Part shown: positions 1-64,000 of the stretch, in pieces
Layout of the letters: every line of letters starts with the position of its first letter
How positions within the stretch are numbered: the stretch's first letter is position 1
NCBI RefSeq assembly: GCF_001425005.1
Contig: NZ_LMDB01000001.1
Span: 188,393-252,392, forward strand
Length of the DNA stretch: 64,000 bases
Origin: Duganella sp. Root336D2
GTDB lineage: Bacteria > Pseudomonadota > Gammaproteobacteria > Burkholderiales > Burkholderiaceae_D
Direction: 5' to 3'
Notes under the pieces: generated by a model
Databases searched by the model: none
Seen by the model: only the letters and a program-made list of their open reading frames with translations
What the model was told of the DNA's origin: nothing
Translations under genes and position numbers: made by a program

Positions 1-595
1 GCACCTTGGCGCCACCGCTGCAGTCGGCAAACTGGCTGGAAGTATCGGCCAGCACCATGGTGTGCCCGCTGGCGCCAAAGGTGAAGAAGTAGCAGATGCC
101 GGCCTGCTCCATCAGGCGCGAAACGAAGTCGAAAGCGGTTTCGTCGTATTGCACGCAATACTCACGCTTCGCGTAGCTTTTGCTGAGCCGGGAGTCGAAT
201 GCCACGCCAAAGGCAGTCAGCACATCCTTGATAATGGCATCGACGCCGAGATTGGAGAAAATCTTGCGGTCGCGCGACAGCGTCAGCTTCCACAGCGTCG
301 GCACCAGTTCCGCCTCGTAGAGCGAAAAATCCTTATCCTGGCCGCTCTGTACGAAACGCATGACCATGCCGCTGATATGGCGCGTGCCGCCCGACCCGCC
401 GATGCTCACCGTCATTTCCTTGCCGACGGCCGTTGCCGCACGCAGGCTGGTGCTGGAAGAGCGCATATGCAGGGTGAACTTGAACAGCTCCGACAAGCCT
501 TCGCTGCCCGCCAGGCTATCCAGCAGCAGGTCGTTGGCGCCGAACGGCGACGTCAGGTGCATCAGGCCGCCGGCCTGTTGAAAACCGGTGTTCAT
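1..595 (-). CDS. vgrG: Type VI secretion spike protein VgrG (TssI), N-terminal part
   Basis: The first 198 residues of a VgrG spike protein; the rest lies beyond the window start. VgrG trimers cap the Hcp tube and carry effectors into target cells. The translation begins MNTGFQQAGGLMHLTSPFG and continues with the gp27-like pattern of VgrG (short strands, a GLSELFKF-type segment, then SLYEAELVPTLWKL and QYDETAFDFVSRLMEQAGI), which matches the family well. The start codon at 595-593 overlaps the stop of clpV in an ATGA junction, so the two are probably translationally coupled. No C-terminal effector domain can be judged because the gene is cut. Confidence 0.93.
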   Translation of the reverse strand, partial: MNTGFQQAGGLMHLTSPFGANDLLLDSLAGSEGLSELFKFTLHMRSSSTSLRAATAVGKEMTVSIGGSGGTRHISGMVMRFVQSGQDKDFSLYEAELVPTLWKLTLSRDRKIFSNLGVDAIIKDVLTAFGVAFDSRLSKSYAKREYCVQYDETAFDFVSRLMEQAGICYFFTFGASGHTMVLADTSSQFADCSGGAKV

Positions 596-3228
596 GCCGC
601 CCTCCCGATCGGACTATCGCGGAAAATGTAGGAAAATTGCGTGCCCGCCATTGCCATGTGCACCCCCGAAAATGCCGAGGCGGTGGCGATGCGTTCCAGG
701 ACCTGGCTGGCAAGCTGCGGCAGCACGGTCTGGGTCAGTATGAAATCGATATTGCGCGCACCGCTGTCGACCTCCGTGCAGCGCGCTGCGATGGCAGCCG
801 TTACCGCATCGTCCCAGCTGAAACGCGCATGATGGTGGGCGGCAAAGCGTTCGGCCAGCCGGGCCAGCTTCATGTCGACAATCAGGCCGATGCCGGCATC
901 GTCCAGCGGGTAGTACGGGACCAGCACCACCCGTCCAAGGAAGGCAGGGCTGAACTGGCGCAGCAAGGCCGGCCGCAGCTGCTCCACCAGGGCGGCGGGA
1001 TCGGGCGCCACGCCATTCTGGCAGGCACGCGTGATCACATCCTGCGCTGCATTCGATGTGAGCAGGATCATGCAATGCCTGAAGTCGATCGGCACGCCCT
1101 CGCCATCTTCCATGGTGCCCTTGTCGAACACCTGGAAGAACAGTTCCAGCACGTCCGGGTGCGCCTTTTCCATCTCGTCCAGCAGCACCACGCTGTAGGG
1201 CCTGCGGCGCACCGCCTCGGTCAGCACGCCACCCTTGCCATAGCCGACGTAGCCGGGCGGCGCCCCCTTCAGGCTGGAGATGGTGTGCGCCTCCTGGAAT
1301 TCCGACATATTGATGGTGATCATATTGCGCTCGCCGCCATACAGCAGCTCCGCCAGGGCACAGGCGGTCTCCGTCTTGCCAACGCCGCTTGGCCCGACCA
1401 GCATGAACACCCCGGCCGGCTTGCCAGGATCGTCGAGCTCCGCGCGCGAGGTGCGCACCCGGCGCGCGATAGCGTCCAGCGCCTGGTCCTGGCCGACGAT
1501 GCGCTCGCACAGGCGCTCGTTCAGTTCCAGCACCGTGTGCACTTCGTCGGCCAGCATCCTGCCCACAGGGATCCCGGTCCAGCCGGCAATTACACCGGCC
1601 ACCATGGCCGAATCGACACAGACCGGCACCAGCGGTTCATCGTCGCGGATAGCCTCCAGCCCTTTTTGCAAGCGTTGCAACCGGGCGGCCTGCGCCAGCT
1701 GTTCTTCATCCCCGCTGCCCCCGGCATCGGCACAGGCAGCGATCTCGCGCCGCAGCGCCAGTATCTCCTCGACCGCGTGCCGCTCCTCGCCCACCTTGGC
1801 CAGGACGCTTGCATGGCGCGCGGCGAGGCGTTCCAGCGCGCCTGCCAGTTGTGCCGCCGCGGCGGCATCGCCTTCGCCGCGCCCGAGCTCCTGGCGTGCC
1901 AGGCGCAACCCTTCCTGTGCCAGCACTATCTCGTGCTGAAGCGCTTCCAGCGCCGGCGGCGTGCCCGCCTGCGCGATGGCCACCCGCGCGCAGGCCGTAT
2001 CCAGCACGCTGATCGCCTTGTCCGGCAACTGCCGTCCGGCGATGTAGCGCTGCGACAGGCGCACCGCATCGCGCACTGCTTCGTCCAGGATTTCCACCTT
2101 GTGATGCCGCTCGAGCGTAGCGACCATGCCGCGCAACATGCTGACCGCCGCTTCCGGTACCGGCTCATCCACTTTCACCACCTGGAAGCGCCGTGCCAGC
2201 GCAGGATCGCGCTCGACATGCTTCTTGTATTCGGCCCAGGTGGTCGCCGCAATCGTGCGCAGTTCGCCGCGCGCCAGGGCCGGCTTGAGCAGGTTGGCGG
2301 CATCGCCCTGCCCCTCGCTGCCGCCGGCACCGATCAACTGGTGCGCCTCGTCGATAAACAGGATCACAGGAGAGGCGGCGGCGCGCACCTCCGCGATCAC
2401 CGACTTCAGGCGCTGTTCGAATTCACCGCGCACGCCGGCGCCCGCCTGCAGCAGCGCCAGGTCGAGCGCGCATACGCGCACATCGGCCAGTACGCCCGGC
2501 ACGTTGCCGTCGGCGACGCGCTGGGCAAAGCCTTCCACCACCGCTGTCTTGCCCACGCCTGCCTCGCCGGTGAGGATGGGATTATTCTGGCGCCGCCGCA
2601 GCAGGATATCGATGATCTGGCGGATTTCGTCATTGCGGCCGCGCACCGGATCGATGCGGCCCGCGCGCGCCAGCGCCGTCATATCGACCGTGTACAGGTC
2701 CAGTGCGGGCGTCGTTGCACTTGGCAGCGAGGCTGCTCCGCCCTGTCCTGCGCCGCCGGCGCTGCCAGCCAGCAGCGTGGCCAGCTCGGTCTTCAGGCGT
2801 TCGCGCGGGATCTCGAGCAAGGCTGGTGCAGTTTCGATCAGCATGCCGCGCAGGCTGTCCAATTCCAGCATGGCCAGCAGCACCACGCCGGAGCGGATCT
2901 GCTGCGTGCCCAGCAGCATGGATCCAGTCAGCCAGGCTTCACGGAACAAGGGGGCAAAATGCGGCGAAAGCGCCGGCGTACGGCCATTGCCGCGCTTGAA
3001 GCCATCCAGGCAGTCCTGCACCTGGCGCCGCACGGCGTCGCCGCCCACGCCATAGTGCCGCAGCAGCAGCAGCAGGTCGGAGGCGCCGCCATCGATCAGC
3101 GCCGCCAGGAAGTGCTCCACCTCGACGTTGAAATGGGTCTGCTGGACACACAGTTCGGCAGCGGCATCCATCGCCCGCCGGCATTCCGGGTCGAGGCGTG
3201 TCAACAGGCTGCGGATATCGACTTCCAT
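592..3228 (-). CDS. clpV: T6SS sheath-disassembly ATPase ClpV (TssH)
   Basis: An 878-residue AAA+ unfoldase that recycles the contracted TssB/TssC sheath in the cytoplasm; the length is normal for ClpV. An N-terminal Clp-N repeat region (residues about 1-160) is followed by the first AAA module with Walker A GEAGVGKTAVVEG and Walker B FIDEAH, a coiled-coil middle domain rich in Ala/Glu/Arg, and the second AAA module with Walker A GPSGVGKTETAC and the pore-type loop GYVGYG. It starts three bases after the tssG stop and overlaps vgrG by 4 bp, so it is an internal gene of the tssEFGH-vgrG unit. The intact Walker motifs argue for an active enzyme. Confidence 0.97.
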   Translation of the reverse strand: MEVDIRSLLTRLDPECRRAMDAAAELCVQQTHFNVEVEHFLAALIDGGASDLLLLLRHYGVGGDAVRRQVQDCLDGFKRGNGRTPALSPHFAPLFREAWLTGSMLLGTQQIRSGVVLLAMLELDSLRGMLIETAPALLEIPRERLKTELATLLAGSAGGAGQGGAASLPSATTPALDLYTVDMTALARAGRIDPVRGRNDEIRQIIDILLRRRQNNPILTGEAGVGKTAVVEGFAQRVADGNVPGVLADVRVCALDLALLQAGAGVRGEFEQRLKSVIAEVRAAASPVILFIDEAHQLIGAGGSEGQGDAANLLKPALARGELRTIAATTWAEYKKHVERDPALARRFQVVKVDEPVPEAAVSMLRGMVATLERHHKVEILDEAVRDAVRLSQRYIAGRQLPDKAISVLDTACARVAIAQAGTPPALEALQHEIVLAQEGLRLARQELGRGEGDAAAAAQLAGALERLAARHASVLAKVGEERHAVEEILALRREIAACADAGGSGDEEQLAQAARLQRLQKGLEAIRDDEPLVPVCVDSAMVAGVIAGWTGIPVGRMLADEVHTVLELNERLCERIVGQDQALDAIARRVRTSRAELDDPGKPAGVFMLVGPSGVGKTETACALAELLYGGERNMITINMSEFQEAHTISSLKGAPPGYVGYGKGGVLTEAVRRRPYSVVLLDEMEKAHPDVLELFFQVFDKGTMEDGEGVPIDFRHCMILLTSNAAQDVITRACQNGVAPDPAALVEQLRPALLRQFSPAFLGRVVLVPYYPLDDAGIGLIVDMKLARLAERFAAHHHARFSWDDAVTAAIAARCTEVDSGARNIDFILTQTVLPQLASQVLERIATASAFSGVHMAMAGTQFSYIFRDSPIGRAA

Positions 3229-3231
3229 GCC

Positions 3232-4257
3232 TCAGCTCCCCGGTGCCGGCAGCACGAAACGTGCTGCCTGGTATTCGCATTCCCGGCGCCCCGGGGCGGC
3301 ACGGCCGCACAGCCATGCACTGCGCCCCAGCCGCGGCGCAAGGGCATCTGCCTGCCGGGCCCCGAGGCGGGATTTCGGGGAAGTTGCCAGCTTCAGCTCC
3401 AGCGTCACCTTCATATCGCGCTGCAGGTGCCGCGCCACCAGCCAGGCCAGCAGCCCGCACTGCCGCCCACCGGGCAGCAGCTCTGCGAACCGCTCGTGCG
3501 CCAACGCCGGGGCACCAAGCGCGATACCGGCGCACTGGTCCCAGGCGCGCGCACCAAGGCTGCCGCCTCCACCCAGGCGTTGCGCCAGGTGGCCGCCGCC
3601 CAGTCCCTGCAGGCGCGCACGGTCGCTAACTGCCAGCGGGTGCCAGCCTCCGACGAATTGCTGCCCTTCGAACTGGACGCCGAGGCGATCGCGTAACAAC
3701 GCCAGCAAGCTGGCCAGCGAACGCGGTGCGGCCCCCTGCAGGCCCGCATGGCGCAACCATGCCAGTTCGCCGCCCGGCCCGTGGGCGCCTTCCGCCAGGC
3801 CAAGCCCCGACAGTGCATCCAGGCTGTGCGGAAGCGGCGCCGGGCTGGCGATGCCCTGCAGCGGCAGGTGGTGCTTGCAACGGGCGCGGTACCAGAATCC
3901 GATCAGGCGCTGGTTGAAGATGTCCAGGAAATCCAGCCCGGCGCCGTCACGCGCTCGGCGGCGCGCCAGCAGCAGCTCGGTGAACGCCGCTGCCAGCGGT
4001 CCCTGCGCGCCGGCCAGGGACAAGGCTGGTGTGCGCAAGGTCAACGGCGGTCCGGGCCTGGCACTCTCGTCCAGGCTGGCGATATCGCTCGGCGCAAAAG
4101 CCATCCCGACCTGCGCCGCCAGCCGCAGTGCTTCATTGGCGCCGATACCGCGGCCAACCCGTGCGCGCGCCGGCTCGCTGCGCTCCAGCAGGCTGATGGC
4201 CTGGAACAGGTTGAAGTCATGCGGCGCTGCCCGCAGCTGTGAGATCAGGTCAGGCAT
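3232..4257 (-). CDS. tssG: T6SS baseplate protein TssG
   Basis: A 341-residue baseplate wedge component that partners TssF, TssE and TssK. The start chosen (MPDLISQLRAAPHDFNLFQAI) matches the typical TssG opening, where a short helix is followed by FxxFQAISLLER; the open frame extends further upstream, but that part lies inside tssF and does not look like family sequence. The start overlaps the tssF stop by 13 bp. The C-terminal half shows the family pattern of a beta-rich segment ending in LGARAWDQ and GRxAWLCG. Position and overlaps fix it as part of the tssEFGH operon. Confidence 0.93.
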   Translation of the reverse strand: MPDLISQLRAAPHDFNLFQAISLLERSEPARARVGRGIGANEALRLAAQVGMAFAPSDIASLDESARPGPPLTLRTPALSLAGAQGPLAAAFTELLLARRRARDGAGLDFLDIFNQRLIGFWYRARCKHHLPLQGIASPAPLPHSLDALSGLGLAEGAHGPGGELAWLRHAGLQGAAPRSLASLLALLRDRLGVQFEGQQFVGGWHPLAVSDRARLQGLGGGHLAQRLGGGGSLGARAWDQCAGIALGAPALAHERFAELLPGGRQCGLLAWLVARHLQRDMKVTLELKLATSPKSRLGARQADALAPRLGRSAWLCGRAAPGRRECEYQAARFVLPAPGS

Positions 4258-6023
4258 TGCCGCCCCGCCATCGCAGGCCACTGCTTCCAGGTCTCGCCGG
4301 TGCGCTGCACGGACAGGCGCACGAAAGAATTGGCCGTGGTGTACATCGCAAAGAAGCGCGCCAGTACGCCCGCCAGCACCAGCGGCGAAGTACCGTCGAA
4401 TGCAGCGGCATCGAATTCCAGCGTGACGTCGGTGCCGCGGCAATGCCCGCGCCAAGATTCGCTGCCCAGGCGTGCCGTAGCTGGCTGGGCGTGCAGGCGC
4501 TTGATGCCGCGCACCTGCAACTGGTCGCGCGCACTGCTGCCGGCGAACAGCGACAGCATTTCGCGCAGTGTGGCAGCCCCGTTCGAGCCGTCGGCCAGCG
4601 AGCGGTGATTCAGGCGCAGCAGCCCCACCAGGGCCCACAACGCATCATTGCCAAGTGCCGGCTGGCGCTGAGCGCTGGGCTGGTAGACGGCGCGGACCGA
4701 GGTCGAAGCGGCGACTCCATCGCCCCGGAAACGCGTGCCGGGTGCGACCTGCTCGGCCAGCAGCCGGTTGGTGCATAGCAGGCTGGCGTAGACTACAAAT
4801 TCGCCAAGTTCCGCGCGCACATCGCCACGATCGACAAAACCGAGGTAAACGTCGCTGCCGTTGATACCCTTGCGCAGGCTGGCTTCGCGCCGCATGCTCC
4901 AGCATACCTCCGCGCCGCCTGCGCCGGGCTCGGCATCAGCGAACGCGCTAGGGATTTCCAGGCTGCGCTCCCCGCGCGGGTCGGCCGCACTGACCGAGAC
5001 GATCGAATGCACTTCCAGCACCGCGTCGCGGCGACGATCCGGGATCAACAGGTACTCATAGTGGCGCCGGTCAAGCACTATCGGCTCGCTGGTAACAGGG
5101 AACAGGTTCAGAGCCGGCACACATCCCAGAAGCACGTTCTCGGGACGCAATTGAGACAAGACTGCCGCGCTGCGGGTGAACACCAGGCGGACCGAAAAGC
5201 CGGTTCCCCGGCCGAGGCGCCCGCGCAAACCGGATAAGTCGAAGAACTGGAATTTACGCGGGAACGCGAAGTACTCCTGCAACAGGCAGTATGCGGGATG
5301 GACGTGCGCCGGCCGCGCCAGCAGCGCTTCATCCTCGGCGAAGCCCACATCCACCAAATGGTGCGCAGACATGCGGTAAACGCCCGCACTGCCGACCACC
5401 TCGATATATTCCAATGCACTGATCAGCAGTTCGTGCAGCGGCATTGTAATCAGCAGGTCGCCCGACAAATGCAGGCGCAGCGTATCGAGCTCCAGCTCCG
5501 CCACGTCGACACCGCCTTCGCACAGCAGGTCGAGGCGCAAGGTTCGCGCGTCCTCCTGCATGATGGCGCCAATCCTCAGCGGCCACAGGATCGTGTTCCA
5601 TCCCACCTGGAAGCGGCATTGTTCTCCCGTCGCGGCGGTCGCCGACAGCATTGTGCCGCGCTTCACCGGCATTCCCGCCGTGACCTTGCCCTCGCTCGGG
5701 TCGAGCGCCATCTGCATGACCGTCATGGCAGGAACAGGCTGGGTCAGGCTCGGACACAGGTTGTCGAGCATGGCGGCAGCCACGGTCGGAAAGTCGCGCT
5801 CCAGTTCGCGATGTACGCGCGCATTCAGGTAGGCCACCGACTGGATCAGGTGTTCGGTATGCGGATCGGCCGCTTCGTCACCGGTCAACACCAGCCGATG
5901 TGCGACCTTCGGGTAGCGCGCCGCGAAGTCAGCCGACTGAACGCGCAGGTAGGCGAGTTCGCGGCGGTAGTACTCCAGCAGGTCGTCCTGCGCGCGCATG
6001 GCAGGCTTCTCCCTCGGGTTCAT
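4245..6023 (-). CDS. tssF: T6SS baseplate protein TssF
   Basis: A 592-residue TssF (VasA-like) baseplate subunit, of usual length. The sequence has the family hallmark near the start, LLEYYRRELAYLRVQSADFAARYPKVAHRL, and the conserved DPHTEHLIQSVAYLNARVHREL stretch near residue 60. The start at 6023 gives a 4-bp ATGA overlap with the tssE stop, as at the clpV/vgrG junction; an internal Met eight codons later (5999) is the alternative. With TssG and TssE it forms the wedge around the VgrG hub that triggers sheath polymerisation. Confidence 0.94.
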   Translation of the reverse strand: MNPREKPAMRAQDDLLEYYRRELAYLRVQSADFAARYPKVAHRLVLTGDEAADPHTEHLIQSVAYLNARVHRELERDFPTVAAAMLDNLCPSLTQPVPAMTVMQMALDPSEGKVTAGMPVKRGTMLSATAATGEQCRFQVGWNTILWPLRIGAIMQEDARTLRLDLLCEGGVDVAELELDTLRLHLSGDLLITMPLHELLISALEYIEVVGSAGVYRMSAHHLVDVGFAEDEALLARPAHVHPAYCLLQEYFAFPRKFQFFDLSGLRGRLGRGTGFSVRLVFTRSAAVLSQLRPENVLLGCVPALNLFPVTSEPIVLDRRHYEYLLIPDRRRDAVLEVHSIVSVSAADPRGERSLEIPSAFADAEPGAGGAEVCWSMRREASLRKGINGSDVYLGFVDRGDVRAELGEFVVYASLLCTNRLLAEQVAPGTRFRGDGVAASTSVRAVYQPSAQRQPALGNDALWALVGLLRLNHRSLADGSNGAATLREMLSLFAGSSARDQLQVRGIKRLHAQPATARLGSESWRGHCRGTDVTLEFDAAAFDGTSPLVLAGVLARFFAMYTTANSFVRLSVQRTGETWKQWPAMAGRQCLT

Positions 6024-6478
6024 GCTGCCGGCTCCAGCGAGGCCGCACGGCCGTCGAGCAGGCAGTCGAAATGCACCTGGCGCTGCTGCAGCCCAAGCGT
6101 CACGGCACCACCGATCCGGATACGCGCAGCGACCGGCTTGCCGGGATCGCGTTCCACCTTCACGACCACCTGCGACAGGCGCGGCTCGTACAACGCCACT
6201 GCACGCGCCACCACCCGTTCCCATTGCGCCAGGTCGGCCGCCGACTGCGGCGAAAGGCGCAAGGTGTCGGGCAGGCCGTAATGCAGGGAGCTCGCCTGGT
6301 CGCCGAGGAATTGCTCGATCGTCAGGCCGTTGCGGGAGTTGAATAGCCGGGACAGATCGGTCAGCACCGACTGCTGCAAACCGTCGGCGTCAAGCAAGCG
6401 GCCGTCACCTGCCGCATCGGATATTCCCGCGAGGCGGTCGAACAACGGTGAAACGGAATTCGCTGGCATGAGCTTCAT
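6020..6478 (-). CDS. tssE: T6SS baseplate protein TssE (gp25-like)
   Basis: A 152-residue gp25/lysozyme-like baseplate subunit and the first gene of the tssE-tssF-tssG-clpV-vgrG unit. The sequence shows the gp25 layout: an N-terminal PLFDRL segment, a helix SVLTDLSRLFNSRNG, YGLPDTLRLS, and the C-terminal half ending in the beta strands RDPGKPVAARIRIGGAV. A second Met lies three codons in (MPANSV) and could be the true start. Its promoter region carries TGATAC-type direct repeats shared with tssB (see the regulatory entry at 6525-6570), so it is probably transcribed separately from tssB-tssC-hcp. Confidence 0.92.
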   Translation of the reverse strand: MKLMPANSVSPLFDRLAGISDAAGDGRLLDADGLQQSVLTDLSRLFNSRNGLTIEQFLGDQASSLHYGLPDTLRLSPQSAADLAQWERVVARAVALYEPRLSQVVVKVERDPGKPVAARIRIGGAVTLGLQQRQVHFDCLLDGRAASLEPAA

Positions 6479-6524
6479 GGGGGCACCAATTCAAGGCTGC
6501 ATCGGTCAAAAGGGCTTGAAGTGA

Positions 6525-6570
6525 TGTTAGGGTTGGCCCGGTACGTTACACAAGTATCACGTGGGTAACA
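6525..6570 (-). promoter_or_regulatory. Candidate tssE promoter with 11-bp-spaced direct repeats
   Basis: Read on the minus strand: TGTTAC (6570-6565), TGATAC (6559-6554, exactly 11 bp further), immediately followed by a -35-like TTGTGT (6553-6548), 17 bp, then CTAACA (6530-6525), or TAACAT at spacing 18, as a -10-like element. The -35 ends 69 bp before the tssE start. The tssB promoter has the same parts at the same spacing. Direct repeats one helical turn apart overlapping the -35 are the binding pattern of winged-helix activators such as PhoB. The assignment is by pattern only. Confidence 0.6.
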
Positions 6571-6949
6571 TCGGAGTTTACAAGCCGGAATTTGCGGAGG
6601 TTGCTACCAGCCTGCAGGCCCCGGATTCGGAACAGCGGCTCGTGTTCCTCCTCCGGCTAACGCCGCGGGCGAATTCCCTGAAGATTGGAAGAATTGTTGA
6701 GTTGGTAGCATATGTAGCCCACGATTTGTCTCCGCATGAGACCGTACTCAGACTTGCCAGTCCAGCGAGGTATGCACTGCGATCACCTTGAGCAAAGGCT
6801 GGCGGAAATGTTGTTGAGCCCGTCCGCCTTGAAGTTGGCGACGATGCTTTCGTGACCGCTGCGATCGGGTAATGAATTTTTTGGGAGTCAAAACACGGCG
6901 CTGCATCTCTCGATCCTGCCGAAAGATGCAGGCCATCCGCGGATCCTGG
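6571..6949. other. Intergenic region between hcp and tssE without a convincing gene
   Basis: No gene could be supported here. A short plus-strand frame (6561-6791) has no ribosome binding site and no protein-like features. Near the hcp end lies an inverted repeat CTGCATCT (6901-6908) / AGATGCAG (6924-6931) with a 15-base spacer. On the minus strand it lies 19 bases downstream of the hcp stop and could terminate or stabilise the hcp transcript, but it lacks a strong T run. Confidence 0.5.
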
Positions 6950-7435
6950 TTAATCCGCCTTCATCGTCTCCAGGTTCCAGTTCCAGGTACCGGTACCTTT
7001 GGACGTCGAATCGGTTTTCTGCTGCGTGAAATCGGCCTTGATCTTGGTGAAATTCACCGAGAACGAGTCGTTCGGGATACCGCCGCCGCCGCTGCAGCTC
7101 ATTTGCGAGACCATGGCGTTATCCATCACATAGGTCATGAAGTTCATGTAGGCGCCATTCTCCACCCGGCCGATGTTCAGCTTGGCCGGGCCGATCTTCG
7201 TACCTTTCACGCAAGCCTTGAACAACTCGGTGGTGGACAGGTCGGAAGACTTTGAAAAAGACATTTCCGACAGCACGGCACGGCCCAGGGTCCGTTCGGT
7301 ATTGCCGGCGTCGCTGCCCATCGGCAGGTAGGCGTTGTGCGAGAACGAATGGACGATGATCTTGTCCGTAAAGCCGGTGATGGTGCAGTTGCCCTTGATG
7401 TCGGCACCCAGGTCGAGAATCAGTACGTCTGACAT
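6950..7435 (-). CDS. hcp: T6SS tube protein Hcp (TssD)
   Basis: A 161-residue Hcp-family protein that forms the hexameric rings of the secreted inner tube. The sequence shows the family features: the early DLGADIKGNCTITGF segment, an IIVHSFSHNAY strand, the RTLGRAVLSEMSFSK/S loop, and the C-terminal beta strand region ending SKGTGTWNWNLE. It lies 67 bp downstream of tssC with no obvious promoter between, so it is probably co-transcribed with tssB-tssC. A hairpin follows its stop codon and may set its mRNA level. Confidence 0.95.
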   Translation of the reverse strand: MSDVLILDLGADIKGNCTITGFTDKIIVHSFSHNAYLPMGSDAGNTERTLGRAVLSEMSFSKSSDLSTTELFKACVKGTKIGPAKLNIGRVENGAYMNFMTYVMDNAMVSQMSCSGGGGIPNDSFSVNFTKIKADFTQQKTDSTSKGTGTWNWNLETMKAD

Positions 7436-7502
7436 AGCAAGCTCCGTAAAGTGAATGCGGCGGCAGCGACTGGCGCATGCCGCGCGCAGGATCGATGGTC
7501 AA

Positions 7503-8993
7503 TCAGGCAGCCGCGGCGGGCAGTTGCGCCACCAGCCGGATCGAGGTAGTCAGCTCCTCCATCTGGAAGTGCGGCCGCAGGAATACCGTGGCCGAATAGG
7601 CCCCCGGCTTGCCGGGCACCTCGGTAACGTCGACGCGACCTTCCGACAGCGGGAAGCGCGCCTTCTCGCCCTGCGAAGCGTTCGGGCTCAGGAGGACATA
7701 GTCGCTCAGCCAGTTGTTGAGGAAGTTCTCCACGCTGCCGCGGGTCTGGAAGCTGCCGATCTTGTCGCGCATGATCACCTTGATATAGTGCGCAAAGCGC
7801 GAGGCGGCCAATACATACGGCAGGCGTGAAGACAGCGCCGCATTGGCGTTGGCGGCATCCTTGTTGTACAGCTTCGGCTTGTTGACCGACTGCCCGCCGA
7901 AGAAGGCGGCCATGTCCGAACCCTTGGAGTTGACCACGGCGATGAAGCCAAGGTCGTTCAATTCCTTCTCGCGGCGGTCGGTGATCGTTACCTCGGTCGG
8001 GCACTTCAGCGCGATGTCGCCTTCGTCGGTCTTGAAGGTGTGCGCCGTCAGGCCCGTAATCTTGCCGCCGCCTTCCACGCCGCGGATTGCCGTGGTCCAG
8101 CTATGTTTGGCGAAAGCATCGGTGATGCGCAGGCCTAGCTGGTAAGCGGAGTTCGCCCACAGGTATTTGTTGTGGTCCTTGCCGTCCACATCTTCTTCGA
8201 AGGCGAACTGTTCGACCGGATTGGTCTTTGCGCCGTAAGGCAGGCGAGCGGCGTAGCGCGGCAGCACCAGGGCGATATAGCGCGAGTCTTCCGTGTCGCG
8301 GAAGCCGCGCCAGGAGACCAGCTCATCGCTTTCGAAAATCTTCGCCATGTCGCGCGGCACGCCCAGTTCGGTGAACGAACCCATGTCGAACAGCGAAGGC
8401 GCTGCAGCGGCAATGAACGGCGCGTGCGCAGCCGCGGCGACTTTTGATAAGCGTTCCAGTAGCGCGATGTCCTGCGGATGGCGGCCGAAGTAGTAGTCGC
8501 CGATGAACAGCGAGTAAGGGTTGCCGCCAAACGTACCGTATTCTTCTTCGTAGACTTTCTTGAACAGTACGCTCATATCGTGATCGACCGCGCCTTCCAG
8601 GTCCTTCAACAATTCCTTCTTCGTCACGTTGAGCAAGCGCAGCTTGAGCATGGTGCCTGTCTCGGTACCGAACACCATGTCGTGCAGGCCGCGCCACGAT
8701 CCTTCGAGCGCCTGGAAACGCTCGTCGTGCAGGATGGCATTGACCTGGTCGCTCAGGATCTTGTCGATCTGTGCGACGCGTTCATTGATCATGGCAACGA
8801 CGCCCGCGTCGGGCGCCTTCTTCATGCCTTCGTCCAGTACCTGGGTGGCGAACTGGCCAAGAAGTTGGCGTGCGTACTGGCTTTGCGATGGCTCGACGGC
8901 CATTTTTCCTTCTTGGACGATGCGATCCAACAGGCTCGATTCCTGGTTGGTCGTACTGGCACCGGCCTGGACTTCCTCTTGATTGCTGGCCAT
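7503..8993 (-). CDS. tssC: T6SS contractile sheath large subunit TssC
   Basis: A 496-residue VipB-type sheath protein; with TssB it forms the cytoplasmic contractile sheath around the Hcp tube. Conserved stretches seen are LEGSWRGLHDMV near residue 97, FKKVYEEEYGTFGGNPYSLFIGDYYFGR near 145, the RFAHYIKVIMRDKIGS block, and the C-terminal EVPGKPGAYSATVFLRPHFQMEELTTSIRLVAQLP, all typical of TssC. It begins 45 bp after tssB. The length and the intact C-terminus suggest a functional protein. Confidence 0.97.
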   Translation of the reverse strand: MASNQEEVQAGASTTNQESSLLDRIVQEGKMAVEPSQSQYARQLLGQFATQVLDEGMKKAPDAGVVAMINERVAQIDKILSDQVNAILHDERFQALEGSWRGLHDMVFGTETGTMLKLRLLNVTKKELLKDLEGAVDHDMSVLFKKVYEEEYGTFGGNPYSLFIGDYYFGRHPQDIALLERLSKVAAAAHAPFIAAAAPSLFDMGSFTELGVPRDMAKIFESDELVSWRGFRDTEDSRYIALVLPRYAARLPYGAKTNPVEQFAFEEDVDGKDHNKYLWANSAYQLGLRITDAFAKHSWTTAIRGVEGGGKITGLTAHTFKTDEGDIALKCPTEVTITDRREKELNDLGFIAVVNSKGSDMAAFFGGQSVNKPKLYNKDAANANAALSSRLPYVLAASRFAHYIKVIMRDKIGSFQTRGSVENFLNNWLSDYVLLSPNASQGEKARFPLSEGRVDVTEVPGKPGAYSATVFLRPHFQMEELTTSIRLVAQLPAAAA

Positions 8994-9038
8994 TTTGGAC
9001 TCTCTCTGAATGGTAGGGAAAACAGCGCGCTGGCGCTA

Positions 9039-9584
9039 TCAGGACTGGACTTCTTCGGCTTTTTCTTCCGCTGCAGGTTCGCCCGCGGAAGCAGCACCGC
9101 TTTCGGCCTTCAGCGCCTTCAGTTCTTCCGTGTTTTCGACAATCTTCTCGAGCAGCGTATCCAGTTCATCGTTGCCATCGAGTTTGCCGAGCAGGTCGCG
9201 TAATTGCTGGCGCACCACCAGCAGCTTCGCCAGGCGTGGCACTTGTTGTGCAATGGACTCCGGATGGAAATGATCGATCTCGCTGAACTTCAATTCGATC
9301 TTCAGGTTGCCGTCTTTCTTGTAGGTGTCCGGCACCGACAGGTCGAGGCGCGGGGCAATCTTCGCCATCACTTCCTTGAAGTTGTCGCGGTCGATTTCCA
9401 CCAGGCGGCGCTGCTTCAGCTTCGGCAACGGCACCAGTGGCTGGCCCGACAGATCGGCCAGCAAGCCCACCACTAAAGGCAGTTCCTTCTTCTCGACCGC
9501 GTCGCCGATTTCCACATCGTAGGTAATTTGCACGCGCGGGGGACGGTTCCGTCCCACCCATTTTTGCAAGCTGTCTGACATCAC
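9039..9584 (-). CDS. tssB: T6SS contractile sheath small subunit TssB
   Basis: A 181-residue VipA-type sheath protein. The opening SLQKWVGRNRPPRVQITYDVEIGDA and LPLVVGLLADLSGQP are diagnostic for TssB, as is the NFKEVMAKIAPRLDLSVPD block. Two Met codons occur at the start (9584 and 9581); either may be used, with a GAGGG-like ribosome site upstream. It heads the tssB-tssC-hcp unit and is divergent from the STAND-family regulator gene. The low-complexity Ala/Glu tail is usual. Confidence 0.96.
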   Translation of the reverse strand: MMSDSLQKWVGRNRPPRVQITYDVEIGDAVEKKELPLVVGLLADLSGQPLVPLPKLKQRRLVEIDRDNFKEVMAKIAPRLDLSVPDTYKKDGNLKIELKFSEIDHFHPESIAQQVPRLAKLLVVRQQLRDLLGKLDGNDELDTLLEKIVENTEELKALKAESGAASAGEPAAEEKAEEVQS

Positions 9585-9633
9585 GCCCTCACTGGAAATG
9601 TTATAGGGGACAAACCGGGTGTTTCGGTTTTGA

Positions 9634-9679
9634 GATTAGGACTGCGCGCTCGCGTAACACAAGTATCAGCGCAGTATCA
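9634..9679 (-). promoter_or_regulatory. Candidate tssB promoter with 11-bp-spaced TGATAC repeats
   Basis: On the minus strand: TGATAC at 9679-9674 and again at 9668-9663 (11 bp apart), directly followed by -35-like TTGTGT (9662-9657), a 17-bp spacer, and CTAATC (9639-9634), or TAATCT at spacing 18, as -10. The -35 ends 72 bp before the tssB start. The repeats also lie 85 bp before the divergent regulator gene at 9764, so one protein could control both directions. The same layout recurs before tssE and before the gene at 25820. Confidence 0.65.
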
Positions 9680-9763
9680 AGCGATATTGGCCCAATTCTG
9701 CGTCGCAACTTTTGAGGGCAATCGTGTTAGCATGCGGCTTCGTCCCTCCAGCGATCTTCCGAC

Positions 9764-12700
9764 ATGCCCGACGCTAGTGTTGCAGCAGCAGGATTGAAAG
9801 GAACAAGAAGCCCCTTCCGCTTTGGTGCATGGCTGATCGACCCATCCACCAACTCGATTGAGGGCACGCAAGGCAAGCGCCAGATGGAGCCGCGCACGAT
9901 GGATGTATTGCTTGCTTTGTGCAATGCACGCGGCGCGGTGGTCAGCGCAGAAGAATTGCTGGAGCAGTGCTGGGGCAACGTCGTCAACAGCGACAGCTCC
10001 CTGCACAAGAACGTCGCTCAGTTGCGGCGCCTGCTCGGCGACGATGCAAAATCCCCCGAATACATCGAGACCATCCGCATGCGCGGCTATCGCGCGGTGG
10101 CCCCGATCGACTTTGAATCGGTAGGCGCCAGGAGCTGGCAAGCTGGTTCGCCGTTCCGTGGCCTGATGGCCTTCGACGAAGCACATGCGGATGTCTTCTT
10201 CGGCCGCGACGAAGCAACCCGCAACCTGCTTGAAACAGTGATGGAACAGGCCAGGCACGGTTTTTCCCTGACGATGGTGCTCGGCCCCAGCGGCGTTGGC
10301 AAGACGTCGCTGATCCAGGCCGGCCTGCTTCCAGCCTTATCGGACCTGGCATCAGGTCACGAAGTCGGCGTATTGGCTGCGACTGGCTTCGACCTGGTGG
10401 AACTGGGCGAGCAAACCCTGTTCACCGGCCTGGCCGGCGCCCTGCTCGACCTGCAGTGGGGCGAGGACTGCGCCTTCCCTGGCGAGAACGCTATTTCCTT
10501 GGGCATCCGGCTGCAGCAGTCCTGCGACTCGGTGATAGCAGGAATGGAAGCTGCGCTCGAAGCGCACTCCCAGCTCCACAAGCGACTGCGATTCGCCATT
10601 TTCATCGACCGCTTCGAAGCCTTTTTCAACGAAGGCCGCATCGCCGAGACTGAGCGCCGCGCCTTCCTGTCGGTGCTGGGGCAACTGGCACGCAGCCATG
10701 CCGCACTCCTGGTGATCGCCTGCCGTAACGACTTCTATCCCAGCATCGCCAAATACGCCTTGCTAACCGAAGGCAAGCGGCACGGCGGCCACTTCGACCT
10801 TGGCGCCCCTGGCTTCAGCGACATCGCGCAAATCATCCGCCGGCCGGCGGCGGCGGCCAAACTCAGTTTCGGTATCGACCCGTTGACCAATGCGCGGCTC
10901 GACGACGTGTTATGCGAGAGCGCGACAGACAGTCCGGACGCCCTGCCCCTGCTGCAGTATTGCCTGCAGGAGCTGTACCGCCTGCGCACGGAGCAAGGAG
11001 TGCTCAGCTTCGAGGCCTTCCACCAGCTGGGCGATCTTGAGGGTGCAATCGGCCAGCGCGCCGAACAGGTGGTACTGGAGCTCGACGACGCCCAGCGCGC
11101 GACCATCCCGCACATCATGTCGCTGCTGATTGTGCTCTCGCTCGACGGCGACACTGCGACCAGCCAGCGTGCCCCGTGGTCGGCGCTGCGCAGCACAGCC
11201 GCGCAGGAAGCGGTGCGCGCGCTGGTCGAAGCGCGCCTGTTCGTCAGCGACCTGGCCGACGGCAATCCAGTCTTCGGTATCGCGCACGACGCCATCCTGC
11301 GCCGCTGGCCGCGCATGACCGACTGGATAGCGGCGCACCGTGTTGCCCTGCGCACGCGCGGCCGCCTGGCGCAGCAGGCGACACGCTGGCGCGACGAAGG
11401 GCGGCCAGCCGACTTGCTGCTCCCGCACGGAAAACTGCTGGATGAAGCACGCGACCTGCAGCACGCCGGCGTGCTCTCGCTGTCCGAAAATGAGTCGGAG
11501 CTGATTCGCGCGTCGCACCAGCGTGCACGCCAGCGCGAGCGCCTCCGCGTGCTGGCGATGTCGGCAATTGTCGCCCTGGCTCTACTGGCCACGGGCCTTG
11601 GACTCAGCGCCATGGCCGCCAAACGTTCGGCGGAGCTGCGCCGCAACGAGGCGGAAAGCCTGATGGACTTCATGCTCGGCGACTTTGCCGACAAGCTGCG
11701 TCCGCTGGGCCGCCTGGACTTGCTGGAAAGCGTCAGCGGCAAGGCAATGCAATACCTGCGCGGCTCGGATGGCGAGGACCTGAGCCCCAATGCCCTTACC
11801 TTGCGTGCCAAGGGCTTGCAGGTAATCGGCGAGGTTGGCCGTTCGCGCGGCGATTCCAAAGTAGCCATTGATGCGCTAAACCAGGCCAATGTGATCCTGA
11901 CACGCCAGCACCAGGCTGCGCCCAAGGACATCCAGGTGCTCAAGAGCCTGGGAGCCAACGCCTACTGGGTCGGCCAGATGCACAAGGACCGCAACGACTG
12001 GCAAGCGGCGGGAGAAGCGTGGCGGGACTATCTCACCTATTCCGACATGCTGCACCAGATCGAGCCGCAAAATACCGAATGGCTGATCGAGCAGTCGTAT
12101 GCCCACAATAATCTCGGTAACCTGGCCTTCAAACGCGGCAAGCCAGCATTGGCGGTTCCTGAATTTGTGGAATCAATTGAGCTGAAACGCAAGGTATTGG
12201 CCATCAGACCAGACCTGTACCCGATCGTCGTCGAGCTGGCGAGCAGCTACTCCTGGCTGGCTTCGGCCAAGGAAGCCTCGGGCGAGCTGCAGGAAGCGCA
12301 ACGCCTGTATGCGCAGGAGATGCAATTGATCACCCGGTTGCGTGAACGCTTCCCGAGCGAGACCATGTGGGTGCACAGGCATGCCTTGGCCCTCCAGCAC
12401 CGTGCCAGCATCGGCCTGGCGCTTGGCATGGATAAGGAAGCCCTGCGCGATTATGAGGAAGCAAGGAGCCTGCTCATGCAGGTGACGGCGCAGGATCCGA
12501 ACAACCGCGCCTGGCAAGTGGAGCTGGCGAGCCTGGACCTCGAACTGCTGCGCATCACCGCACGCCATTCCCCGCCCGATGGATTGCTGCCCAAGGTAGC
12601 GGACTCACACCGCCGGTTGCAGGCAATCCTGGCTCTCGACCCCAGGAATTCGGACTGGAAGCGCCGCGAAGCCACCGCGCGCACACGGCTCGCGACGCTG

Positions 12701-13069
12701 CTGTTTGCCAGTGGCAAGGCGACCGCGGCGGAAGAGGAAGTCAAACGTTCGGTCGCGAACCTCGAGGCGATTTACGCCAGCAATCCGTCGAACCTCAATG
12801 GCAGGCTGGCATTGATCGAAGCCTTGCAGCTGCAGGCTTCGCTCCAGCAACAGCAGAAAAACACACAGGCTTCGGTTGCGACTTGTTCGCACATCCGCGA
12901 ACTGATCGCAGGTGAAGCGGCAGAGTCAATGAACCATCAAATCCTTGATCCATGGGTGCGGGTGAATGCATGCTTGCAGAATCAAGTCATCTTCCAGAAA
13001 GGAGCAAAACAACTTAAAGAGATAGGCTACCGTGATAGTTCGTACTTCCAATTTGTTTCTAGCCATTAG
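9764..13069 (+). CDS. Membrane-bound winged-helix / STAND NTPase / TPR regulator
   Basis: A 1101-residue protein of unusual layout. Residues about 18-110 form a CadC/OmpR-type winged helix (FRFGAWLIDPSTNSIEG, RTMDVLLALCNARGAVVSAEELLEQCWG, then RMRGYRAVAP). From about 128 it reads as a STAND NTPase: SPFRGLMAFDEAHADVFFGR, Walker A GPSGVGKTS near residue 173, and a Walker-B-like FIDRFEAFF. One hydrophobic segment lies near residues 593-617, and the remaining 480 residues are helical and TPR-like, probably periplasmic. It is divergent from tssB, and the gene at 13081 follows 11 bp after its stop. Family knowledge suggests signal-responsive DNA binding; control of the T6SS is inferred from position and from the repeats in the shared promoter region. 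Confidence 0.85.
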   Translation: MPDASVAAAGLKGTRSPFRFGAWLIDPSTNSIEGTQGKRQMEPRTMDVLLALCNARGAVVSAEELLEQCWGNVVNSDSSLHKNVAQLRRLLGDDAKSPEYIETIRMRGYRAVAPIDFESVGARSWQAGSPFRGLMAFDEAHADVFFGRDEATRNLLETVMEQARHGFSLTMVLGPSGVGKTSLIQAGLLPALSDLASGHEVGVLAATGFDLVELGEQTLFTGLAGALLDLQWGEDCAFPGENAISLGIRLQQSCDSVIAGMEAALEAHSQLHKRLRFAIFIDRFEAFFNEGRIAETERRAFLSVLGQLARSHAALLVIACRNDFYPSIAKYALLTEGKRHGGHFDLGAPGFSDIAQIIRRPAAAAKLSFGIDPLTNARLDDVLCESATDSPDALPLLQYCLQELYRLRTEQGVLSFEAFHQLGDLEGAIGQRAEQVVLELDDAQRATIPHIMSLLIVLSLDGDTATSQRAPWSALRSTAAQEAVRALVEARLFVSDLADGNPVFGIAHDAILRRWPRMTDWIAAHRVALRTRGRLAQQATRWRDEGRPADLLLPHGKLLDEARDLQHAGVLSLSENESELIRASHQRARQRERLRVLAMSAIVALALLATGLGLSAMAAKRSAELRRNEAESLMDFMLGDFADKLRPLGRLDLLESVSGKAMQYLRGSDGEDLSPNALTLRAKGLQVIGEVGRSRGDSKVAIDALNQANVILTRQHQAAPKDIQVLKSLGANAYWVGQMHKDRNDWQAAGEAWRDYLTYSDMLHQIEPQNTEWLIEQSYAHNNLGNLAFKRGKPALAVPEFVESIELKRKVLAIRPDLYPIVVELASSYSWLASAKEASGELQEAQRLYAQEMQLITRLRERFPSETMWVHRHALALQHRASIGLALGMDKEALRDYEEARSLLMQVTAQDPNNRAWQVELASLDLELLRITARHSPPDGLLPKVADSHRRLQAILALDPRNSDWKRREATARTRLATLLFASGKATAAEEEVKRSVANLEAIYASNPSNLNGRLALIEALQLQASLQQQQKNTQASVATCSHIRELIAGEAAESMNHQILDPWVRVNACLQNQVIFQKGAKQLKEIGYRDSSYFQFVSSH

Positions 13070-13080
13070 AAGGGAAATAC

Positions 13081-13482
13081 ATGCAGCCAATTGACAGACC
13101 AACTGTTCAACGACTCATCGTTGTCAGTATCTTTGGTATCGAGAACGATGCCAATGCAACGTACACATACACCGAACCGGTTTCCGGCATATTCCACGAT
13201 CGGTCCGACCGGTGCGACATGCAGATCAACCGCCCGACAATATGCAACTTCGTGCTGGACGACGATGCATCGGTAAATGGCTGGACCATTACCAAAATCT
13301 CGCCCAAGCCTGAAAATGCCGAGTCGCTGCCGTTTGAGAACGGAGCTTACGGCTTGTCGATCGCCACCTACAATGACCACGGCAACCATTCCGAAGTGTT
13401 CAATTACTACATACACTTCTACAATTCGGTGACTGAGGCCAGGTTCAAGGAAGACCCTCAGGAAGCTAACATCCCGCCTTGA
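13081..13482 (+). CDS. Small protein of unknown function, possibly DP-EP family
   Basis: A 133-residue soluble protein with no signal peptide, starting 11 bp after the regulator gene with a good AGGGA site at 13071-13075, so it is co-transcribed with it. It looks like an all-beta domain (RLIVVSIFGIEN, ATYTYTEPVSGIF, PTICNFVLDDDASVNGWTITKI, GAYGLSIATYNDHGN, FNYYIHFYN). The pattern recalls the small DP-EP family of bacterial proteins of unknown role, but this is from memory and not certain. Its base composition looks lower in GC than its neighbours. Its 3' end overlaps the convergent gene at 13458 by 25 bp. Confidence 0.75.
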   Translation: MQPIDRPTVQRLIVVSIFGIENDANATYTYTEPVSGIFHDRSDRCDMQINRPTICNFVLDDDASVNGWTITKISPKPENAESLPFENGAYGLSIATYNDHGNHSEVFNYYIHFYNSVTEARFKEDPQEANIPP

Positions 13483-14240
13483 TAGTCGGCGAGATAGTGC
13501 CGTAGTTCGTCACAGATCGCCGCGGCCAGCTCCTCCTGTAATGACATGCAGAGCTCGCCGCAGCGATCAAATTGCGAAAGCCAGGCGATGCTGCCGGCCA
13601 CAGGCTCCACCAGCCTGATTGAAGCACGCACATGCTTGTCTTCCACGCGTACGCTCCCTTCCAGCCTCGGAGCCTGGCTGGCATTGCCGGCTTCGCACAT
13701 CGTGCCGGCGGCGCTGAATTGCACACCATTGCCAAGCGACTGGAACAACCTGGAGCCGAGTTCCTCGTCAAGTCCGCAAACAAAATTGCTGCTTGCACCG
13801 GGGCCGGTCAGGTTTCGTAACGGAGCAAGCTGGATTCGCTTGTAGCGCAGGAGCTTCGGCACCGCTCCGGAATGCGAGATGACAGGAACGTAGCTCCCCA
13901 TCGGGATCGAAATATGGATCGCCGCCGCATGCTCCGTGGCCGCATAGTAGGTTGCCAGCCGAGTTCGCAGGCGCCCGATCTGCACCCGCACTTGCGGATC
14001 GAGCGTTGTATCGTATGTGCTCGCATCGCGATCGAATAGGTCCAAACCGATCGCATATTCGTTGATCTCGTGCTCATGTCCACCCAGCTTCTTCTCAAGC
14101 AGGAAAGTCAGCAGGCGGCACATGCGGGGCGCTTTCGCGAAGGTCGGGCTGGCCAGCAACTGTTCAACCTCGCGCCAGAGGTCATCGTTTGACAGGGCGA
14201 CTCCATTCTCTTGCAGTGGCTGCATCAATCGTGCGTTCAT
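13458..14240 (-). CDS. Cytosolic protein with a winged-helix-like N-terminus and a TolB/FlgO-like C-terminus
   Basis: A 260-residue protein. Residues about 20-115 (LWREVEQLLASPTFAKAPRMCRLLTFLLEKKLGG, NEYAIGLDLFDRDASTYDTTLDPQVRVQIGRLRTRLATYY, then IPMGSYVPV) match the N-terminal domain found in many adenylate-cyclase and TPR proteins (known family, role unclear, possibly DNA binding). Residues about 130-250 resemble the TolB/FlgO-like module that usually follows (RIQLAPLRNLTG, LGSRLFQSL, LEGSVRVEDKHVRASIRLVE). The usual membrane segment and TPR domain are absent, so this is a short stand-alone version. It is convergent with, and overlaps, the regulator operon by 25 bp. Confidence 0.7.
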   Translation of the reverse strand: MNARLMQPLQENGVALSNDDLWREVEQLLASPTFAKAPRMCRLLTFLLEKKLGGHEHEINEYAIGLDLFDRDASTYDTTLDPQVRVQIGRLRTRLATYYAATEHAAAIHISIPMGSYVPVISHSGAVPKLLRYKRIQLAPLRNLTGPGASSNFVCGLDEELGSRLFQSLGNGVQFSAAGTMCEAGNASQAPRLEGSVRVEDKHVRASIRLVEPVAGSIAWLSQFDRCGELCMSLQEELAAAICDELRHYLADYQGGMLAS

Positions 14241-14438
14241 TTCCGTTCCCAGTCAGGAGTGATCGAATTGCACTTGCGGCGTGCTGCAGCTACTCTAACC
14301 AGGCGCCCTGCTTATTGCCTTACGACGATCTTACGGCTGAAAATTGTTGCGTTCTTCGCCTTTCAGCGATGGTTTGATAAAAATCAAAGCGGCTTGGGAA
14401 GGTGGCCAAAGCCGGGCATTCGTTGTACCTGCAAAAAA

Positions 14439-16790
14439 TCAGCGCGCAATGCTTGCGACTTCCGAATCGCTTAACGCCGTACCGTAAATGCGCAAGTCAT
14501 CCATTGAGCCCTTATACGGCGTATCCCACCAGTTGACGCCCAGCGCAAACACGCCTGTGTTTGTCGTAAACACATTCGGGAAGTTCGCCCCGCTGAAGCG
14601 CTTCGTCCCGTTGACATACACGCTGACAGCCCCATTCTTGACCGTGAATGCCACGTGCGACCATTGCCCGACGGGGATGTTCATCCCCAGCCCCGCGTCA
14701 TACCAGGCGGTCCCGGACCACAGCATGCTCGCCCCGCCGGCAAAGTCATGGCCTTTCGGCAGGAAGCTGATCCACGACTCGGCATTGCGGGCGCCAAAGA
14801 AAGTGGTCGAGAAAGCAGCCAGCTGCGCAGGCTTGAGCCACATCGCCACCGTGTAGGCGTTATTCGATATGAGCCCATCCGGCAAGCGCACGCCGGTTGC
14901 TCCGTTGAAGACGGCAGCACTTCCTTTCATGCCCGCTTCGTAAATCAGGCTGCCACCGGCAACATCGATTTTGCTAGCGACGACTGTGCCCGCGCCGAAA
15001 GTTCCGGTCGAATCGCCCAGGTTGCCGTCAAACGTGTAGTGCGCAAGCATGCCGCGCAGCTTGCGCACTGTGACAGCGAACGTTTTGACAACGCGCGCGT
15101 GTCCCTTCGTGATAGTGGCCGTAAGTGTTACGTTCACGTCGCTTGCAGGACTGCTGACCTGTCCGGTACTGCTTAACACCGAAGGATTGGAAGAAGCCCA
15201 GGAGATGACCGAATCGCGCGCGGCACTGGTCGGCAATGCGATATCTCCCGTGACCGCATTGGTATTGCCCAGACTGAGTTCGCCGTATACCGCCTGCACG
15301 ACCTGCATGTCGCTGCGGGCCGGCAAGCGGCTGCCCATGATGGACACGCCGTCGCGCGACGTCGCACTGAACGCCACGGTATAGCTCTTGGAAGTCTCAT
15401 CCCATTGGTTCAGGAAGACGCCTTTGAATGGCGGCGAGCCGGCCAGGTTGATCTCGGCCTGGTTGCCGCCCTGGAGCGTCCAGGTGCCCGATGCAGCCCC
15501 GCTGATCGTGCCATTCGCATTAAGCGTGACCAGCTTCGACTTCTTGATGCTGGCGGAAATGTCCTTTCCATGGTTGACGAACATATAGTCGCCAAAGACG
15601 AACCCGCGCGGTATAGGCGCCAGCGTTTCGTTGGTATTGCGATACGGCGCCAGCACCGGCCATCCGTCAGCGTTCATGAACATCTGGTGCACGCGAATCT
15701 CATGCTGCTCGCCGCGCTCCGGGAAACGGCTATGGAAAACCAGGAAATGTTTGCGGGTGGCCGCGTCGTAATACGCCGAATTGTGGCCGGCCGATACATA
15801 GCCGGTGCCGACACCGGTCCCAGCGTCACCAATTCTTCGCTCAAACAGGAAGTTCCCCATGATTTTCACGCCATAAGGGGAAATCGAGGCATCGTCAAAC
15901 AGGGGCTTCGCCGGGTCCGCCTTGACGTTCGCCATGTTCAGCCCTTGGGCGTCGACATAAGGACCATCCGGGTTCGTGGAGCGTGCCACGCGCATATTGT
16001 AGCCACCTGCGGCGTCCAGCCCGCCAAATGAACTGAACAGGTAGTAGTACTGCGTTGCAGGGCTGTACATCACGTAGGCGCCTTCGATTCGGCTGTGATT
16101 ACCACCCATCAGGCGCTTCCCATAACCCTGCCCCGGCAGGGGCATGCCGTCCGCTGGATTCATCTGCATGATGAAGATACCGCCGGAGTAGGAACCGTAC
16201 ACCATCCACAGCCGGCCGCCATTATCGAAGAACACGTTTGGATCGACTGTGTTCGGATGTTTGAGCGCGTCGTAAACAGTGCCGTCGTAGCTTGCCTGGC
16301 CCCACATGCCCGACTTCAGGATGATGCCCTTGTTCACATAAGGGCCCTCGATCTTGTCAGCCACCGCCACACCCAGCGCCGAGCGTGGCGAATCACCCTC
16401 GCAGGCGTTGTAATACATATAGTACCGGCCATCTGCCAGCCGGATCACGTCCGGCGCCCACAAGGTATTCGTTTGGGCCCAGTTGAAGGTCTCCGCCAGT
16501 TCCGTTAACACGTTGCCGGAACCGTTCAGGAACAGCTTATTGGTCGCGCTGACGGAACTGGTGACTTGTGTCCAGTTCATCAGGTCCGTAGATTTGGCCG
16601 ATGCCAGGTGGGAGCCGAACACATAGTAGGTGCCGCCAGTCCTGATCACGGAAGGATCATGTACCGACGCGTTCTGGAAAGCCACCGGGGCATAGGGAAC
16701 ACCAGCCGTTGCATCAAGGGACAATATGGAGCAGGCCAATACGGCGGCAGCCCATAACAGCGAGAAGGGTTTGGTCACGTTCGTCTCCAA
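14439..16790 (-). CDS. Secreted GH43 arabinanase-like enzyme with Ig-like and LamG domains
   Basis: A 783-residue secreted glycoside hydrolase of family 43, probably acting on arabinan or arabinoxylan side chains. A signal peptide (about residues 1-30, ending SLDATAG) is followed by the five-bladed propeller with base Asp in VHDPSVIR, the modulating Asp in HPNTVDPNVFFDNGG and acid Glu in HSRIEGAYVMYSP. A GH43 C-terminal beta domain (near FGDYMFVNHGKDIS), a bacterial Ig-like domain (ALPTSAARDSVISWASSNPS) and a C-terminal LamG-like jelly roll (LAHYTFDGNLGD to the end) follow. It stands alone and lacks the operator found in the large saccharide locus. Confidence 0.9.
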   Translation of the reverse strand: METNVTKPFSLLWAAAVLACSILSLDATAGVPYAPVAFQNASVHDPSVIRTGGTYYVFGSHLASAKSTDLMNWTQVTSSVSATNKLFLNGSGNVLTELAETFNWAQTNTLWAPDVIRLADGRYYMYYNACEGDSPRSALGVAVADKIEGPYVNKGIILKSGMWGQASYDGTVYDALKHPNTVDPNVFFDNGGRLWMVYGSYSGGIFIMQMNPADGMPLPGQGYGKRLMGGNHSRIEGAYVMYSPATQYYYLFSSFGGLDAAGGYNMRVARSTNPDGPYVDAQGLNMANVKADPAKPLFDDASISPYGVKIMGNFLFERRIGDAGTGVGTGYVSAGHNSAYYDAATRKHFLVFHSRFPERGEQHEIRVHQMFMNADGWPVLAPYRNTNETLAPIPRGFVFGDYMFVNHGKDISASIKKSKLVTLNANGTISGAASGTWTLQGGNQAEINLAGSPPFKGVFLNQWDETSKSYTVAFSATSRDGVSIMGSRLPARSDMQVVQAVYGELSLGNTNAVTGDIALPTSAARDSVISWASSNPSVLSSTGQVSSPASDVNVTLTATITKGHARVVKTFAVTVRKLRGMLAHYTFDGNLGDSTGTFGAGTVVASKIDVAGGSLIYEAGMKGSAAVFNGATGVRLPDGLISNNAYTVAMWLKPAQLAAFSTTFFGARNAESWISFLPKGHDFAGGASMLWSGTAWYDAGLGMNIPVGQWSHVAFTVKNGAVSVYVNGTKRFSGANFPNVFTTNTGVFALGVNWWDTPYKGSMDDLRIYGTALSDSEVASIAR

Positions 16791-16914
16791 TTATGTTTTT
16801 ACGCAAGTTAGCGCGCAAGAACCGGGGTGTCCAATGACCTTTTCCTCTGCATTGATAGCGAAACAAATATGTCATGAAACTGTAACCTTGCTTCGCTATG
16901 ATTGGACAATTTGC

Positions 16915-17415
16915 ATGAGCAACCGAACCTACAACGTGCTGTTCCTCAGCACACAGAATACTGCCCGCAGCATCATGGCAGAGGCAATGCTGAATGCCGT
17001 TGGCGGCGGCCGTTTCCGCGCCTTCAGCGCAGGCAGCCAGCCCGCCGGCAAGCTGAATCTGTTCGCCGTTGAACAAATCAGGGCCCTCGACGATTCGCTG
17101 AATGGCCTGCGCAGCAAATCCCTGGATGAATTTTCGGAGCCCGGCGCACCGGAGATGGATTTCGTGATCACCATGTGCGACGTGGCGGCGGGCGAACCAT
17201 GCCCGGTCTGGCCGGGCCAGCCAGCATCGGCGAACTGGAACTTCCGCGACCCGGCTGCCAGGCAAGGGCCGGTGGATGGGATCCGCCAGGAGTTCTTCAC
17301 GGTCTGCCGCGAAATCAAGACGCGGCTGGAGATCTTCCGCAACCTCCCTGCGGAGGCATTGGACGAAATGGCGCTGCAACGCAAAATAGCGAGGATTGCC
17401 GGCGTCCAACTTTAA
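16915..17415 (+). CDS. ArsC-like low-molecular-weight phosphatase homologue with Ser in place of the catalytic Cys
   Basis: A 166-residue member of the arsenate reductase/LMW protein tyrosine phosphatase family. The P-loop that normally reads C-x5-R (as in FLCTGNSARS) is FLSTQNTARS here; the nucleophile position is Ser12 (codon 16948-16950). The other family landmarks persist: AFSAGSQPAG, DFVITMCD and CPVWPGQP, which carry the cysteines used for arsenate reduction in ArsC, and NWNFRDPAA. The start at 16915 is chosen because the conserved MSNRTYNVLFL begins there. Loss of ordinary phosphatase chemistry is expected; a binding or regulatory role is inference. Confidence 0.85.
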   Translation: MSNRTYNVLFLSTQNTARSIMAEAMLNAVGGGRFRAFSAGSQPAGKLNLFAVEQIRALDDSLNGLRSKSLDEFSEPGAPEMDFVITMCDVAAGEPCPVWPGQPASANWNFRDPAARQGPVDGIRQEFFTVCREIKTRLEIFRNLPAEALDEMALQRKIARIAGVQL

Positions 17416-17440
17416 AAAAAGACAGCCACATCGGGCTGCC
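17414..17440 (-). terminator. Rho-independent terminator for the gene at 17465-18130
   Basis: On the minus strand a stem GGCAGCC (17440-17434), a six-base loop and GGCTGTC (17427-17421), with one G-T pair, are followed by seven T residues (17420-17414). It lies 24 bp after the stop of the minus-strand gene and directly abuts the stop of the convergent ArsC-like gene. Confidence 0.75.
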
Positions 17441-17464
17441 TTCGGCTTACGTACAACAACGGTC

Positions 17465-18130
17465 TTACTGATTCTTTGGCACGGCCGGCAATTGTTCTGC
17501 CCACTGGCGCGCGGATACATCCAGCACCTGGCGTCGCTCAGCTGCGACCAGCGGCAGCAGGCGCGCCTTTGTGGAACGGACGGAAGCACAGCCTGCATTG
17601 CGGTCGCGCCGCCCGAACTGGCGCTTCAGCACGCAGTCGTATTCATAGACCGCAGCCGCATCCGCATAAGCTCCTTCCAGTTGCTCCGGCAGCTCGGCCG
17701 CATAACGCATCACCTGTTGCGCGGCCGCACCCTTGTAACCAACATCGAAAGCGCCCGCCTGGTGGCCGTACTTGACTGCCTGGTTCAGCGCGCGCCATGC
17801 GGCAGCATGCTTGCGGATGTCGGTGATGATGGGTGGCAGTTGCGATTCCGAGCTGCCGTCCGCAGAAGTCATCGTCACACCCCAACCGGAACTTCCGGTA
17901 AGTACTTCTTCATGACAGGCCAGGCGATTGTTCGCTTCCGCCGCGCGCAGGCGGATCGCGTCGCGGTTACCGCTTTCAGCTTCCTTATGGTTTTCTTTCA
18001 TCCAGCTTTTGTAGGCAGCATTGGACTTCTTTCCAAGCAGGACGTCGCAGTCATCCAGTTCCAGATCGGCAGCGTGAACGCTGGCGCAACCAAGGGTGGC
18101 CAGGAGCAGCGTGCAAAACAAATTCTTCAT
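17465..18130 (-). CDS. Secreted hypothetical protein
   Basis: A 221-residue protein with a clear signal peptide (MKNLFCTLLLATLGCASVHA, cleavage about residue 20), so probably periplasmic. The mature part is helical and contains four or more cysteines (DLELDDCD, RLACHEE, YEYDC, NAGCASV) that may form disulfides. The region YKSWMKENHKEAESGNRDAIRLRAAEANNRLACHEE loosely recalls small lysozyme-inhibitor-like proteins, but this is not a confident assignment. The start is set at the Met beginning the signal peptide; the frame remains open upstream without protein-like sequence. Confidence 0.8.
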   Translation of the reverse strand: MKNLFCTLLLATLGCASVHAADLELDDCDVLLGKKSNAAYKSWMKENHKEAESGNRDAIRLRAAEANNRLACHEEVLTGSSGWGVTMTSADGSSESQLPPIITDIRKHAAAWRALNQAVKYGHQAGAFDVGYKGAAAQQVMRYAAELPEQLEGAYADAAAVYEYDCVLKRQFGRRDRNAGCASVRSTKARLLPLVAAERRQVLDVSARQWAEQLPAVPKNQ

Positions 18131-18258
18131 TTCTTTCCTATCGTGTTTTTCAAGTTCCATCCGCCCGTCGCGGCCACTGCGCATCGCGCAATGCCTCCCC
18201 GTGCAGCCTTGCGCAATCATAATGCACGAGCATATATTTACGGCAACACGATTGCCCG

Positions 18259-19050
18259 TCAGAACGCACTCTTGACCACACCCCCATCGACACGCAATGC
18301 TGCGCCGGTCGTTGCCGACGAAAGCGGGCTCGCCACATAGGCGACCAGCGAGGCCACCTCCTGCGGCGTGGCGAAGCGCTTGATCAAGGACGTAGGCCGC
18401 ACATGGTCGAAGAACTCCGCCTCCACCTGCTCGAAACTCTTTTCGGCGGAACGCGCCATGCCTTCCACGAAGTCGCCGACGCCGCGCGACTTCGTCGGTC
18501 CGGGCAAGATACTGTTGACCGTGATGCCGGTCCCCGCAACCGATTCCGCCAGCCCGCGCGACACCGCTAGTTGCGCCGTCTTGGTCATGCCGTAGTGGAT
18601 CATCTCGGTGGGGATCTGGATCCCGCTTTCGCTGGAGATGAAAATGATGCGTCCCCAGTTGGCCCGCTTCATATCCGGCAGCACCAGGCGGGCAAGGCGC
18701 ACCCCGCTCAGGACATTGATGTCGAAGAAGCGCTGCCAATCCTCATCCGGAATGTCCTCAAAGGCCTTCGCCTCAAAGATGCCAAGGTTGTTGACCAGGA
18801 TGCTGATGCCGGGATGGCGCCGCACCACTTCCTGTGCGGCATCGGGCTGGCTCAGGTCACCAGCAAAGCCGAGGACCGTTCCACGCGTTTCGGAGCGCAT
18901 GCGCTCCACCGCCTCATCGACCCCGGCCTGCGACCTGCCGTTGACGATAACATTCGCACCTTCCTGCGCCAGGGCGTATGCGATGGCATTGCCAATTCCT
19001 GCCGTACTACCGCTAATCAATGCAAGCTTGCCTTCGAGTTGCAGATCCAT
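18259..19050 (-). CDS. Short-chain dehydrogenase/reductase
   Basis: A 263-residue classical SDR oxidoreductase. Seen motifs: the cofactor loop GSTAGIG at residues about 14-20, NNLG in the core, catalytic Ser in FISSES and the YGMTK (YxxxK) pair, and the C-terminal TGAALRVDGGVVKS. The NGRS after the second strand suggests NADP(H), which is inference. The substrate is unknown. It lies 12 bp after the response regulator gene and is likely in one operon with the two-component pair, which may regulate it. Confidence 0.9.
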   Translation of the reverse strand: MDLQLEGKLALISGSTAGIGNAIAYALAQEGANVIVNGRSQAGVDEAVERMRSETRGTVLGFAGDLSQPDAAQEVVRRHPGISILVNNLGIFEAKAFEDIPDEDWQRFFDINVLSGVRLARLVLPDMKRANWGRIIFISSESGIQIPTEMIHYGMTKTAQLAVSRGLAESVAGTGITVNSILPGPTKSRGVGDFVEGMARSAEKSFEQVEAEFFDHVRPTSLIKRFATPQEVASLVAYVASPLSSATTGAALRVDGGVVKSAF

Positions 19051-19062
19051 GGTGTTCCTCCT

Positions 19063-19698
19063 CTAGTTTTCCCAATAGCCGCGACGCAAGGCGATCGTCA
19101 CCGCATGGGTGCGATCGCGCGCATCAAGTTTTTGCAGGATGGTCTTCATATGCGCTTTGATGGTGTCTTCCCTCACCCCCAGGCACTGGCCAACACGCTG
19201 GTTGGAATTGCCATCGGCGACATGGCGCAACACTTCCAGCTCCCGCTTGCTCAGCGAATCCTGCTGGAAGCAGCTGGCCAGGCTGGAGGCGACTTGCTGC
19301 GGTAGCTGTCGCTGTCCCGCATGCACGGCAGCTATATAGCTGCCTAATTCGCTCCGGGCCAGGTTTTTCAGGATATAGCCGCTCGCGCCCGCTTTCAAGG
19401 CGCGTGCTACCTGCACGTTGCCGGCGTATGTACTCAGGACAATGACGCGTGCCTGCGCGTCTAAGCTGCAGATCGCCGCAGTTGCCTCTATCCCATCGCG
19501 GCGCGGCATCTGCAGGTCCATCAGCGTGATGTCGGGGCGAACGCGCTTGTACTGTTCGATGGCTTCATCGCCGTCGGCGGCTTCTGCTACAACCGAAAAT
19601 GCCGGATCTGCGGACAGCACAGCAGCAATCCCGCTGCGCATCAGGGGGTGATCGTCTGCGACCAGAATCCTGATCGTCCTGCCGCGTTCGCTTTCCAT
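19063..19698 (-). CDS. NarL/LuxR-type response regulator
   Basis: A 211-residue response regulator: a receiver domain (residues about 8-125) with acidic pocket DD at 15-16 and phospho-acceptor Asp61 in DITLMDLQMP, and a C-terminal LuxR-type helix-turn-helix (LSKRELEVLRHVADGNSNQRVGQCLGVREDTIKAHMKTI). It is encoded just after the propeller histidine kinase at 19732 and is its probable partner. Targets are unknown; the operon's own promoter and the divergent alpha/beta hydrolase are the nearest candidates. Confidence 0.95.
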   Translation of the reverse strand: MESERGRTIRILVADDHPLMRSGIAAVLSADPAFSVVAEAADGDEAIEQYKRVRPDITLMDLQMPRRDGIEATAAICSLDAQARVIVLSTYAGNVQVARALKAGASGYILKNLARSELGSYIAAVHAGQRQLPQQVASSLASCFQQDSLSKRELEVLRHVADGNSNQRVGQCLGVREDTIKAHMKTILQKLDARDRTHAVTIALRRGYWEN

Positions 19699-19731
19699 AA
19701 CAGCGCTCCTTTTTTCACCTGCATGAGGGTA

Positions 19732-22713
19732 TCACCTGAAAATGCCGTTTTGATCACCCTTTCGGGTATAGGCCAGCGCCGCCGGCAGCGTTAACTGCCA
19801 CTGAGTGCCATGGCCGGCACTACTTAGTACTGTAAGCTTGGCGCCGATCCGGGCCGAACGCTCAGCCATACCACGCATTCCCCAGTGATCCTGGCGCCCG
19901 CCCTCGCTCAGCACTTCCACTGGTATGCCTACGCCGTCATCGCGTACGACGCAACGGAATTCCCGCATACCGTATTGAAATTCGACCTCGATCCGGCCTG
20001 CGCCGGCGTGCCTGTAGGCGTTGGCGATGGCCTCGATCACAATCGCCAGGACGTCTTGGTAAATGGCACCGTCGATCAGGCGAAGCACGCCACTCATTTT
20101 CATCCGGATCGCGCCGGCTTCACCAACTCGCAAGCGGGCCGCTGCAGCCAGCACCGCATCGGGGAAGCTGAGCCTGTGGTCATCCGCCCCCCGCAACTCG
20201 CGAATCCGTTCGCGGCCTTCATCCACCACGTCGTCTGCTTGCTGTAACGCAGTCTCAAGTTGGATCCGCAAAATATCTTTCGCCGGCAATTTCGTAACGG
20301 CTGCATGGATATGCAGGATCAAGCTTTGCACCGATTGCAGCAAGGTGTCATGCAACTCCCTGGCAATTCGCTCACGCTCATGCATCCGTGCCTGCAGGCG
20401 ATAGGCCATTTGCCTGGCCAAGCGGTTAACATGCCAGCGATATGCAATGTAGGCACCTGACAGAAGCAGCGCTACGCATAGCACCTTGAACCACCATGTT
20501 TGCGCCATGGTCGGGACGATCGTGAAGCGTGCCACCGTGTGCTGATCGCCCCACTTGCCGTTGTAGTCTGAGGCAGCAAGGCGGAACTGATAATCACCCG
20601 GCGCAAGGTTGCTGTAATAGGCACTGCGACGGGTGCCGACATCCTGCCATTCCTTATCCACCCCATCCAGCCAATAACGAAACCGCACCCTTTCCGGCAT
20701 GGCCAGCAAAGGGACGGTGTAGTCGACCTGCAAGGACGTCACGCCTGGTGCAAATTGAACATCTCCCTGCAAGGCCTTGCCTTCACCCGGAGCGCCGATT
20801 GTCTTGATGATCGGGGGCAAGGCGGGCGATTGCGGCAGTTGTTCCTCCGGATCCAGCCGGAACAAGCCGGTCGACCTGACTATCCACAAGCGCAAATCCG
20901 ACGAGAGCACCAGCGAAGGCGATGGGGTAATGCGCGGCGCACTGCCCTCCAGCCCATCCGACTGATCCAGCCTTTCGAAATGCACGCGGTATGCCGGTTC
21001 CCGCCGCGCCTTGGCGACCTCTCCACCCGCAATCCGGAACAGGCCTGCCGTGGCATTCAGCCATAGATCGCCATTTTCCATTTCGACTATGCCAGAAATG
21101 CCGTCGAAGGACTCGCCATTGATGCCGCTGACCTGCTTGAACCGGCCGGCCTCGAACAGCGCTAGTCCGTTGTCCCCGCCCGCCCACACGTGCTTGCCAT
21201 GCAAATGCAGCGACATTACCAGTCCAATCGCAAGGCCCTCGGCTGCTCCGTAGCTTTGCCATTTGCCATCCTCGGCGTGCACTACGCGGCCCGGAAAGTA
21301 TCCAAGCCATAAGCCTGCGGCATCGGAGCGCGCCATTACATTGACTTCACCATTTTCCCCGGTTTTCCCCCAGCCGCCGCTGGAATCCAGGCGGTACAGG
21401 CCCATCTGCTGAATCGCCGCAAGCAACTCTCCGTTTCGGTCAGCCGCCACACTTGTTATTACCCGTTCGCCAATGCTGGCCGGCAGTTCGATTCGGCGAT
21501 TGTCCGCACCCTGGATACGCCGCAGCGCGCCATATGACGCGCCCCACAACGTACCATCGCTGCTACGAGTGAAGCTGGTCAGCATATCCGCCCAGCCCTC
21601 ACGCCTGGCAGGCCACAACGGCGTAATCCTCGGATCGCCAGCATCGCCTGCAGCAATGTGAAAGCCGCCCACCCACGCACCGCCGTTGTCGTCGGCCAGG
21701 ATGGCGGCGCCAATGGCCGACTCAGGCACTTCGATTCTTGCAAAGCGCCTGCCGCGGAAACGATCGATTCCTGTAGACGTGGCGGCCCATACATTGCCCT
21801 CCCTATCCTCGAATATCGCACCTACGGCAGGGCCGCTCAGGCCTTGCGGTGGCGTAGTCAGGTACGCCCGATCCCGCGTACGGTATTCAAGTCCGTCCTT
21901 ATGTCCTACCCACAGGTTCCCCCGGTGGTCAATTAGCAGGCTCGTAGGGTCGCCCAAGCGCTCCCACAACGAGGGATAACTATCTTGTCCAGGGCCTGAC
22001 AAACGATTGAAACGGGCGCGGGCGGCATTCCAACTTACTACGGCGCCGTCCGCCAGGTTGAACAGGACGCCAGTGCCGCTATCGATTGGAGCCTTGCCGA
22101 AATGCGTATTGCCCGGCCGGAGGAAGTAGACTCCGCTATCGCCTTGCGCCCACAATACGCCATCCCGGTCGCGCATCAGGGTTTTGTACGTATCAGCGGG
22201 GAGCCGCCACGAAGTGGGAGACGCATGCCAACGATCGTTTTCCAGGTAATACATCCCCTGAGCGGTCGCCGCCCATGTCCGGCCGTTGCCATCTTGCTCA
22301 ATGCCCCATACCGCGCGCTTCGGCAGGCCGTCCGGTTCGCTGTAATTCCGGATGCGTCCATGTTCAATCCTTGCGGCGCCGCCGGTGCGATAGCCTATCC
22401 ATAAAGAGCCATCGACGAACGCGTTGACCAGGCTGACGTTCCTGGTCAATAAGGGCGTGTTGGCCGGTGTGAACTGTTCAAACCGGATTCCGTCAAAGCG
22501 ATGCAGTCCGGCCGGGCCGCCAAGCCACAGCCAGCCGTCCTTCGACTGGGTCATCGACAGGACCATGGCCGGGGCGCCATCGCGCGCAGTCCAGCTGGTG
22601 TGGTGCAGGTTGATCTGGGCCCCTGGCCAGCTGCGGGCTTGAGACGACGCGCAGCAAAAAAGAAGCACCAGCACCGAAACCAAGCTTCTATAACTCAGCA
22701 ATGAACTCTCCAT
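19732..22713 (-). CDS. Two-component sensor histidine kinase with periplasmic beta-propeller
   Basis: A 993-residue membrane sensor. An N-terminal signal peptide or anchor (SLVSVLVLLFCCASSQA) is followed by about 600 residues of two-component-propeller repeats (blades such as DGWLWLGGPAGLHRFDGIRFEQFT and GNLWVGHKDGLEYR), a Y_Y_Y domain (LQVDYTVPLLAMPERVRFRYWLDGVDKEWQDVG), a membrane segment (WWFKVLCVALLLSGAYIAYRW) and a HisKA_3/HATPase module with ERIARELHDTLLQS (His near residue 787) and DDGVGIP. The start at 22713 places the signal peptide at the N-terminus; an upstream Met is possible. Such propeller kinases often sense saccharides or their breakdown products, but no ligand can be read here. 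Confidence 0.93.
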   Translation of the reverse strand: MESSLLSYRSLVSVLVLLFCCASSQARSWPGAQINLHHTSWTARDGAPAMVLSMTQSKDGWLWLGGPAGLHRFDGIRFEQFTPANTPLLTRNVSLVNAFVDGSLWIGYRTGGAARIEHGRIRNYSEPDGLPKRAVWGIEQDGNGRTWAATAQGMYYLENDRWHASPTSWRLPADTYKTLMRDRDGVLWAQGDSGVYFLRPGNTHFGKAPIDSGTGVLFNLADGAVVSWNAARARFNRLSGPGQDSYPSLWERLGDPTSLLIDHRGNLWVGHKDGLEYRTRDRAYLTTPPQGLSGPAVGAIFEDREGNVWAATSTGIDRFRGRRFARIEVPESAIGAAILADDNGGAWVGGFHIAAGDAGDPRITPLWPARREGWADMLTSFTRSSDGTLWGASYGALRRIQGADNRRIELPASIGERVITSVAADRNGELLAAIQQMGLYRLDSSGGWGKTGENGEVNVMARSDAAGLWLGYFPGRVVHAEDGKWQSYGAAEGLAIGLVMSLHLHGKHVWAGGDNGLALFEAGRFKQVSGINGESFDGISGIVEMENGDLWLNATAGLFRIAGGEVAKARREPAYRVHFERLDQSDGLEGSAPRITPSPSLVLSSDLRLWIVRSTGLFRLDPEEQLPQSPALPPIIKTIGAPGEGKALQGDVQFAPGVTSLQVDYTVPLLAMPERVRFRYWLDGVDKEWQDVGTRRSAYYSNLAPGDYQFRLAASDYNGKWGDQHTVARFTIVPTMAQTWWFKVLCVALLLSGAYIAYRWHVNRLARQMAYRLQARMHERERIARELHDTLLQSVQSLILHIHAAVTKLPAKDILRIQLETALQQADDVVDEGRERIRELRGADDHRLSFPDAVLAAAARLRVGEAGAIRMKMSGVLRLIDGAIYQDVLAIVIEAIANAYRHAGAGRIEVEFQYGMREFRCVVRDDGVGIPVEVLSEGGRQDHWGMRGMAERSARIGAKLTVLSSAGHGTQWQLTLPAALAYTRKGDQNGIFR

Positions 22714-22785
22714 AGCGTGCGCGATCGGCAATGTATTGTCGTTTCTGAACTTTCTTGCAATGACGAACATTGTATAGAAACAAAC

Positions 22786-22842
22786 TACCCGATAGTGGGT
22801 ATGCCGCTTGTACAGGCATGGATATTCTGGTGGTTCAACCAC
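22786..22842. promoter_or_regulatory. Divergent promoter region with two short inverted repeats
   Basis: Between the kinase (minus) and the alpha/beta hydrolase (plus) lie TACCC-N6-GGGTA (22786-22801) and GTGGTT-C-AACCAC (about 22830-22842). Either could be a binding site for the LuxR-type regulator, whose family usually recognises short palindromes. This rests on symmetry only. Confidence 0.3.
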
Positions 22843-22853
22843 TGGAGATCATC

Positions 22854-23759
22854 ATGCTACGAACTATGGGCAATTTGCTTTACATGGGCTTACTCTTGTT
22901 TTGCAGCGTCGCCGGACACGCTCACGCGCAAACACCCAAGAGTAATTTTGCGGACGTAAATGGCGTTCGCATCCACTATCTGGCAGCCGGCAAAGGCGAT
23001 CCGGTGATCCTGCTGCATGGCTACACCCAGTCCAGCCATATGTGGTTGCCGCTGATCGCCCAGCTATCGAAAGAGCATTTGGTGATTGCTCCCGACTTGC
23101 GCGGATTCGGGCAATCCGGCCTGCCGCAAGGTCCCTATACCAAATCGGTCATGGCGCAGGACGTGCACGCACTGGCGGTCAGCCTTGGCATCAAATCGGC
23201 CAAGGTGGTCGGGCACGATATTGGCCTGATGGTTGCTTACGCCTATGCCGCGCAGTACCCGCAAGAGGTCAGCAAGATTGCCTTGATGGATGCCTTCCTG
23301 CCTGGTGTGGGCAATTGGAAGGACGTCTGGCTACTGCGCGACTTGTGGCATTTCCATTTTTATGGCGAGACGCCGCTGGCCCTGGTCAAAGGGCGTGAAC
23401 GCACTTACTTCGAACATTTCTGGAACGATTTCGCGGCGGATAAAACGAAATCTCTGAGCGAGGCTGATCGCAGATTCTACGCTGCTGAATACGCACAACC
23501 GGGCCATATGGCGGCGGGCTTCGAAGTCTTCCGGGCTTTTGCCCAGGACGCGGAAGAATTTGCGACCTATATGAAAACGCCGCTGACCATGCCGATGCTG
23601 GTGCTGACCGGGGAAAAAGCATCGGGTCAATTCCTGATACAGCAGGCCCGCCTGGTCGATAACAACGTCGAAGGCGTGGTGATCAAGAACAGCGGACACT
23701 GGCTGATGGAGGAAGCGACAGCCGATGTACTCCCCAGGCTGGTCCAGTTCCTGAAGTAA
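22854..23759 (+). CDS. Periplasmic alpha/beta hydrolase, epoxide-hydrolase/dehalogenase type
   Basis: A 301-residue alpha/beta hydrolase with an N-terminal signal peptide (ending GHAHAQ). Motifs: oxyanion segment LLHGYTQSSHMW, the nucleophile elbow VGHDIGLMVA with Asp as nucleophile (as in epoxide hydrolases and haloacetate/haloalkane dehalogenases), and the late catalytic His in NSGHWLMEE. A GGAG site at 22844-22847 sets the start at 22854 rather than at upstream Met codons. It is divergent from the histidine kinase gene, suggesting joint control. The exact substrate is not evident. Confidence 0.9.
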   Translation: MLRTMGNLLYMGLLLFCSVAGHAHAQTPKSNFADVNGVRIHYLAAGKGDPVILLHGYTQSSHMWLPLIAQLSKEHLVIAPDLRGFGQSGLPQGPYTKSVMAQDVHALAVSLGIKSAKVVGHDIGLMVAYAYAAQYPQEVSKIALMDAFLPGVGNWKDVWLLRDLWHFHFYGETPLALVKGRERTYFEHFWNDFAADKTKSLSEADRRFYAAEYAQPGHMAAGFEVFRAFAQDAEEFATYMKTPLTMPMLVLTGEKASGQFLIQQARLVDNNVEGVVIKNSGHWLMEEATADVLPRLVQFLK

Positions 23760-23865
23760 GGCGAATCTGACGATTCCACACGCCTCTTTTCTCTTGAAAG
23801 ACGGGTGCTGCGCTGCGCGCCACGGATATAATCACAAGCGCGCACCAGAATCTACAGAAAAACCT

Positions 23866-24582
23866 ATGAGCGATACCGTATTACCTTTCAGGGCCACCAC
23901 CGATGAAGCCTGCGCCTGGCTGGCGCGGCAGACCGGCTCCCCGTGGACCCTCGCCCGCCTGCTGGAGAACGGCCTGAAACCGGTGATCTGGCTCGATTAC
24001 GATGCGGCGTACCCGGAGTTGTTCGGCGATGCCAACGGCGGCTATGCGGCGCCAATCTTCTTCCAGGACGATATCGCACGGCTGGTAGCCGGTAGCGACG
24101 ATGTCCTGATCACGTTCACGAAAGATGCCTATCAATTGCCGGCACGATTGCCTGCCCCGGGATTTCGGCGCTCACTCGACGAATTGCGTTTCCCCAAGAA
24201 GGACCTGCAGCGCCTCGCGGGGAAGCTGAAGCACGAGAACCGTCCGACGCCCCCACAGGGTGAGGCCGCAAGTACAAGCGAATCGCAGTATGGCATCGGC
24301 AAGGCCGAAGTATTGACCGCTTTTTCTGCTTTCGTGCGACTGGACCTGGCGCGCGAACTGGATACGGCGCTTGGGATCTTCGGTGACGACGGCGCCCGCG
24401 TCAAAGCCAGCGCCCGCAAATCGAAACGTAACGCGGTATGGAATCCAGTCACCCTGGCGCTTGGACTGCACGACGTTTACCGTGTTCCGCTCGGACCGTT
24501 AAAGCGCGCATTCAAGGCGCACGACTTCCTCTATGCCTGGGAGAATGATTGGGAAGAATCCCTTCGTTTGCTGGGCAAATGA
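23866..24582 (+). CDS. Hypothetical protein
   Basis: A 238-residue cytosolic protein not recognised. The N-terminal part (TTDEACAWLARQTGSPWTLARLLENGLKPVIWLDYD) reads like a small helical domain, the middle is a Lys/Glu-rich linker, and the C-terminus (WNPVTLALGLHDVYRVPLGPLKRAFKAHDFLYAWENDWEESL) is well structured. A TATAAT hexamer at 23827-23832 is a plausible -10 element. The start at 23866 is the Met preceding the structured sequence; the upstream in-frame Met at 23794 has no support. It overlaps the next gene by 4 bp (ATGA). Confidence 0.75.
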   Translation: MSDTVLPFRATTDEACAWLARQTGSPWTLARLLENGLKPVIWLDYDAAYPELFGDANGGYAAPIFFQDDIARLVAGSDDVLITFTKDAYQLPARLPAPGFRRSLDELRFPKKDLQRLAGKLKHENRPTPPQGEAASTSESQYGIGKAEVLTAFSAFVRLDLARELDTALGIFGDDGARVKASARKSKRNAVWNPVTLALGLHDVYRVPLGPLKRAFKAHDFLYAWENDWEESLRLLGK

Positions 24583-24974
24583 GTTTTCACTACGGCGCAT
24601 CCGATCAAATGGTGTATGCTGCCGGCATGACTCAAGACACCGATATCCAGCTCAGCGGCCCTTTCAAAGCAGTGGACGGCAATGGCCGCACCGTCGACAT
24701 CAAGTCCCTGCGCATCTTCGATGAAGGTTATGGCGTGGTCGACCTTTATGCCGACCTGGCGGCACCGGCCAGCGACGGCTTGCACAAGGATCATAAGCTG
24801 CTTGCCGAAATCAGCGCACGCTTGCGTACTCTGGGCTACAGCGGCCCTGATCTGACGCCGGGCGATCCGGTCATTCAGGAAAAGCGCCTGATCGTGCTCG
24901 ATACGCCGGACGAATTCCTGCCCTTCGCAGTGCGTAAGGGCTTCAAGGACCTGAGTTCGGAATTCGACGAATAA
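24579..24974 (+). CDS. Hypothetical protein, coupled to the preceding gene
   Basis: A 131-residue protein with no signal peptide or membrane segment. It starts in an ATGA overlap with the previous gene, implying coupling; a later Met at 24627 (MTQDTDIQL) is the alternative start and may be the true one because the conserved-looking sequence begins there. Content: VDIKSLRIFDEGYGVVDLYADLA, LLAEISARLRTLGYSGPDL and RLIVLDTPDEFLPFAVRKGFKDL suggest a compact alpha/beta domain. Function unknown. Confidence 0.7.
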   Translation: MSFHYGASDQMVYAAGMTQDTDIQLSGPFKAVDGNGRTVDIKSLRIFDEGYGVVDLYADLAAPASDGLHKDHKLLAEISARLRTLGYSGPDLTPGDPVIQEKRLIVLDTPDEFLPFAVRKGFKDLSSEFDE

Positions 24975-24979
24975 TAGTC

Positions 24980-25690
24980 ATGAAGCCCTTGGCCATTTTG
25001 CTTGCATCGATCCTGCTTGCAGCCTGCGGCCAGAAGACGGCAACATCGCACGCGAAGCAATCGGAAACGCCGGGCAAGGGCAATACGATGAACTGCGTTG
25101 CCGGCGATATCAAGCTGGCTGGCACCGGTGAACCGGAAGTCGGGCTGGCCAGTTTCGGCATCCAGGGCAATACCATCACCGGCTTCGGCCTAAGCCTGGA
25201 CGTGGAGCATGACGGCAAGGCATACCAGGTTTCCAGCTCACTGATGCCGCTGCCAATGGAAACCGGCACCTTCCACTTCCCATCGCTGACCGAGCCGGGG
25301 ATGACGCTGGCTTCTTTCAACGTCAGGACCTCTGATCGTGATCTGCTCAAGGGGTACAACGGCGGCACCTATAGCCAGCAGTACTCAGCGGTTGAGAATG
25401 ATCCGGAGGCGAAGCTTAAAATCCAGGTCGACAAAATGACTGTCTCGGACGCTCCGCTGCCAGGGTTCAAGCGCGTCCACGCAGTCGGCCAGTTCGAGTT
25501 CAATGCGGCCGCCCTGCCCGCCTCGTCCCCCAGCGATGATTGCGTCAAAAATGGCATCGCGCGTTCAATCATCGGCGCCAACTCCGGCAAGCGCACGCTG
25601 CCGCTCTTCGATGCCGCCATCTGCGGTGCTGAAAAGAAGCACGTCCAGTGCGACTTCGACGTTGTAGCCGACCTGGTAAAGCTCCAGTAG
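24980..25690 (+). CDS. Lipoprotein of unknown function
   Basis: A 236-residue protein with a lipoprotein signal: MKPLAILLASILLAACGQ, with lipobox LLAAC and Cys at residue 16. Gln at position +3 and no Asp at +2 are compatible with outer-membrane sorting. The mature part looks beta-rich (GLASFGIQGNTITGFGLSLDVEHDGKAY, GTFHFPSLTEPGMTLASFNVR, VHAVGQFEFNAAAL). It begins 5 bp after the previous gene and closes the three-gene group 23866-25690. A perfect 7-bp hairpin follows the stop. Confidence 0.85.
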   Translation: MKPLAILLASILLAACGQKTATSHAKQSETPGKGNTMNCVAGDIKLAGTGEPEVGLASFGIQGNTITGFGLSLDVEHDGKAYQVSSSLMPLPMETGTFHFPSLTEPGMTLASFNVRTSDRDLLKGYNGGTYSQQYSAVENDPEAKLKIQVDKMTVSDAPLPGFKRVHAVGQFEFNAAALPASSPSDDCVKNGIARSIIGANSGKRTLPLFDAAICGAEKKHVQCDFDVVADLVKLQ

Positions 25691-25691
25691 C

Positions 25692-25708
25692 AGGCCGCAG
25701 CGCGGCCT
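25692..25708 (+). terminator. Hairpin after the lipoprotein gene
   Basis: A perfect stem AGGCCGC (25692-25698), loop AGC, GCGGCCT (25702-25708) starts two bases after the stop codon. There is no following T run, so it may be a weak or Rho-assisted terminator. It separates the lipoprotein gene from the TGATAC-type promoter just downstream. Confidence 0.45.
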
Positions 25709-25723
25709 CTCGCAGCGACGCTT

Positions 25724-25769
25724 TGATACTGCATTGATACTTGAAACAGCGCTGGCAATCAGCTAAAAC
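25724..25769 (+). promoter_or_regulatory. Candidate T6SS-type promoter before the orphan gene at 25820
   Basis: TGATAC at 25724-25729 and 25735-25740 (11 bp apart) is directly followed by -35-like TTGAAA (25741-25746) and, after a 16-17-bp spacer, by CTAAAA/TAAAAC (25763-25769). Across both half-sites and the spacer the sequence matches the tssB promoter element at 19 of 21 positions by eye. The -35 ends 73 bp before the start at 25820, close to the 69 and 72 bp at tssE and tssB. Confidence 0.6.
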
Positions 25770-25819
25770 TGGGCAGGATGGATAACGGCGCCAGGCGCCA
25801 TCTTCGGCTCGGAGGCATC

Positions 25820-27268
25820 ATGGCACGCTATTTGAAGCTGCGCAACGGCAACGTCTTTGTGGATGGCTTCCACCTGCTCGCCCTGATCGAGAAGCTGATT
25901 CATGAAACCAGGCTGGCTCCGGATCTCGCTGGCACCGGCGCGGCCAACGATCCCTACGTCATGGACAGTGCATCGGATTGGATCACACGCTGGAAAGCAT
26001 CGACACACGAAGCTGTCATTTACTATAAGCTGGCCGGCCGCCTGATTACGAAGAACAAGCGCGTCTATATTGGCGATGCCGGCCCAGCCTATCTGCAAGG
26101 CGCGAGCATCCTGGAGGCAGCATGCAAGTCGTTTCGCAGCCTTTACGGCCGCTTGCCACGCTTGCGCACTGAGACAGGATTTTTGATGACGATTCGCTTG
26201 GGCATCGAAGAAACGCAGCCGGGCGTCAACTCCAGGCAGGTACTGCGCCAGGTTACGGCCAGCGGAACGCCGCCCGCGAACTGGACCGCGGTCGTCCTCA
26301 GCAAAGTGGTGGAAGCCGCGGCAAAGATAAGCGGCGGCGCATCTAACGACTCGATGGAATTCTTTCATGCAGAGGACAGGGCCAGGCTGCAGGGCTGGAT
26401 GGTGAAAAACTCGCATCGCGATCCCGAATACCAACTGCTGGCTCAACGTATGGTGGACCCGGGATTGATCTACGATCAAAGCCGGCAGGCGCTGGCAGCC
26501 GGGCGCGGGGTGCCGCGCGCGATTTCCTGGAACGATATTACCCGTTCCCCAGTTATCGCCGGCGCAATCCGCAAGTTAATGAAGGGGGAAAAGCTCGCGT
26601 TGGGCAAGGACTATTCGCGCATGCAGTTTCTATTGCCGGTCACGACGATGGCAATATTCCATGCCGAACCCGCGCGAAACGCCCGCGCCTGGCCAATCAA
26701 CTTGATGGTGCTTGACCTGGCCGAAGCCAGCACACCCAATTTCACCTGGGGTGCCATCCTGTGGCACCCCCTGGCCATCCCGCGTGATGCCACCACGGGA
26801 GTTGGCATGCCCGTTCCGCCTCAAACCGTGATCCACGGCCCGATCGGCAATGGGCGCGCCATGGGACAGATCGACAATACGCTCAAGCTGCACCTGGTCG
26901 GCGGCATTTTGCCGGCAAGCCCCACCAAGGGCGGCGAGATCGGCGGAAAGCAACTCTTCAAGCCCGCCAAGCCACTCACTGCGCAAGCAATTCTCCACAA
27001 TGCGAAGCAAGGTCACGGCGACATGCACAATTCGCCATACGATTTCATCCACCAGAAAGAAGTCGACGTCGTACTGCGGTGGCTCACGAAGTTTCCGATC
27101 ATCGCGGGCGCCTGGGAAGTCGCGGACCCTGCCGACGGCGGCGCTGTCCTGTTGAACAGCCAGGCGATACTAAGCCGCATCATGCCGAACGATCAGGTCG
27201 TGTCCAACTCCTTGCGCTGGATGGGCACGATCCTTTCAAATCGCATCGAAAGCCTGGACCGAATGTAG
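25820..27268 (+). CDS. Orphan protein of unknown function with a T6SS-like promoter
   Basis: A 482-residue protein that I cannot assign to a family. It has no signal peptide and no clear membrane segment. It opens MARYLKLRNGNVFVDGFHLLALIEKL, has a central alpha/beta-looking part and a C-terminus with possible catalytic polar clusters (HNAKQGHGDMHNSPYDF). The start at 25820 has a GGAGG at 25811-25815; an upstream Met at 25778 would leave almost no leader after the predicted promoter. The promoter shares the direct-repeat element of tssB and tssE, so it could be a T6SS effector, adaptor or accessory protein. This is inference from the promoter only. Confidence 0.75.
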   Translation: MARYLKLRNGNVFVDGFHLLALIEKLIHETRLAPDLAGTGAANDPYVMDSASDWITRWKASTHEAVIYYKLAGRLITKNKRVYIGDAGPAYLQGASILEAACKSFRSLYGRLPRLRTETGFLMTIRLGIEETQPGVNSRQVLRQVTASGTPPANWTAVVLSKVVEAAAKISGGASNDSMEFFHAEDRARLQGWMVKNSHRDPEYQLLAQRMVDPGLIYDQSRQALAAGRGVPRAISWNDITRSPVIAGAIRKLMKGEKLALGKDYSRMQFLLPVTTMAIFHAEPARNARAWPINLMVLDLAEASTPNFTWGAILWHPLAIPRDATTGVGMPVPPQTVIHGPIGNGRAMGQIDNTLKLHLVGGILPASPTKGGEIGGKQLFKPAKPLTAQAILHNAKQGHGDMHNSPYDFIHQKEVDVVLRWLTKFPIIAGAWEVADPADGGAVLLNSQAILSRIMPNDQVVSNSLRWMGTILSNRIESLDRM

Positions 27269-27295
27269 CCCGCGGCTTGTCGCCCGGCCTCGCCC

Positions 27296-29914
27296 TTATT
27301 TCATCTCATCGAGGGCCGGACCAATCTGCGAAACGAGCAGCGCCCTTTGCTTGGCACGCACCCTGACGCCGTTGCCAATTCGCTTGGCATCGACCAGAGC
27401 GTCGGCCGAGAAGTGCTCCTTGACATAGGCTTCCATCCGGTCCGCATCGGCGGCGTCGACCGAGCTGGCGACAATGGCCGAATACATGCGGTTGCCCGCC
27501 ACCGAATCCTGGTTCTTCAGCAGCGCCTCGCGATTCGCAACCGCGAAGGTCCAGGCCTGCCCGACGTGTTCCGCCGAGGCCACGCTCGGTAACACCATGC
27601 TGGTCAGCTGGATCGGCAGGTCGGGCAACAGTGCGATTTGCAGCGTGCGCTCGGACAGCTTGGGGTCGATCGCCATCGCCAGCGAGCGCGCGAAGCGGTT
27701 GCGCTCTTCCACCGACTGCGCCTTCAGTGCCAGTCCTTTCAGCGCATCGTAGGTCGTCTCGTCCGCATAGCGTCCCACCACCGACATCACGAAGCCCAGC
27801 GAGGAAGGCGGCAAGCTGGCCGGATCCGCCAGGTAACGCTGGAAACGCGCACGGGCTTCGGCGATCACCTTCTCGTCGCCGGTACGGGCCAATACGCCGG
27901 CCAGCGCAGTGCGCAGCTGGCGGTCCTCGACCGATTCGCCCGGCTTCTCTTCCCAGCCCAAGGCCTGGAACTTCGGCAGCACCAGCGTGGCGATGTAGCG
28001 GCCAAGCTTGGCGCGTTCCGGCGTACCCTGCGCCAGGTTATACAGGTTGCCCAGGTTGTTCAGCATTGCGCCCCAGACGGCAAGGCGCGGCTCGTCCTTG
28101 AACTGGCTGGCCAATGACAGGTAGCGCGAAAGGGGGATGCGTTCACTCACCACCATGGCCCAGGCGTCGCCCAGCAGCTTGACGCGGCTGGCGTCCGGCA
28201 GCCCGGTGGCCATCGCAGCCAGCGCATTGAAACTGGCATCGTCGTACTGCACGCGATAATAGCCGACACTGTCAGGGTCGACGATCAATTGGCCGTCGCA
28301 GCCGGGACGGGTCACGGTGCTGCTGGCGCCCGACAGCATGGTGTACTCCACCTTGCCGCCGACGGTGCCGAGCGCAACCGGGATATGCCACTGGCGCGTC
28401 GGCACGGGGCTGCCGTCCAACACGAAAGGCTGCTGCGTCAGCGTGACCTTGCGCTGGCCGTTCTCGCAGCTTTGCGCCACTTTTACAACGGGCACGCCTG
28501 CCTGGGTGGTCCAGTCTGAAGCCAGCATGGCAACCGGTTTGCCGGACGCCTTCTCCAGTGCCGCCCACAGGTCGGCGCTCGTCGTGTTGGAGTATTTGTG
28601 CTTGGCCATGTAGGCCCGGATACCTTCGCGGAACGCATCCTCGCCCAGGTACGCCTCCAGCATGTGCAGGAAGGCCTGGCCCTTGCCGTAAGTGATCGCA
28701 TCGAACACGCTGTTGGCCTGTTCTTCGTTCTCGACCTTGGTCTGGATCGGATGCGTGGTCGCGCGCGCATCCAGGTTCATCACGCTCTCGCGGTCCACCA
28801 TCGCGTCGAGCTGCATACGCCATTCAGGATGGAAACGGGCGGTCGCCTTGGTGCCCATCCAGGAAGCAAAGCCTTCGTTGAGCCAGAGGTTGTCCCACCA
28901 GGCCATGGTGACCAGGTTGCCGAACCACTGGTGTGCCATCTCGTGCGCCGTGACGGCGTATACGGTCTGCTTTGTGGTCTCGGGGTTCTTCTTCGCGTCG
29001 TACAGCAAGGTCGCTTCGTTGTAGACGATGCCGCCCCAGTTCTCCATCGCGCCGTTCATGCCGGGGATGGCGATCTGGTCCAGCTTTGCCAGCGGGTAAG
29101 GCACGCCGAAATAATTGTTGTAGTAATGCAGGAGTTCTTTGGAGGAGTCCAGCGCGAACTGGGTCGAACCCTCCTTTCCGATGGTGGATACAACGCCGAT
29201 CTCAACCCCGTCCTGCGCGGCCACATTGCGCGCCATTTCACCAGCGACCAGCACGAAAAGGTAACTCGGCATCTTTGGCGTGACACCGAAGGATACGCGC
29301 TGCAGGCCGCCAGGCAGGGTTTCCTGCTTTTCAGCCGGCGTGTTCGAGAAGGCTTTGAAGCTGGCCGGCACGTCCACGGTCAGCTTGAACCTGGCGCGGA
29401 ACGAAGGTTCGTCCCAGGTAGGCAGCAAGCGGCGTGCATCGGTCGGCTCCATGGTGGTTGCCAGCAGGGACTTGTCGTCCGCGCCGCTCTTGTACTTCAG
29501 GTAGAACAGGCCGCGCGGTTCACGATTGACCACGCCGCGAAACTTGAGCGCAAGCGTGTATTTGCCCGGCAGCAGCGGCTTGGCCAGCTTGAAGCTGAGC
29601 GTTTGAGCCTTTTTGTCGAGCACCGGGTCCAGCCTGGTTTCCGGCAATCCCTTGCCGCTCAGGGCGGCGGCGTCGATCTCCATGTTCAGGGCATTGAGCA
29701 TGATGCTGGAAGTGGCCTGCTTCACCTCGACATCAATCGTTTCGGAGCCGCTGAATGTGTTGTTCGCAACATCCGGCACCAGGTGCGCCGTATATTGGAG
29801 CGGAATCACGTCCTTGGGCAGCTTGCCCGGGGTGGCGGCGAACTTGAACGGCGATTCGGCATGGGCGCCCATGGCGGACAGCGACAAGGCAAGGACGGTC
29901 AGGGGAATTCTCAT
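27296..29914 (-). CDS. Periplasmic M1-family aminopeptidase
   Basis: An 872-residue zinc aminopeptidase with a signal peptide (MRIPLTVLALSLSAMGAHA). The exopeptidase motif GAMENWG (about residue 285), zinc site HEMAHQWFGN (about 320) and the third ligand Glu in NEGFASWMG are present, followed by the ERAP1-like helical C-terminal domain. The length fits the family. It cleaves N-terminal residues of peptides, here outside the cytoplasm. It is convergent with the orphan gene at 25820 and divergent from the glycine-zipper gene; no operon partners are evident. Confidence 0.95.
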   Translation of the reverse strand: MRIPLTVLALSLSAMGAHAESPFKFAATPGKLPKDVIPLQYTAHLVPDVANNTFSGSETIDVEVKQATSSIMLNALNMEIDAAALSGKGLPETRLDPVLDKKAQTLSFKLAKPLLPGKYTLALKFRGVVNREPRGLFYLKYKSGADDKSLLATTMEPTDARRLLPTWDEPSFRARFKLTVDVPASFKAFSNTPAEKQETLPGGLQRVSFGVTPKMPSYLFVLVAGEMARNVAAQDGVEIGVVSTIGKEGSTQFALDSSKELLHYYNNYFGVPYPLAKLDQIAIPGMNGAMENWGGIVYNEATLLYDAKKNPETTKQTVYAVTAHEMAHQWFGNLVTMAWWDNLWLNEGFASWMGTKATARFHPEWRMQLDAMVDRESVMNLDARATTHPIQTKVENEEQANSVFDAITYGKGQAFLHMLEAYLGEDAFREGIRAYMAKHKYSNTTSADLWAALEKASGKPVAMLASDWTTQAGVPVVKVAQSCENGQRKVTLTQQPFVLDGSPVPTRQWHIPVALGTVGGKVEYTMLSGASSTVTRPGCDGQLIVDPDSVGYYRVQYDDASFNALAAMATGLPDASRVKLLGDAWAMVVSERIPLSRYLSLASQFKDEPRLAVWGAMLNNLGNLYNLAQGTPERAKLGRYIATLVLPKFQALGWEEKPGESVEDRQLRTALAGVLARTGDEKVIAEARARFQRYLADPASLPPSSLGFVMSVVGRYADETTYDALKGLALKAQSVEERNRFARSLAMAIDPKLSERTLQIALLPDLPIQLTSMVLPSVASAEHVGQAWTFAVANREALLKNQDSVAGNRMYSAIVASSVDAADADRMEAYVKEHFSADALVDAKRIGNGVRVRAKQRALLVSQIGPALDEMK

Positions 29915-30146
29915 GGATTCTCTCTTCTAAAGCGGCTCGGATTGGCCAGCTTGAATTTTATGAGAGGTGGCAGGTTGCTGTCCTTCGCTTGCGACGAATG
30001 GTCGAATTCCTGCCTCGAATTGCCAAATATGCTACTTCAACCGCTTACATTTACTTACCCGTGAAACACTTTTTGCGTCACCGCCTTGCCTTTCCCAGCC
30101 GTTTAGTGAGCAAGCGCCAATGATGGCGAATTCACGAAAGAAGAAA

Positions 30147-30659
30147 ATGGAAAACAGCGCCCGCACCAAAATTCATCCAATGATTATCGCCGCAGCCGCC
30201 TCGGTTGCGCTCGTGAGCCTGGTTGGAGCCGCATCCATCGCCGGCCTGCTGCCGAACTCCCAAGCGACCACCATGCCAAGTGCGGCAGCCGCCCCGATAG
30301 CCGCCGTCGCAACGCCGGCAGCCGTTGCGGTCTCGGCGCCGGCGCCTGAACCCGAAGCACGCAAGGTAGTGGAGCACAGGACGCCGGCGCGCCGTAACTA
30401 CCCGCCGGCGCAGCAGGTGGCGGCCGCTGAACCGCAAGCGCAAGCGCCAGCACCGGCCACGGTCGCTGCGCCACAGAATAGTGCTTTAGGCATCGGCATC
30501 GGCGCGGTGGTGGGTGGTTTGATCGGCAACCAGGTTGGCGGCGGCAATGGCCGCAAGGTGGCTACCGTGGTCGGTGCGATTGGCGGCGGTTATGTTGGCA
30601 ACGAAATCGCCAAGCGCAACCAGCAGCAACCGCAGCCGCCGGCACAGCCGCAACAGTAA
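30147..30659 (+). CDS. Glycine-zipper 2TM-domain protein
   Basis: A 170-residue protein: an N-terminal membrane segment (MIIAAAASVALVSLVGAASIAGLL), a long Ala/Pro-rich linker, and a C-terminal glycine zipper (GIGIGAVVGGLIGNQVGGGNGRKVATVVGAIGGGYVGNEI) of the SlyB/17-kDa-antigen type, ending in a Gln/Pro tail. Such proteins sit in the envelope and influence its integrity. The start at 30147 has a purine-rich stretch upstream; in-frame Met codons at 30120 and 30123 are alternatives. Its 3' end is 9 bp from the convergent lpd gene. Confidence 0.85.
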   Translation: MENSARTKIHPMIIAAAASVALVSLVGAASIAGLLPNSQATTMPSAAAAPIAAVATPAAVAVSAPAPEPEARKVVEHRTPARRNYPPAQQVAAAEPQAQAPAPATVAAPQNSALGIGIGAVVGGLIGNQVGGGNGRKVATVVGAIGGGYVGNEIAKRNQQQPQPPAQPQQ

Positions 30660-30668
30660 CAAGGCCGA

Positions 30669-32066
30669 TCAGATATGCAGCGCATGCCCCAACGCCCGCA
30701 GCGCTGCTTCCTGGATCGCTTCGCCCAAGGTGGGATGCGCGTGGATCGTCCCCGCCACGTCTTCCAGCGTCGCCCCCATCTCGATGGATTGGGCGAACGC
30801 CGCGGATAGCTCCGACACGGCCTTGCCCACTGCCTGCCAGCCGACGATCAGGTGATTGTCGCGGCGCGCTACCACCCGGACGAAACCGTCCTTTGATTCG
30901 AGTGACATGGCGCGCCCGTTGGCGGCAAACGGGAACACGGCCTCGATGAAGTCGATCCCCTGCACTCGTGCCTGCTGGGGCGTGGCGCCGGCCACCACGA
31001 CTTCCGGATCGGTAAAGCACACCGCCGCAATAGCGGCAGGGCTGAAATGGCGGCGCTTGCCGCTAATGACCTCGGCCACCATTTCGCCCTGTGCCATGGC
31101 GCGATGCGCCAGCATCGGTTCGCCGGTCACGTCGCCGATCGCCCACACATCGCGCATCGAGGTGCGGCACTGGTCGTCGACCTTGATGAAGTGGCCATCC
31201 ATGTCGATGCGCAGCTTTTCCAGGCCGAAGCCGCGTGTATTCGGACGGCGCCCGACTGCGACCAGCACCTGGTCCGCCGCCAATGCCGACTCTTCGCCGG
31301 CGGCATTTCGAATGCGCACCGCCACGCCCCCTTGCTCCAGCCCGAGCACCGAGCACCCAAGATGGGTCTCGACATCCAGTCCCTTGAGTGCAATGGCCAC
31401 CGGACGGATCAATTCCGTATCGTAGGCGGGCAGGATCCGCTCCTGTGCCTCCACCACGGCAACCTGCGCCCCCAGCTTGGCATAAGCAATACCCAGTTCG
31501 AGACCGATGTACCCTGCTCCCACCACCACCAGTTTGCCCGGCACGGTCTTGGGCGACAGTGCTTCCGTTGCACTGATCACTTTCCCGCCAAACGGCATGA
31601 AGGGCAATTCGGTAGCATGCGAACCGGTGGCCAGCAGCAGGTGTTCGCAGCCGATACGCTGCGGGCTTTCGCCGTCGCGAACCACTTCGACCGTCTTGCC
31701 ATCGACGATATTGGCCCATCCCTTGACGACGCGCACCCCGCTTTTCTTCAGCAATGCCGCCACGCCGCCGGTCAGGCGAGCGACGATGCCGTCTTTCCAC
31801 AGCACGGTCTGGCCAATGTCGATGCGCGGCGCCTGCACCGAAATCCCGAGCGCCGATCCGCTCGCGAAATGGCTGGCTTTCTCAAATTCCTCCGCCGCAT
31901 GGATCAGCGCTTTCGATGGAATGCAGCCGACATTGAGGCATGTGCCGCCAAGTTCCGCAGCTTCGACCAGCGTGGTCGGAATACCCAGCTGCCCGGCGCG
32001 AATGGCCGCAATATAGCCGCCGGGACCGCCGCCGATTACCAGCAGCGTAGTGGTGTGTTGATTCAT
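30669..32066 (-). CDS. lpdV: Dihydrolipoyl dehydrogenase (E3) of the branched-chain 2-oxoacid dehydrogenase
   Basis: A 465-residue FAD-dependent disulfide oxidoreductase that reoxidises the lipoyl groups of the E2 subunit, passing electrons to NAD+. Seen are the FAD loop [17 protein letters not shown], the redox disulfide in [18 protein letters not shown], the NAD loop [12 protein letters not shown] and the C-terminal catalytic HAHPTLGE. It is the last gene of a four-gene operon and begins 3 bp after the E2 gene. The operon context points to the branched-chain complex rather than pyruvate dehydrogenase. Confidence 0.95.
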
Positions 32067-32069
32067 TGA

Positions 32070-33401
32070 TTACTCCACAAAGAGCATGGCTGGGCATTCG
32101 AGCAGGCCGCGGATGGTTTGCACGAACTGGGCGGCATCCATTCCGTCGACCACGCGGTGGTCGAATGAGGACGACAGGTTCATCATCTTGCGGATTACTA
32201 CCGCCCCCTGCCGTACCATGGGCCGCTCCACGATCTTGTTGACGCCGATGATGGCCACTTCCGGATGGTTGATCACGGGGGTGGTGACGATCCCGCCCAG
32301 CGCACCGAGGCTGGAAATGGTGATGGTCGAACCGGACAGCTCGTCGCGCGTGGCCTTGCCGGTACGCGCAGCATCGGCAAGGCGCCCGATCTCTGCGGCA
32401 CAGGACCACATATCGCGCGCCTCGGCGTGGCGCAGCACCGATACCATCAGCCCCGAATCGGTCTGCGTCGCAACCCCGAGATGGACGGCACCGTACTGCG
32501 TGACCACGCCCGCGTCGTCATCGAAGCGTGCGTTCATCTGTGGAAACTGGCGCAGCGCAACCACCAGGGCGCGCGCCAGCAACGGCAGCACCGTCAGTTT
32601 TCCGCGATCCTTGCCCCATTGCTCGTTCATGCGGAGGCGCAGGTTCTCCAGCTCGGTGACATCGACCTCCTCGACATAGGAGAAGTGAGGGATGCGGCGC
32701 TTCGATTCCTGCATTTTCTGCGCGATCTTGCGGCGCAGCCCTATCAGGGGAATCGCCTGTTCCGTGTGGATCTCGCGATAACCGCGCGCGACAGCGGCTG
32801 GTCCACCCTGGACGCCGCGCGCAGCATAAGAGTCGAGGTCCGCGTGCTGGATGCGGCCGGCTGGACCGCTGCCATGCACGAACTGCAGTTCAACACCCAT
32901 GTCCCAGGCCCTCTTGCGCACTGCCGGCGAAGCGAGCGGACGTTCGCCGGGCTCACGCGCAACGCGGGTCGACGCAGGCGTGGACGCGTGCGCTGCCGGC
33001 GGCGCCGCGGCCTTGGCTGCAGCAGGCGCAGGAGCAACCGCCGCCGGCACAGGCGCAGCAGCGGCAACCGGCGCCGGTGGCGCAGCCTGCCCCGGTGCTG
33101 CAGCTGCAGCGGAAGCGGCAGCGGCAGCGCTTGCAGCCTGCGGTTTCAGGTTGCCCGCACCCTCCACTTCAATATGAATCAGATCCGCCCCAACAGCCAT
33201 CACCTGCCCCGCCGCGCAACCCAGCATGGCCACGGTGCCGTGCACCGGCGACGGGATCTCGATGGTGGCCTTGTCGGTCATGACATCAGCCAGGATCATG
33301 TCCTCCGTAACGGCGTCGCCCACCTTGACATGCCACATGACCAGCTCAACTTCTGCAATGCCCTCGCCAATATCAGGCATCTTGATGACGTGAATACCCA
33401 T
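32070..33401 (-). CDS. bkdB: Lipoamide acyltransferase (E2) of the branched-chain 2-oxoacid dehydrogenase
   Basis: A 443-residue E2 core protein. One lipoyl domain (residues 1-80, lipoylated Lys in VMTDKATIEIPSP), an Ala/Pro-rich swinging linker, a peripheral-subunit-binding domain (LASPAVRKRAWDMGVELQFVHGSGPAGRIQHADL) and the catalytic acyltransferase domain ending with the DHRVVDGMDAAQF active site are all present. The start MGIHVIKMPDIGEGIAEVELV is at 33401, two bases after the E1beta stop; the frame runs further upstream but overlaps E1beta. Confidence 0.95.
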   Translation of the reverse strand: MGIHVIKMPDIGEGIAEVELVMWHVKVGDAVTEDMILADVMTDKATIEIPSPVHGTVAMLGCAAGQVMAVGADLIHIEVEGAGNLKPQAASAAAAASAAAAAPGQAAPPAPVAAAAPVPAAVAPAPAAAKAAAPPAAHASTPASTRVAREPGERPLASPAVRKRAWDMGVELQFVHGSGPAGRIQHADLDSYAARGVQGGPAAVARGYREIHTEQAIPLIGLRRKIAQKMQESKRRIPHFSYVEEVDVTELENLRLRMNEQWGKDRGKLTVLPLLARALVVALRQFPQMNARFDDDAGVVTQYGAVHLGVATQTDSGLMVSVLRHAEARDMWSCAAEIGRLADAARTGKATRDELSGSTITISSLGALGGIVTTPVINHPEVAIIGVNKIVERPMVRQGAVVIRKMMNLSSSFDHRVVDGMDAAQFVQTIRGLLECPAMLFVE

Positions 33402-33403
33402 CT

Positions 33404-34435
33404 TTATGCCTCCACCGTACGTTTGAACGCCGCGCCAACACGCGCCGGCCCAGGGAAATACGCCCACTCCTGCGCGTGCGGATAAGGCGTGTCCCAGCCC
33501 GTCACACGTTCGATCGGCGCTTCCAGGTGGTAGAAGCAATGTTCCTGCACCAGCGACACCAGTTCGGCGCCGAAGCCGCAAGTACGGGTGGCTTCGTGCA
33601 CCACCACGCAACGGCCGGTCTTCCTGACCGACTCGACGATGGTCTCAAGGTCCAGCGGCCACAGGCTGCGCAGGTCGATGATCTCGGCATCGATGCCGGT
33701 CTCCCGCGCGGCGGCCTCGCATACCCACACCATGGTGCCGTAGGCAAGTACGGTGAGTTGCTTGCCCGGCCGGAAAATGGCCGCCTTGTCCAGCGGGACG
33801 GTGTAATAGCCTTCGGGCACTTCGCCCAAAGGATTCTGCGACCAGGGCACCACCGGCTTATCGTGGTGGCCGTCAAACGGGCCGTTGTATAAGCGCTTCG
33901 GTTCGAGGAAGATCACCGGGTCGTCGTTCTCGATCGAAGAAATCAGCAGTCCCTTGGCGTCGTAAGGATTCGACGGCATCACCGTGCGCAAGCCGCAGAC
34001 GTGGGCGAAGACCGCCTCCGGGCTTTGGCTGTGCGTCTGGCCACCGTAAATGCCGCCACCGCATGGCGTACGGATGGTGATCGGCGCGGTAAAGTCACCG
34101 GCCGAACGGAAGCGCAGGCGCGCCGCCTCCGACACGATCTGGTCGTAAGCCGGGTAGATATAGTCGGCAAACTGGATTTCGATACATGGCCGAAGGCCGT
34201 ACGCCCCCATGCCAATGGCCACGCCGACGATGCCGCCTTCGGAAATCGGTGTATCGAACACGCGCGATTTGCCGTATTTCTTTTGCAGGCCCTCGGTGCA
34301 GCGGAACACGCCGCCAAAGTAGCCAACGTCCTGGCCGAAGACCACGACATTTTCATCCTTCTCCATCATCACATCCATCGCCGAACGCAGCGCTTGGATC
34401 ATGGTCATGGAAGTTTTTACTGTGTTTTCCGCCAT
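33404..34435 (-). CDS. bkdA2: Branched-chain 2-oxoacid dehydrogenase E1 beta subunit
   Basis: A 343-residue transketolase-like beta subunit. Typical elements: MIQALRSAMDVMMEKDENVVVFGQDVGYFGGVFRCTEGL, SEGGIVGVAIGMGAYGLRPCIEIQFADYIYPAYDQIVSEAA, and the C-terminal transketolase domain (VLAYGTMVWVCEAAARETGIDAEIIDLRSLWPLD). It pairs with the alpha subunit to decarboxylate 2-oxo-isovalerate, -isocaproate and -methylvalerate from Val, Leu and Ile. It follows the alpha gene by a single base. Confidence 0.95.
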   Translation of the reverse strand: MAENTVKTSMTMIQALRSAMDVMMEKDENVVVFGQDVGYFGGVFRCTEGLQKKYGKSRVFDTPISEGGIVGVAIGMGAYGLRPCIEIQFADYIYPAYDQIVSEAARLRFRSAGDFTAPITIRTPCGGGIYGGQTHSQSPEAVFAHVCGLRTVMPSNPYDAKGLLISSIENDDPVIFLEPKRLYNGPFDGHHDKPVVPWSQNPLGEVPEGYYTVPLDKAAIFRPGKQLTVLAYGTMVWVCEAAARETGIDAEIIDLRSLWPLDLETIVESVRKTGRCVVVHEATRTCGFGAELVSLVQEHCFYHLEAPIERVTGWDTPYPHAQEWAYFPGPARVGAAFKRTVEA

Positions 34436-34436
34436 C

Positions 34437-35669
<1,233 letters not shown>

Positions 35670-35717
35670 TCAGATTCCTTCAATTGCGATGGTGACGCAG
35701 GACCAATCCTGGCGGGC

Positions 35718-35767
35718 CCGCAGCGGGTAGCGGCAGCCGGCCTGGATTGTGGAACCGCCCGCTGCGG
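35718..35767. repeat. 10-bp perfect inverted repeat before the bkd operon
   Basis: CCGCAGCGGG (35718-35727) and CCCGCTGCGG (35758-35767) are exact reverse complements separated by 30 bp, lying 49-98 bp upstream of the bkdA1 start in the region shared with the divergent gene at 35881. It could be a paired operator or a stem in the bkd leader RNA. The rest of 35670-35880 holds no recognisable gene. Confidence 0.45.
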
Positions 35768-35880
35768 ATCGCAAAACGGGCACGAAAAACATTTCCTCAA
35801 AAGCAATGGTAGGGTAGCACGCTTTGCAATGCCGAAGGGTCACAATTAAAGTTTCACTAATGAATTGCCGTTAAGTGGGA

Positions 35881-37293
35881 ATGAGCTCAATTTCCACTCT
35901 CTCCAACTGGCAACCAGCCAGCCGCTACGCGGCGCCGGCATCCGGCCGGAGCCTCAATCCGGTCGTCGCCAGGCTCGACGCGGCGGCCGGCACGTCGCCG
36001 CCGTCAACCATCGTCGCACTGAGCCCGGAAGCGCTCGCCGCTGCCGCCGCCCCGGTTTCGACGGGTCAGCGTTACCATGAGCTTGGTGCGGATATCCTGA
36101 AGCAGCTCGGCACCGGTTCGGTGATTCCGCCCGACCATACGAAATTGCCCGACACCGTCGACAACAGATTCGGGCTGAGCGTCACGACACGAAGTGGCGC
36201 CAAGCTTGAACTGACGCTGGCCAATATGGATGACGAAATGATCTTCCAGGTCAGTTCAAGCGCCGAGTTGAAGGATGATGAGCGCAAAGCCCTTGCCGGG
36301 CTGGCGGACGCATTCCAGGCCGCCATTGACGGAATGGCCGAACCGAATCCGCAAGTACGGTTAGGCGGCCTGACCCGGTTCGATCACCAGTTTGTGCAGT
36401 CCATCGACTTCCATGCCGAAGTGAAGACAGCCGACGCCACCACGCAAACCCTGGATTTCAGCATTGACGACGCGCGGCGCAAAGTGAGCATAGGCGGGCC
36501 CGATGGCAAGGCTGAAGTGAATGTGGATACGGGCGCCGTGGAGCACGTCGGCACCAGGCAGCAGCAGGCAAAGGCCATCAACAATTACCTTGCCCAATTC
36601 GACCAGGCAGTGTCGCGCGGTCACGGCGACAAGAGGTTGATGGCCATGTTCAAGGACGCTTTCTCGGACATGAATCGAACCGCTACCAGCGAGGAGCGCA
36701 AGGATGCGCTTGCTGCGGATTCCCGCTGGCAGCTGAACTCCGACCGCAGCACCCTCACCGGCCTTTCCGATTTCAGTGCTTCCGTCACCCAGACACCAAC
36801 ATCGAGCAATCCGCGCAAGCCGCTGGAACAGGATAATTTCTCCTACGATGTTTCGCAGTCGACCACGGTGAAGACCCCAACGCTCAACGAGCGCGCCATC
36901 AGCCAATCGCAGCAATCACACCTGGGGGCCCAATTCCATACCGCCATCGAAAAATCCAGTGCGCCCTTTTTCGACGGAACGCCGCAGACCCAGAACTATG
37001 AATACCATCAGATTGACGACAGCGCGCGCAGCAATGTCTCGCTGAACTTCAGGGACGGAAAGTTGAACAAGGCGACGTTGGAACAGATGGCAAATCAGTC
37101 GGAGCGGGTGCAGACGTTCCTGCTCGGCAAGCTGACAAAGGACAAAACCACCCCGAGCCAGCAGTCACTGGTGCGCGACCTGCTGCCTTCCCTTACCACC
37201 TATGAGCGCTACAAAACCGAAGAGGCGCTGAACGACAATATTTTCTTGCTCGGCTCCCCTGGTGAACTCGTGGCGCGCAACGAGCAGTTCTGA
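35881..37293 (+). CDS. Hypothetical protein
   Basis: A 470-residue hydrophilic protein without signal peptide or membrane segment, not recognised. The first 60 residues are Ala/Ser/Pro-rich. The middle (LSVTTRSGAKLELTLANMDDEMIFQVSSSAELKDDERKALAGLADAFQAAIDGM, then VKTADATTQTLDFSIDDARRKVSIGGPDGKAEVNVDTG) alternates strand-like and helical stretches, and the C-terminus is helical and charged. An upstream GTG two codons earlier could serve as the start. It is divergent from the bkd operon and appears to be a single-gene unit. Confidence 0.75.
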   Translation: MSSISTLSNWQPASRYAAPASGRSLNPVVARLDAAAGTSPPSTIVALSPEALAAAAAPVSTGQRYHELGADILKQLGTGSVIPPDHTKLPDTVDNRFGLSVTTRSGAKLELTLANMDDEMIFQVSSSAELKDDERKALAGLADAFQAAIDGMAEPNPQVRLGGLTRFDHQFVQSIDFHAEVKTADATTQTLDFSIDDARRKVSIGGPDGKAEVNVDTGAVEHVGTRQQQAKAINNYLAQFDQAVSRGHGDKRLMAMFKDAFSDMNRTATSEERKDALAADSRWQLNSDRSTLTGLSDFSASVTQTPTSSNPRKPLEQDNFSYDVSQSTTVKTPTLNERAISQSQQSHLGAQFHTAIEKSSAPFFDGTPQTQNYEYHQIDDSARSNVSLNFRDGKLNKATLEQMANQSERVQTFLLGKLTKDKTTPSQQSLVRDLLPSLTTYERYKTEEALNDNIFLLGSPGELVARNEQF

Positions 37294-37689
37294 CTGTTAG
37301 GCGAGCGAACAAATGCTGGTCGAGATGTTCGGCAAGCCCCGTTTGCGCAATTGACTCCATGATGTCCTGCAGTACCAGGTACCCTGCGCCGGAACAGCGC
37401 CAGCCCAGGCCAGGTTCGGAAATGAACGCCAGCGGTTTCCCGGACCCGAGTCGCGGGCAGTGCGCCGCAGCGGGTCGTGAAAATGCCGATAGCCGTCGGG
37501 AAGATAATGCGCCGCGGGCGCAGCCAGCTCGAGCCGGCCGGCCTGCGCCATCTTGCTGCCCGCATTGGCCATCCTTCTCAGCAAAGGCAGGAATTTGACG
37601 AACCTGGCGGCATCGTCGTTTACTTCGTAGAACCATACTTGCGCACAAGGTGTGGACCTTGTGCGCCCGCTGGCCGGAAGCGCGAAATT
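37294..37689 (-). pseudogene. Possible frameshifted gene remnant
   Basis: No intact gene is present in these 400 bp. On the minus strand two frames each contain a protein-like stretch: one reads QVWFYEVNDDAARFVKFLPL and then LAAPAAHYLPDGYRHFHDPL (about 37635-37465), and the adjoining frame reads GKPLAFISEPGLGWRCSGAG and then DIMESIAQTGLAEHLDQHLF (about 37450-37295). Joined by one frameshift near 37460 they would form one plausible polypeptide. No start codon is evident for the first part. I cannot name the family. Confidence 0.3.
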
Positions 37690-38427
37690 TCAGGATGGGC
37701 CATGCGGCCGGTAACGCGCCAGGATCGATTGGATGGTGCCACGCGCCTTAAGCGTCGCAATCGCCTGGTTCAGGTCCTTGATAGCAAGCTTGCCATGCGC
37801 GGGGATTGCACAGTAAGTATCAAAGTCCGTGATCTTCAGGTCGTAGGGAGCCAGGCGCTCCCGTTCAGGATGCACCTTGCGCTGCCAGTCGAAATAAATG
37901 CGGTTCGTGAAAATAAAGTCAAAGCGCCCAAGCAGCAGCTTCTCCAGGTTCTGGCTATCGTTGGCAGCGTTATCACGCGCGATCGCCGGCTGCAAGCGCT
38001 CGACTTCCGGGTAGCGGTACCCCCGGACAGTACCGACGCGCAGCCCTGCGATGGCATCCAGGGACGCTGGCAAAGGTCTTTCGCGGCGCATGGCAACAAT
38101 CATCCGATTCGAGATGATCGCGTCGGACCAGAGGAAGGTCTGGTTGTCGAGCCACTCGGGCCGCAGGTCGCATAGCAAGTCGGCGTGCCCGCGCAAGAGT
38201 GCGCCTTCAACCCTGGTGCGTGGCAAGATCAGGTAGCGCGGCTGGAGATGCAACTGTTCACCCAATGCATCCCCGAACTCCTTGAGTATCCCGCCTTTCA
38301 ATTCCTCGGCACGAATGTCGGTCATTGGCATGCCGCTGCCGTTCGAGATGGCCATCACCAGCTCCGCCGCATAGATGGTCTTTGGGATGAGAGTGATGGC
38401 AAACAACAGACGGAGTGAAAAGGACAT
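37690..38427 (-). CDS. Periplasmic solute-binding protein (SBP_bac_3-like)
   Basis: A 245-residue protein with signal peptide MSFSLRLLFAITLIPKTIYA, resembling the periplasmic domain of family 3 binding proteins: the mature N-terminus ELVMAISNGSGMPM, the hinge-type segment LRVGTVRGYRYPEVERL, and the C-terminal helix KDLNQAIATLKARGTIQSILARY. No transporter genes adjoin it, so it may act in sensing or with a distant ABC transporter. The start at 38427 fits the signal peptide better than the Met 11 codons upstream. Confidence 0.85.
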   Translation of the reverse strand: MSFSLRLLFAITLIPKTIYAAELVMAISNGSGMPMTDIRAEELKGGILKEFGDALGEQLHLQPRYLILPRTRVEGALLRGHADLLCDLRPEWLDNQTFLWSDAIISNRMIVAMRRERPLPASLDAIAGLRVGTVRGYRYPEVERLQPAIARDNAANDSQNLEKLLLGRFDFIFTNRIYFDWQRKVHPERERLAPYDLKITDFDTYCAIPAHGKLAIKDLNQAIATLKARGTIQSILARYRPHGPS

Positions 38428-38598
38428 CTTGATAGCGTTCCGGATGGCAAGCGCTACCATTCCTCAAATAGCGCCACGCCTCATCAGGGTGATGAAATCG
38501 ATTATTGCACAGGATGGAGAGGCGCTGCATATCGGACGCTCCGGAACGGGCCGGGCGGGGTAACATACTGCAGCGCAGCAAAAACCGGCGGAGTCCTG

Positions 38599-39723
38599 AT
38601 GGCAAAAGCAAATCCAGTATCCCAATTGCTGCGCAGCCTGGCACGCGCCGGTAAAGCACAGCAGCGTTTAGTCACCAAACTCGTCGCTGCCTCAGCGCCC
38701 AAAGCCGTAAAACGGACTGGCTCATCGTCCAGGAAGGTGCCAATCCGTTCGCACGAACGTAAGGATGTCCATCCCGCCCCGGGTAACTGGCAAGCCGGCC
38801 AGTTTGCATATCCGCTGCAATCCCGAAGCCATCTCGCACGGATGAACTATTGGCTGTATACGCCTGAACAGATCCCCGAAACTGTAGTCCGCCATGGCTG
38901 GCCCCTGATTGTGATGCTGCACGGTTGCCATCAAAGCGCTACCCAGCTCGCCAAAGGGACGCGAATGAATCACCTGGCAGAGGGCAAGGGATATGCAGTG
39001 CTGTACCCGCAGCAACCGCTCAGCATGCAGGCACAGCGCTGCTGGCGTTGGTATTCCTCGTCGGTACAGCAAGGCAGCGATGAAGCCGCTGCCTTGGCGG
39101 GACTGATTGAAAAGATCTGCACACAGTACCCAATCAACCGCAGCCGGATCTACGCCTGCGGCATTTCCGCCGGCGCCGGAATGGCCGCCATACTGGCGCT
39201 CAATCATCCTGAGTTGATTGCAGCGGTCGGCCTGCATTCGAGCCCGGTCTTTGGCGCCGCAAGCAATGCGGTGGATGGCCTGCGCGTGATGCGGCACGGT
39301 TCGGCAACGCCCGCCGAAGGCCCGATCGAACGCATCCTGGAGCATCGCAGGCGGCCTTCGCTGACTGGAGTTGCCCTGCCGATGCCGCTCATGCCGGTCC
39401 TGACCATCCAGGGCGACGACGATAAAGTGGTCCATCCGGTAAATCAGCAACAGCTCATACGCCAGTGGCTGCGATTGAATGGCATGCCCCATGACACAGG
39501 AGCGCAGCGTATAACGATCAAGCCATCCCTGCGCGGCGGCAGCCGGAACGCACACGAAATTCACGACTACCTGCTTGGCAATAAACCCGTGGTACGTTCA
39601 GTGCGCATTAGCGGCCTTGGCCACGCGTGGAGCGGAGGCGATCCATCGGAACGGTTCAATGCGAAAGCAGGTCCCGATGCTGGCCGATTGATCATTGATT
39701 TTTTCGGCAAGCATCGCCGCTAG
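38599..39723 (+). CDS. PHB-depolymerase-family esterase
   Basis: A 374-residue alpha/beta hydrolase of the poly(3-hydroxybutyrate) depolymerase/LpqC-like esterase family. Visible are the LIVMLHGCHQSATQLAKGTRMN oxyanion region, nucleophile Ser in CGISAGAGMAA, Asp in IQGDDDKVVHP and His in SGLGHAWSGGD. The N-terminus is basic without a clear signal peptide, so it may be intracellular or exported atypically. Its 3' end overlaps the convergent helicase gene by 32 bp. Confidence 0.9.
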   Translation: MAKANPVSQLLRSLARAGKAQQRLVTKLVAASAPKAVKRTGSSSRKVPIRSHERKDVHPAPGNWQAGQFAYPLQSRSHLARMNYWLYTPEQIPETVVRHGWPLIVMLHGCHQSATQLAKGTRMNHLAEGKGYAVLYPQQPLSMQAQRCWRWYSSSVQQGSDEAAALAGLIEKICTQYPINRSRIYACGISAGAGMAAILALNHPELIAAVGLHSSPVFGAASNAVDGLRVMRHGSATPAEGPIERILEHRRRPSLTGVALPMPLMPVLTIQGDDDKVVHPVNQQQLIRQWLRLNGMPHDTGAQRITIKPSLRGGSRNAHEIHDYLLGNKPVVRSVRISGLGHAWSGGDPSERFNAKAGPDAGRLIIDFFGKHRR

Positions 39724-42415
39724 GGCCCCTCGCCCATTGGAACAGGAATCGCCCCACCTTTTCTTCAATTTCCGATTCCACCGTCTTTAACCGCAAGATA
39801 GGGATCGCGTATTTTTTAAGGATGCTGTCCTTAAGGGCGTCAAGCTCGGCCTGGTGCGGCAAGTCATGCGAGCCGCCATCGACCTCGATCACGCCGAGAG
39901 GTGCCTTGCCGACCTTAAAATAGAGCACGAAGTCACAGCTCGCGCGATTCCGAATGAATTCCTTTTCGCGCGGAGTCAACGGCAGCCGGCTCGACGCCAC
40001 CAGCTGAATCAGCGGCACCTGGCTGTGGAATTTCATCGTCTGGTGCGCTTCGTGCTTCAAGGCATGGCGCAGAATGGCTGCTACGATACGTTCGGACTTG
40101 AACTTTGAATCGCTATCGCGCAATTTATCATTGAGCCTCTCAAGGGACTGGTCATACTCTTCATATAGCAGGTCGAAGGCCGATACGACCGGAGCACGAT
40201 AGACTTGATCAACGTCGGCATAATATTCCATGTAACGCAAAAGCGCAGCCACGTGCCCGGTACCTCCGCTGAAAACGCCGTCGCCAGTGACAAGCGTAAA
40301 TCTTTCCCTGGCTCGCGACACAGCGACATTGACCAGGTGAGGATCGTCCACAAAGGCCAGCTTCTCCGAACCGCTGGTCTTTTTGTCCAGCACCGTGGAG
40401 AAGACGATCTCATCGCACTCCCGGCCTTGGAATTTGTGCACAGTTTCCTTCACAAAGTCCGATGGCAACAGCCCGCGCGATAGCGAAACTTGTGCCTTAA
40501 ATGGCGCGATGAAGCCCCGGCTGTTTGCACCATCCCAGTCACTCGGTCCACTCCAATCGAGTGTTTCGAGGAATGAGTCCAGCTCACGACGATTGGCATT
40601 CCTGCGTTCATGATTTCCCTTGGCGGTCACAATCAGCCTCAGCGGCTTCTCGCCAGAGTCCAGGGTCATCGGTACAAGCTGATTGTCGTAGAACTGCTGG
40701 TTGCAGAACTGGATGATCCTTGGATGGCAACGATAGTGCTCCTTCAGCAGCGTCATTGGCATGGCGCTTCCAAATACCCCGATGCACGAATCGAGCAGGC
40801 TATATCTGTCGCAATCGTAAAACTCTGCTGGTGCGGCAAGGCCCGTTTTTGCAGGGATATGCGGCAACTGTTTCCTGTCACCGACGATGATCAGGTTTCT
40901 GGCGCAGCCAAGCGCCAGGATTCCTGGAACAATGTCCTGTTGCGACGCCTCATCGATAATGACGTAATCGAGTATCGTCCCCGGCGCGAGGGAATTGACA
41001 ATCGAGTGTGCGCTGCTGCCGAGTACAGGGAATCGTTTCAGGAAAGCGTCAAAATCCTTGCGGTAGGTCTTTGCGCCGAACTCCACAGGAGGCTGCGGCG
41101 TTCGAGCCAGTTGCTGTTTCAGATATAACATCGACCCGGCGCTCAGCTCCTCCAGCAGCGCCTCGAAATTGCCCCTATCGAGCGCCTGTTGGCAGTCATC
41201 GAGTTCCGCCCCCTTCATCCGGAGCAGCTCTTCGTAGAAGTGCCGCTGGAGCGCGTAAATTACCGCCTTGCGCTTTTCCAGATTATCAAAGGGCTTCATG
41301 CGCAGGATTCTGAAATTGAGCAGGAGTTCGATCCTGTCTTTAATCCTGAGGCGCTTGTCTTCGAGGCAGGCCAGGTAAGCCATCAAATCCGTCGACTTTC
41401 CTGGAGAGAGCTTGTACTTCGTCACAGACAGCGGCGCCATCACCTCGTTTTCTTCCTGCCATTGCTGCAGGTACCGGAGTTCGATATTGATTTCATCGAT
41501 CTCCGCCGTCAGCCGCGCTACCCTGCCCCGGGCCTGGAGAAGCCCGCTCAACTTGCGCAGGCAGATCTGGATTTGCTCCATACTCGGCGCCGCGGCAGGA
41601 TCGCAGCTGTGGACCGGGGCAAGCGACTTGAAGAACTCATGGCGATTTTCCTGGCTCCCCAGCCTGGCAACCAGCCAGTCCAGGTCAACCTTGGCAAGCT
41701 TCTCGTAGACGTTGTCGACCGCGGCGTTGTTGTTGGACAGGATCGCAACGGTCTTTCCTCGCAACACAATATTTGCGACCATGTTCAGGATTGTCTGCGT
41801 CTTGCCAGTACCTGGCGGACCTTCAACCAGACTTACCTGGGACGTGAAGGCCTGCTCTACCGCCTGCAACTGGCTCTCGTTCACACCAAATGGATAGATC
41901 AGTTCCCCGTCCGGTTGCCGCGATCGCCACTGCCCCGAACAATACGCGTCAAGTACGCTGTCTTCATGTGCAGGCAGCTTCTCAAGTTGACGCAGGATAT
42001 TCTCGGTGATTGGCCTGTCCGCTGGCGCAGACATCGCGATCCTGGCTTGCGCGACGTCCGCCAGGTAGCGAAATACTGGTCCCTCCTTGACGGAGGATAC
42101 TGAACTAAGGGTAATACCCGACGCATTCCAGACGTAGTCGTTGGGGTTTCCGGCGTACCGTACCACCGCATAGCGTCCGCCGTAAATTTCGGCGCTGTCG
42201 ATCGCATTGAACACGCTTCCACCCGCGCGCGACAGCAATCTCGCATCCACTTTGACGGTCGGTTGAATCCGGCATTTACCAAGCGGGTAATGAAACGACT
42301 TTCCCGAATGAAAATAGCAGGTAAGAACGAGCTTCTTCTCCTTGTTATCCCGCCAAATCTTCCAATCCTTCACTTGCCGGGTTCTATCGACATCATCCAC
42401 AAATATGGAAACCAT
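39692..42415 (-). CDS. Superfamily 1 helicase with C-terminal DUF2726-like nuclease domain
   Basis: A 907-residue protein. Residues 1-170 form an unassigned domain; then comes an AAA_11/AAA_12-type (Dna2/Nam7-like) helicase with Walker A GPPGTGKTQT near 199, DEASQQD near 485, GDRKQLPHI, EHYRCHPRI and VNVAVSRAR. The last 130 residues (FIRNRASCDFVLYFKVGKAPLGVIEVDGGSHD) match DUF2726, a PD-(D/E)xK-like fold whose active-site residues (Asp, then Glu/Asp in IEVDG) are intact. Helicase-nuclease fusions of this kind occur in anti-phage genes. Base composition looks lower in GC than neighbours, suggesting transfer. A 12-bp palindrome AAGCAATTGCTT lies at 42500-42511. Confidence 0.88.
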   Translation of the reverse strand: MVSIFVDDVDRTRQVKDWKIWRDNKEKKLVLTCYFHSGKSFHYPLGKCRIQPTVKVDARLLSRAGGSVFNAIDSAEIYGGRYAVVRYAGNPNDYVWNASGITLSSVSSVKEGPVFRYLADVAQARIAMSAPADRPITENILRQLEKLPAHEDSVLDAYCSGQWRSRQPDGELIYPFGVNESQLQAVEQAFTSQVSLVEGPPGTGKTQTILNMVANIVLRGKTVAILSNNNAAVDNVYEKLAKVDLDWLVARLGSQENRHEFFKSLAPVHSCDPAAAPSMEQIQICLRKLSGLLQARGRVARLTAEIDEINIELRYLQQWQEENEVMAPLSVTKYKLSPGKSTDLMAYLACLEDKRLRIKDRIELLLNFRILRMKPFDNLEKRKAVIYALQRHFYEELLRMKGAELDDCQQALDRGNFEALLEELSAGSMLYLKQQLARTPQPPVEFGAKTYRKDFDAFLKRFPVLGSSAHSIVNSLAPGTILDYVIIDEASQQDIVPGILALGCARNLIIVGDRKQLPHIPAKTGLAAPAEFYDCDRYSLLDSCIGVFGSAMPMTLLKEHYRCHPRIIQFCNQQFYDNQLVPMTLDSGEKPLRLIVTAKGNHERRNANRRELDSFLETLDWSGPSDWDGANSRGFIAPFKAQVSLSRGLLPSDFVKETVHKFQGRECDEIVFSTVLDKKTSGSEKLAFVDDPHLVNVAVSRARERFTLVTGDGVFSGGTGHVAALLRYMEYYADVDQVYRAPVVSAFDLLYEEYDQSLERLNDKLRDSDSKFKSERIVAAILRHALKHEAHQTMKFHSQVPLIQLVASSRLPLTPREKEFIRNRASCDFVLYFKVGKAPLGVIEVDGGSHDLPHQAELDALKDSILKKYAIPILRLKTVESEIEEKVGRFLFQWARGPSGDACRKNQ

Positions 42416-42626
42416 ACCCGCCTAAGCCCGTACTTGCGGCAACCAGCCGGCCGTGTGCGCGACGGCGCCTTGGCGTGAACGTTCCGGGGCGGGCTGGATA
42501 AGCAATTGCTTGAATCTCCTGTGAAATGAAGTGCCGGGCGTGCGACCGCGCCCCGTACACTATAGGCCTTCCTTCCCGGGAGATTCTCTTGAAATGTCAC
42601 CGCCGCATATTGATGATAGTTCGCGT

Positions 42627-42653
42627 AAAAAAGCCCCTGCGAAATTCAGGGGC
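42627..42653 (-). terminator. Rho-independent terminator of the sugar-acid operon
   Basis: On the minus strand GCCCCTG (42653-42647), a seven-base loop and CAGGGGC (42639-42633) form a perfect stem followed by six T residues (42632-42627). It lies just after the stop of the IlvD-type dehydratase gene, the last gene of the operon reading from 46382. Confidence 0.85.
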
Positions 42654-42659
42654 GGCAGC

Positions 42660-44429
42660 TTAATGGTTATGGCGCGGTAAATCGTGGCCAACCCCGCGGT
42701 ATGATACGGCCAATTCCAGGCAGGCCCCGGATTGCAACTGGCCGACGGTAGCGCGGTACAGCTCCTGCCACGGCGTCTGGCTGGGAGGGACCGGTGCCGG
42801 AGCCAGCTTTTTCCGCTCGGCGAACTCCTCGTCGCCGATCAGCACATCGCAGCGCCCCTCGTTCAGGTCGACGCGGATAATGTCGCCGGTGCGCAGCCAT
42901 GCCAGGTTGCCGCCGGCCGCGCTTTCCGGCGATGCGTTCAGGATCGATGGGCTGTCCGAAGTACCGGACTGGCGGCCGTCGCCCAGCGTCGGCAAAGCGC
43001 TGATACCCTGTTTCAGCAAGGCATCCGGCGGCTGCATATTGACCACCTCGGCCGAGCCCGGCCAGCCGATCGGGCCGGAGCCGCGAATGACCAGCATGGT
43101 GCGCGCATCAATCTCGAGCGCAGGATCGTTGATGCGGGCATGGTAATCGTCCGAGCCGTCGAACACTACTGCGCGGCATTCGAACACGCCTTCATGTCCC
43201 GGTGCAGACAGGTAGCGCTGGCGAAAGTCCGCCGAGATTACACTGGTCTTCATGATGGCGAAATCGAACAGGTTGCCTTTCAGGACCAGGAACCCGGCCT
43301 GCTTCTTCAGCGGCTGTTCAAACGGATAGATCATTTCACGGTCGGAAGTGGCGCGGCCTTCCAGGTTGGCGGCCATGCTGCGGCCCGTGACGGTTGGGCG
43401 ATCGGAAAGCAGGCGGCCAGCCTGCAGCAGCTCCCACATGATGGCCGGTACGCCGCCAGCGCGATGGAAGCGCTCGCCCAGGTATTTTCCAGCCGGCTGC
43501 ATATTGAGCAGCAAAGGCACGTCGTACCCAAAGCGCATCCAGTCCTCCGGCGTGATTTCAACGCCGGCATGGCGCGCCATGGCCATGATATGCGGCTGTG
43601 CGTTGGTCGAGCCGCCAATGGCGGCGTTGACCACGATGGCATCCAGGAATGCCGCGCGCGTCATGACCTGCGATGGCCGCAAGTCCTCATGCGCCATGGC
43701 CACGATGCGGCGCCCGGTTTCATACGCCATCTGCCCCCGTTCGCGGTATGGCGCGGGAATGGCCGAGCAACCGGTCAGCGACATGCCGAGCGCCTCGGCG
43801 ATCGCATTCATGGTGGAGGCGGTGCCCATTGTGTTGCAATGTCCCGAAGAAGGGGCGGACGCCGTTGCGATCTGCAGGAACTTCTCTTCATTGATCTGGC
43901 CCGCCGCCATCATGCGCCGGCCTTTCCAGATGGCGGCGCCCGAACCCACCAGTTCCCCGTCGAGCCAGCCGTCCAGCATCGGCCCGCCCGACAGCACGAT
44001 GGCTGGAATGTCGACCGTGGCCGCGGCCATCAGCTGGGACGGGGTGCTCTTGTCGCAACCGGTCATCAGCACCACCGCATCAATCGGATAGCCGTGCAGG
44101 ATCTCTACCAGCCCCAGGTAGGCCAGGTTGCGATCGATAGCGGCAGTCGGCCGCCGGCAATTCTCGAAAGTCGGGTGTACCGGGAATTCCATCGGAATGC
44201 CGCCGGCGTCGCGGATGCCCTCGCGCACCCGCTTGGCCAGTTCCAGGTGGATGCGGTTGCATGGATTGATGTCGCTGCCGCTTTGGGCGATGCCGATAAT
44301 CGGCCGGCCGGACCGCAGTTCCTCGGCCGTGATGCCGTAATTCATGAAACGCTCGAGATAGAGCGCAGTCATGTCGATGCGCTCTGGATTGTCGAACCAG
44401 TCCTGCGAGCGGAAGCGGCGTTTGTTCAT
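42660..44429 (-). CDS. IlvD/Edd-family sugar-acid dehydratase (arabonate/xylonate type)
   Basis: A 589-residue iron-sulfur dehydratase. The three family cysteines are in NPCNRIHLELAKRVREG, MTGCDKSTPSQL and GHCNTMGTASTMN; the length and start (MNKRRFRSQDWFDNPERIDMTALYLERF) match the L-arabonate/D-xylonate/D-fuconate dehydratase branch. It removes water from an aldonic acid to give the 2-keto-3-deoxy acid. A strong AAGGAGGG sits 7 bp before the start. With the SDR and FAH-family genes it forms the non-phosphorylative pentose (or fucose) pathway; which sugar is used is not decided by sequence. Confidence 0.92.
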   Translation of the reverse strand: MNKRRFRSQDWFDNPERIDMTALYLERFMNYGITAEELRSGRPIIGIAQSGSDINPCNRIHLELAKRVREGIRDAGGIPMEFPVHPTFENCRRPTAAIDRNLAYLGLVEILHGYPIDAVVLMTGCDKSTPSQLMAAATVDIPAIVLSGGPMLDGWLDGELVGSGAAIWKGRRMMAAGQINEEKFLQIATASAPSSGHCNTMGTASTMNAIAEALGMSLTGCSAIPAPYRERGQMAYETGRRIVAMAHEDLRPSQVMTRAAFLDAIVVNAAIGGSTNAQPHIMAMARHAGVEITPEDWMRFGYDVPLLLNMQPAGKYLGERFHRAGGVPAIMWELLQAGRLLSDRPTVTGRSMAANLEGRATSDREMIYPFEQPLKKQAGFLVLKGNLFDFAIMKTSVISADFRQRYLSAPGHEGVFECRAVVFDGSDDYHARINDPALEIDARTMLVIRGSGPIGWPGSAEVVNMQPPDALLKQGISALPTLGDGRQSGTSDSPSILNASPESAAGGNLAWLRTGDIIRVDLNEGRCDVLIGDEEFAERKKLAPAPVPPSQTPWQELYRATVGQLQSGACLELAVSYRGVGHDLPRHNH

Positions 44430-44442
44430 GGTGTCACCCTCC

Positions 44443-45225
44443 TTAAGCGCCATACCAGCCGCCATCGACAAAATACTCGCGTCCGCTGCAGCGCGCCGCG
44501 TTGGACGACGCCAGGAACAGCGTCAGCGCCGCGACGTCATCCGGCTCAACGCGTTGCGGCAGGCATTGCGCTGCCAGGATTGCCCCTTCGCTCTCCGGCG
44601 TCTGCCACAGCGCCATCTGGCGCGGCGTGTTGACCGCGCCCGGCACGATGCAGTTGACGCGGATGCCGTGCGGGCCCAACTCGCGCGCCAGGCCGCGCGT
44701 CAGGCCTTCGATGGCAGCCTTGGCCGCCATGTACAGCGGTAAGCCGGCCAGCGCAAGATGCCATGAGATGGAGCCGAAGTTCAGGATCACGCCGGCGCCT
44801 TTCGACTGCATGCCGGGCACCACCGCCTGGGTGCAGAAGAACTGGTGGCGCAGGTTGACGGCCAGGCTCTGGTCCCAGTACTGCGCCGTAACGTCCTGCA
44901 CCTGGTGGCGCTGGTCGTTGGCGGCATTGTTCACCAGGACGTCGACAGCGCCGTAGTCGCGCGTAATGGCGGTAAACGCAGCGCCGAGTTGCTCCAGGTC
45001 GGTCAGGTCGCAGTGCACATAATGCGGCGGGTGGCTGCTTCCGGCCAGCCTGGCGGCCAGTTCGCGCGACGGTTCGTCCTGCACGTCCAGGAAGACCACC
45101 TGCGCCCCCTGGCCGGCAAAGGCTTCGACGATGGCAGCGCCGATACCGCTGCCGCCGCCAGTGACCACGACCAGTTTGCCCGGCAGGTCCGGATAGCGCG
45201 CAAATTCCATTGGTTTGCCAGCCAT
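44443..45225 (-). CDS. SDR sugar 1-dehydrogenase
   Basis: A 260-residue SDR with cofactor motif TGGGSGIG, NNAAN, catalytic Ser in GSISWHLALAG and YMAAK, and C-terminal GREYFVDGGWYGA. Its place between a FAH-family enzyme and an IlvD-type dehydratase indicates that it oxidises a free sugar (arabinose, xylose, galactose or fucose) to the lactone, the first pathway step. The start at 45225 has GGGGAG at 45231-45236; a GTG two codons upstream would place the site inside the gene. Confidence 0.88.
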   Translation of the reverse strand: MAGKPMEFARYPDLPGKLVVVTGGGSGIGAAIVEAFAGQGAQVVFLDVQDEPSRELAARLAGSSHPPHYVHCDLTDLEQLGAAFTAITRDYGAVDVLVNNAANDQRHQVQDVTAQYWDQSLAVNLRHQFFCTQAVVPGMQSKGAGVILNFGSISWHLALAGLPLYMAAKAAIEGLTRGLARELGPHGIRVNCIVPGAVNTPRQMALWQTPESEGAILAAQCLPQRVEPDDVAALTLFLASSNAARCSGREYFVDGGWYGA

Positions 45226-45227
45226 GT

Positions 45228-46382
45228 TCACTCCCCGAGCGCGATGCCGCGCTGCGCCAGGTTGCTGTACAGGGCACGCACGCCGAAGGTCCAGGGCGGC
45301 AGCTGGTCGCTGCGCTGCACGTGGTTGGCCAGGGTTCCCAGCGCCGGGCTGCTGATGCTGACGCGGTCACCCAGGTGGTGGGTGAAGCCGCCGCCAGCCG
45401 CAGCGCGGTCCTTGGTCGGCGAAAACATGGTGCCGAGGAAGAGCATGAAGCCATCGGGATACTGGTGGTGCTTGCCGCAGGTCTGGGCCACCAGGTCGAG
45501 CGGATCGCGGCTGATCTCGCGCATGCGGCTGGTGCCCGCCAGCTGGAAGCCGTCGTCGCCTTCGATCGCGAGGCTCACTTCCGCGTTGCGGATTGTGTCC
45601 ATGTCGAAGTGCTGGTCGAACAGGCGGATGAAGGGGCCAATCGAGCACGAGGCGTTATTGTCCTTGGCCTTGCCCAGCAACAGGGCGCTGCGGCCTTCGA
45701 TGTCGCGCAGGTTGACGTCGTTGCCCAGGGTGGCGCCCAGGGCCACGCCGGCGCCATTCACCGCCAGCACGATTTCCGGCTCGGGATTGTTCCATTTCGA
45801 GGATGGATGGAGGCCCACGGCGTCGCCATGGCTGACGGCAGACATTGGCTGCGATTTGGTAAATACTTCGGCGTCTGGTCCAATGCCCACCTCCATGTAT
45901 TGCGACCACAAGCCCTGCGCCAGCAGGTCTTGTTTCAGGCGCATGGCTTCATCGGAGCCGGGGCGGATTTCGGACAAGTCGACGCCAATGCGCGACTGGA
46001 TCTCACGCCGCAAGCCCGCGGCGTTTGCCGGATCGCCCTTTGCGCGCTCTTCGATCACGCGTTCGAGCAGGCTGACTGCAAAAGTGACGCCGCAGGCCTT
46101 GATGGCCTGCAGGTCGCACGGCGCCAGCAGGCGCAAGCCGCGGGCGGCGGCCGAGCCATCCACCAATTCTTCCGCCGTCCCGAGCAGCTCGCCGTGCAGG
46201 TTCGCCAGCAGTTCCTGCAGGCCGGCGCGTTCGAGCAGCGCGGACACGGTCGGCGCGTGCTGCGTGATGTCGAATACTTCGCCTTGGCGCACTACGACGA
46301 CTGCAGGGCCCACGTTTTCGCGCCAGACACGCCCTACCAGCAGCGCCCGCTCCAGGTCGGCCGGCAATATTCCATTCGTCAC
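45228..46382 (-). CDS. FAH-family 2-keto-3-deoxy sugar-acid dehydratase
   Basis: A 384-residue fumarylacetoacetate-hydrolase-family protein of the same length class as the 2-keto-3-deoxyxylonate dehydratase (XylX) of the Weimberg pathway. The C-terminal domain shows the metal-site pattern HPSSKWNNPEPEIVLAVNG and SIGPFIRLFD. It should convert the 2-keto-3-deoxy acid to 2-oxoglutarate semialdehyde (inferred); no semialdehyde dehydrogenase lies in the window. The start is a GTG at 46382 with AGGGAG upstream. It is the first gene of the operon with the SDR and the dehydratase. Confidence 0.85.
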   Translation of the reverse strand: MTNGILPADLERALLVGRVWRENVGPAVVVVRQGEVFDITQHAPTVSALLERAGLQELLANLHGELLGTAEELVDGSAAARGLRLLAPCDLQAIKACGVTFAVSLLERVIEERAKGDPANAAGLRREIQSRIGVDLSEIRPGSDEAMRLKQDLLAQGLWSQYMEVGIGPDAEVFTKSQPMSAVSHGDAVGLHPSSKWNNPEPEIVLAVNGAGVALGATLGNDVNLRDIEGRSALLLGKAKDNNASCSIGPFIRLFDQHFDMDTIRNAEVSLAIEGDDGFQLAGTSRMREISRDPLDLVAQTCGKHHQYPDGFMLFLGTMFSPTKDRAAAGGGFTHHLGDRVSISSPALGTLANHVQRSDQLPPWTFGVRALYSNLAQRGIALGE

Positions 46383-46449
46383 TTGAATCTTCTCCCTGAC
46401 TGGGTTGGTTGATTTACGAATGGAATGTTGCCCGCTAGCGCTGGTCTCG

Positions 46450-46483
46450 GCAATTATGAAAGTCACCAACGGCGTTCATAATT
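46450..46483. promoter_or_regulatory. Saccharide-locus operator, site 1 (fah operon)
   Basis: GCAATTATGAAAGTCACC at 46450-46467 begins 68 bp before the GTG of the FAH-family gene. Here the element is also mirrored: AATTATGAA (46452-46460) and TTCATAATT (46475-46483) form a 9-bp inverted repeat. Three more near-identical copies lie at the other promoters of the locus. Confidence 0.7.
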
Positions 46484-46500
46484 ACGCGTACTGGGTTCTT

Positions 46501-47997
46501 CTATCGTAATTGCGCAATGTATTGGCCATGCCCGGGCATGGCGGCCACTGCCTGGCTGATGGTCTCGCGCAGCCGGCTGAAGTGCTCATGCAGGCGCGCC
46601 AGGTCGAAAAGGTCGACCAGCGGATCGTAGGCCCTGGGTACGATCCCCAGCCCCATCAGGATCGAGACGTGGGAAGCGACGCTAAAGCCGTCCCGGTCGT
46701 AAATGGCCACGCGCCCAGTGGCCCGGAACAGCTCGATCTGGTGCCGCAAGGTGTCCGGGATCGCCATATTGGCGCAATAGCGCCAGAATTCGGAATCGTC
46801 GCGCCGGGTCGCCTTGTAGTGCAGGATGATGAAGTCGCGCACATACTCGTAGCGCTGCGACACCAGCCGGTTGAATTCATCGGCCAGCTCCGGGCTGGCG
46901 TCACGGTCGGGGAAATACTGCAGCAGCCAGCCAACCGAGTTTTCGATGATATTGATGCTGGTCGATTCAAGCGGCTCCAGAAAGCCGCTCGACAAACCGA
47001 TTGCCACGCAATTCTTGACCCATGACTTGCGGCGCCGTCCGGTGGTGAATCGCAGCTGGCGCGGGTTATCGAGGGCGCGGCCGTCCAGGCCGGCCAGCAG
47101 CACGCGTCCCGCCTCTTCGTCACTGGTAAAGCCGTTGCAATACACATGGCCATTGCCGGTGCGGTGTTGCAGCGGGATTCGCCAGGTCCAGCCGGCGCTG
47201 CGGGCGGTGGACGTCGTGTATGGCGTCAGGGGCTCCACCTTTTCAGAGGGTACGGCCTGCGCGCTGTTACACGGCAGCATGGCGCTCCAGTCGTCGTACC
47301 CGGCCTGGTAGACGCCTTCGATCAGCAGGCCGCGGAAGCCGGAGCAGTCGATGAACAGGTCGCCCTCGACGCGGCGCCCGTCGTTCAGCTTCACCGCGGT
47401 GATGAAACCCGTTTCAGGATGCTGCTCGACCTCACTGATCAAGCCTTCAATGCGCTGCACGCCGCGCTCCATTGCATAATCGCGCAGGTAGGCCGCGTAC
47501 AGGCTGGCGTCGAAATGATAGGCGTAAGAGAAGGCATTGGTCGCGGCAGGCTGGTCGCCGTAAGGCTCCATGAAGCGGTTACTGCGTGCCATGGCGGTCG
47601 CTGTCGACCATTCCTCGTAGGACGGCATGTCCTTGTATTCGCGGGCCAGGCGCAGCCAGTAGGTCACCGGCGAACGGTTTTCGATGGTGGGGCCGAAGTC
47701 GCCGAAGCCGTGGAAAAAGCGGTTGCCAACATGCCCCCAGTCCTTGAACTCGATACCGAGCTTGTAGGTGGCCTGCGTCTTGCGGACGAAATCGGCGTTA
47801 TCCAGCCCCAGCGCGTGGTTGAAGTAGCGGATGGTGGGCAGGGTCGCCTCGCCAACGCCCACCGTTCCGATCTCCGGCGATTCGACCAGCACGATCCGGC
47901 AGGCCTTGCCAAGCTTGAGCGCCAGCGGCGCAGCGCTCATCCAGCCGGCGGTGCCGCCGCCGACAATTACGATGTTCCGGATCGGCTTACCTGCCAT
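46501..47997 (-). CDS. Flavin-dependent halogenase, tryptophan-halogenase family, first copy
   Basis: A 498-residue FAD-dependent halogenase-like protein. The FAD motif GGGTAGWM, the family signature WTWRIPL (WxWxIP) and the lysine in TYKLGIEF, which in PrnA relays hypohalous acid, are present, along with VGVGEATLPTIRYF. It lies 13 bp after the GH35 gene in the TonB receptor-GH35-halogenase operon. Halogenases of the BrvH type are known from such receptor loci but their native substrate is unsettled. Chemical activity is likely from the residues; the physiological role is unknown. Confidence 0.92.
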   Translation of the reverse strand: MAGKPIRNIVIVGGGTAGWMSAAPLALKLGKACRIVLVESPEIGTVGVGEATLPTIRYFNHALGLDNADFVRKTQATYKLGIEFKDWGHVGNRFFHGFGDFGPTIENRSPVTYWLRLAREYKDMPSYEEWSTATAMARSNRFMEPYGDQPAATNAFSYAYHFDASLYAAYLRDYAMERGVQRIEGLISEVEQHPETGFITAVKLNDGRRVEGDLFIDCSGFRGLLIEGVYQAGYDDWSAMLPCNSAQAVPSEKVEPLTPYTTSTARSAGWTWRIPLQHRTGNGHVYCNGFTSDEEAGRVLLAGLDGRALDNPRQLRFTTGRRRKSWVKNCVAIGLSSGFLEPLESTSINIIENSVGWLLQYFPDRDASPELADEFNRLVSQRYEYVRDFIILHYKATRRDDSEFWRYCANMAIPDTLRHQIELFRATGRVAIYDRDGFSVASHVSILMGLGIVPRAYDPLVDLFDLARLHEHFSRLRETISQAVAAMPGHGQYIAQLR

Positions 47998-48010
47998 GCC
48001 TGCTTCTCCT

Positions 48011-49657
48011 TCAATAAGTGCCCAGGCGGATCTTCAGTACCGTGGGGTTGGCGGTGAAATTGATGCCATAGTCGGTCTGGTCGCCGTTCCAGTTGCGTTC
48101 CATAACCCATTTGCCCGCGTTGTCGAAATGACCCTCTTCCACGCGGGCGTACATCGAAGGCTTGCCGGCGTTCGCGCCGGCGCCCTCAAAGGCCAGACGT
48201 ATATTCTGGCCGATCACCACAAACTCGTTGGCGGCCACCTGTGCCAGGGCGGCGCCGCCGTTGGGCGACTCGGTGCCGGGCGGGCGGTCGCCGTTGTTGG
48301 CAGTCCCGAATTGCCATTCGCGGAACGATGCCGTGATTTTCCAGCCATTGGCATCGATCGTTTGCGGCTTGCGGTCCTCGGCCTCGGCAATGCCGAAAGT
48401 GCGCCCGTCCAGCGCCCACTGCGCCCACTGTCCCTGCATCGGGCGGAACGCCGCGTAGATCCTGCCGAAAGGTTCGGCCATGGCCTTGTCCTTCAGCTTT
48501 GATCCGAGCGGGTAGTTGCTGTAGTCGGCATAGTCGATGCCGAATGGCGCGACCCCGATCGCTCCGCGGCCCAGGATCTGGTAGACATACCGTGCATATC
48601 CGGCCGCATTGCCCATTTCAGGCACAAGCAAGGCATTGTCCGGACGCTGGAACAGGGAGAGCGTGGCCCCCACCTTGCTCGATTCAGGCGAGTACACGTC
48701 CGGCGCGGCAATGTCGATATGCGGCGCGGCTGCCTTGTAGATATCGATCACGTCGAAAGTCGGCCCGCCGCTGGCAAAGTTGCCCTTCCATGGCGCCATC
48801 GGCTCGATCGGGTCGCGCAGCGCGTTGTTGACATACATCGGCAGGTCGTAGACCGCACGCCCTGCTTTGGCCAGCGCTTCGATATAGCTCGCCACCGCGT
48901 AAGCGTGGAAGTATTCGTCGGCGTACGGGCCATACACTTCGGCCCAGGTGCCGCTGGCCGCACCCGGCACAGGCGCCTTCTTGCGCGCCAGGATAGCCGG
49001 CGGCACCGGCTGGCGGAAGGCCGCCTCCGCCTTCGCCCCGAAGTCGCGCACGGTGCCATAGGTGCCCACTTCGTTTTCTACCTGCACCATGATCACGGTG
49101 CGCTGCGCTGCATCGATCTTTTTCAGGTGCGCCATCAGGGCGACAAAGGCTTTCTTATCGGCCTGCAAAGTCTGTTCGCCAAACGGCGACAAGCAGTAGA
49201 TCCCCTTCCCCTCCCTGTCGACCATGCGCGGGAAACGCCGGTTATCAAACTTCACCCACTCTGGCGTGTACTGCGGTCCGGTGTTCTTCCAGGTGCCGAA
49301 CCACAACAGGACCAGCCGCATCTTGTTCTGGCGCGCCTGCGCGACCAGGGTATCGACGAAGCTGAAGTCAAACCTCCCTTCGTCCGGCTCCAGCTGCTCC
49401 CAGGCCACCGGAATTTCGACCGTGTTGGCATGCGCATCTTTTGCCGCCGCCCATACCTTATCCAGTGCGGCCGGATAATTGCTGGAATTGTGGGCCTGCA
49501 CGCCCAGCATGGTGAACGGCTTGCCGTCGACCAGCAGCGCATAGCGCCCGTCTTTACCTGCCAGCTGTGGAATCGGCGCCTGCGCCGCATCGGCAGTCGC
49601 AGCCAGCACGGCCATCAAGCCAAACGCCGCCATGCGGCGGCAGTGAATTCTTTTCAT
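48011..49657 (-). CDS. GH35-like beta-galactosidase with DUF5597 domain
   Basis: A 548-residue secreted glycoside hydrolase (signal peptide ending ADAAQA). The TIM barrel has an acid/base Glu in VQVENEVGTYG and a nucleophile Glu in LLVPEMGNAAG, as in GH35. The C-terminal 150 residues (DGRTFGIAEAEDRKPQTIDANGWKITASF to the end) look like the DUF5597 module. It likely removes terminal galactose, or a related sugar, from the imported oligosaccharide. It follows the TonB receptor by 55 bp. Confidence 0.88.
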   Translation of the reverse strand: MKRIHCRRMAAFGLMAVLAATADAAQAPIPQLAGKDGRYALLVDGKPFTMLGVQAHNSSNYPAALDKVWAAAKDAHANTVEIPVAWEQLEPDEGRFDFSFVDTLVAQARQNKMRLVLLWFGTWKNTGPQYTPEWVKFDNRRFPRMVDREGKGIYCLSPFGEQTLQADKKAFVALMAHLKKIDAAQRTVIMVQVENEVGTYGTVRDFGAKAEAAFRQPVPPAILARKKAPVPGAASGTWAEVYGPYADEYFHAYAVASYIEALAKAGRAVYDLPMYVNNALRDPIEPMAPWKGNFASGGPTFDVIDIYKAAAPHIDIAAPDVYSPESSKVGATLSLFQRPDNALLVPEMGNAAGYARYVYQILGRGAIGVAPFGIDYADYSNYPLGSKLKDKAMAEPFGRIYAAFRPMQGQWAQWALDGRTFGIAEAEDRKPQTIDANGWKITASFREWQFGTANNGDRPPGTESPNGGAALAQVAANEFVVIGQNIRLAFEGAGANAGKPSMYARVEEGHFDNAGKWVMERNWNGDQTDYGINFTANPTVLKIRLGTY

Positions 49658-49712
49658 GCGTCTTCCATGATGAAATAGGCAGCACGCCGCCTCGGCGTGC
49701 CGCCAGACCGTT

Positions 49713-52700
49713 CTAGAACGAGTATCGCGCCTGCAGGTAGTAGCTGCGGCCGGTGAAGTTGGCGAAGTGCTCCTTCATGCCGATGTGCTGCTGCACGTAC
49801 TGCTTGTACATGGCATTGTTCAGGTTGCCGACGTTGAACGCCACGGTCATATTGTCGGTCACCTTGTACTGCAGTCCCAGGTCCAGTTGGCCGTACGCGC
49901 CACCCCACACCGGCAGGGCGTAGTTCACCGAGTTCAATTGGCCCTTGTTCGGGCTATCCGGGTTCTGGTCGATACCATCGGTGCCATTGCTGCCATAGGC
50001 ATTGATCACCTGCAGGTACTTCGAACGCCAGCTATATGCCAGGCGTCCCGACCACGGACCTTTATCGTACAACAACGCCAGGTTGTAGGCGTTCTTCGAC
50101 ATGCCCGTCAGCGGCATATTGCCGATCACGCGGCCGTCGGTATCGCAGCCGGCGAGGTCACGCAGCGTATTGGCCACCAGCGTGCCCTTCGGCGTGCACC
50201 ACAGGCCGGTCGGCGCGTGCATGTCCAGCTTGCTGTCGATATAGGTGTAGTTGCCTGAGACACCAATGCCCGACAGCAAACCCGGCAGCTTGTCGAAATA
50301 GTGCTGGAATCCGAGTTCGGCGCCACGGGCGCGGCCCTCGGCACCGTTCACCGGTCCCGTAGTCAGGAAATCGTGCGCCGCGCCCGCACCATCGGTCAAG
50401 GTGTAGAACGAGGTGCGGTTGATGATGATGTCCTTCAGCCGTTTGTTGAACAGCGACAGCGTCGCCGAACTGCCATGGCTGCCATACCATTCTGCCGTCA
50501 GGTCCAGGTTGTTCGAAGTGGTCGGCTTGAGCATGGGGTTGCCGTTGGCGCTGCCCTTGTAGTCGATCGAATCGAGCACCGTCTGGTTGGTCGCCGCGTC
50601 GGTGTGCGTGTTCACCTTCTGTTCCAGCGTGGTGTACTGCTGCATCATGTAAAAGTCCGGCCGCGTCATGCCTTTCGACGCGGCGAAGCGGAACTGCAGC
50701 TCGCTGCCGACCTTCATGCGCAGGTTCAGGCTCGGCAGGACGTTGGTGTAATTATGTTCGACGGTACGCTTTTCAGACAGCTCCGCAATTGCCGGCACGC
50801 CCGGCGGCTGGGTTCCGGTCGGCGGGCTGAACAAGAACATCCCGACCGCCTGCGCTTGCGTCTTGACGACCCGCGTGCCGATGTTGCCATCGACCGGATA
50901 GGGCAAGCTGTCGATGGCGAAACGGAGCTGGGCATAGGCCGCCTTGGTGCGCTCGTGCTGCTCGTTGGTATCGCTCGGGCCGCCGAATGGCGAAGGCTTC
51001 CAGTTGGTGCAATCGCCGGTCGGCCCCGGGTTTTTGCAGAAGTTGTTGGCGTAGCCGTGCAATTCATTGAACATCGCCGGCGTGGCGTCAAAGGAGCCGG
51101 CCACTGTCGCCGGGGTTGGCACAACGATTGTCGGCGGTGCCGGCAAGGTGCCGTTGAAGAAACTGCCGAAAGCGTGCGTGGTGTAGTTCTGTCCCAGGCG
51201 CGGATCGGTCAGGACGGCGAACTGGCTGTATGGCTGCCAGCTGTCACCGACCGACCAGGTCTGCGTGATGTTGGACCATTCGTTGCCGCCATTGCCGCCA
51301 TGGGTACGGTTGGTGAGCGAGTCGCGCTTGGTCGCGCGCACACCGAAACGCAGGTCCTGCAGGACGGGCGAATCAAAGATGAACCTGGCGTCCAGGCGTG
51401 CCGCATTTTGCGTGGCAACCGCCTTGTCGCGGTGCTCCTGGCCAAAACTCCAGTAATAGTGCGAGGGATCGGCCAGCCAGGCACGGTCGGCGGCGTCGAA
51501 GGTGTAGGTCGGCGGCGAGGTCCTCAGGTCCATCGTTTCCTTGGGCATGAAGCCGCCCAGGCCGACCGTGTTGTCAAATCCTTTGGTGGTGGCGCGGGTG
51601 TGCTGCAAGTCGGCCTTGAACACCCATTGGTCGGAAGCGCGCCACTGGGCGTTCCAGGACAGGTCGGAGGTGTCAGCCTTTCGGGCGGTGGTACGCGCGT
51701 CGGTGCCGAAGCCGATGCCGTTGCTCAGGCCAAAGCCGCCATCGGTCGGATTGCGCAATACGCCCGTCAACAGCGCCCCTTTTTCGTCGTACGTCGCGCC
51801 CGGATCGACGGTGAGCGTCGATGCAGTGGTGGTCATGAAGAACCCGCTCTCCTCCGTATGGATCTTGTACTTCGATTTGAAGTACGTCAGCCCGGAGGAG
51901 AGATCGCCCTTCTTCCATTGCAGGGCGCCATACAGGCCCTGGCGGGTGCGGTCGAACGTGTTCGAGTTCCAGCTGGCGCCCGGGCTGATCCAGCGCAACT
52001 GGCCTGGCGTGATATCGGCGCGCGGCAGGTAGTTGCTGACGCCGAGGGCATCGCTGGCGGTGGAAATCTGCGAATGCGAAAGGTCGAGCAGCGCGCCGAC
52101 CTGTCCGATCGGGGTGTCCCAGCGGTTCGACACCAGGCCGGACACCGCCGGCTTGGTCTTGCCGCTGCGGCTGGCGCGCGAGCCTTCCACCGACAGCGCG
52201 GACTTGAAACCCTTGTAGTCGAATGGCATGGCGGTGCGCAGGTTGACCAGGCCGCCCACCGCGCCTTCGATCTGCTCGGCCGATGGATTCTTGTACACGT
52301 CCACGCCGGCCATCAGCTCGGGCGGCACGTCCTCGAAACTCAGCGCACGGCCACCGTTGGCGGAGAACGAATCGCGCCCGTTCAATTCCGAGCGCACATA
52401 GCTCAAGCCGCGCACCGACACGCCCGTACCTTCGGCGGCGAAGTGCTGGATGCCATCACCCAGGCCTTGCATCGGGTCAGCGCGGTTCATGGTGCGGTCG
52501 ATGCTCACGCCAGGAATGCGCTGCAGCACTTCGGTAACCGAACGGTCCGGCAATTTGCCGATGTCGTCGGCCACGATCGAATCGACAATCTCGTCGGAAT
52601 TCTGCTTGATCTTCAGTGCCGATTCCAGCGCGGCGCGTTGGCCCACCACTACCACGGTGTTCTCACTGCCCTTGCCGGCAGCTGCTGTTTGCGCCAGGGC

Positions 52701-52769
52701 GGCGCCGCTTGCCAGCAGTGCGATGTGCGCCGCGGCCATGGCGATCGCTGTCTTCCTCAAGTGTTTCAC
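49713..52769 (-). CDS. TonB-dependent receptor of the TIGR01782 saccharide type
   Basis: A 1018-residue outer-membrane receptor: signal peptide (ending GAALAQ), plug domain (NTVVVVGQRAALESALKIKQNSDEIVDSIVADDIGKLPDRSVTEVLQRIPGVSIDR) and a 22-strand barrel ending in GRSYYLQARYSF with terminal Phe. It belongs to the group found with halogenases in saccharide loci of Xanthomonas and Caulobacter. It imports oligosaccharides through TonB energy. The start is a GTG at 52769 with GAGAGG about 8 bp upstream. It leads the operon with GH35 and the first halogenase. Confidence 0.95.
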   Translation of the reverse strand: MKHLRKTAIAMAAAHIALLASGAALAQTAAAGKGSENTVVVVGQRAALESALKIKQNSDEIVDSIVADDIGKLPDRSVTEVLQRIPGVSIDRTMNRADPMQGLGDGIQHFAAEGTGVSVRGLSYVRSELNGRDSFSANGGRALSFEDVPPELMAGVDVYKNPSAEQIEGAVGGLVNLRTAMPFDYKGFKSALSVEGSRASRSGKTKPAVSGLVSNRWDTPIGQVGALLDLSHSQISTASDALGVSNYLPRADITPGQLRWISPGASWNSNTFDRTRQGLYGALQWKKGDLSSGLTYFKSKYKIHTEESGFFMTTTASTLTVDPGATYDEKGALLTGVLRNPTDGGFGLSNGIGFGTDARTTARKADTSDLSWNAQWRASDQWVFKADLQHTRATTKGFDNTVGLGGFMPKETMDLRTSPPTYTFDAADRAWLADPSHYYWSFGQEHRDKAVATQNAARLDARFIFDSPVLQDLRFGVRATKRDSLTNRTHGGNGGNEWSNITQTWSVGDSWQPYSQFAVLTDPRLGQNYTTHAFGSFFNGTLPAPPTIVVPTPATVAGSFDATPAMFNELHGYANNFCKNPGPTGDCTNWKPSPFGGPSDTNEQHERTKAAYAQLRFAIDSLPYPVDGNIGTRVVKTQAQAVGMFLFSPPTGTQPPGVPAIAELSEKRTVEHNYTNVLPSLNLRMKVGSELQFRFAASKGMTRPDFYMMQQYTTLEQKVNTHTDAATNQTVLDSIDYKGSANGNPMLKPTTSNNLDLTAEWYGSHGSSATLSLFNKRLKDIIINRTSFYTLTDGAGAAHDFLTTGPVNGAEGRARGAELGFQHYFDKLPGLLSGIGVSGNYTYIDSKLDMHAPTGLWCTPKGTLVANTLRDLAGCDTDGRVIGNMPLTGMSKNAYNLALLYDKGPWSGRLAYSWRSKYLQVINAYGSNGTDGIDQNPDSPNKGQLNSVNYALPVWGGAYGQLDLGLQYKVTDNMTVAFNVGNLNNAMYKQYVQQHIGMKEHFANFTGRSYYLQARYSF

Positions 52770-52902
52770 TCTGAATCCTCTCGTTCTAACTTATTGATCT
52801 GGTCACCGTGACCCGATGCAGCGCGGCTACGCCGCCGTGCCGGCGCGCGAGCTGCGCATTGCTTAGGAGTGCCTGGCGGGATAAGCCTGAATCGCGCCGC
52901 GC

Positions 52903-52956
52903 CTAGACGGCGCGTGCTGTTTCGCCGCTTTGCGCGGCAAGAATTCGAATTTTCAT
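52903..52956 (-). CDS. Possible leader peptide in the TonB receptor mRNA
   Basis: A 17-codon frame encodes MKIRILAAQSGETARAV, with a strong GGAG six bases before its ATG (52956) and stop TAG at 52905-52903. It ends 133 bases before the receptor start. The message over it contains two successive small hairpins: GCCGC-GCAAA-GCGGC and GCGCCG-N8-CGGCGC. Its distance from operator site 2 (68 bp) equals that of the first genes at the other sites (59-75 bp on the near side), which supports its being the first translated frame of this transcript. Regulatory function is inferred. Confidence 0.5.
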   Translation of the reverse strand: MKIRILAAQSGETARAV

Positions 52957-53024
52957 TGATATCTCCATTATCTGTTTTATAACCTCTGGCGGGCAAACCA
53001 TTCTGCCTTCGGCTGCACCCGGCG

Positions 53025-53042
53025 GCAATTGTGAAAATCACC
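53025..53042. promoter_or_regulatory. Saccharide-locus operator, site 2 (TonB receptor operon)
   Basis: GCAATTGTGAAAATCACC; the core GTGA-AAA-TCAC is a perfect short palindrome. It lies 68 bp upstream of the leader ORF and 255 bp upstream of the TonB receptor start, just after the GH29 gene. Confidence 0.7.
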
Positions 53043-53076
53043 AATACAACAAACGAAAATCTGTAATCCCGCCCTG

Positions 53077-54738
53077 TCAGGTGATCTTCAGCACGTTGGC
53101 GTAGGCCAGCGCAGGTTTGTGTGCCGGCAGCGTCACCTGCAAACCGTCGGCGCCCTGGCGGAAAGCCAGCGGGCGCCCGCTGCTTGCCAGCTCAATGCGC
53201 GCAATGCGTTTTTTCAGGTACGGCGTTGCAGCGCGCAGCGTCTTGATCAGCACCTTGCCATCCTGCGGCCAGCCCATCACGAAGGCATACACCGCATCGC
53301 CCTTGGCGGTGAAGCGGATATCGGCCGCCGAGAACGGCTTACCCTTGCCTTCGTTGAAGCCCGCACCGGACACCGGTGCGGCTGCGTCTTCCATCACTGG
53401 GCCTTCACCAAACACAGTCCAGGGGCGCGTGTCGTAAATTGCCTCGCCGTTGCGCGCCATCCAGCGTCCGATTTCCTCCACAATCGCGGTCTCCTGCGAG
53501 TCGATGGTGCCATTGGCGCGCACCGGAACGCTGAGCAGAAGGTTGCCGTTCTTGCTGACCACGTCGATCAGGGTGTGCACCACGGCCTGCGCGCTCTTGT
53601 AGGCGCGGTTATCGTAGATGCGCCGGTCGTAGTGCCAGCTGCCGATGCAGGTGCAGGTCTGCCATGGCAATGCCTCAATCTTGTTACTCTGGCCGCGCTC
53701 GATGTCCCATACCATGCTGCGGCGCTGCTGTTCATTCAGGATCTTGCCGTTGACGACAGCTTCCAGCTTGCCCTTGGTGGCAATGCTGCGGTTATACATG
53801 TGGGCCGCAAGGCGCAGCCCGACATCGCTGAACGGATACAAAGGCAGCACGGTATCGTCGTAGTACACCAGGTCCGGATCGTAGGTATCGATCAGGTCGC
53901 GCGTGCGGTCGAAGAATTTGTCGCAGTAAGCCTTGTCCGGAATCGCGGCTCCTCCACCCCAGTGCCATTGTTCGTTGTTCACGCCGCCGTCGCCTTCCGC
54001 CTTGCTCAGCGGATGGCGCTGTGCATACAGTGCTTGCGGGTCGATCCCTTCCCACCACCTTCCCAGGCCATCGAGGCGCGTCAGGTTGCCGTCGTAAGGG
54101 ATGCCGGCATAGGGACCGCTCTTGTCCGAACGCTGCGCCAGTTCATACCAGGTCCAGGCATGGGCGGCGTGCACACTGACGCCGAAACGCAGGCCGTTGG
54201 CGCGGGCTGCCTTGCTCCAGCCTGCGATCAGGTCCTTGCCCGGTCCGATCTTTGTCGAATTCCATTCCGGCTGGTAGCGGCTGCTGTAGGTGTCGAAGTT
54301 GTCATGGTGGTTGGCCAGGGCGACAAAGTACTTCGCGCCTGCTTTCTTGTACAAGGCGACCAGACCGTCCGGATCCCATTTTTCAGCCTTCCATTGATGG
54401 ATGACGTCCTTGAAACCGGCTTGCGAAGGGTGGCCGTACTTCTGCAGGTGATTGCGGTAGGCGTCGCTGCCCTCCTCATACATCAGCCTGCCGTACCAGT
54501 CGCCGAACTCCGGTGCGCATTGCGGGCCCCAGTGGGCCCAGATGCCGAACTTGGCGTCGCGGAACCATTCAGGTACCTGGTATTGGTCCAGCGATTCCCA
54601 TTCCGGCTTGAACGGCCCGGAGGCGATCGGGGTCGCGGCGCCCGGCGCCAGGGTGTCGGCCGCAGCGCGCGCCACGCCAGACAGTGCGGCTGCAGGCACG
54701 GCGGCTCCCATATGCTTCAATAAGTCTCGTCGTTTCAT
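53077..54738 (-). CDS. GH29 alpha-L-fucosidase, Tat-exported
   Basis: A 553-residue fucosidase. A twin-arginine signal (KRRDLLKHMGAAVPAAALSGVARA) is followed by the GH29 barrel: WFRDAKFGIWAHWGP, YFVALANHHDNFDTY and YDPDLVYYDDTVLP, where the first Asp of YDD is the expected nucleophile. A C-terminal beta domain follows. It removes alpha-L-fucose, as found on plant xyloglucan side chains. It starts 26 bp after the second halogenase gene. The start at 54738 is set by the Tat signal; the frame is open further upstream within that halogenase. Confidence 0.93.
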   Translation of the reverse strand: MKRRDLLKHMGAAVPAAALSGVARAAADTLAPGAATPIASGPFKPEWESLDQYQVPEWFRDAKFGIWAHWGPQCAPEFGDWYGRLMYEEGSDAYRNHLQKYGHPSQAGFKDVIHQWKAEKWDPDGLVALYKKAGAKYFVALANHHDNFDTYSSRYQPEWNSTKIGPGKDLIAGWSKAARANGLRFGVSVHAAHAWTWYELAQRSDKSGPYAGIPYDGNLTRLDGLGRWWEGIDPQALYAQRHPLSKAEGDGGVNNEQWHWGGGAAIPDKAYCDKFFDRTRDLIDTYDPDLVYYDDTVLPLYPFSDVGLRLAAHMYNRSIATKGKLEAVVNGKILNEQQRRSMVWDIERGQSNKIEALPWQTCTCIGSWHYDRRIYDNRAYKSAQAVVHTLIDVVSKNGNLLLSVPVRANGTIDSQETAIVEEIGRWMARNGEAIYDTRPWTVFGEGPVMEDAAAPVSGAGFNEGKGKPFSAADIRFTAKGDAVYAFVMGWPQDGKVLIKTLRAATPYLKKRIARIELASSGRPLAFRQGADGLQVTLPAHKPALAYANVLKIT

Positions 54739-54764
54739 CAAACTTCCTATAAACAGCGTCTCGG

Positions 54765-56249
54765 TCAGCGTGCCAGCACGCTGTGCAGGTAATCCTGGTG
54801 GCTCGGCATGGTTGCGACGGTGGCGGCGATGCTGTCGCGCCGCATGCGCAGGGCGCGCAAGGCATCTTCGTGCGGCATTTCGTGCAGCGAGGGATCCGCG
54901 CGCTCGGGCCAGTGGCCCATGCCCGCGTGGATCGCCAGCCAACTGGTAGCGTCGAAACCTTCCTGGTCGTACTGGTGCAGGGCGCCGGCCTGGCGCCATG
55001 CGTGGATTTTGAAAGCCAGCGTCTCCGGCAATTCCATGCTCGCCATATCGCGCCAAAGCTGGCTGTCGCGGCGAGCCGTCAGGCAGTAGTGGAGGATGAT
55101 GAAGTCGCGGATACGCTCGAACTGGCGCCGCATGCCGGCGTTGTAGGCGGCCACGGCTTCCTGGCCGGGGCGCGCGCCGGCCAGCAGCAGTTCGATCAGT
55201 CGTCCCAGGCCGCTCTGGACCAGGAAGATGCTGGTCGACTCCAGCGGTTCGAGGAAGCCGGAAGACAGGCCGAGCGCCACCACGTTGTGCACCCAGAACC
55301 GCTCACGGTGCCCGGCGCTGAAACGCAGCAGGCGCGCGTCGGCCAATGCTGCGCCGTCGAGCTGCTGCATCAACTGTTCCCGCGCCCGTTCTTCGTCGAT
55401 GTAGCGGCTGGCGAACACATGGCCATGCCCGGTACGGTTGCTCAAGGGGATACGCCATGCCCAGCCCGCTTCCAGCGCGGTACAACGCGTAGAGGGCGTC
55501 AACGCCGCACCATTGCGCGCGGACGGGCAAGCCCAGGCCCGGTCCACCGGCAGCCAGCGGCTGAAATCGACGTAGCGCTCTTCCAGCGCACGCCCGAGCA
55601 GCAGCGAAGCAAAGCCCGAGCAGTCGGCGAACAGGTCGCCTTCCACCACGCGGCCGTCGGCAAGCGCCAGGTGGGCGATGCCGCCGTCGGCACGGCGCAC
55701 CGCGTCGACGATACGGCCTTCGCTGCGGCGTACGCCGCGCTGCAGCGCCATCGTGCGCAGGAAGGCGGCGTACAGCGCAGCGTCGAAATGGTAGGCGTAA
55801 TTGAACTGCCGCCCGTCGCCGGGACCGGGGGCCATGAAACGTCCCTGGCTGGCCATCACGCTGGGCAGGCATTGCCGGTCCAGCGCACCCAGCTCCGCCT
55901 CGCCGAGGCGGCGGTGCTGGCCCCACAGCGCATACGGGCCGCTCAGTCCACCGAAATCGCCGAAGGTATGGAAGTATTTCGCTCCCGCTTCGCGCCAGTC
56001 GCGAAACTCGATGCCCAGCTTGAAGGTGCCGTCGGTGGCGCGCAGGAATTGCGCTTCGTCGATACCGAGGATTTTGTGGAAGGCACGGATGGAGGGAAAG
56101 CTTGCCTCGCCAACGCCGACAATGCCGATTTCCTCCGATTCAACCAGCTCGACCGTGCTGGCCGGGAAAGCGGTCGCCAATGCGGTGGCTGTCATCCAGC
56201 CGGCCGTTCCGCCGCCAACGACCACGATGCGCTTGTATGCGGTATTCAT
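54765..56249 (-). CDS. Flavin-dependent halogenase, tryptophan-halogenase family, second copy
   Basis: A 494-residue paralogue of the halogenase at 46501. FAD motif GGGTAGWM, VGVGEASFPSIRAFHKIL, the TFKLGIEF lysine and GWAWRIPL are all kept, as are NYAYHFDAALYAAFLR and GLSSGFLEPLESTSI. It differs strongly in sequence from the first copy, so it is unlikely to be a recent tandem duplicate. It leads a two-gene unit with the GH29 fucosidase. The start at 56249 has GGGGACGAGG directly upstream. Confidence 0.92.
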   Translation of the reverse strand: MNTAYKRIVVVGGGTAGWMTATALATAFPASTVELVESEEIGIVGVGEASFPSIRAFHKILGIDEAQFLRATDGTFKLGIEFRDWREAGAKYFHTFGDFGGLSGPYALWGQHRRLGEAELGALDRQCLPSVMASQGRFMAPGPGDGRQFNYAYHFDAALYAAFLRTMALQRGVRRSEGRIVDAVRRADGGIAHLALADGRVVEGDLFADCSGFASLLLGRALEERYVDFSRWLPVDRAWACPSARNGAALTPSTRCTALEAGWAWRIPLSNRTGHGHVFASRYIDEERAREQLMQQLDGAALADARLLRFSAGHRERFWVHNVVALGLSSGFLEPLESTSIFLVQSGLGRLIELLLAGARPGQEAVAAYNAGMRRQFERIRDFIILHYCLTARRDSQLWRDMASMELPETLAFKIHAWRQAGALHQYDQEGFDATSWLAIHAGMGHWPERADPSLHEMPHEDALRALRMRRDSIAATVATMPSHQDYLHSVLAR

Positions 56250-56324
56250 CCTCGTCCCCTTCGCGATCTCGTGTGTGGATCGACTCTTTATGCGTCTGGA
56301 TTGTGCAAGTGGCCACCGGCCTTC

Positions 56325-56342
56325 GCAATTGTGAAAACTACC
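56325..56342. promoter_or_regulatory. Saccharide-locus operator, site 3 (halogenase/GH2 divergent promoters)
   Basis: GCAATTGTGAAAACTACC; 75 bp before the second halogenase start and 66 bp before the divergent GH2 start, so one site can serve both. It is the most divergent of the four copies at its right end (ACTACC in place of A/GTCACC). Confidence 0.65.
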
Positions 56343-56408
56343 AAGTCGCACAATGAAATCTTGCAGGGCAATTGAACTGCGGCGCACTGCGGTGGACAAT
56401 GCGGCGCT

Positions 56409-58406
56409 ATGAAACCGACCCTCGCATTGATATCGTGCGCATTGCTTGCGCCGCTGGCCGCCGCCGCACCACCGCGCGAAGCGATTGCGCTTGATGCGGA
56501 TTGGCTTTTCCACAAGGTTGGCGACCATGGCTGGCAGGCGGTCACCCTGCCCCACAGCTACGGCGCCTACCGCGGGCCCGCCTGGTATAGCCGCACGCTG
56601 CACCTGTCGCGCGTGCGCAACGGCCAGCGCCATTTCCTGGAGTTCGATGGCGCCCTGCTGGTAACGGAAGCCTGGATCAACGGCCAACAGGCAGGCCGGC
56701 ACGCAGGCGGCTTCGCCCGTTTCCGCTTTGACGTCACAAACCTGCTTCGGCAAGGCGACAACACGCTGGTGCTTCGCGTCGACAATGCGCCTGATGCCGC
56801 CGTCGCGCCGCTGGCCGGCGACTACACGCTCTCCGGCGGGCTCTATCGCAAAGTCCGCCTTGTGGCGACCAGCGATCTCCATTTCGACATGCTTGACTAC
56901 GGCGGCCCGGGCGTCTACTTCAAGCCCTATGCCATCTCACACGAAACGGCATCGCTGGCCTGGACCGCACGGGTCCGCAATGACCGTGATCGCAGCGCGC
57001 GGGCCGTCGTCACCACGCGGCTGCGCGATGCCGGCCAACGGATCGTCGCCAGCGCGCGCAAAACCGTCGAGCTGCCGCCCCGCAGCGCGGTGGAAATCGA
57101 TTTGCAAGCGGTGCTGCCGGCACCGCACCTGTGGCAAGGGACATCCGATCCCTACCTGTACACCAGCGAAGCCGAACTGGCCGAAGAAGGCGGCGCCGGG
57201 GCCAGCTTGCGCGACCGGCTCTCATTTGCAGCCGGCATCCGCGATATCCGGCTCGATCCCGAGCGCGGCCTGCTGCTCAACGGTGCGAGCTACCGGGTGC
57301 ATGGCGTCAATGTGCACCAGACTTCGCTGCCCGGCAAAGGCATCGCCGCTTCCGACGCGGACATCGACGCCGACTACCGTATCCTGTCGGAACTCGGGGT
57401 CACCGGCCTGCGCTATGCGCACTACCAGCATCCGCAGCGCGGCTATGACCTGTCAGACCGTGCCGGATGGCTGGTGTGGACCGAACTGCCCCTGACCGCC
57501 GCCGTCAACGGCTCGGATGACTTCCTTGCCAACAGCACGCAGCAGCTGCGCGAGCTGGTGCGCCAGAACAGCAACCATCCTTCCGTCATGCTGTGGGGTC
57601 TGGGCAACGAGATTTACCAGAGCGACGCGGCGAGCGCGCGCGTATTGGCAAAGCTGCAGCAAATCGCACATGAGGAGGACCCGAGCCGCCCGACCGCCTA
57701 CGCCAATTGCTGCGCACCGATCGATGGCCCGCAGGCGTCGCACACCGATGCCGTCGCTTCCAACGTCTATTTCGGCTGGTACGACGGACAATTCGCCGAC
57801 CTGGGCCCCTTCCTTGATGCCAACCGCACGCGCCGCCCGGCAACTGCGCTGGCCATCAGCGAGTATGGCGCGGGCGCCAGTGCACTGCAGCAGGAAGACC
57901 CGCCGCGACGCCCGCAGCCGGGCGGCCGCTGGCACCCCGAGCAGTACCAGGCGCTGTACCACGAGGCGGCCTGGCCGCAGCTGGCGGCGCGGCCCTGGCT
58001 CTGGGCCAGCTTCGTCTGGGTCGGGTTCGACTTCGCGTCGGCCGGCCGCAACGAGGGCGACACCCCGGGATTCAACGACAAGGGCCTGGTCAGCTTCGAC
58101 CGTACGATCAGGAAGGACGCCTATTTCTGGTACCAGGCCAACTGGGCGTCCCAGCCAATGGCCTATATCACCTCGCGCCGCCACGCCCTGCGCACCCAGG
58201 CTGCCACGCAGGTCAAGGTGTACAGCAACCAGGCCAGCGCGCGCCTGCGCCTGAACGGCGTCGACCTCGGCCAGCGGCCGGTGGCCGGCCACATCGCCAC
58301 CTGGCAGGTGGAACTGGCCGAGGGCGCCAACCGGCTGCAAGTCTCGGCGGGCGGCGCCGCCGATTCCGTTGAATGGACTTTCCGGCCGGCGCCGCCGGCG
58401 CGCTAG
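56409..58406 (+). CDS. Secreted GH2 beta-galactosidase
   Basis: A 665-residue GH2 enzyme with signal peptide (MKPTLALISCALLAPLAAAA). Jelly-roll domain (WYSRTLHLSRV, FDGALLVTEAWINGQQAGRHAGGFARFRFDVT), immunoglobulin-like domain and barrel with acid/base Glu in VMLWGLGNEIYQ and nucleophile Glu in ALAISEYGAGAS. Beta-galactosidase is the most likely activity; beta-glucuronidase or -mannosidase cannot be excluded. It is a single-gene unit, convergent with the GH39 gene, their stops 4 bp apart. Confidence 0.9.
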   Translation: MKPTLALISCALLAPLAAAAPPREAIALDADWLFHKVGDHGWQAVTLPHSYGAYRGPAWYSRTLHLSRVRNGQRHFLEFDGALLVTEAWINGQQAGRHAGGFARFRFDVTNLLRQGDNTLVLRVDNAPDAAVAPLAGDYTLSGGLYRKVRLVATSDLHFDMLDYGGPGVYFKPYAISHETASLAWTARVRNDRDRSARAVVTTRLRDAGQRIVASARKTVELPPRSAVEIDLQAVLPAPHLWQGTSDPYLYTSEAELAEEGGAGASLRDRLSFAAGIRDIRLDPERGLLLNGASYRVHGVNVHQTSLPGKGIAASDADIDADYRILSELGVTGLRYAHYQHPQRGYDLSDRAGWLVWTELPLTAAVNGSDDFLANSTQQLRELVRQNSNHPSVMLWGLGNEIYQSDAASARVLAKLQQIAHEEDPSRPTAYANCCAPIDGPQASHTDAVASNVYFGWYDGQFADLGPFLDANRTRRPATALAISEYGAGASALQQEDPPRRPQPGGRWHPEQYQALYHEAAWPQLAARPWLWASFVWVGFDFASAGRNEGDTPGFNDKGLVSFDRTIRKDAYFWYQANWASQPMAYITSRRHALRTQAATQVKVYSNQASARLRLNGVDLGQRPVAGHIATWQVELAEGANRLQVSAGGAADSVEWTFRPAPPAR

Positions 58407-58410
58407 CGCT

Positions 58411-59994
58411 TCAGCGCTTCCCCACCGGTTCCAGCGTCAGCAGCACCACGTCATTGCTGCGCATCGGTACGGTGAGCGAGAAACTGCCCGACTTGCCGAT
58501 GCTGACTTCGCGCACCGTTTCCGGCGCGTCGCTGGTCAAGGCCGTGAGCTTGTCCAGCTGCTCCGGCGTCAGCTTTTCCGGCATGCCCATTTCAATGTAG
58601 GCCGTATGGGCATCGTTGGCGCGGAAGCCGGTGCGGTGCACCTGCACGCGATACTTGCCGGGCTTGGCGTGGCGCACCGTGAACGCCAGCGGCGCGGACG
58701 GCGTGGCCGGCAGCACCTTGGTGAAGAAGGAACGGTTGCTGACCGCCTGTTGCGGCTGCTGGAAGTCCCAGGCCACGGCGCGCACCGCCTTGCCATCGCT
58801 GGCCGCCATCACCTGCCCGTCGGCCACCGGAATTTCCTTGCCGCTCAAGGCGTGCAGGTATTGGTACGAGAAATACGGACCCTTGCGCACGCCCTGTGGC
58901 GTCATCAGGCCGAAGCCGCCGTCGAATGGCCTGGTCTGCGGCCCGGGTTCTTCGAACAGGTCGGTGTAGGTCCAGTAGCTCATGCCTTGCACCAGGCCCT
59001 TGGTCCCTTTCAGCTTGCTCAGGATGTAGGCCGCGCCGATATAGGAGTCGTGCACCTTGTCGCGCGGGTTGTAGCTGGTACTCCATTCGGTGAAGTACAG
59101 CGGCAGCTGCGGGTACTTCGATGCGGCGATCTGCTGGCGCACCTTGCGCACGTCGCCGATGATGGCATCGGGCGATGGCGACAGCTTGGTGTCCTCCACG
59201 CCCTTCTCGTCCAGGAAGCCGCTATCGACGCCGTAGGTATGGGTGCTTACGAAATCCACCGCCGCGCCGCTGCTGGCCACATGCTCGAGGAACTCGGGCA
59301 CCCAGGCCGCGCCGGCAGTGGACGGACCGCCTACGCGCAGGGCCGGATCGATGGCCTTGATCGCCTTGGCCGAGACGTCGTACAGTTCGAAATACGCCTT
59401 CTGCTCGGCGCCCTCCCAGAACCCGTCGAGGTTCGGCTCATTCCAGACTTCAAAGAACCAGCTGCGCACTTCCTCCTTGCCATAGCGCTGCTGGCAGTGC
59501 TGGACGAAGGCCGTAACCAGGTCGCGCCAGCCAATGAGCTCAGGGTGCGAGGTATTGCCCTCCCAGTAGAAAATCCTGGCGTTCGAAGTGGCCAGCGCCT
59601 GGGGTGTAAAGCCCAGTTCGACGAAGGGCTTGATATTGCGCGCCAGCAGGTCGTCATACAGCTTGTCGATGCCGCTCCAGTCGTAGACCAGCTTGCCGTT
59701 TTCCTTCTTCACGGTCTGCAGCACGTCGTGGAAGATGGCGTGGAAGCGGATGTAGCGGAAGCCGGTTTCGTCGACCAGGGTCTTCAACTGGGCCATGCTG
59801 TCTGCACGCCGCAGGGTGCCCGGATAATCGGAGCCGATCGACAGATCGTAGAAACGGTCCAGGGCCTGGCCGGCTTTCGCAGCGTCCAGCACAACCTGGC
59901 GCGCCGCCGCCTTGGCGGGCGTGGCGGCATTCGCCGCGCTATTCGATAAACATGCCGCGCCCAGCGCGGCCAGGCAGATGTGTTGCAGCTTCAT
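58411..59994 (-). CDS. Secreted GH39 beta-xylosidase-like enzyme
   Basis: A 527-residue GH39 protein with signal peptide (ending SAANA). The barrel carries acid/base Glu in FFEVWNEPNLDGF and nucleophile Glu in LPLYFTEWSTSYN, with DFVSTHTYGV and the C-terminal beta domain of the family. Beta-xylosidase is the usual activity; alpha-L-iduronidase is the other family activity and is unlikely here. It shares operator site 4 with the divergent esterase operon. Confidence 0.92.
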   Translation of the reverse strand: MKLQHICLAALGAACLSNSAANAATPAKAAARQVVLDAAKAGQALDRFYDLSIGSDYPGTLRRADSMAQLKTLVDETGFRYIRFHAIFHDVLQTVKKENGKLVYDWSGIDKLYDDLLARNIKPFVELGFTPQALATSNARIFYWEGNTSHPELIGWRDLVTAFVQHCQQRYGKEEVRSWFFEVWNEPNLDGFWEGAEQKAYFELYDVSAKAIKAIDPALRVGGPSTAGAAWVPEFLEHVASSGAAVDFVSTHTYGVDSGFLDEKGVEDTKLSPSPDAIIGDVRKVRQQIAASKYPQLPLYFTEWSTSYNPRDKVHDSYIGAAYILSKLKGTKGLVQGMSYWTYTDLFEEPGPQTRPFDGGFGLMTPQGVRKGPYFSYQYLHALSGKEIPVADGQVMAASDGKAVRAVAWDFQQPQQAVSNRSFFTKVLPATPSAPLAFTVRHAKPGKYRVQVHRTGFRANDAHTAYIEMGMPEKLTPEQLDKLTALTSDAPETVREVSIGKSGSFSLTVPMRSNDVVLLTLEPVGKR

Positions 59995-60098
59995 TCGGTC
60001 GGACTCCTGTTGTTTCTGGTTGTGCGAGGCATGCTATCACCGGGCATTCGGACTGGGAATGTGGCCGCTGCCGCTTGCGGTAAATCATTCTGCCGGTC

Positions 60099-60116
60099 GG
60101 TGATTTTCATAATTGC
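60099..60116. promoter_or_regulatory. Saccharide-locus operator, site 4 (GH39/esterase divergent promoters)
   Basis: On the plus strand GGTGATTTTCATAATTGC, the reverse complement of GCAATTATGAAAATCACC. It lies 59 bp before the esterase start and 104 bp before the GH39 start. The central TGAAAATCA is a palindromic core as in the other sites. Confidence 0.7.
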
Positions 60117-60175
60117 AGCGCCACGGCCAGTCTGCAAAGATGGCCTGGTTTGTCAATTCCCGGAGAATGCAACCA

Positions 60176-61075
60176 ATGCGATCATGGATCCTGGCCCTGC
60201 TGTTCATGGCCGCCAACAGCGCCCTTGCGCAAACCAGCGTCATACCGGTCTGGCCCGATGGGGTCCCCAACGCGCGGCCGCAGGCCGGCCCGGAACGCGC
60301 CGACGGCGAGCGTATCAGCAATGTCAGCCAGCCGACCCTGGCGCTGTATCCGGCTGCCCTGGACCGCCCGACCGGCACGGCCGTCATCATCTGCCCTGGC
60401 GGCAGCTACCAGTTCCTGTCCAATACGCGTGAGGGCCAGCAATACGCACAATGGCTGTCCAGCCTTGGCATCACCGCCTTCGTCCTCAAGTACCGCCTGG
60501 CCGATTACGGCCATCCGGCTCCCTTGCAGGACGTCCTGCACGCGATCCGCCTGGTGCGCTCGCAGGCGGCAAAATACGGCATCGCACCGGACCGCATCGG
60601 CGTCATGGGCAGTTCGGCCGGCGGCCACCTTGCCGCCAGCGCCTCCACCCTGTTCAACCATCCGGCAGGAAGGGCCGGCGATGCGCTCGACCCTGTCAGC
60701 GCACGCCCCGATTTCGCCATCCTGATGTATCCCGTGATCAGCATGCAAGCGCCGGCCGTCCACGCCGGCTCGCGCGACGCACTGCTCGGCCCCAGGCCGC
60801 CGGCCGCACTGGTGCAGCTGATGTCGCTCGAGAAGCAGGTCAGCGCGGCTACGCCGCCCACCCTGCTGATCCACTCGCAGGACGATGGCCTGGTGCCGGT
60901 CGACAACAGCATCCTCTACTTCCAGGCCCTGACCCGCGCCAAGGTGCCGGCTGAAATGCTGGTCTTCGAGCACGGCGGCCACGGCATGGCCATGCGCACC
61001 GGCAACGGCACTGCCTCCAGCTGGACCCGGCGCGCCGAAGACTGGCTGCGCGACCGCAAACTGATTTCCCAATGA
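60176..61075 (+). CDS. Secreted alpha/beta-hydrolase acetyl-esterase-like protein
   Basis: A 299-residue esterase with signal peptide (MRSWILALLFMAANSALAQ). Motifs: VIICPGGSYQFLS (oxyanion), nucleophile Ser in GVMGSSAGGHLAAS, Asp in HSQDDGLVPVDNS and His in FEHGGHGMAM. This layout fits acetyl-xylan-type esterases found with hemicellulose genes. GGAG at 60162-60165 favours the start at 60176 over the Met three codons earlier. It is the first gene of an operon with GH31 (10-bp gap) and GH43. Confidence 0.9.
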   Translation: MRSWILALLFMAANSALAQTSVIPVWPDGVPNARPQAGPERADGERISNVSQPTLALYPAALDRPTGTAVIICPGGSYQFLSNTREGQQYAQWLSSLGITAFVLKYRLADYGHPAPLQDVLHAIRLVRSQAAKYGIAPDRIGVMGSSAGGHLAASASTLFNHPAGRAGDALDPVSARPDFAILMYPVISMQAPAVHAGSRDALLGPRPPAALVQLMSLEKQVSAATPPTLLIHSQDDGLVPVDNSILYFQALTRAKVPAEMLVFEHGGHGMAMRTGNGTASSWTRRAEDWLRDRKLISQ

Positions 61076-61085
61076 AGGAGTTTTG

Positions 61086-63425
61086 ATGAATGTGCATTGC
61101 AAACGCACGGCCCTGGCCGCTGCGCTTTCCTTGACCGGCCTGGGCGCCGCCCACGCAGCGCCAATCGCTACCCTTGACCGCAACGGCGCCTGGGTCTCGG
61201 TGGAGGCCTATGGGCCGAACGTGCTCCACATCACCATTGCGGCCGACAAGGCCGAAGCACTGAAGGGTCCGGGATTTGGCATTTTGCCGCAGAACGCCGA
61301 CAATTCGGCCTTCCGCCACAGCAGCGGAAAAGATGGCGACAGCTTCGCCTCGGCGGCGCTGAACCTGCGCCTGCCGCCCGCCCCGCAACCGCGCGTGCCA
61401 AGCCAGATGGAAAAGTACTTCGCACCGCAGCTGGCGCCGGTCGGCCTGCAGGTGCGCAACGCCAAGGGCGAGCTGGTGCTCGACATGACGGGCTGGGAGC
61501 TGGCGCCGCACACGGTTGCCGGCGAAAAGACCTACCAGGCCGGCGCCAGCTTCAGCGCGCCTGCCGACGAACATTACTACGGCATGGGCCAGAACCAGGA
61601 ATCGACCGGCCCGCTCGACCTGCGCGGCCGTGTGCTCGACTGCAAGCACTGGTACGATGCACCGGCCGGCGAGACGGTCTGCGTGCCGTTCATGGTGTCC
61701 TCCAAGGGCTACGGCATTGTCTGGGACAATGCCTCGGCGACCCGCTTCATCGCCGGCGTCAACGGCCGTACCGCCTTCCAGTCGAACGTCGGCGAGCGTG
61801 TCAGCTTCTTCGTCATCACCGGCAGCACGCCGGAAGAAATCTATTCGGGCTACGCGCGCGTGACCGGCAAGACGCCGATCCCGCCCAAGGCCGCTTTCGG
61901 CCTGATCCAGTCCAAAGCGCGCTACGAAAGCCAGCAGGAAATCCTCAGCGTGGCGAACACTTACCGCCAGAAGAAATACCCGCTCGACATCATGGTGCTT
62001 GACTGGTTCCACTGGACCCGCATGGGCCAGCTCGATATCGATCCGGCGCAATTCCCCGCCCCGGCGGCCATGAACAAGGAGCTGCACGAGCTGGGCATGC
62101 AGTCGATCGTCTCGGTCTGGCCGCGCTTTGAAACCTCGGGCCGCTATTTCAACGAGCTCGATGCCAAGGGCTACTTCCTGAAGGACAAGGACGGCAAGAC
62201 CGTTGACGGCCTGCCGTTCCGCTCCGACCGCGTGGGCGCCCTGATCGATGCCACCAACCCGGCCGCGCGCCAATGGTTCTGGGAGCGCATGCGCGACAAT
62301 ATCCTGTCGCAAGGCTTCGACTACCCATGGCTCGACGAAACCGAGCCGGACCTGGTACCGGACGGCTATTTCTATTCGATCGGCTCCGGCGACCGCTACC
62401 ACAACCTGTTCCCGCTGCTGCATACCGAAGGCGTACACCAGGGCATGCGCGCCTGGAAGCCGAACAAGCGCGCCCTGATCCTGTCGCGCGCCGCCTACCT
62501 CGGTTCCCAGCGCACCGGCGCCCTGTTCTGGTCTTCCGACATCAACCCGTCGTGGGAAGCGCTGGCGCGCCAGATCCCGACTGGCCTGAACATGACCGCT
62601 TCCGGCATCGCCTACTGGGGCAACGATATCGGCGGCTGGCAATGGCTGCCGCAGTCGACCCGGGCCACCAGGCAGCCGCTGGTCGACCCGCGCGGCGGCG
62701 AAGAGACCATCGGCCAGAACCACGACTATCCTGAACTGCTCACACGCTGGTTCCAGTACGGCACCTTCCTGCCCACACTGCGCCTGCATGGCGACCGCAA
62801 GCATGCGGAAATCTGGGCCTTCGGCCAGCACGCCGAAAGCATCATGGCGCGCTACGACCGCCTGCGCTACCAGCTGATCCCTTACATCTACAGCCAGGCC
62901 AAGGCGACCTGGGACAATGGCGCGCCTTTCATGCGCCCGCTGTGGATGGACTTCCCGCAGGACCCGAACGTCGCCAATATCGGTACCGAATACATGTTCG
63001 GCCCGGCCTTCCTGGTGGCGCCGGTGACCGAGCAGGGCCAGACCGAAAAGGATGTCTACCTGCCCGCGGGCAGCGACTGGTACAACTTCTGGACCAATGA
63101 AAAACTGGCTGGCGGCCGCTGGATCAAGGTCGCGGCACCGATCGAGCAGATCCCGGTCTTCGTGCGCGCCGGCTCCATCGTGCCGCTGGGCGCCGAGATC
63201 CAGTCGACCGCCACCAGGCAGGCAATTGCCGAGATCAAGGTCTATCCGGGCAGGGACGGCGAATTCACCCTGTATGACGACGATGGCGTCTCCTACGACT
63301 ACGAAAAAGGCAAGGCCACGCTGGCCAGGCTGAAATGGGACGACAGCGCCGGCCGCCTCACCGTCAGCGGCGACGCCGACTTGTCGCGCAAGGCGCCAGG
63401 CATCACCAGGGTGGCAGGAAAATGA
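61086..63425 (+). CDS. Secreted GH31 alpha-xylosidase-like enzyme
   Basis: A 779-residue GH31 enzyme with signal peptide (ending GAAHA). An N-terminal beta domain, the barrel with the region WLDETEPD holding the nucleophile Asp, ALFWSSDINPSWEALARQIPTGLNMTASGIAYWGNDIGGW and a beta-sandwich C-terminus (VFVRAGSIVPLGAEI, YDDDGVSYDYEKG) are present. In xyloglucan loci GH31 members release alpha-xylose; this activity is inferred from context. AAGGAG at 61075-61080 fixes the ATG at 61086. The gene overlaps the next one by 4 bp. Confidence 0.93.
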   Translation: MNVHCKRTALAAALSLTGLGAAHAAPIATLDRNGAWVSVEAYGPNVLHITIAADKAEALKGPGFGILPQNADNSAFRHSSGKDGDSFASAALNLRLPPAPQPRVPSQMEKYFAPQLAPVGLQVRNAKGELVLDMTGWELAPHTVAGEKTYQAGASFSAPADEHYYGMGQNQESTGPLDLRGRVLDCKHWYDAPAGETVCVPFMVSSKGYGIVWDNASATRFIAGVNGRTAFQSNVGERVSFFVITGSTPEEIYSGYARVTGKTPIPPKAAFGLIQSKARYESQQEILSVANTYRQKKYPLDIMVLDWFHWTRMGQLDIDPAQFPAPAAMNKELHELGMQSIVSVWPRFETSGRYFNELDAKGYFLKDKDGKTVDGLPFRSDRVGALIDATNPAARQWFWERMRDNILSQGFDYPWLDETEPDLVPDGYFYSIGSGDRYHNLFPLLHTEGVHQGMRAWKPNKRALILSRAAYLGSQRTGALFWSSDINPSWEALARQIPTGLNMTASGIAYWGNDIGGWQWLPQSTRATRQPLVDPRGGEETIGQNHDYPELLTRWFQYGTFLPTLRLHGDRKHAEIWAFGQHAESIMARYDRLRYQLIPYIYSQAKATWDNGAPFMRPLWMDFPQDPNVANIGTEYMFGPAFLVAPVTEQGQTEKDVYLPAGSDWYNFWTNEKLAGGRWIKVAAPIEQIPVFVRAGSIVPLGAEIQSTATRQAIAEIKVYPGRDGEFTLYDDDGVSYDYEKGKATLARLKWDDSAGRLTVSGDADLSRKAPGITRVAGK

Positions 63426-64000
63426 GGCGCGACAGCAAACCAGCCGATCCGGCGCGCCGCCGCGGCCTGCTCAAGCTGGCCCTGGCCGGGGCCGGGGCCG
63501 CGGCAGCCCCCTTGGCGCCGCTGGCCGGCGCCGCCGCCGCCGGCGTGCCGGCATGCCCGCCGGGCGCGCCGCGCCCGCCGCAGCCAGCCTACGGCATCGA
63601 GGGGCAACGCAAGGCCGACTCAGGCAATGGCATGTTCATGAATCCGATCGTGCCCGGCGACCATGCCGACCCCACCATCCTGAAGGACGGCGACGATTAC
63701 TACATGACGTTTTCGTCCTTCCTGTCCTACCCCGGCGCCGTCATCTGGCATTCGCGCGACCTGCTCAACTGGGCTCCCATCTGCGCCGCCCTGAGCCAGC
63801 CGATCGGCAGCGTATGGGCGATGGACCTGGTCAAGCACCAGGGGCGCTACTTCCTGTACATCCCGGCCGGCGACTCGATCCACGTCATCCATGCCGACAA
63901 TATCCGCGGCCCGTGGAGCGATCCGGTCGACCTCAAGCTGCAAGGCTGCATCGACCCCGGCCACGCGGTGGGCGAGGATGGCAAGCGCTACCTGTTCTTC
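63422..64000 (+). CDS. GH43 glycoside hydrolase, N-terminal part, Tat-exported
   Basis: The first 193 residues of a GH43 enzyme running off the window. The N-terminus has a Tat-like signal (RRRGLLKLALAGAGAAAA). GDHADPTILKDGDDYYMTFSS contains the expected base Asp, and VIWHSRDLLNWAPICAALSQ continues the propeller pattern. Likely beta-xylosidase or alpha-L-arabinofuranosidase. It starts in an ATGA overlap with the GH31 stop, so it is translationally coupled and part of the same operon. Confidence 0.92.
   Translation, partial: MRRDSKPADPARRRGLLKLALAGAGAAAAPLAPLAGAAAAGVPACPPGAPRPPQPAYGIEGQRKADSGNGMFMNPIVPGDHADPTILKDGDDYYMTFSSFLSYPGAVIWHSRDLLNWAPICAALSQPIGSVWAMDLVKHQGRYFLYIPAGDSIHVIHADNIRGPWSDPVDLKLQGCIDPGHAVGEDGKRYLFF

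What the first reader, a model, noticed from the sequence alone, without database searches (positions are those of the whole stretch)
9634..9679. Shared TGATAC direct-repeat promoters link the T6SS to an orphan gene 16 kb away
Three promoters carry two TGATAC-like half-sites exactly 11 bp apart, immediately followed by a -35-like hexamer, a 16-17-bp spacer and a TAA-type -10: before tssB (9634-9679), tssE (6525-6570) and the gene at 25820 (25724-25769). The -35 ends 72, 69 and 73 bp before the respective starts. PhoB-type winged-helix activators bind 11-bp direct repeats overlapping the -35 (established). A shared activator is therefore likely, and the winged-helix STAND protein divergent from tssB is the obvious candidate (inference).
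Basis: partly seen in the sequence, partly recalled or inferred. Interest (0 to 1): 0.8.

Follow-up and report, generated by a model that had tools for sequence, protein, structure and literature searches.

The report
Shared promoter switch for T6SS regulon
The same rare promoter sequence sits in front of two blocks of a bacterial type VI secretion system and of a few scattered genes, and across related bacteria it tends to travel with a regulator encoded next door, so it may help to find genes that work with the system.

Summary
Two TGATAC-type half-sites 11 bp apart, then a -35-like hexamer and a -10, precede tssB, tssE and gene 25820. TGWTACN5TGWTACTTG occurs 4 times in this 6.58-Mb genome and once in 73 other same-genus genomes; the fourth site precedes a phospholipase-D-like operon, and a looser scan added a fifth site. 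A refined form (TGWTACTTGTGTTACG-N13-CTACCAT) marks both tssB and tssE in 8 of 8 genomes whose T6SS carries it, and other genes in some of them. Of 20 sites found without asking for the 11-bp repeat, 12 have it.

In 392 family genomes the element is in 9 of 12 genomes with a close ortholog of the neighbouring winged-helix/nSTAND1/TPR regulator, and in 1 of 380 others (plus one chance-level hit). In G150, regulator and element sit together with no T6SS gene matched within 20 kb, while its T6SS stretch examined has neither. A conserved hydrophobic segment suggests that the regulator is membrane-anchored, CadC/ToxR-like in layout.

The parts
9633..9679 (-). tssB promoter element: half-site 1 (9674-9679), half-site 2 (9663-9668), -35-like TTGTGT (9657-9662), -10-like TAATCT (9633-9638)
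   Evidence: sequence; same element before tssB in 7 other genomes
6524..6570 (-). tssE promoter element: half-site 1 TGTTAC (6565-6570), half-site 2 TGATAC (6554-6559), TTGTGT (6548-6553), TAACAT (6524-6529)
   Evidence: sequence; same element before tssE in 7 other genomes
25724..25769 (+). promoter element of gene 25820: TGATAC x2 at 11 bp, TTGAAA (25741-25746), TAAAAC (25764-25769)
   Evidence: sequence; exact match to TGATACN5TGATACTTG; lacks the TTGTGTTACG extension
9764..13069 (+). candidate activator P0001: OmpR-type winged helix (aa 40-110), nSTAND1 NTPase (130-549), one likely TM helix (about aa 596-614), TPR-like matches
   Evidence: Pfam (the TPR matches are below their cut-offs), PDB sequence match to the CadC DNA-binding domain, hydropathy in 31 homologs
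13458..14240 (-). P0006, frequent neighbour of the regulator: conserved N-terminal part plus TolB-N/PelC-like C-terminal part; possible co-regulator
   Evidence: homologs next to regulator homologs; model and Foldseek
9039..9584 (-). tssB (VipA)
   Evidence: Pfam
7503..8993 (-). tssC (VipB)
   Evidence: Pfam
6950..7435 (-). hcp (tssD-like)
   Evidence: NCBIfam TIGR03344, E 9.8e-13, below its cut-off; same position in syntenic clusters
6020..6478 (-). tssE
   Evidence: NCBIfam TIGR03357
592..6224 (-). tssF (4245-6224), tssG (3232-4638), tssH (592-3228); the cluster continues left of the window with vgrG, a solute-binding protein, two DctA-like genes, tssK, tssL, tssM, tssA
   Evidence: Pfam and NCBIfam; tssL by position only
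25820..27268 (+). P0002, 482-aa orphan protein under the third element
   Evidence: no match in Pfam, NCBIfam, PHROGs or PDB sequences; no homolog at E 1e-8 in 299 other genomes of the order nor in plasmid records

Best explanation
The element is an activator-dependent promoter. A head-to-tail dimer of the winged-helix domain of the regulator encoded at 9764-13069 binds the two half-sites, one helical turn apart, just upstream of a weak -35, and recruits RNA polymerase. It thereby switches on the tssB operon, the tssE operon and dispersed single genes together (in this genome gene 25820, a phospholipase-D-like operon and a 91-aa ORF). The regulator is probably anchored in the inner membrane, with the winged helix and STAND NTPase in the cytoplasm and the TPR part outside, so nucleotide-gated oligomerisation may couple an envelope signal to DNA binding. 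Shown: the element, its rarity, its conservation and its co-occurrence with the regulator. Inferred: binding, activation, topology, signal, and that the dispersed genes are T6SS cargo.
For: Rarity: 4 own sites versus 1 in 73 same-genus genomes. A 26-base form, scanned over the genome-contig collection, came back only from M. atriviolacea, before tssB and tssE (own or near-identical genomes may be left out there, and G512, which also has exact matches, was not returned). Weight matrix from 9 sites of two genomes: six further tssB loci of 30 score 34.9-57.1, the remaining 22 at most 13.1. Refined pattern, 392 family genomes: 27 hits in 11 genomes, 23 of 27 with at most 1 mismatch; reversed control 20 hits, one each in 20 genomes. 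tssB and tssE sites both present in 8 of 8 genomes whose T6SS carries the element. Half-site (YGWTAC, at least 5 of 6 bases): 21 of 29 sites at offset 11, 4 at offset 12, 0-1 at the other offsets from 6 to 19. Nine of the 29 were found by asking for the 11-bp repeat; of the other 20, 12 have it at 11 and 4 at 12. Co-occurrence with close regulator orthologs: 9 of 12 versus 1 of 380, Fisher p 4e-15; among the 31 TssB-bearing genomes 8 of 8 versus 1 of 23, p 1e-6 (relatedness not corrected for). All 12 close orthologs have DSxxHKN in the recognition helix; 19 of 19 other homologs aligned have DN and lack HKN. G150: regulator and element adjacent with no T6SS match in 20 kb, while the 20 kb of its T6SS examined has neither. 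Winged helix matches CadC; strongest hydrophobic segment at the corresponding place in 31 of 31 homologs.
Against: G111 (M. atriviolacea) has five sites but only 46%- and 44%-identical regulators, with DNQVHKV and DNPVHKM helices. G157, G170 and G172 have close regulators, one of them 68% identical, but no element, also not at 1 mismatch in the 16-base core. The 50-52% homologs in G037, G549, G601 and G673 go without the element. P0006 homologs sit beside the regulator too, so linkage does not separate the two. Half-site 1 is poor or off-phase at 8 of 29 sites, four of them tssB promoters. Several of the 29 sites are orthologs of each other, so they are not independent. No binding or expression data.
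Confidence: 0.7

Rival explanations
1. The regulon is real but another protein binds the element: the neighbour P0006, or an unlinked OmpR-type regulator.
For: P0006 homologs lie beside the regulator in G150, G512, G514, G544, G562, G667 and G162 (matches cut by the end of the fetched stretch in G512 and G562); G111 has sites without a close regulator ortholog.
Against: P0006 homologs also accompany regulator homologs in genomes without the element (L053 of G061, L056 of G018, L057 of G126). No convincing solved relative of P0006 by sequence (one match at E 0.92), and its best Foldseek matches are TolB and PelC, not DNA-binding proteins.
Confidence: 0.18
2. The core TTGTGTTACG-N13-CTACCAT is recognised by an alternative sigma factor rather than opened by an activator.
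For: The core and the -10 are strongly conserved at fixed spacing.
Against: The upstream direct repeat at one helical turn is also conserved, which a sigma factor alone does not explain; TACCAT keeps the housekeeping pattern TAnnnT (recalled); the 25820 site keeps the repeats but not the core.
Confidence: 0.06
3. The similarity is only recent copying of the tssB promoter cassette, or chance, without a shared regulator.
For: Conservation runs past the -10 into the leader in several sites, and one M. atriviolacea site still carries what looks like a remnant of the tssB start, so copying seems to happen.
Against: Outside the half-sites, core and -10 the spacers differ between sites of one genome, while elements persist before unrelated genes in three genera (g1, g6, g12).
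Confidence: 0.06

Closest known systems
CadC/ToxR-type one-component membrane activators
   Same: N-terminal OmpR-type winged helix with best PDB sequence match to CadC (E 7.7e-14), one likely transmembrane helix and a C-terminal part beyond it
   Different: a STAND NTPase lies between the winged helix and the membrane helix, and the C-terminal part is TPR-like; the predicted regulon is a T6SS
AfsR and large SARP activators of Streptomyces
   Same: OmpR-type DNA-binding domain plus nucleotide-binding oligomerisation domain plus TPR; binds two 11-bp direct repeats at a poor -35 (PMC10936776, abstract part and passages)
   Different: AfsR's box is centred at -29.5 (same paper); here the pair is centred near -45 if TTGTGT is the -35 (my count). 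No BTA domain was matched at E 0.001; a membrane helix is likely here
PhoB/OmpR promoters
   Same: 11-bp direct repeats next to the -35 (recalled)
   Different: no receiver domain matched in P0001
Known T6SS transcriptional regulators
   Same: co-ordinated control of T6SS operons; a 2023 review lists OmpR-family regulators such as VxrB, ToxR, ChvI and PhoP (PMC10482370, five passages)
   Different: in that review's main text the terms 'winged', 'stand', 'hila', 'tetratricopeptide' and 'direct repeat' do not occur

Membership tests
OmpR/PhoB-type direct-repeat promoter | two half-sites one helical turn apart next to the -35 | tested here: met
   21 of 29 sites at offset 11; 12 of the 20 not chosen for it
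OmpR/PhoB-type direct-repeat promoter | bound by an OmpR-type winged helix | not testable with these tools
   co-occurrence only
CadC/ToxR-type membrane activator | N-terminal OmpR-type winged helix | tested here: met
   Trans_reg_C E 5.7e-16; CadC 5ju7
CadC/ToxR-type membrane activator | single transmembrane helix after the cytoplasmic part | tested here: inconclusive
   hydropathy peak at the corresponding place in 31 of 31 homologs; no topology predictor or data
CadC/ToxR-type membrane activator | periplasmic sensing domain that controls activity | not testable with these tools
   TPR-like matches follow the helix; function untested
SARP | OmpR-type domain followed by a BTA domain | tested here: not met
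   no BTA match at E 0.001 in the Pfam scan; nSTAND1 follows the winged helix
SARP | 3' repeat 8 bp from the -10 (PMC10936776) | tested here: not met
   half-site 2 ends 24 bp before the -10 hexamer at tssB and tssE and 23 bp before it at 25820; a third TGTTAC, starting 9 bp after half-site 2, would be 15 bp away
type VI secretion system | tssA, B, C, E, F, G, H, K, L, M, hcp and vgrG | tested here: met
   tssL by position only, hcp below its cut-off, tssJ not looked for
T6SS effectors (the dispersed genes) | secretion by the T6SS | not testable with these tools
   PLD-like domain, C39 peptidase-like (above cut-off) and C58-like (below cut-off) matches in some targets; the others have no match above a cut-off

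The most novel reading that the evidence does not exclude
A membrane-anchored STAND-NTPase one-component activator reads an envelope signal and fires a whole T6SS regulon, apparatus plus unlinked toxins; new cargo genes are recruited by copying the tssB promoter cassette in front of them, so the element alone lists much of each strain's effector set.
Probability: 0.33. Interest if true: 0.8.

Novelty: new variant of a known kind. Interest (0 to 1): 0.62.

Why it matters
T6SS cargo genes far from the apparatus are hard to find. A promoter signature this rare (1 to 5 sites in each of the 10 genomes that have it) names candidate cargo genes directly, several of which match no Pfam family. It also pairs the system with a regulator architecture that I did not see described for T6SS in the listings of my library searches, and it gives a STAND transcription factor a candidate target DNA that a simple binding assay can test.

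Tried and rejected
Sites with 2 mismatches to the first pattern were looked at and dropped: C1:94190 and C11:27052 lie inside long ORFs, and C22:311770 lacks the TTGTGTTAC core; I first thought that the last lay beside a tRNA, but ARAGORN finds none there. Most of the 3-mismatch hits were not looked at one by one, because the control is as frequent. G578's 3-mismatch hit (score 7.3) is treated as chance. The site G162:227781 has no -10 (score 0.0) but was kept among the 29 sites. Nine of the 29 sites (4 own, 5 of G111) came from a pattern that asked for the 11-bp repeat, so the fair count is 12 of 20.

Structure prediction of P0002 from a single sequence failed (mean pLDDT 34) and was not searched. 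The P0006 model (10 sequences, mean pLDDT 78) matched TolB- and PelC-like folds; my impression that its N-terminal part is a degenerate winged helix was not confirmed. P0002 gave nothing in 299 other genomes of the order or in plasmids. In 200 genomes of the order, 6 of them of the family, the refined element was found only in the own genome.

Considered and dropped: that the regulator family as a whole binds this element. Homologs of 35-52% identity occur in many genomes without it, and in 11 of 12 neighbourhoods fetched none of the queried own T6SS proteins matched; the exception is G111:C12, with tssA about 7 kb away.

Full report
WHAT IS THERE. The three sites are present as described. Each has two 6-bp half-sites starting 11 bp apart, then at once a -35-like hexamer (TTGTGT, TTGTGT, TTGAAA), a spacer of 18, 18 and 17 bp by my count, and TAATCT, TAACAT or TAAAAC. 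The -35 ends 72, 69 and 73 bp before the start codons.

The neighbourhood is a T6SS cluster on the minus strand: tssB, tssC, hcp, tssE, tssF, tssG and tssH in the window, and vgrG, a solute-binding protein, two DctA-like transporters, tssK, tssL (by position), tssM and tssA to the left of it. Divergent from tssB is a 1101-aa protein with an OmpR-type winged helix, an nSTAND1 NTPase and TPR-like matches below their cut-offs.

IS IT MORE THAN CHANCE. With up to 3 mismatches the first pattern is noise (45 hits, 42 control). The exact pattern TGWTACN5TGWTACTTG gives 4 hits in the own genome and 1 hit in 73 other genomes of the genus; the reversed control gives 0 and 1. The fourth own site (C1:324116) lies before a run of genes for a PLD-domain protein, a 170-aa protein, a GMC oxidoreductase, a ferritin-like protein and a polyketide-cyclase-like protein. 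The possible start codons of the PLD gene lie about 240-305 bp after half-site 2, much further than at the other sites. A fifth site (C1:77267) has half-site 1 at 12 bp and TATGGT at the place of the -10, and precedes a 91-aa ORF.

The 26-base form TGWTACN5TGWTACTTGTGTWAC, scanned over the genome-contig collection (84,980 species by the tool's description), returned two places, both in Massilia atriviolacea SOD; records of the window's own genome or very near ones may be left out. Both are promoters of a T6SS like this one: tssB and tssE. G512, from the other genome set, also matches this form exactly but was not returned, so the scan does not show that M. atriviolacea is the only other carrier.

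THE ELEMENT ACROSS RELATIVES. A weight matrix from the 9 sites of these two genomes, run on 30 TssB loci (from: 31 of 392 family genomes with E at most 1e-50), found the element at tssB in six more genomes (scores 34.9-57.1; the remaining 22 loci at most 13.1). A refined pattern, TGWTACTTGTGTNACG-N13-CTACCAT with up to 3 mismatches, hit 9 of these 31 genomes (25 sites; control 1) and 11 of all 392 family genomes (27 sites, 23 with at most 1 mismatch; control 20 hits, one each in 20 genomes, mismatches not shown). Of the 11, G578 has one 3-mismatch hit that I take as chance. The own tssB site itself needs 3 mismatches, because its -10 differs. In a draw of 200 genomes of the order, 194 of them outside the family, only the own genome hit.

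In 8 of 8 genomes whose T6SS carries the element (own, G111, G162, G512, G514, G544, G562, G667) both tssB and tssE have it. Some genomes have further sites, before genes that differ from genome to genome: a protein with a Peptidase_C39 match (G544), a 210-aa protein with a sub-threshold Peptidase_C58 match and a 160-aa and a 294-aa protein (G111), a 303-aa protein (G562), a 129-aa protein (G544), a 443-aa protein (G150), a 1278-aa protein (G196) and an ORF that looks like a transposase by eye (G514). G512 and G667 have only the tssB and tssE sites at this threshold; G162 has these and one odd site without a -10.

Among 29 aligned sites, a match of at least 5 of 6 to YGWTAC stands at offset 11 in 21, at offset 12 in 4, and at each other offset from 6 to 19 in at most 1. 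Nine of the 29 had been found by asking for the 11-bp repeat. Of the other 20, 12 have it at 11, 4 at 12, and at most 1 at any other offset. So the repeat is a real feature, though loose at the tssB promoters of G514, G544, G562 and G667. Orthologous sites are counted separately here.

WHO READS IT. P0001 was searched in the same 392 genomes: 71 have a homolog at E at most 1e-150, and 12, the own included, have a close ortholog (56% identity or more), with a gap down to 52%. The element is in 9 of these 12 and in 1 of the other 380 (2 if G578 counts); Fisher p about 4e-15. Among the 31 TssB-bearing genomes the table is 8 of 8 against 1 of 23 (p about 1e-6). Shared ancestry inflates both values. 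Own and G111 defined the pattern; without them the first table is 8 of 11 against 0 of 379, G578 aside. All 12 close orthologs have DSxxHKN in the recognition helix; none of 19 other homologs aligned does.

The most telling case is G150. Its regulator (60%), a P0006 homolog and the element sit together on contig C4, and none of the queried T6SS proteins matched within the 20 kb fetched. The 20 kb fetched around its tssB on C22 holds neither the regulator nor the element. G196 has regulator and element too, at distant places, and no TssB hit at the threshold used.

Against: G111 keeps five sites although its two regulator homologs are only 46% and 44% identical and lack the helix motif; the 46% one lies about 7 kb from tssA. 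G157, G170 and G172 have the close regulator but no element, also not at 1 mismatch in the 16-base core.

MECHANISM (inference). The half-site pair lies directly upstream of the -35, centred near -45 if TTGTGT is the -35, which suits class II activation by a tandem winged-helix dimer. The conservation of TTACG just after the -35 is not explained by this and may be a third contact: TGTTAC recurs 9 bp after the start of half-site 2. P0001's winged helix is closest by sequence to CadC in the PDB, and 31 of 31 homologs have their strongest hydrophobic segment at the place that in P0001 separates the NTPase from the TPR-like part. I therefore read it as a CadC-like membrane activator with a STAND NTPase. 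AfsR is a solved precedent for winged helix plus nucleotide-binding oligomerisation domain plus TPR acting on 11-bp repeats at a poor -35 (PMC10936776, passages), but the position of its box and its BTA domain differ. That PhoB-type activators use 11-bp repeats is recalled.

COMPARISON WITH WHAT IS KNOWN. Library searches for T6SS with winged helix and STAND (15 of 35 papers listed), with Massilia, for nSTAND winged-helix regulators (no paper), for T6SS orphan effectors with promoter motif (15 of 30 listed), for T6SS with Duganella (10 of 14) and for CadC with STAND and TPR (10 of 30) showed no report of this regulator or element in the titles and abstract beginnings listed. I read passages of two papers and none in full. 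The parts are known kinds; the combination looks like a new variant.

GENE 25820. It is the weakest member: perfect half-sites, but no TTGTGTTACG and a 1-bp shorter spacer. The low chance rate of the exact pattern (1 hit in 73 genomes) still makes it a probable member. Its product has no family match and no homolog in 299 other genomes of the order; that it is T6SS cargo is a guess.

CHANGES AFTER RE-CHECKING. The half-site count is now also given for the 20 sites not chosen for it, a supposed tRNA beside one dropped site was not borne out, and one genome wrongly named as lacking the element was removed from the P0006 argument.

Noticed in passing
L165 around 8404 (M. atriviolacea, G111:C12:593403): An element copy is followed by a stretch resembling the start of tssB and then by an unrelated 210-aa ORF: apparent duplication of the promoter cassette in front of another gene.
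   Followed up: partly
28 aligned sites, about 38 to 61 bases after the start of half-site 2: In several tssB, tssE and other sites the leader after the -10 is also alike (TTCCGAACTACCCGATTTACAAA-like), either from copying or as a second regulatory signal.
   Followed up: no
L086, L088, L089, L090, L091, L093 upstream of tssB: Six same-genus genomes whose T6SS lacks the element share another conserved block upstream of tssB, with TATCA/TATCG repeats 11 bp apart, i.e. GATA-type half-sites in the opposite orientation; perhaps the site of a related regulator.
   Followed up: no
G000:C1:484550-487774 (L049, L059): The genome encodes a second winged-helix/nSTAND1/TPR-like homolog, 41% identical to P0001, with a different recognition helix.
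   Followed up: partly
L032 9691-13434 (left of the window): Two DctA-like transporters and a solute-binding protein lie inside the T6SS cluster; the same set is found in the clusters of G111 and G514.
   Followed up: partly
L161 593 (G514:C88:558): An element copy faces an ORF that looks like a transposase, back to back with the tssE element; unexplained.
   Followed up: no
window 13458-14240: P0006 homologs are divergent neighbours of several of the more distant regulator homologs; here and in the close-ortholog genomes the gene is convergent downstream of the regulator instead.
   Followed up: partly
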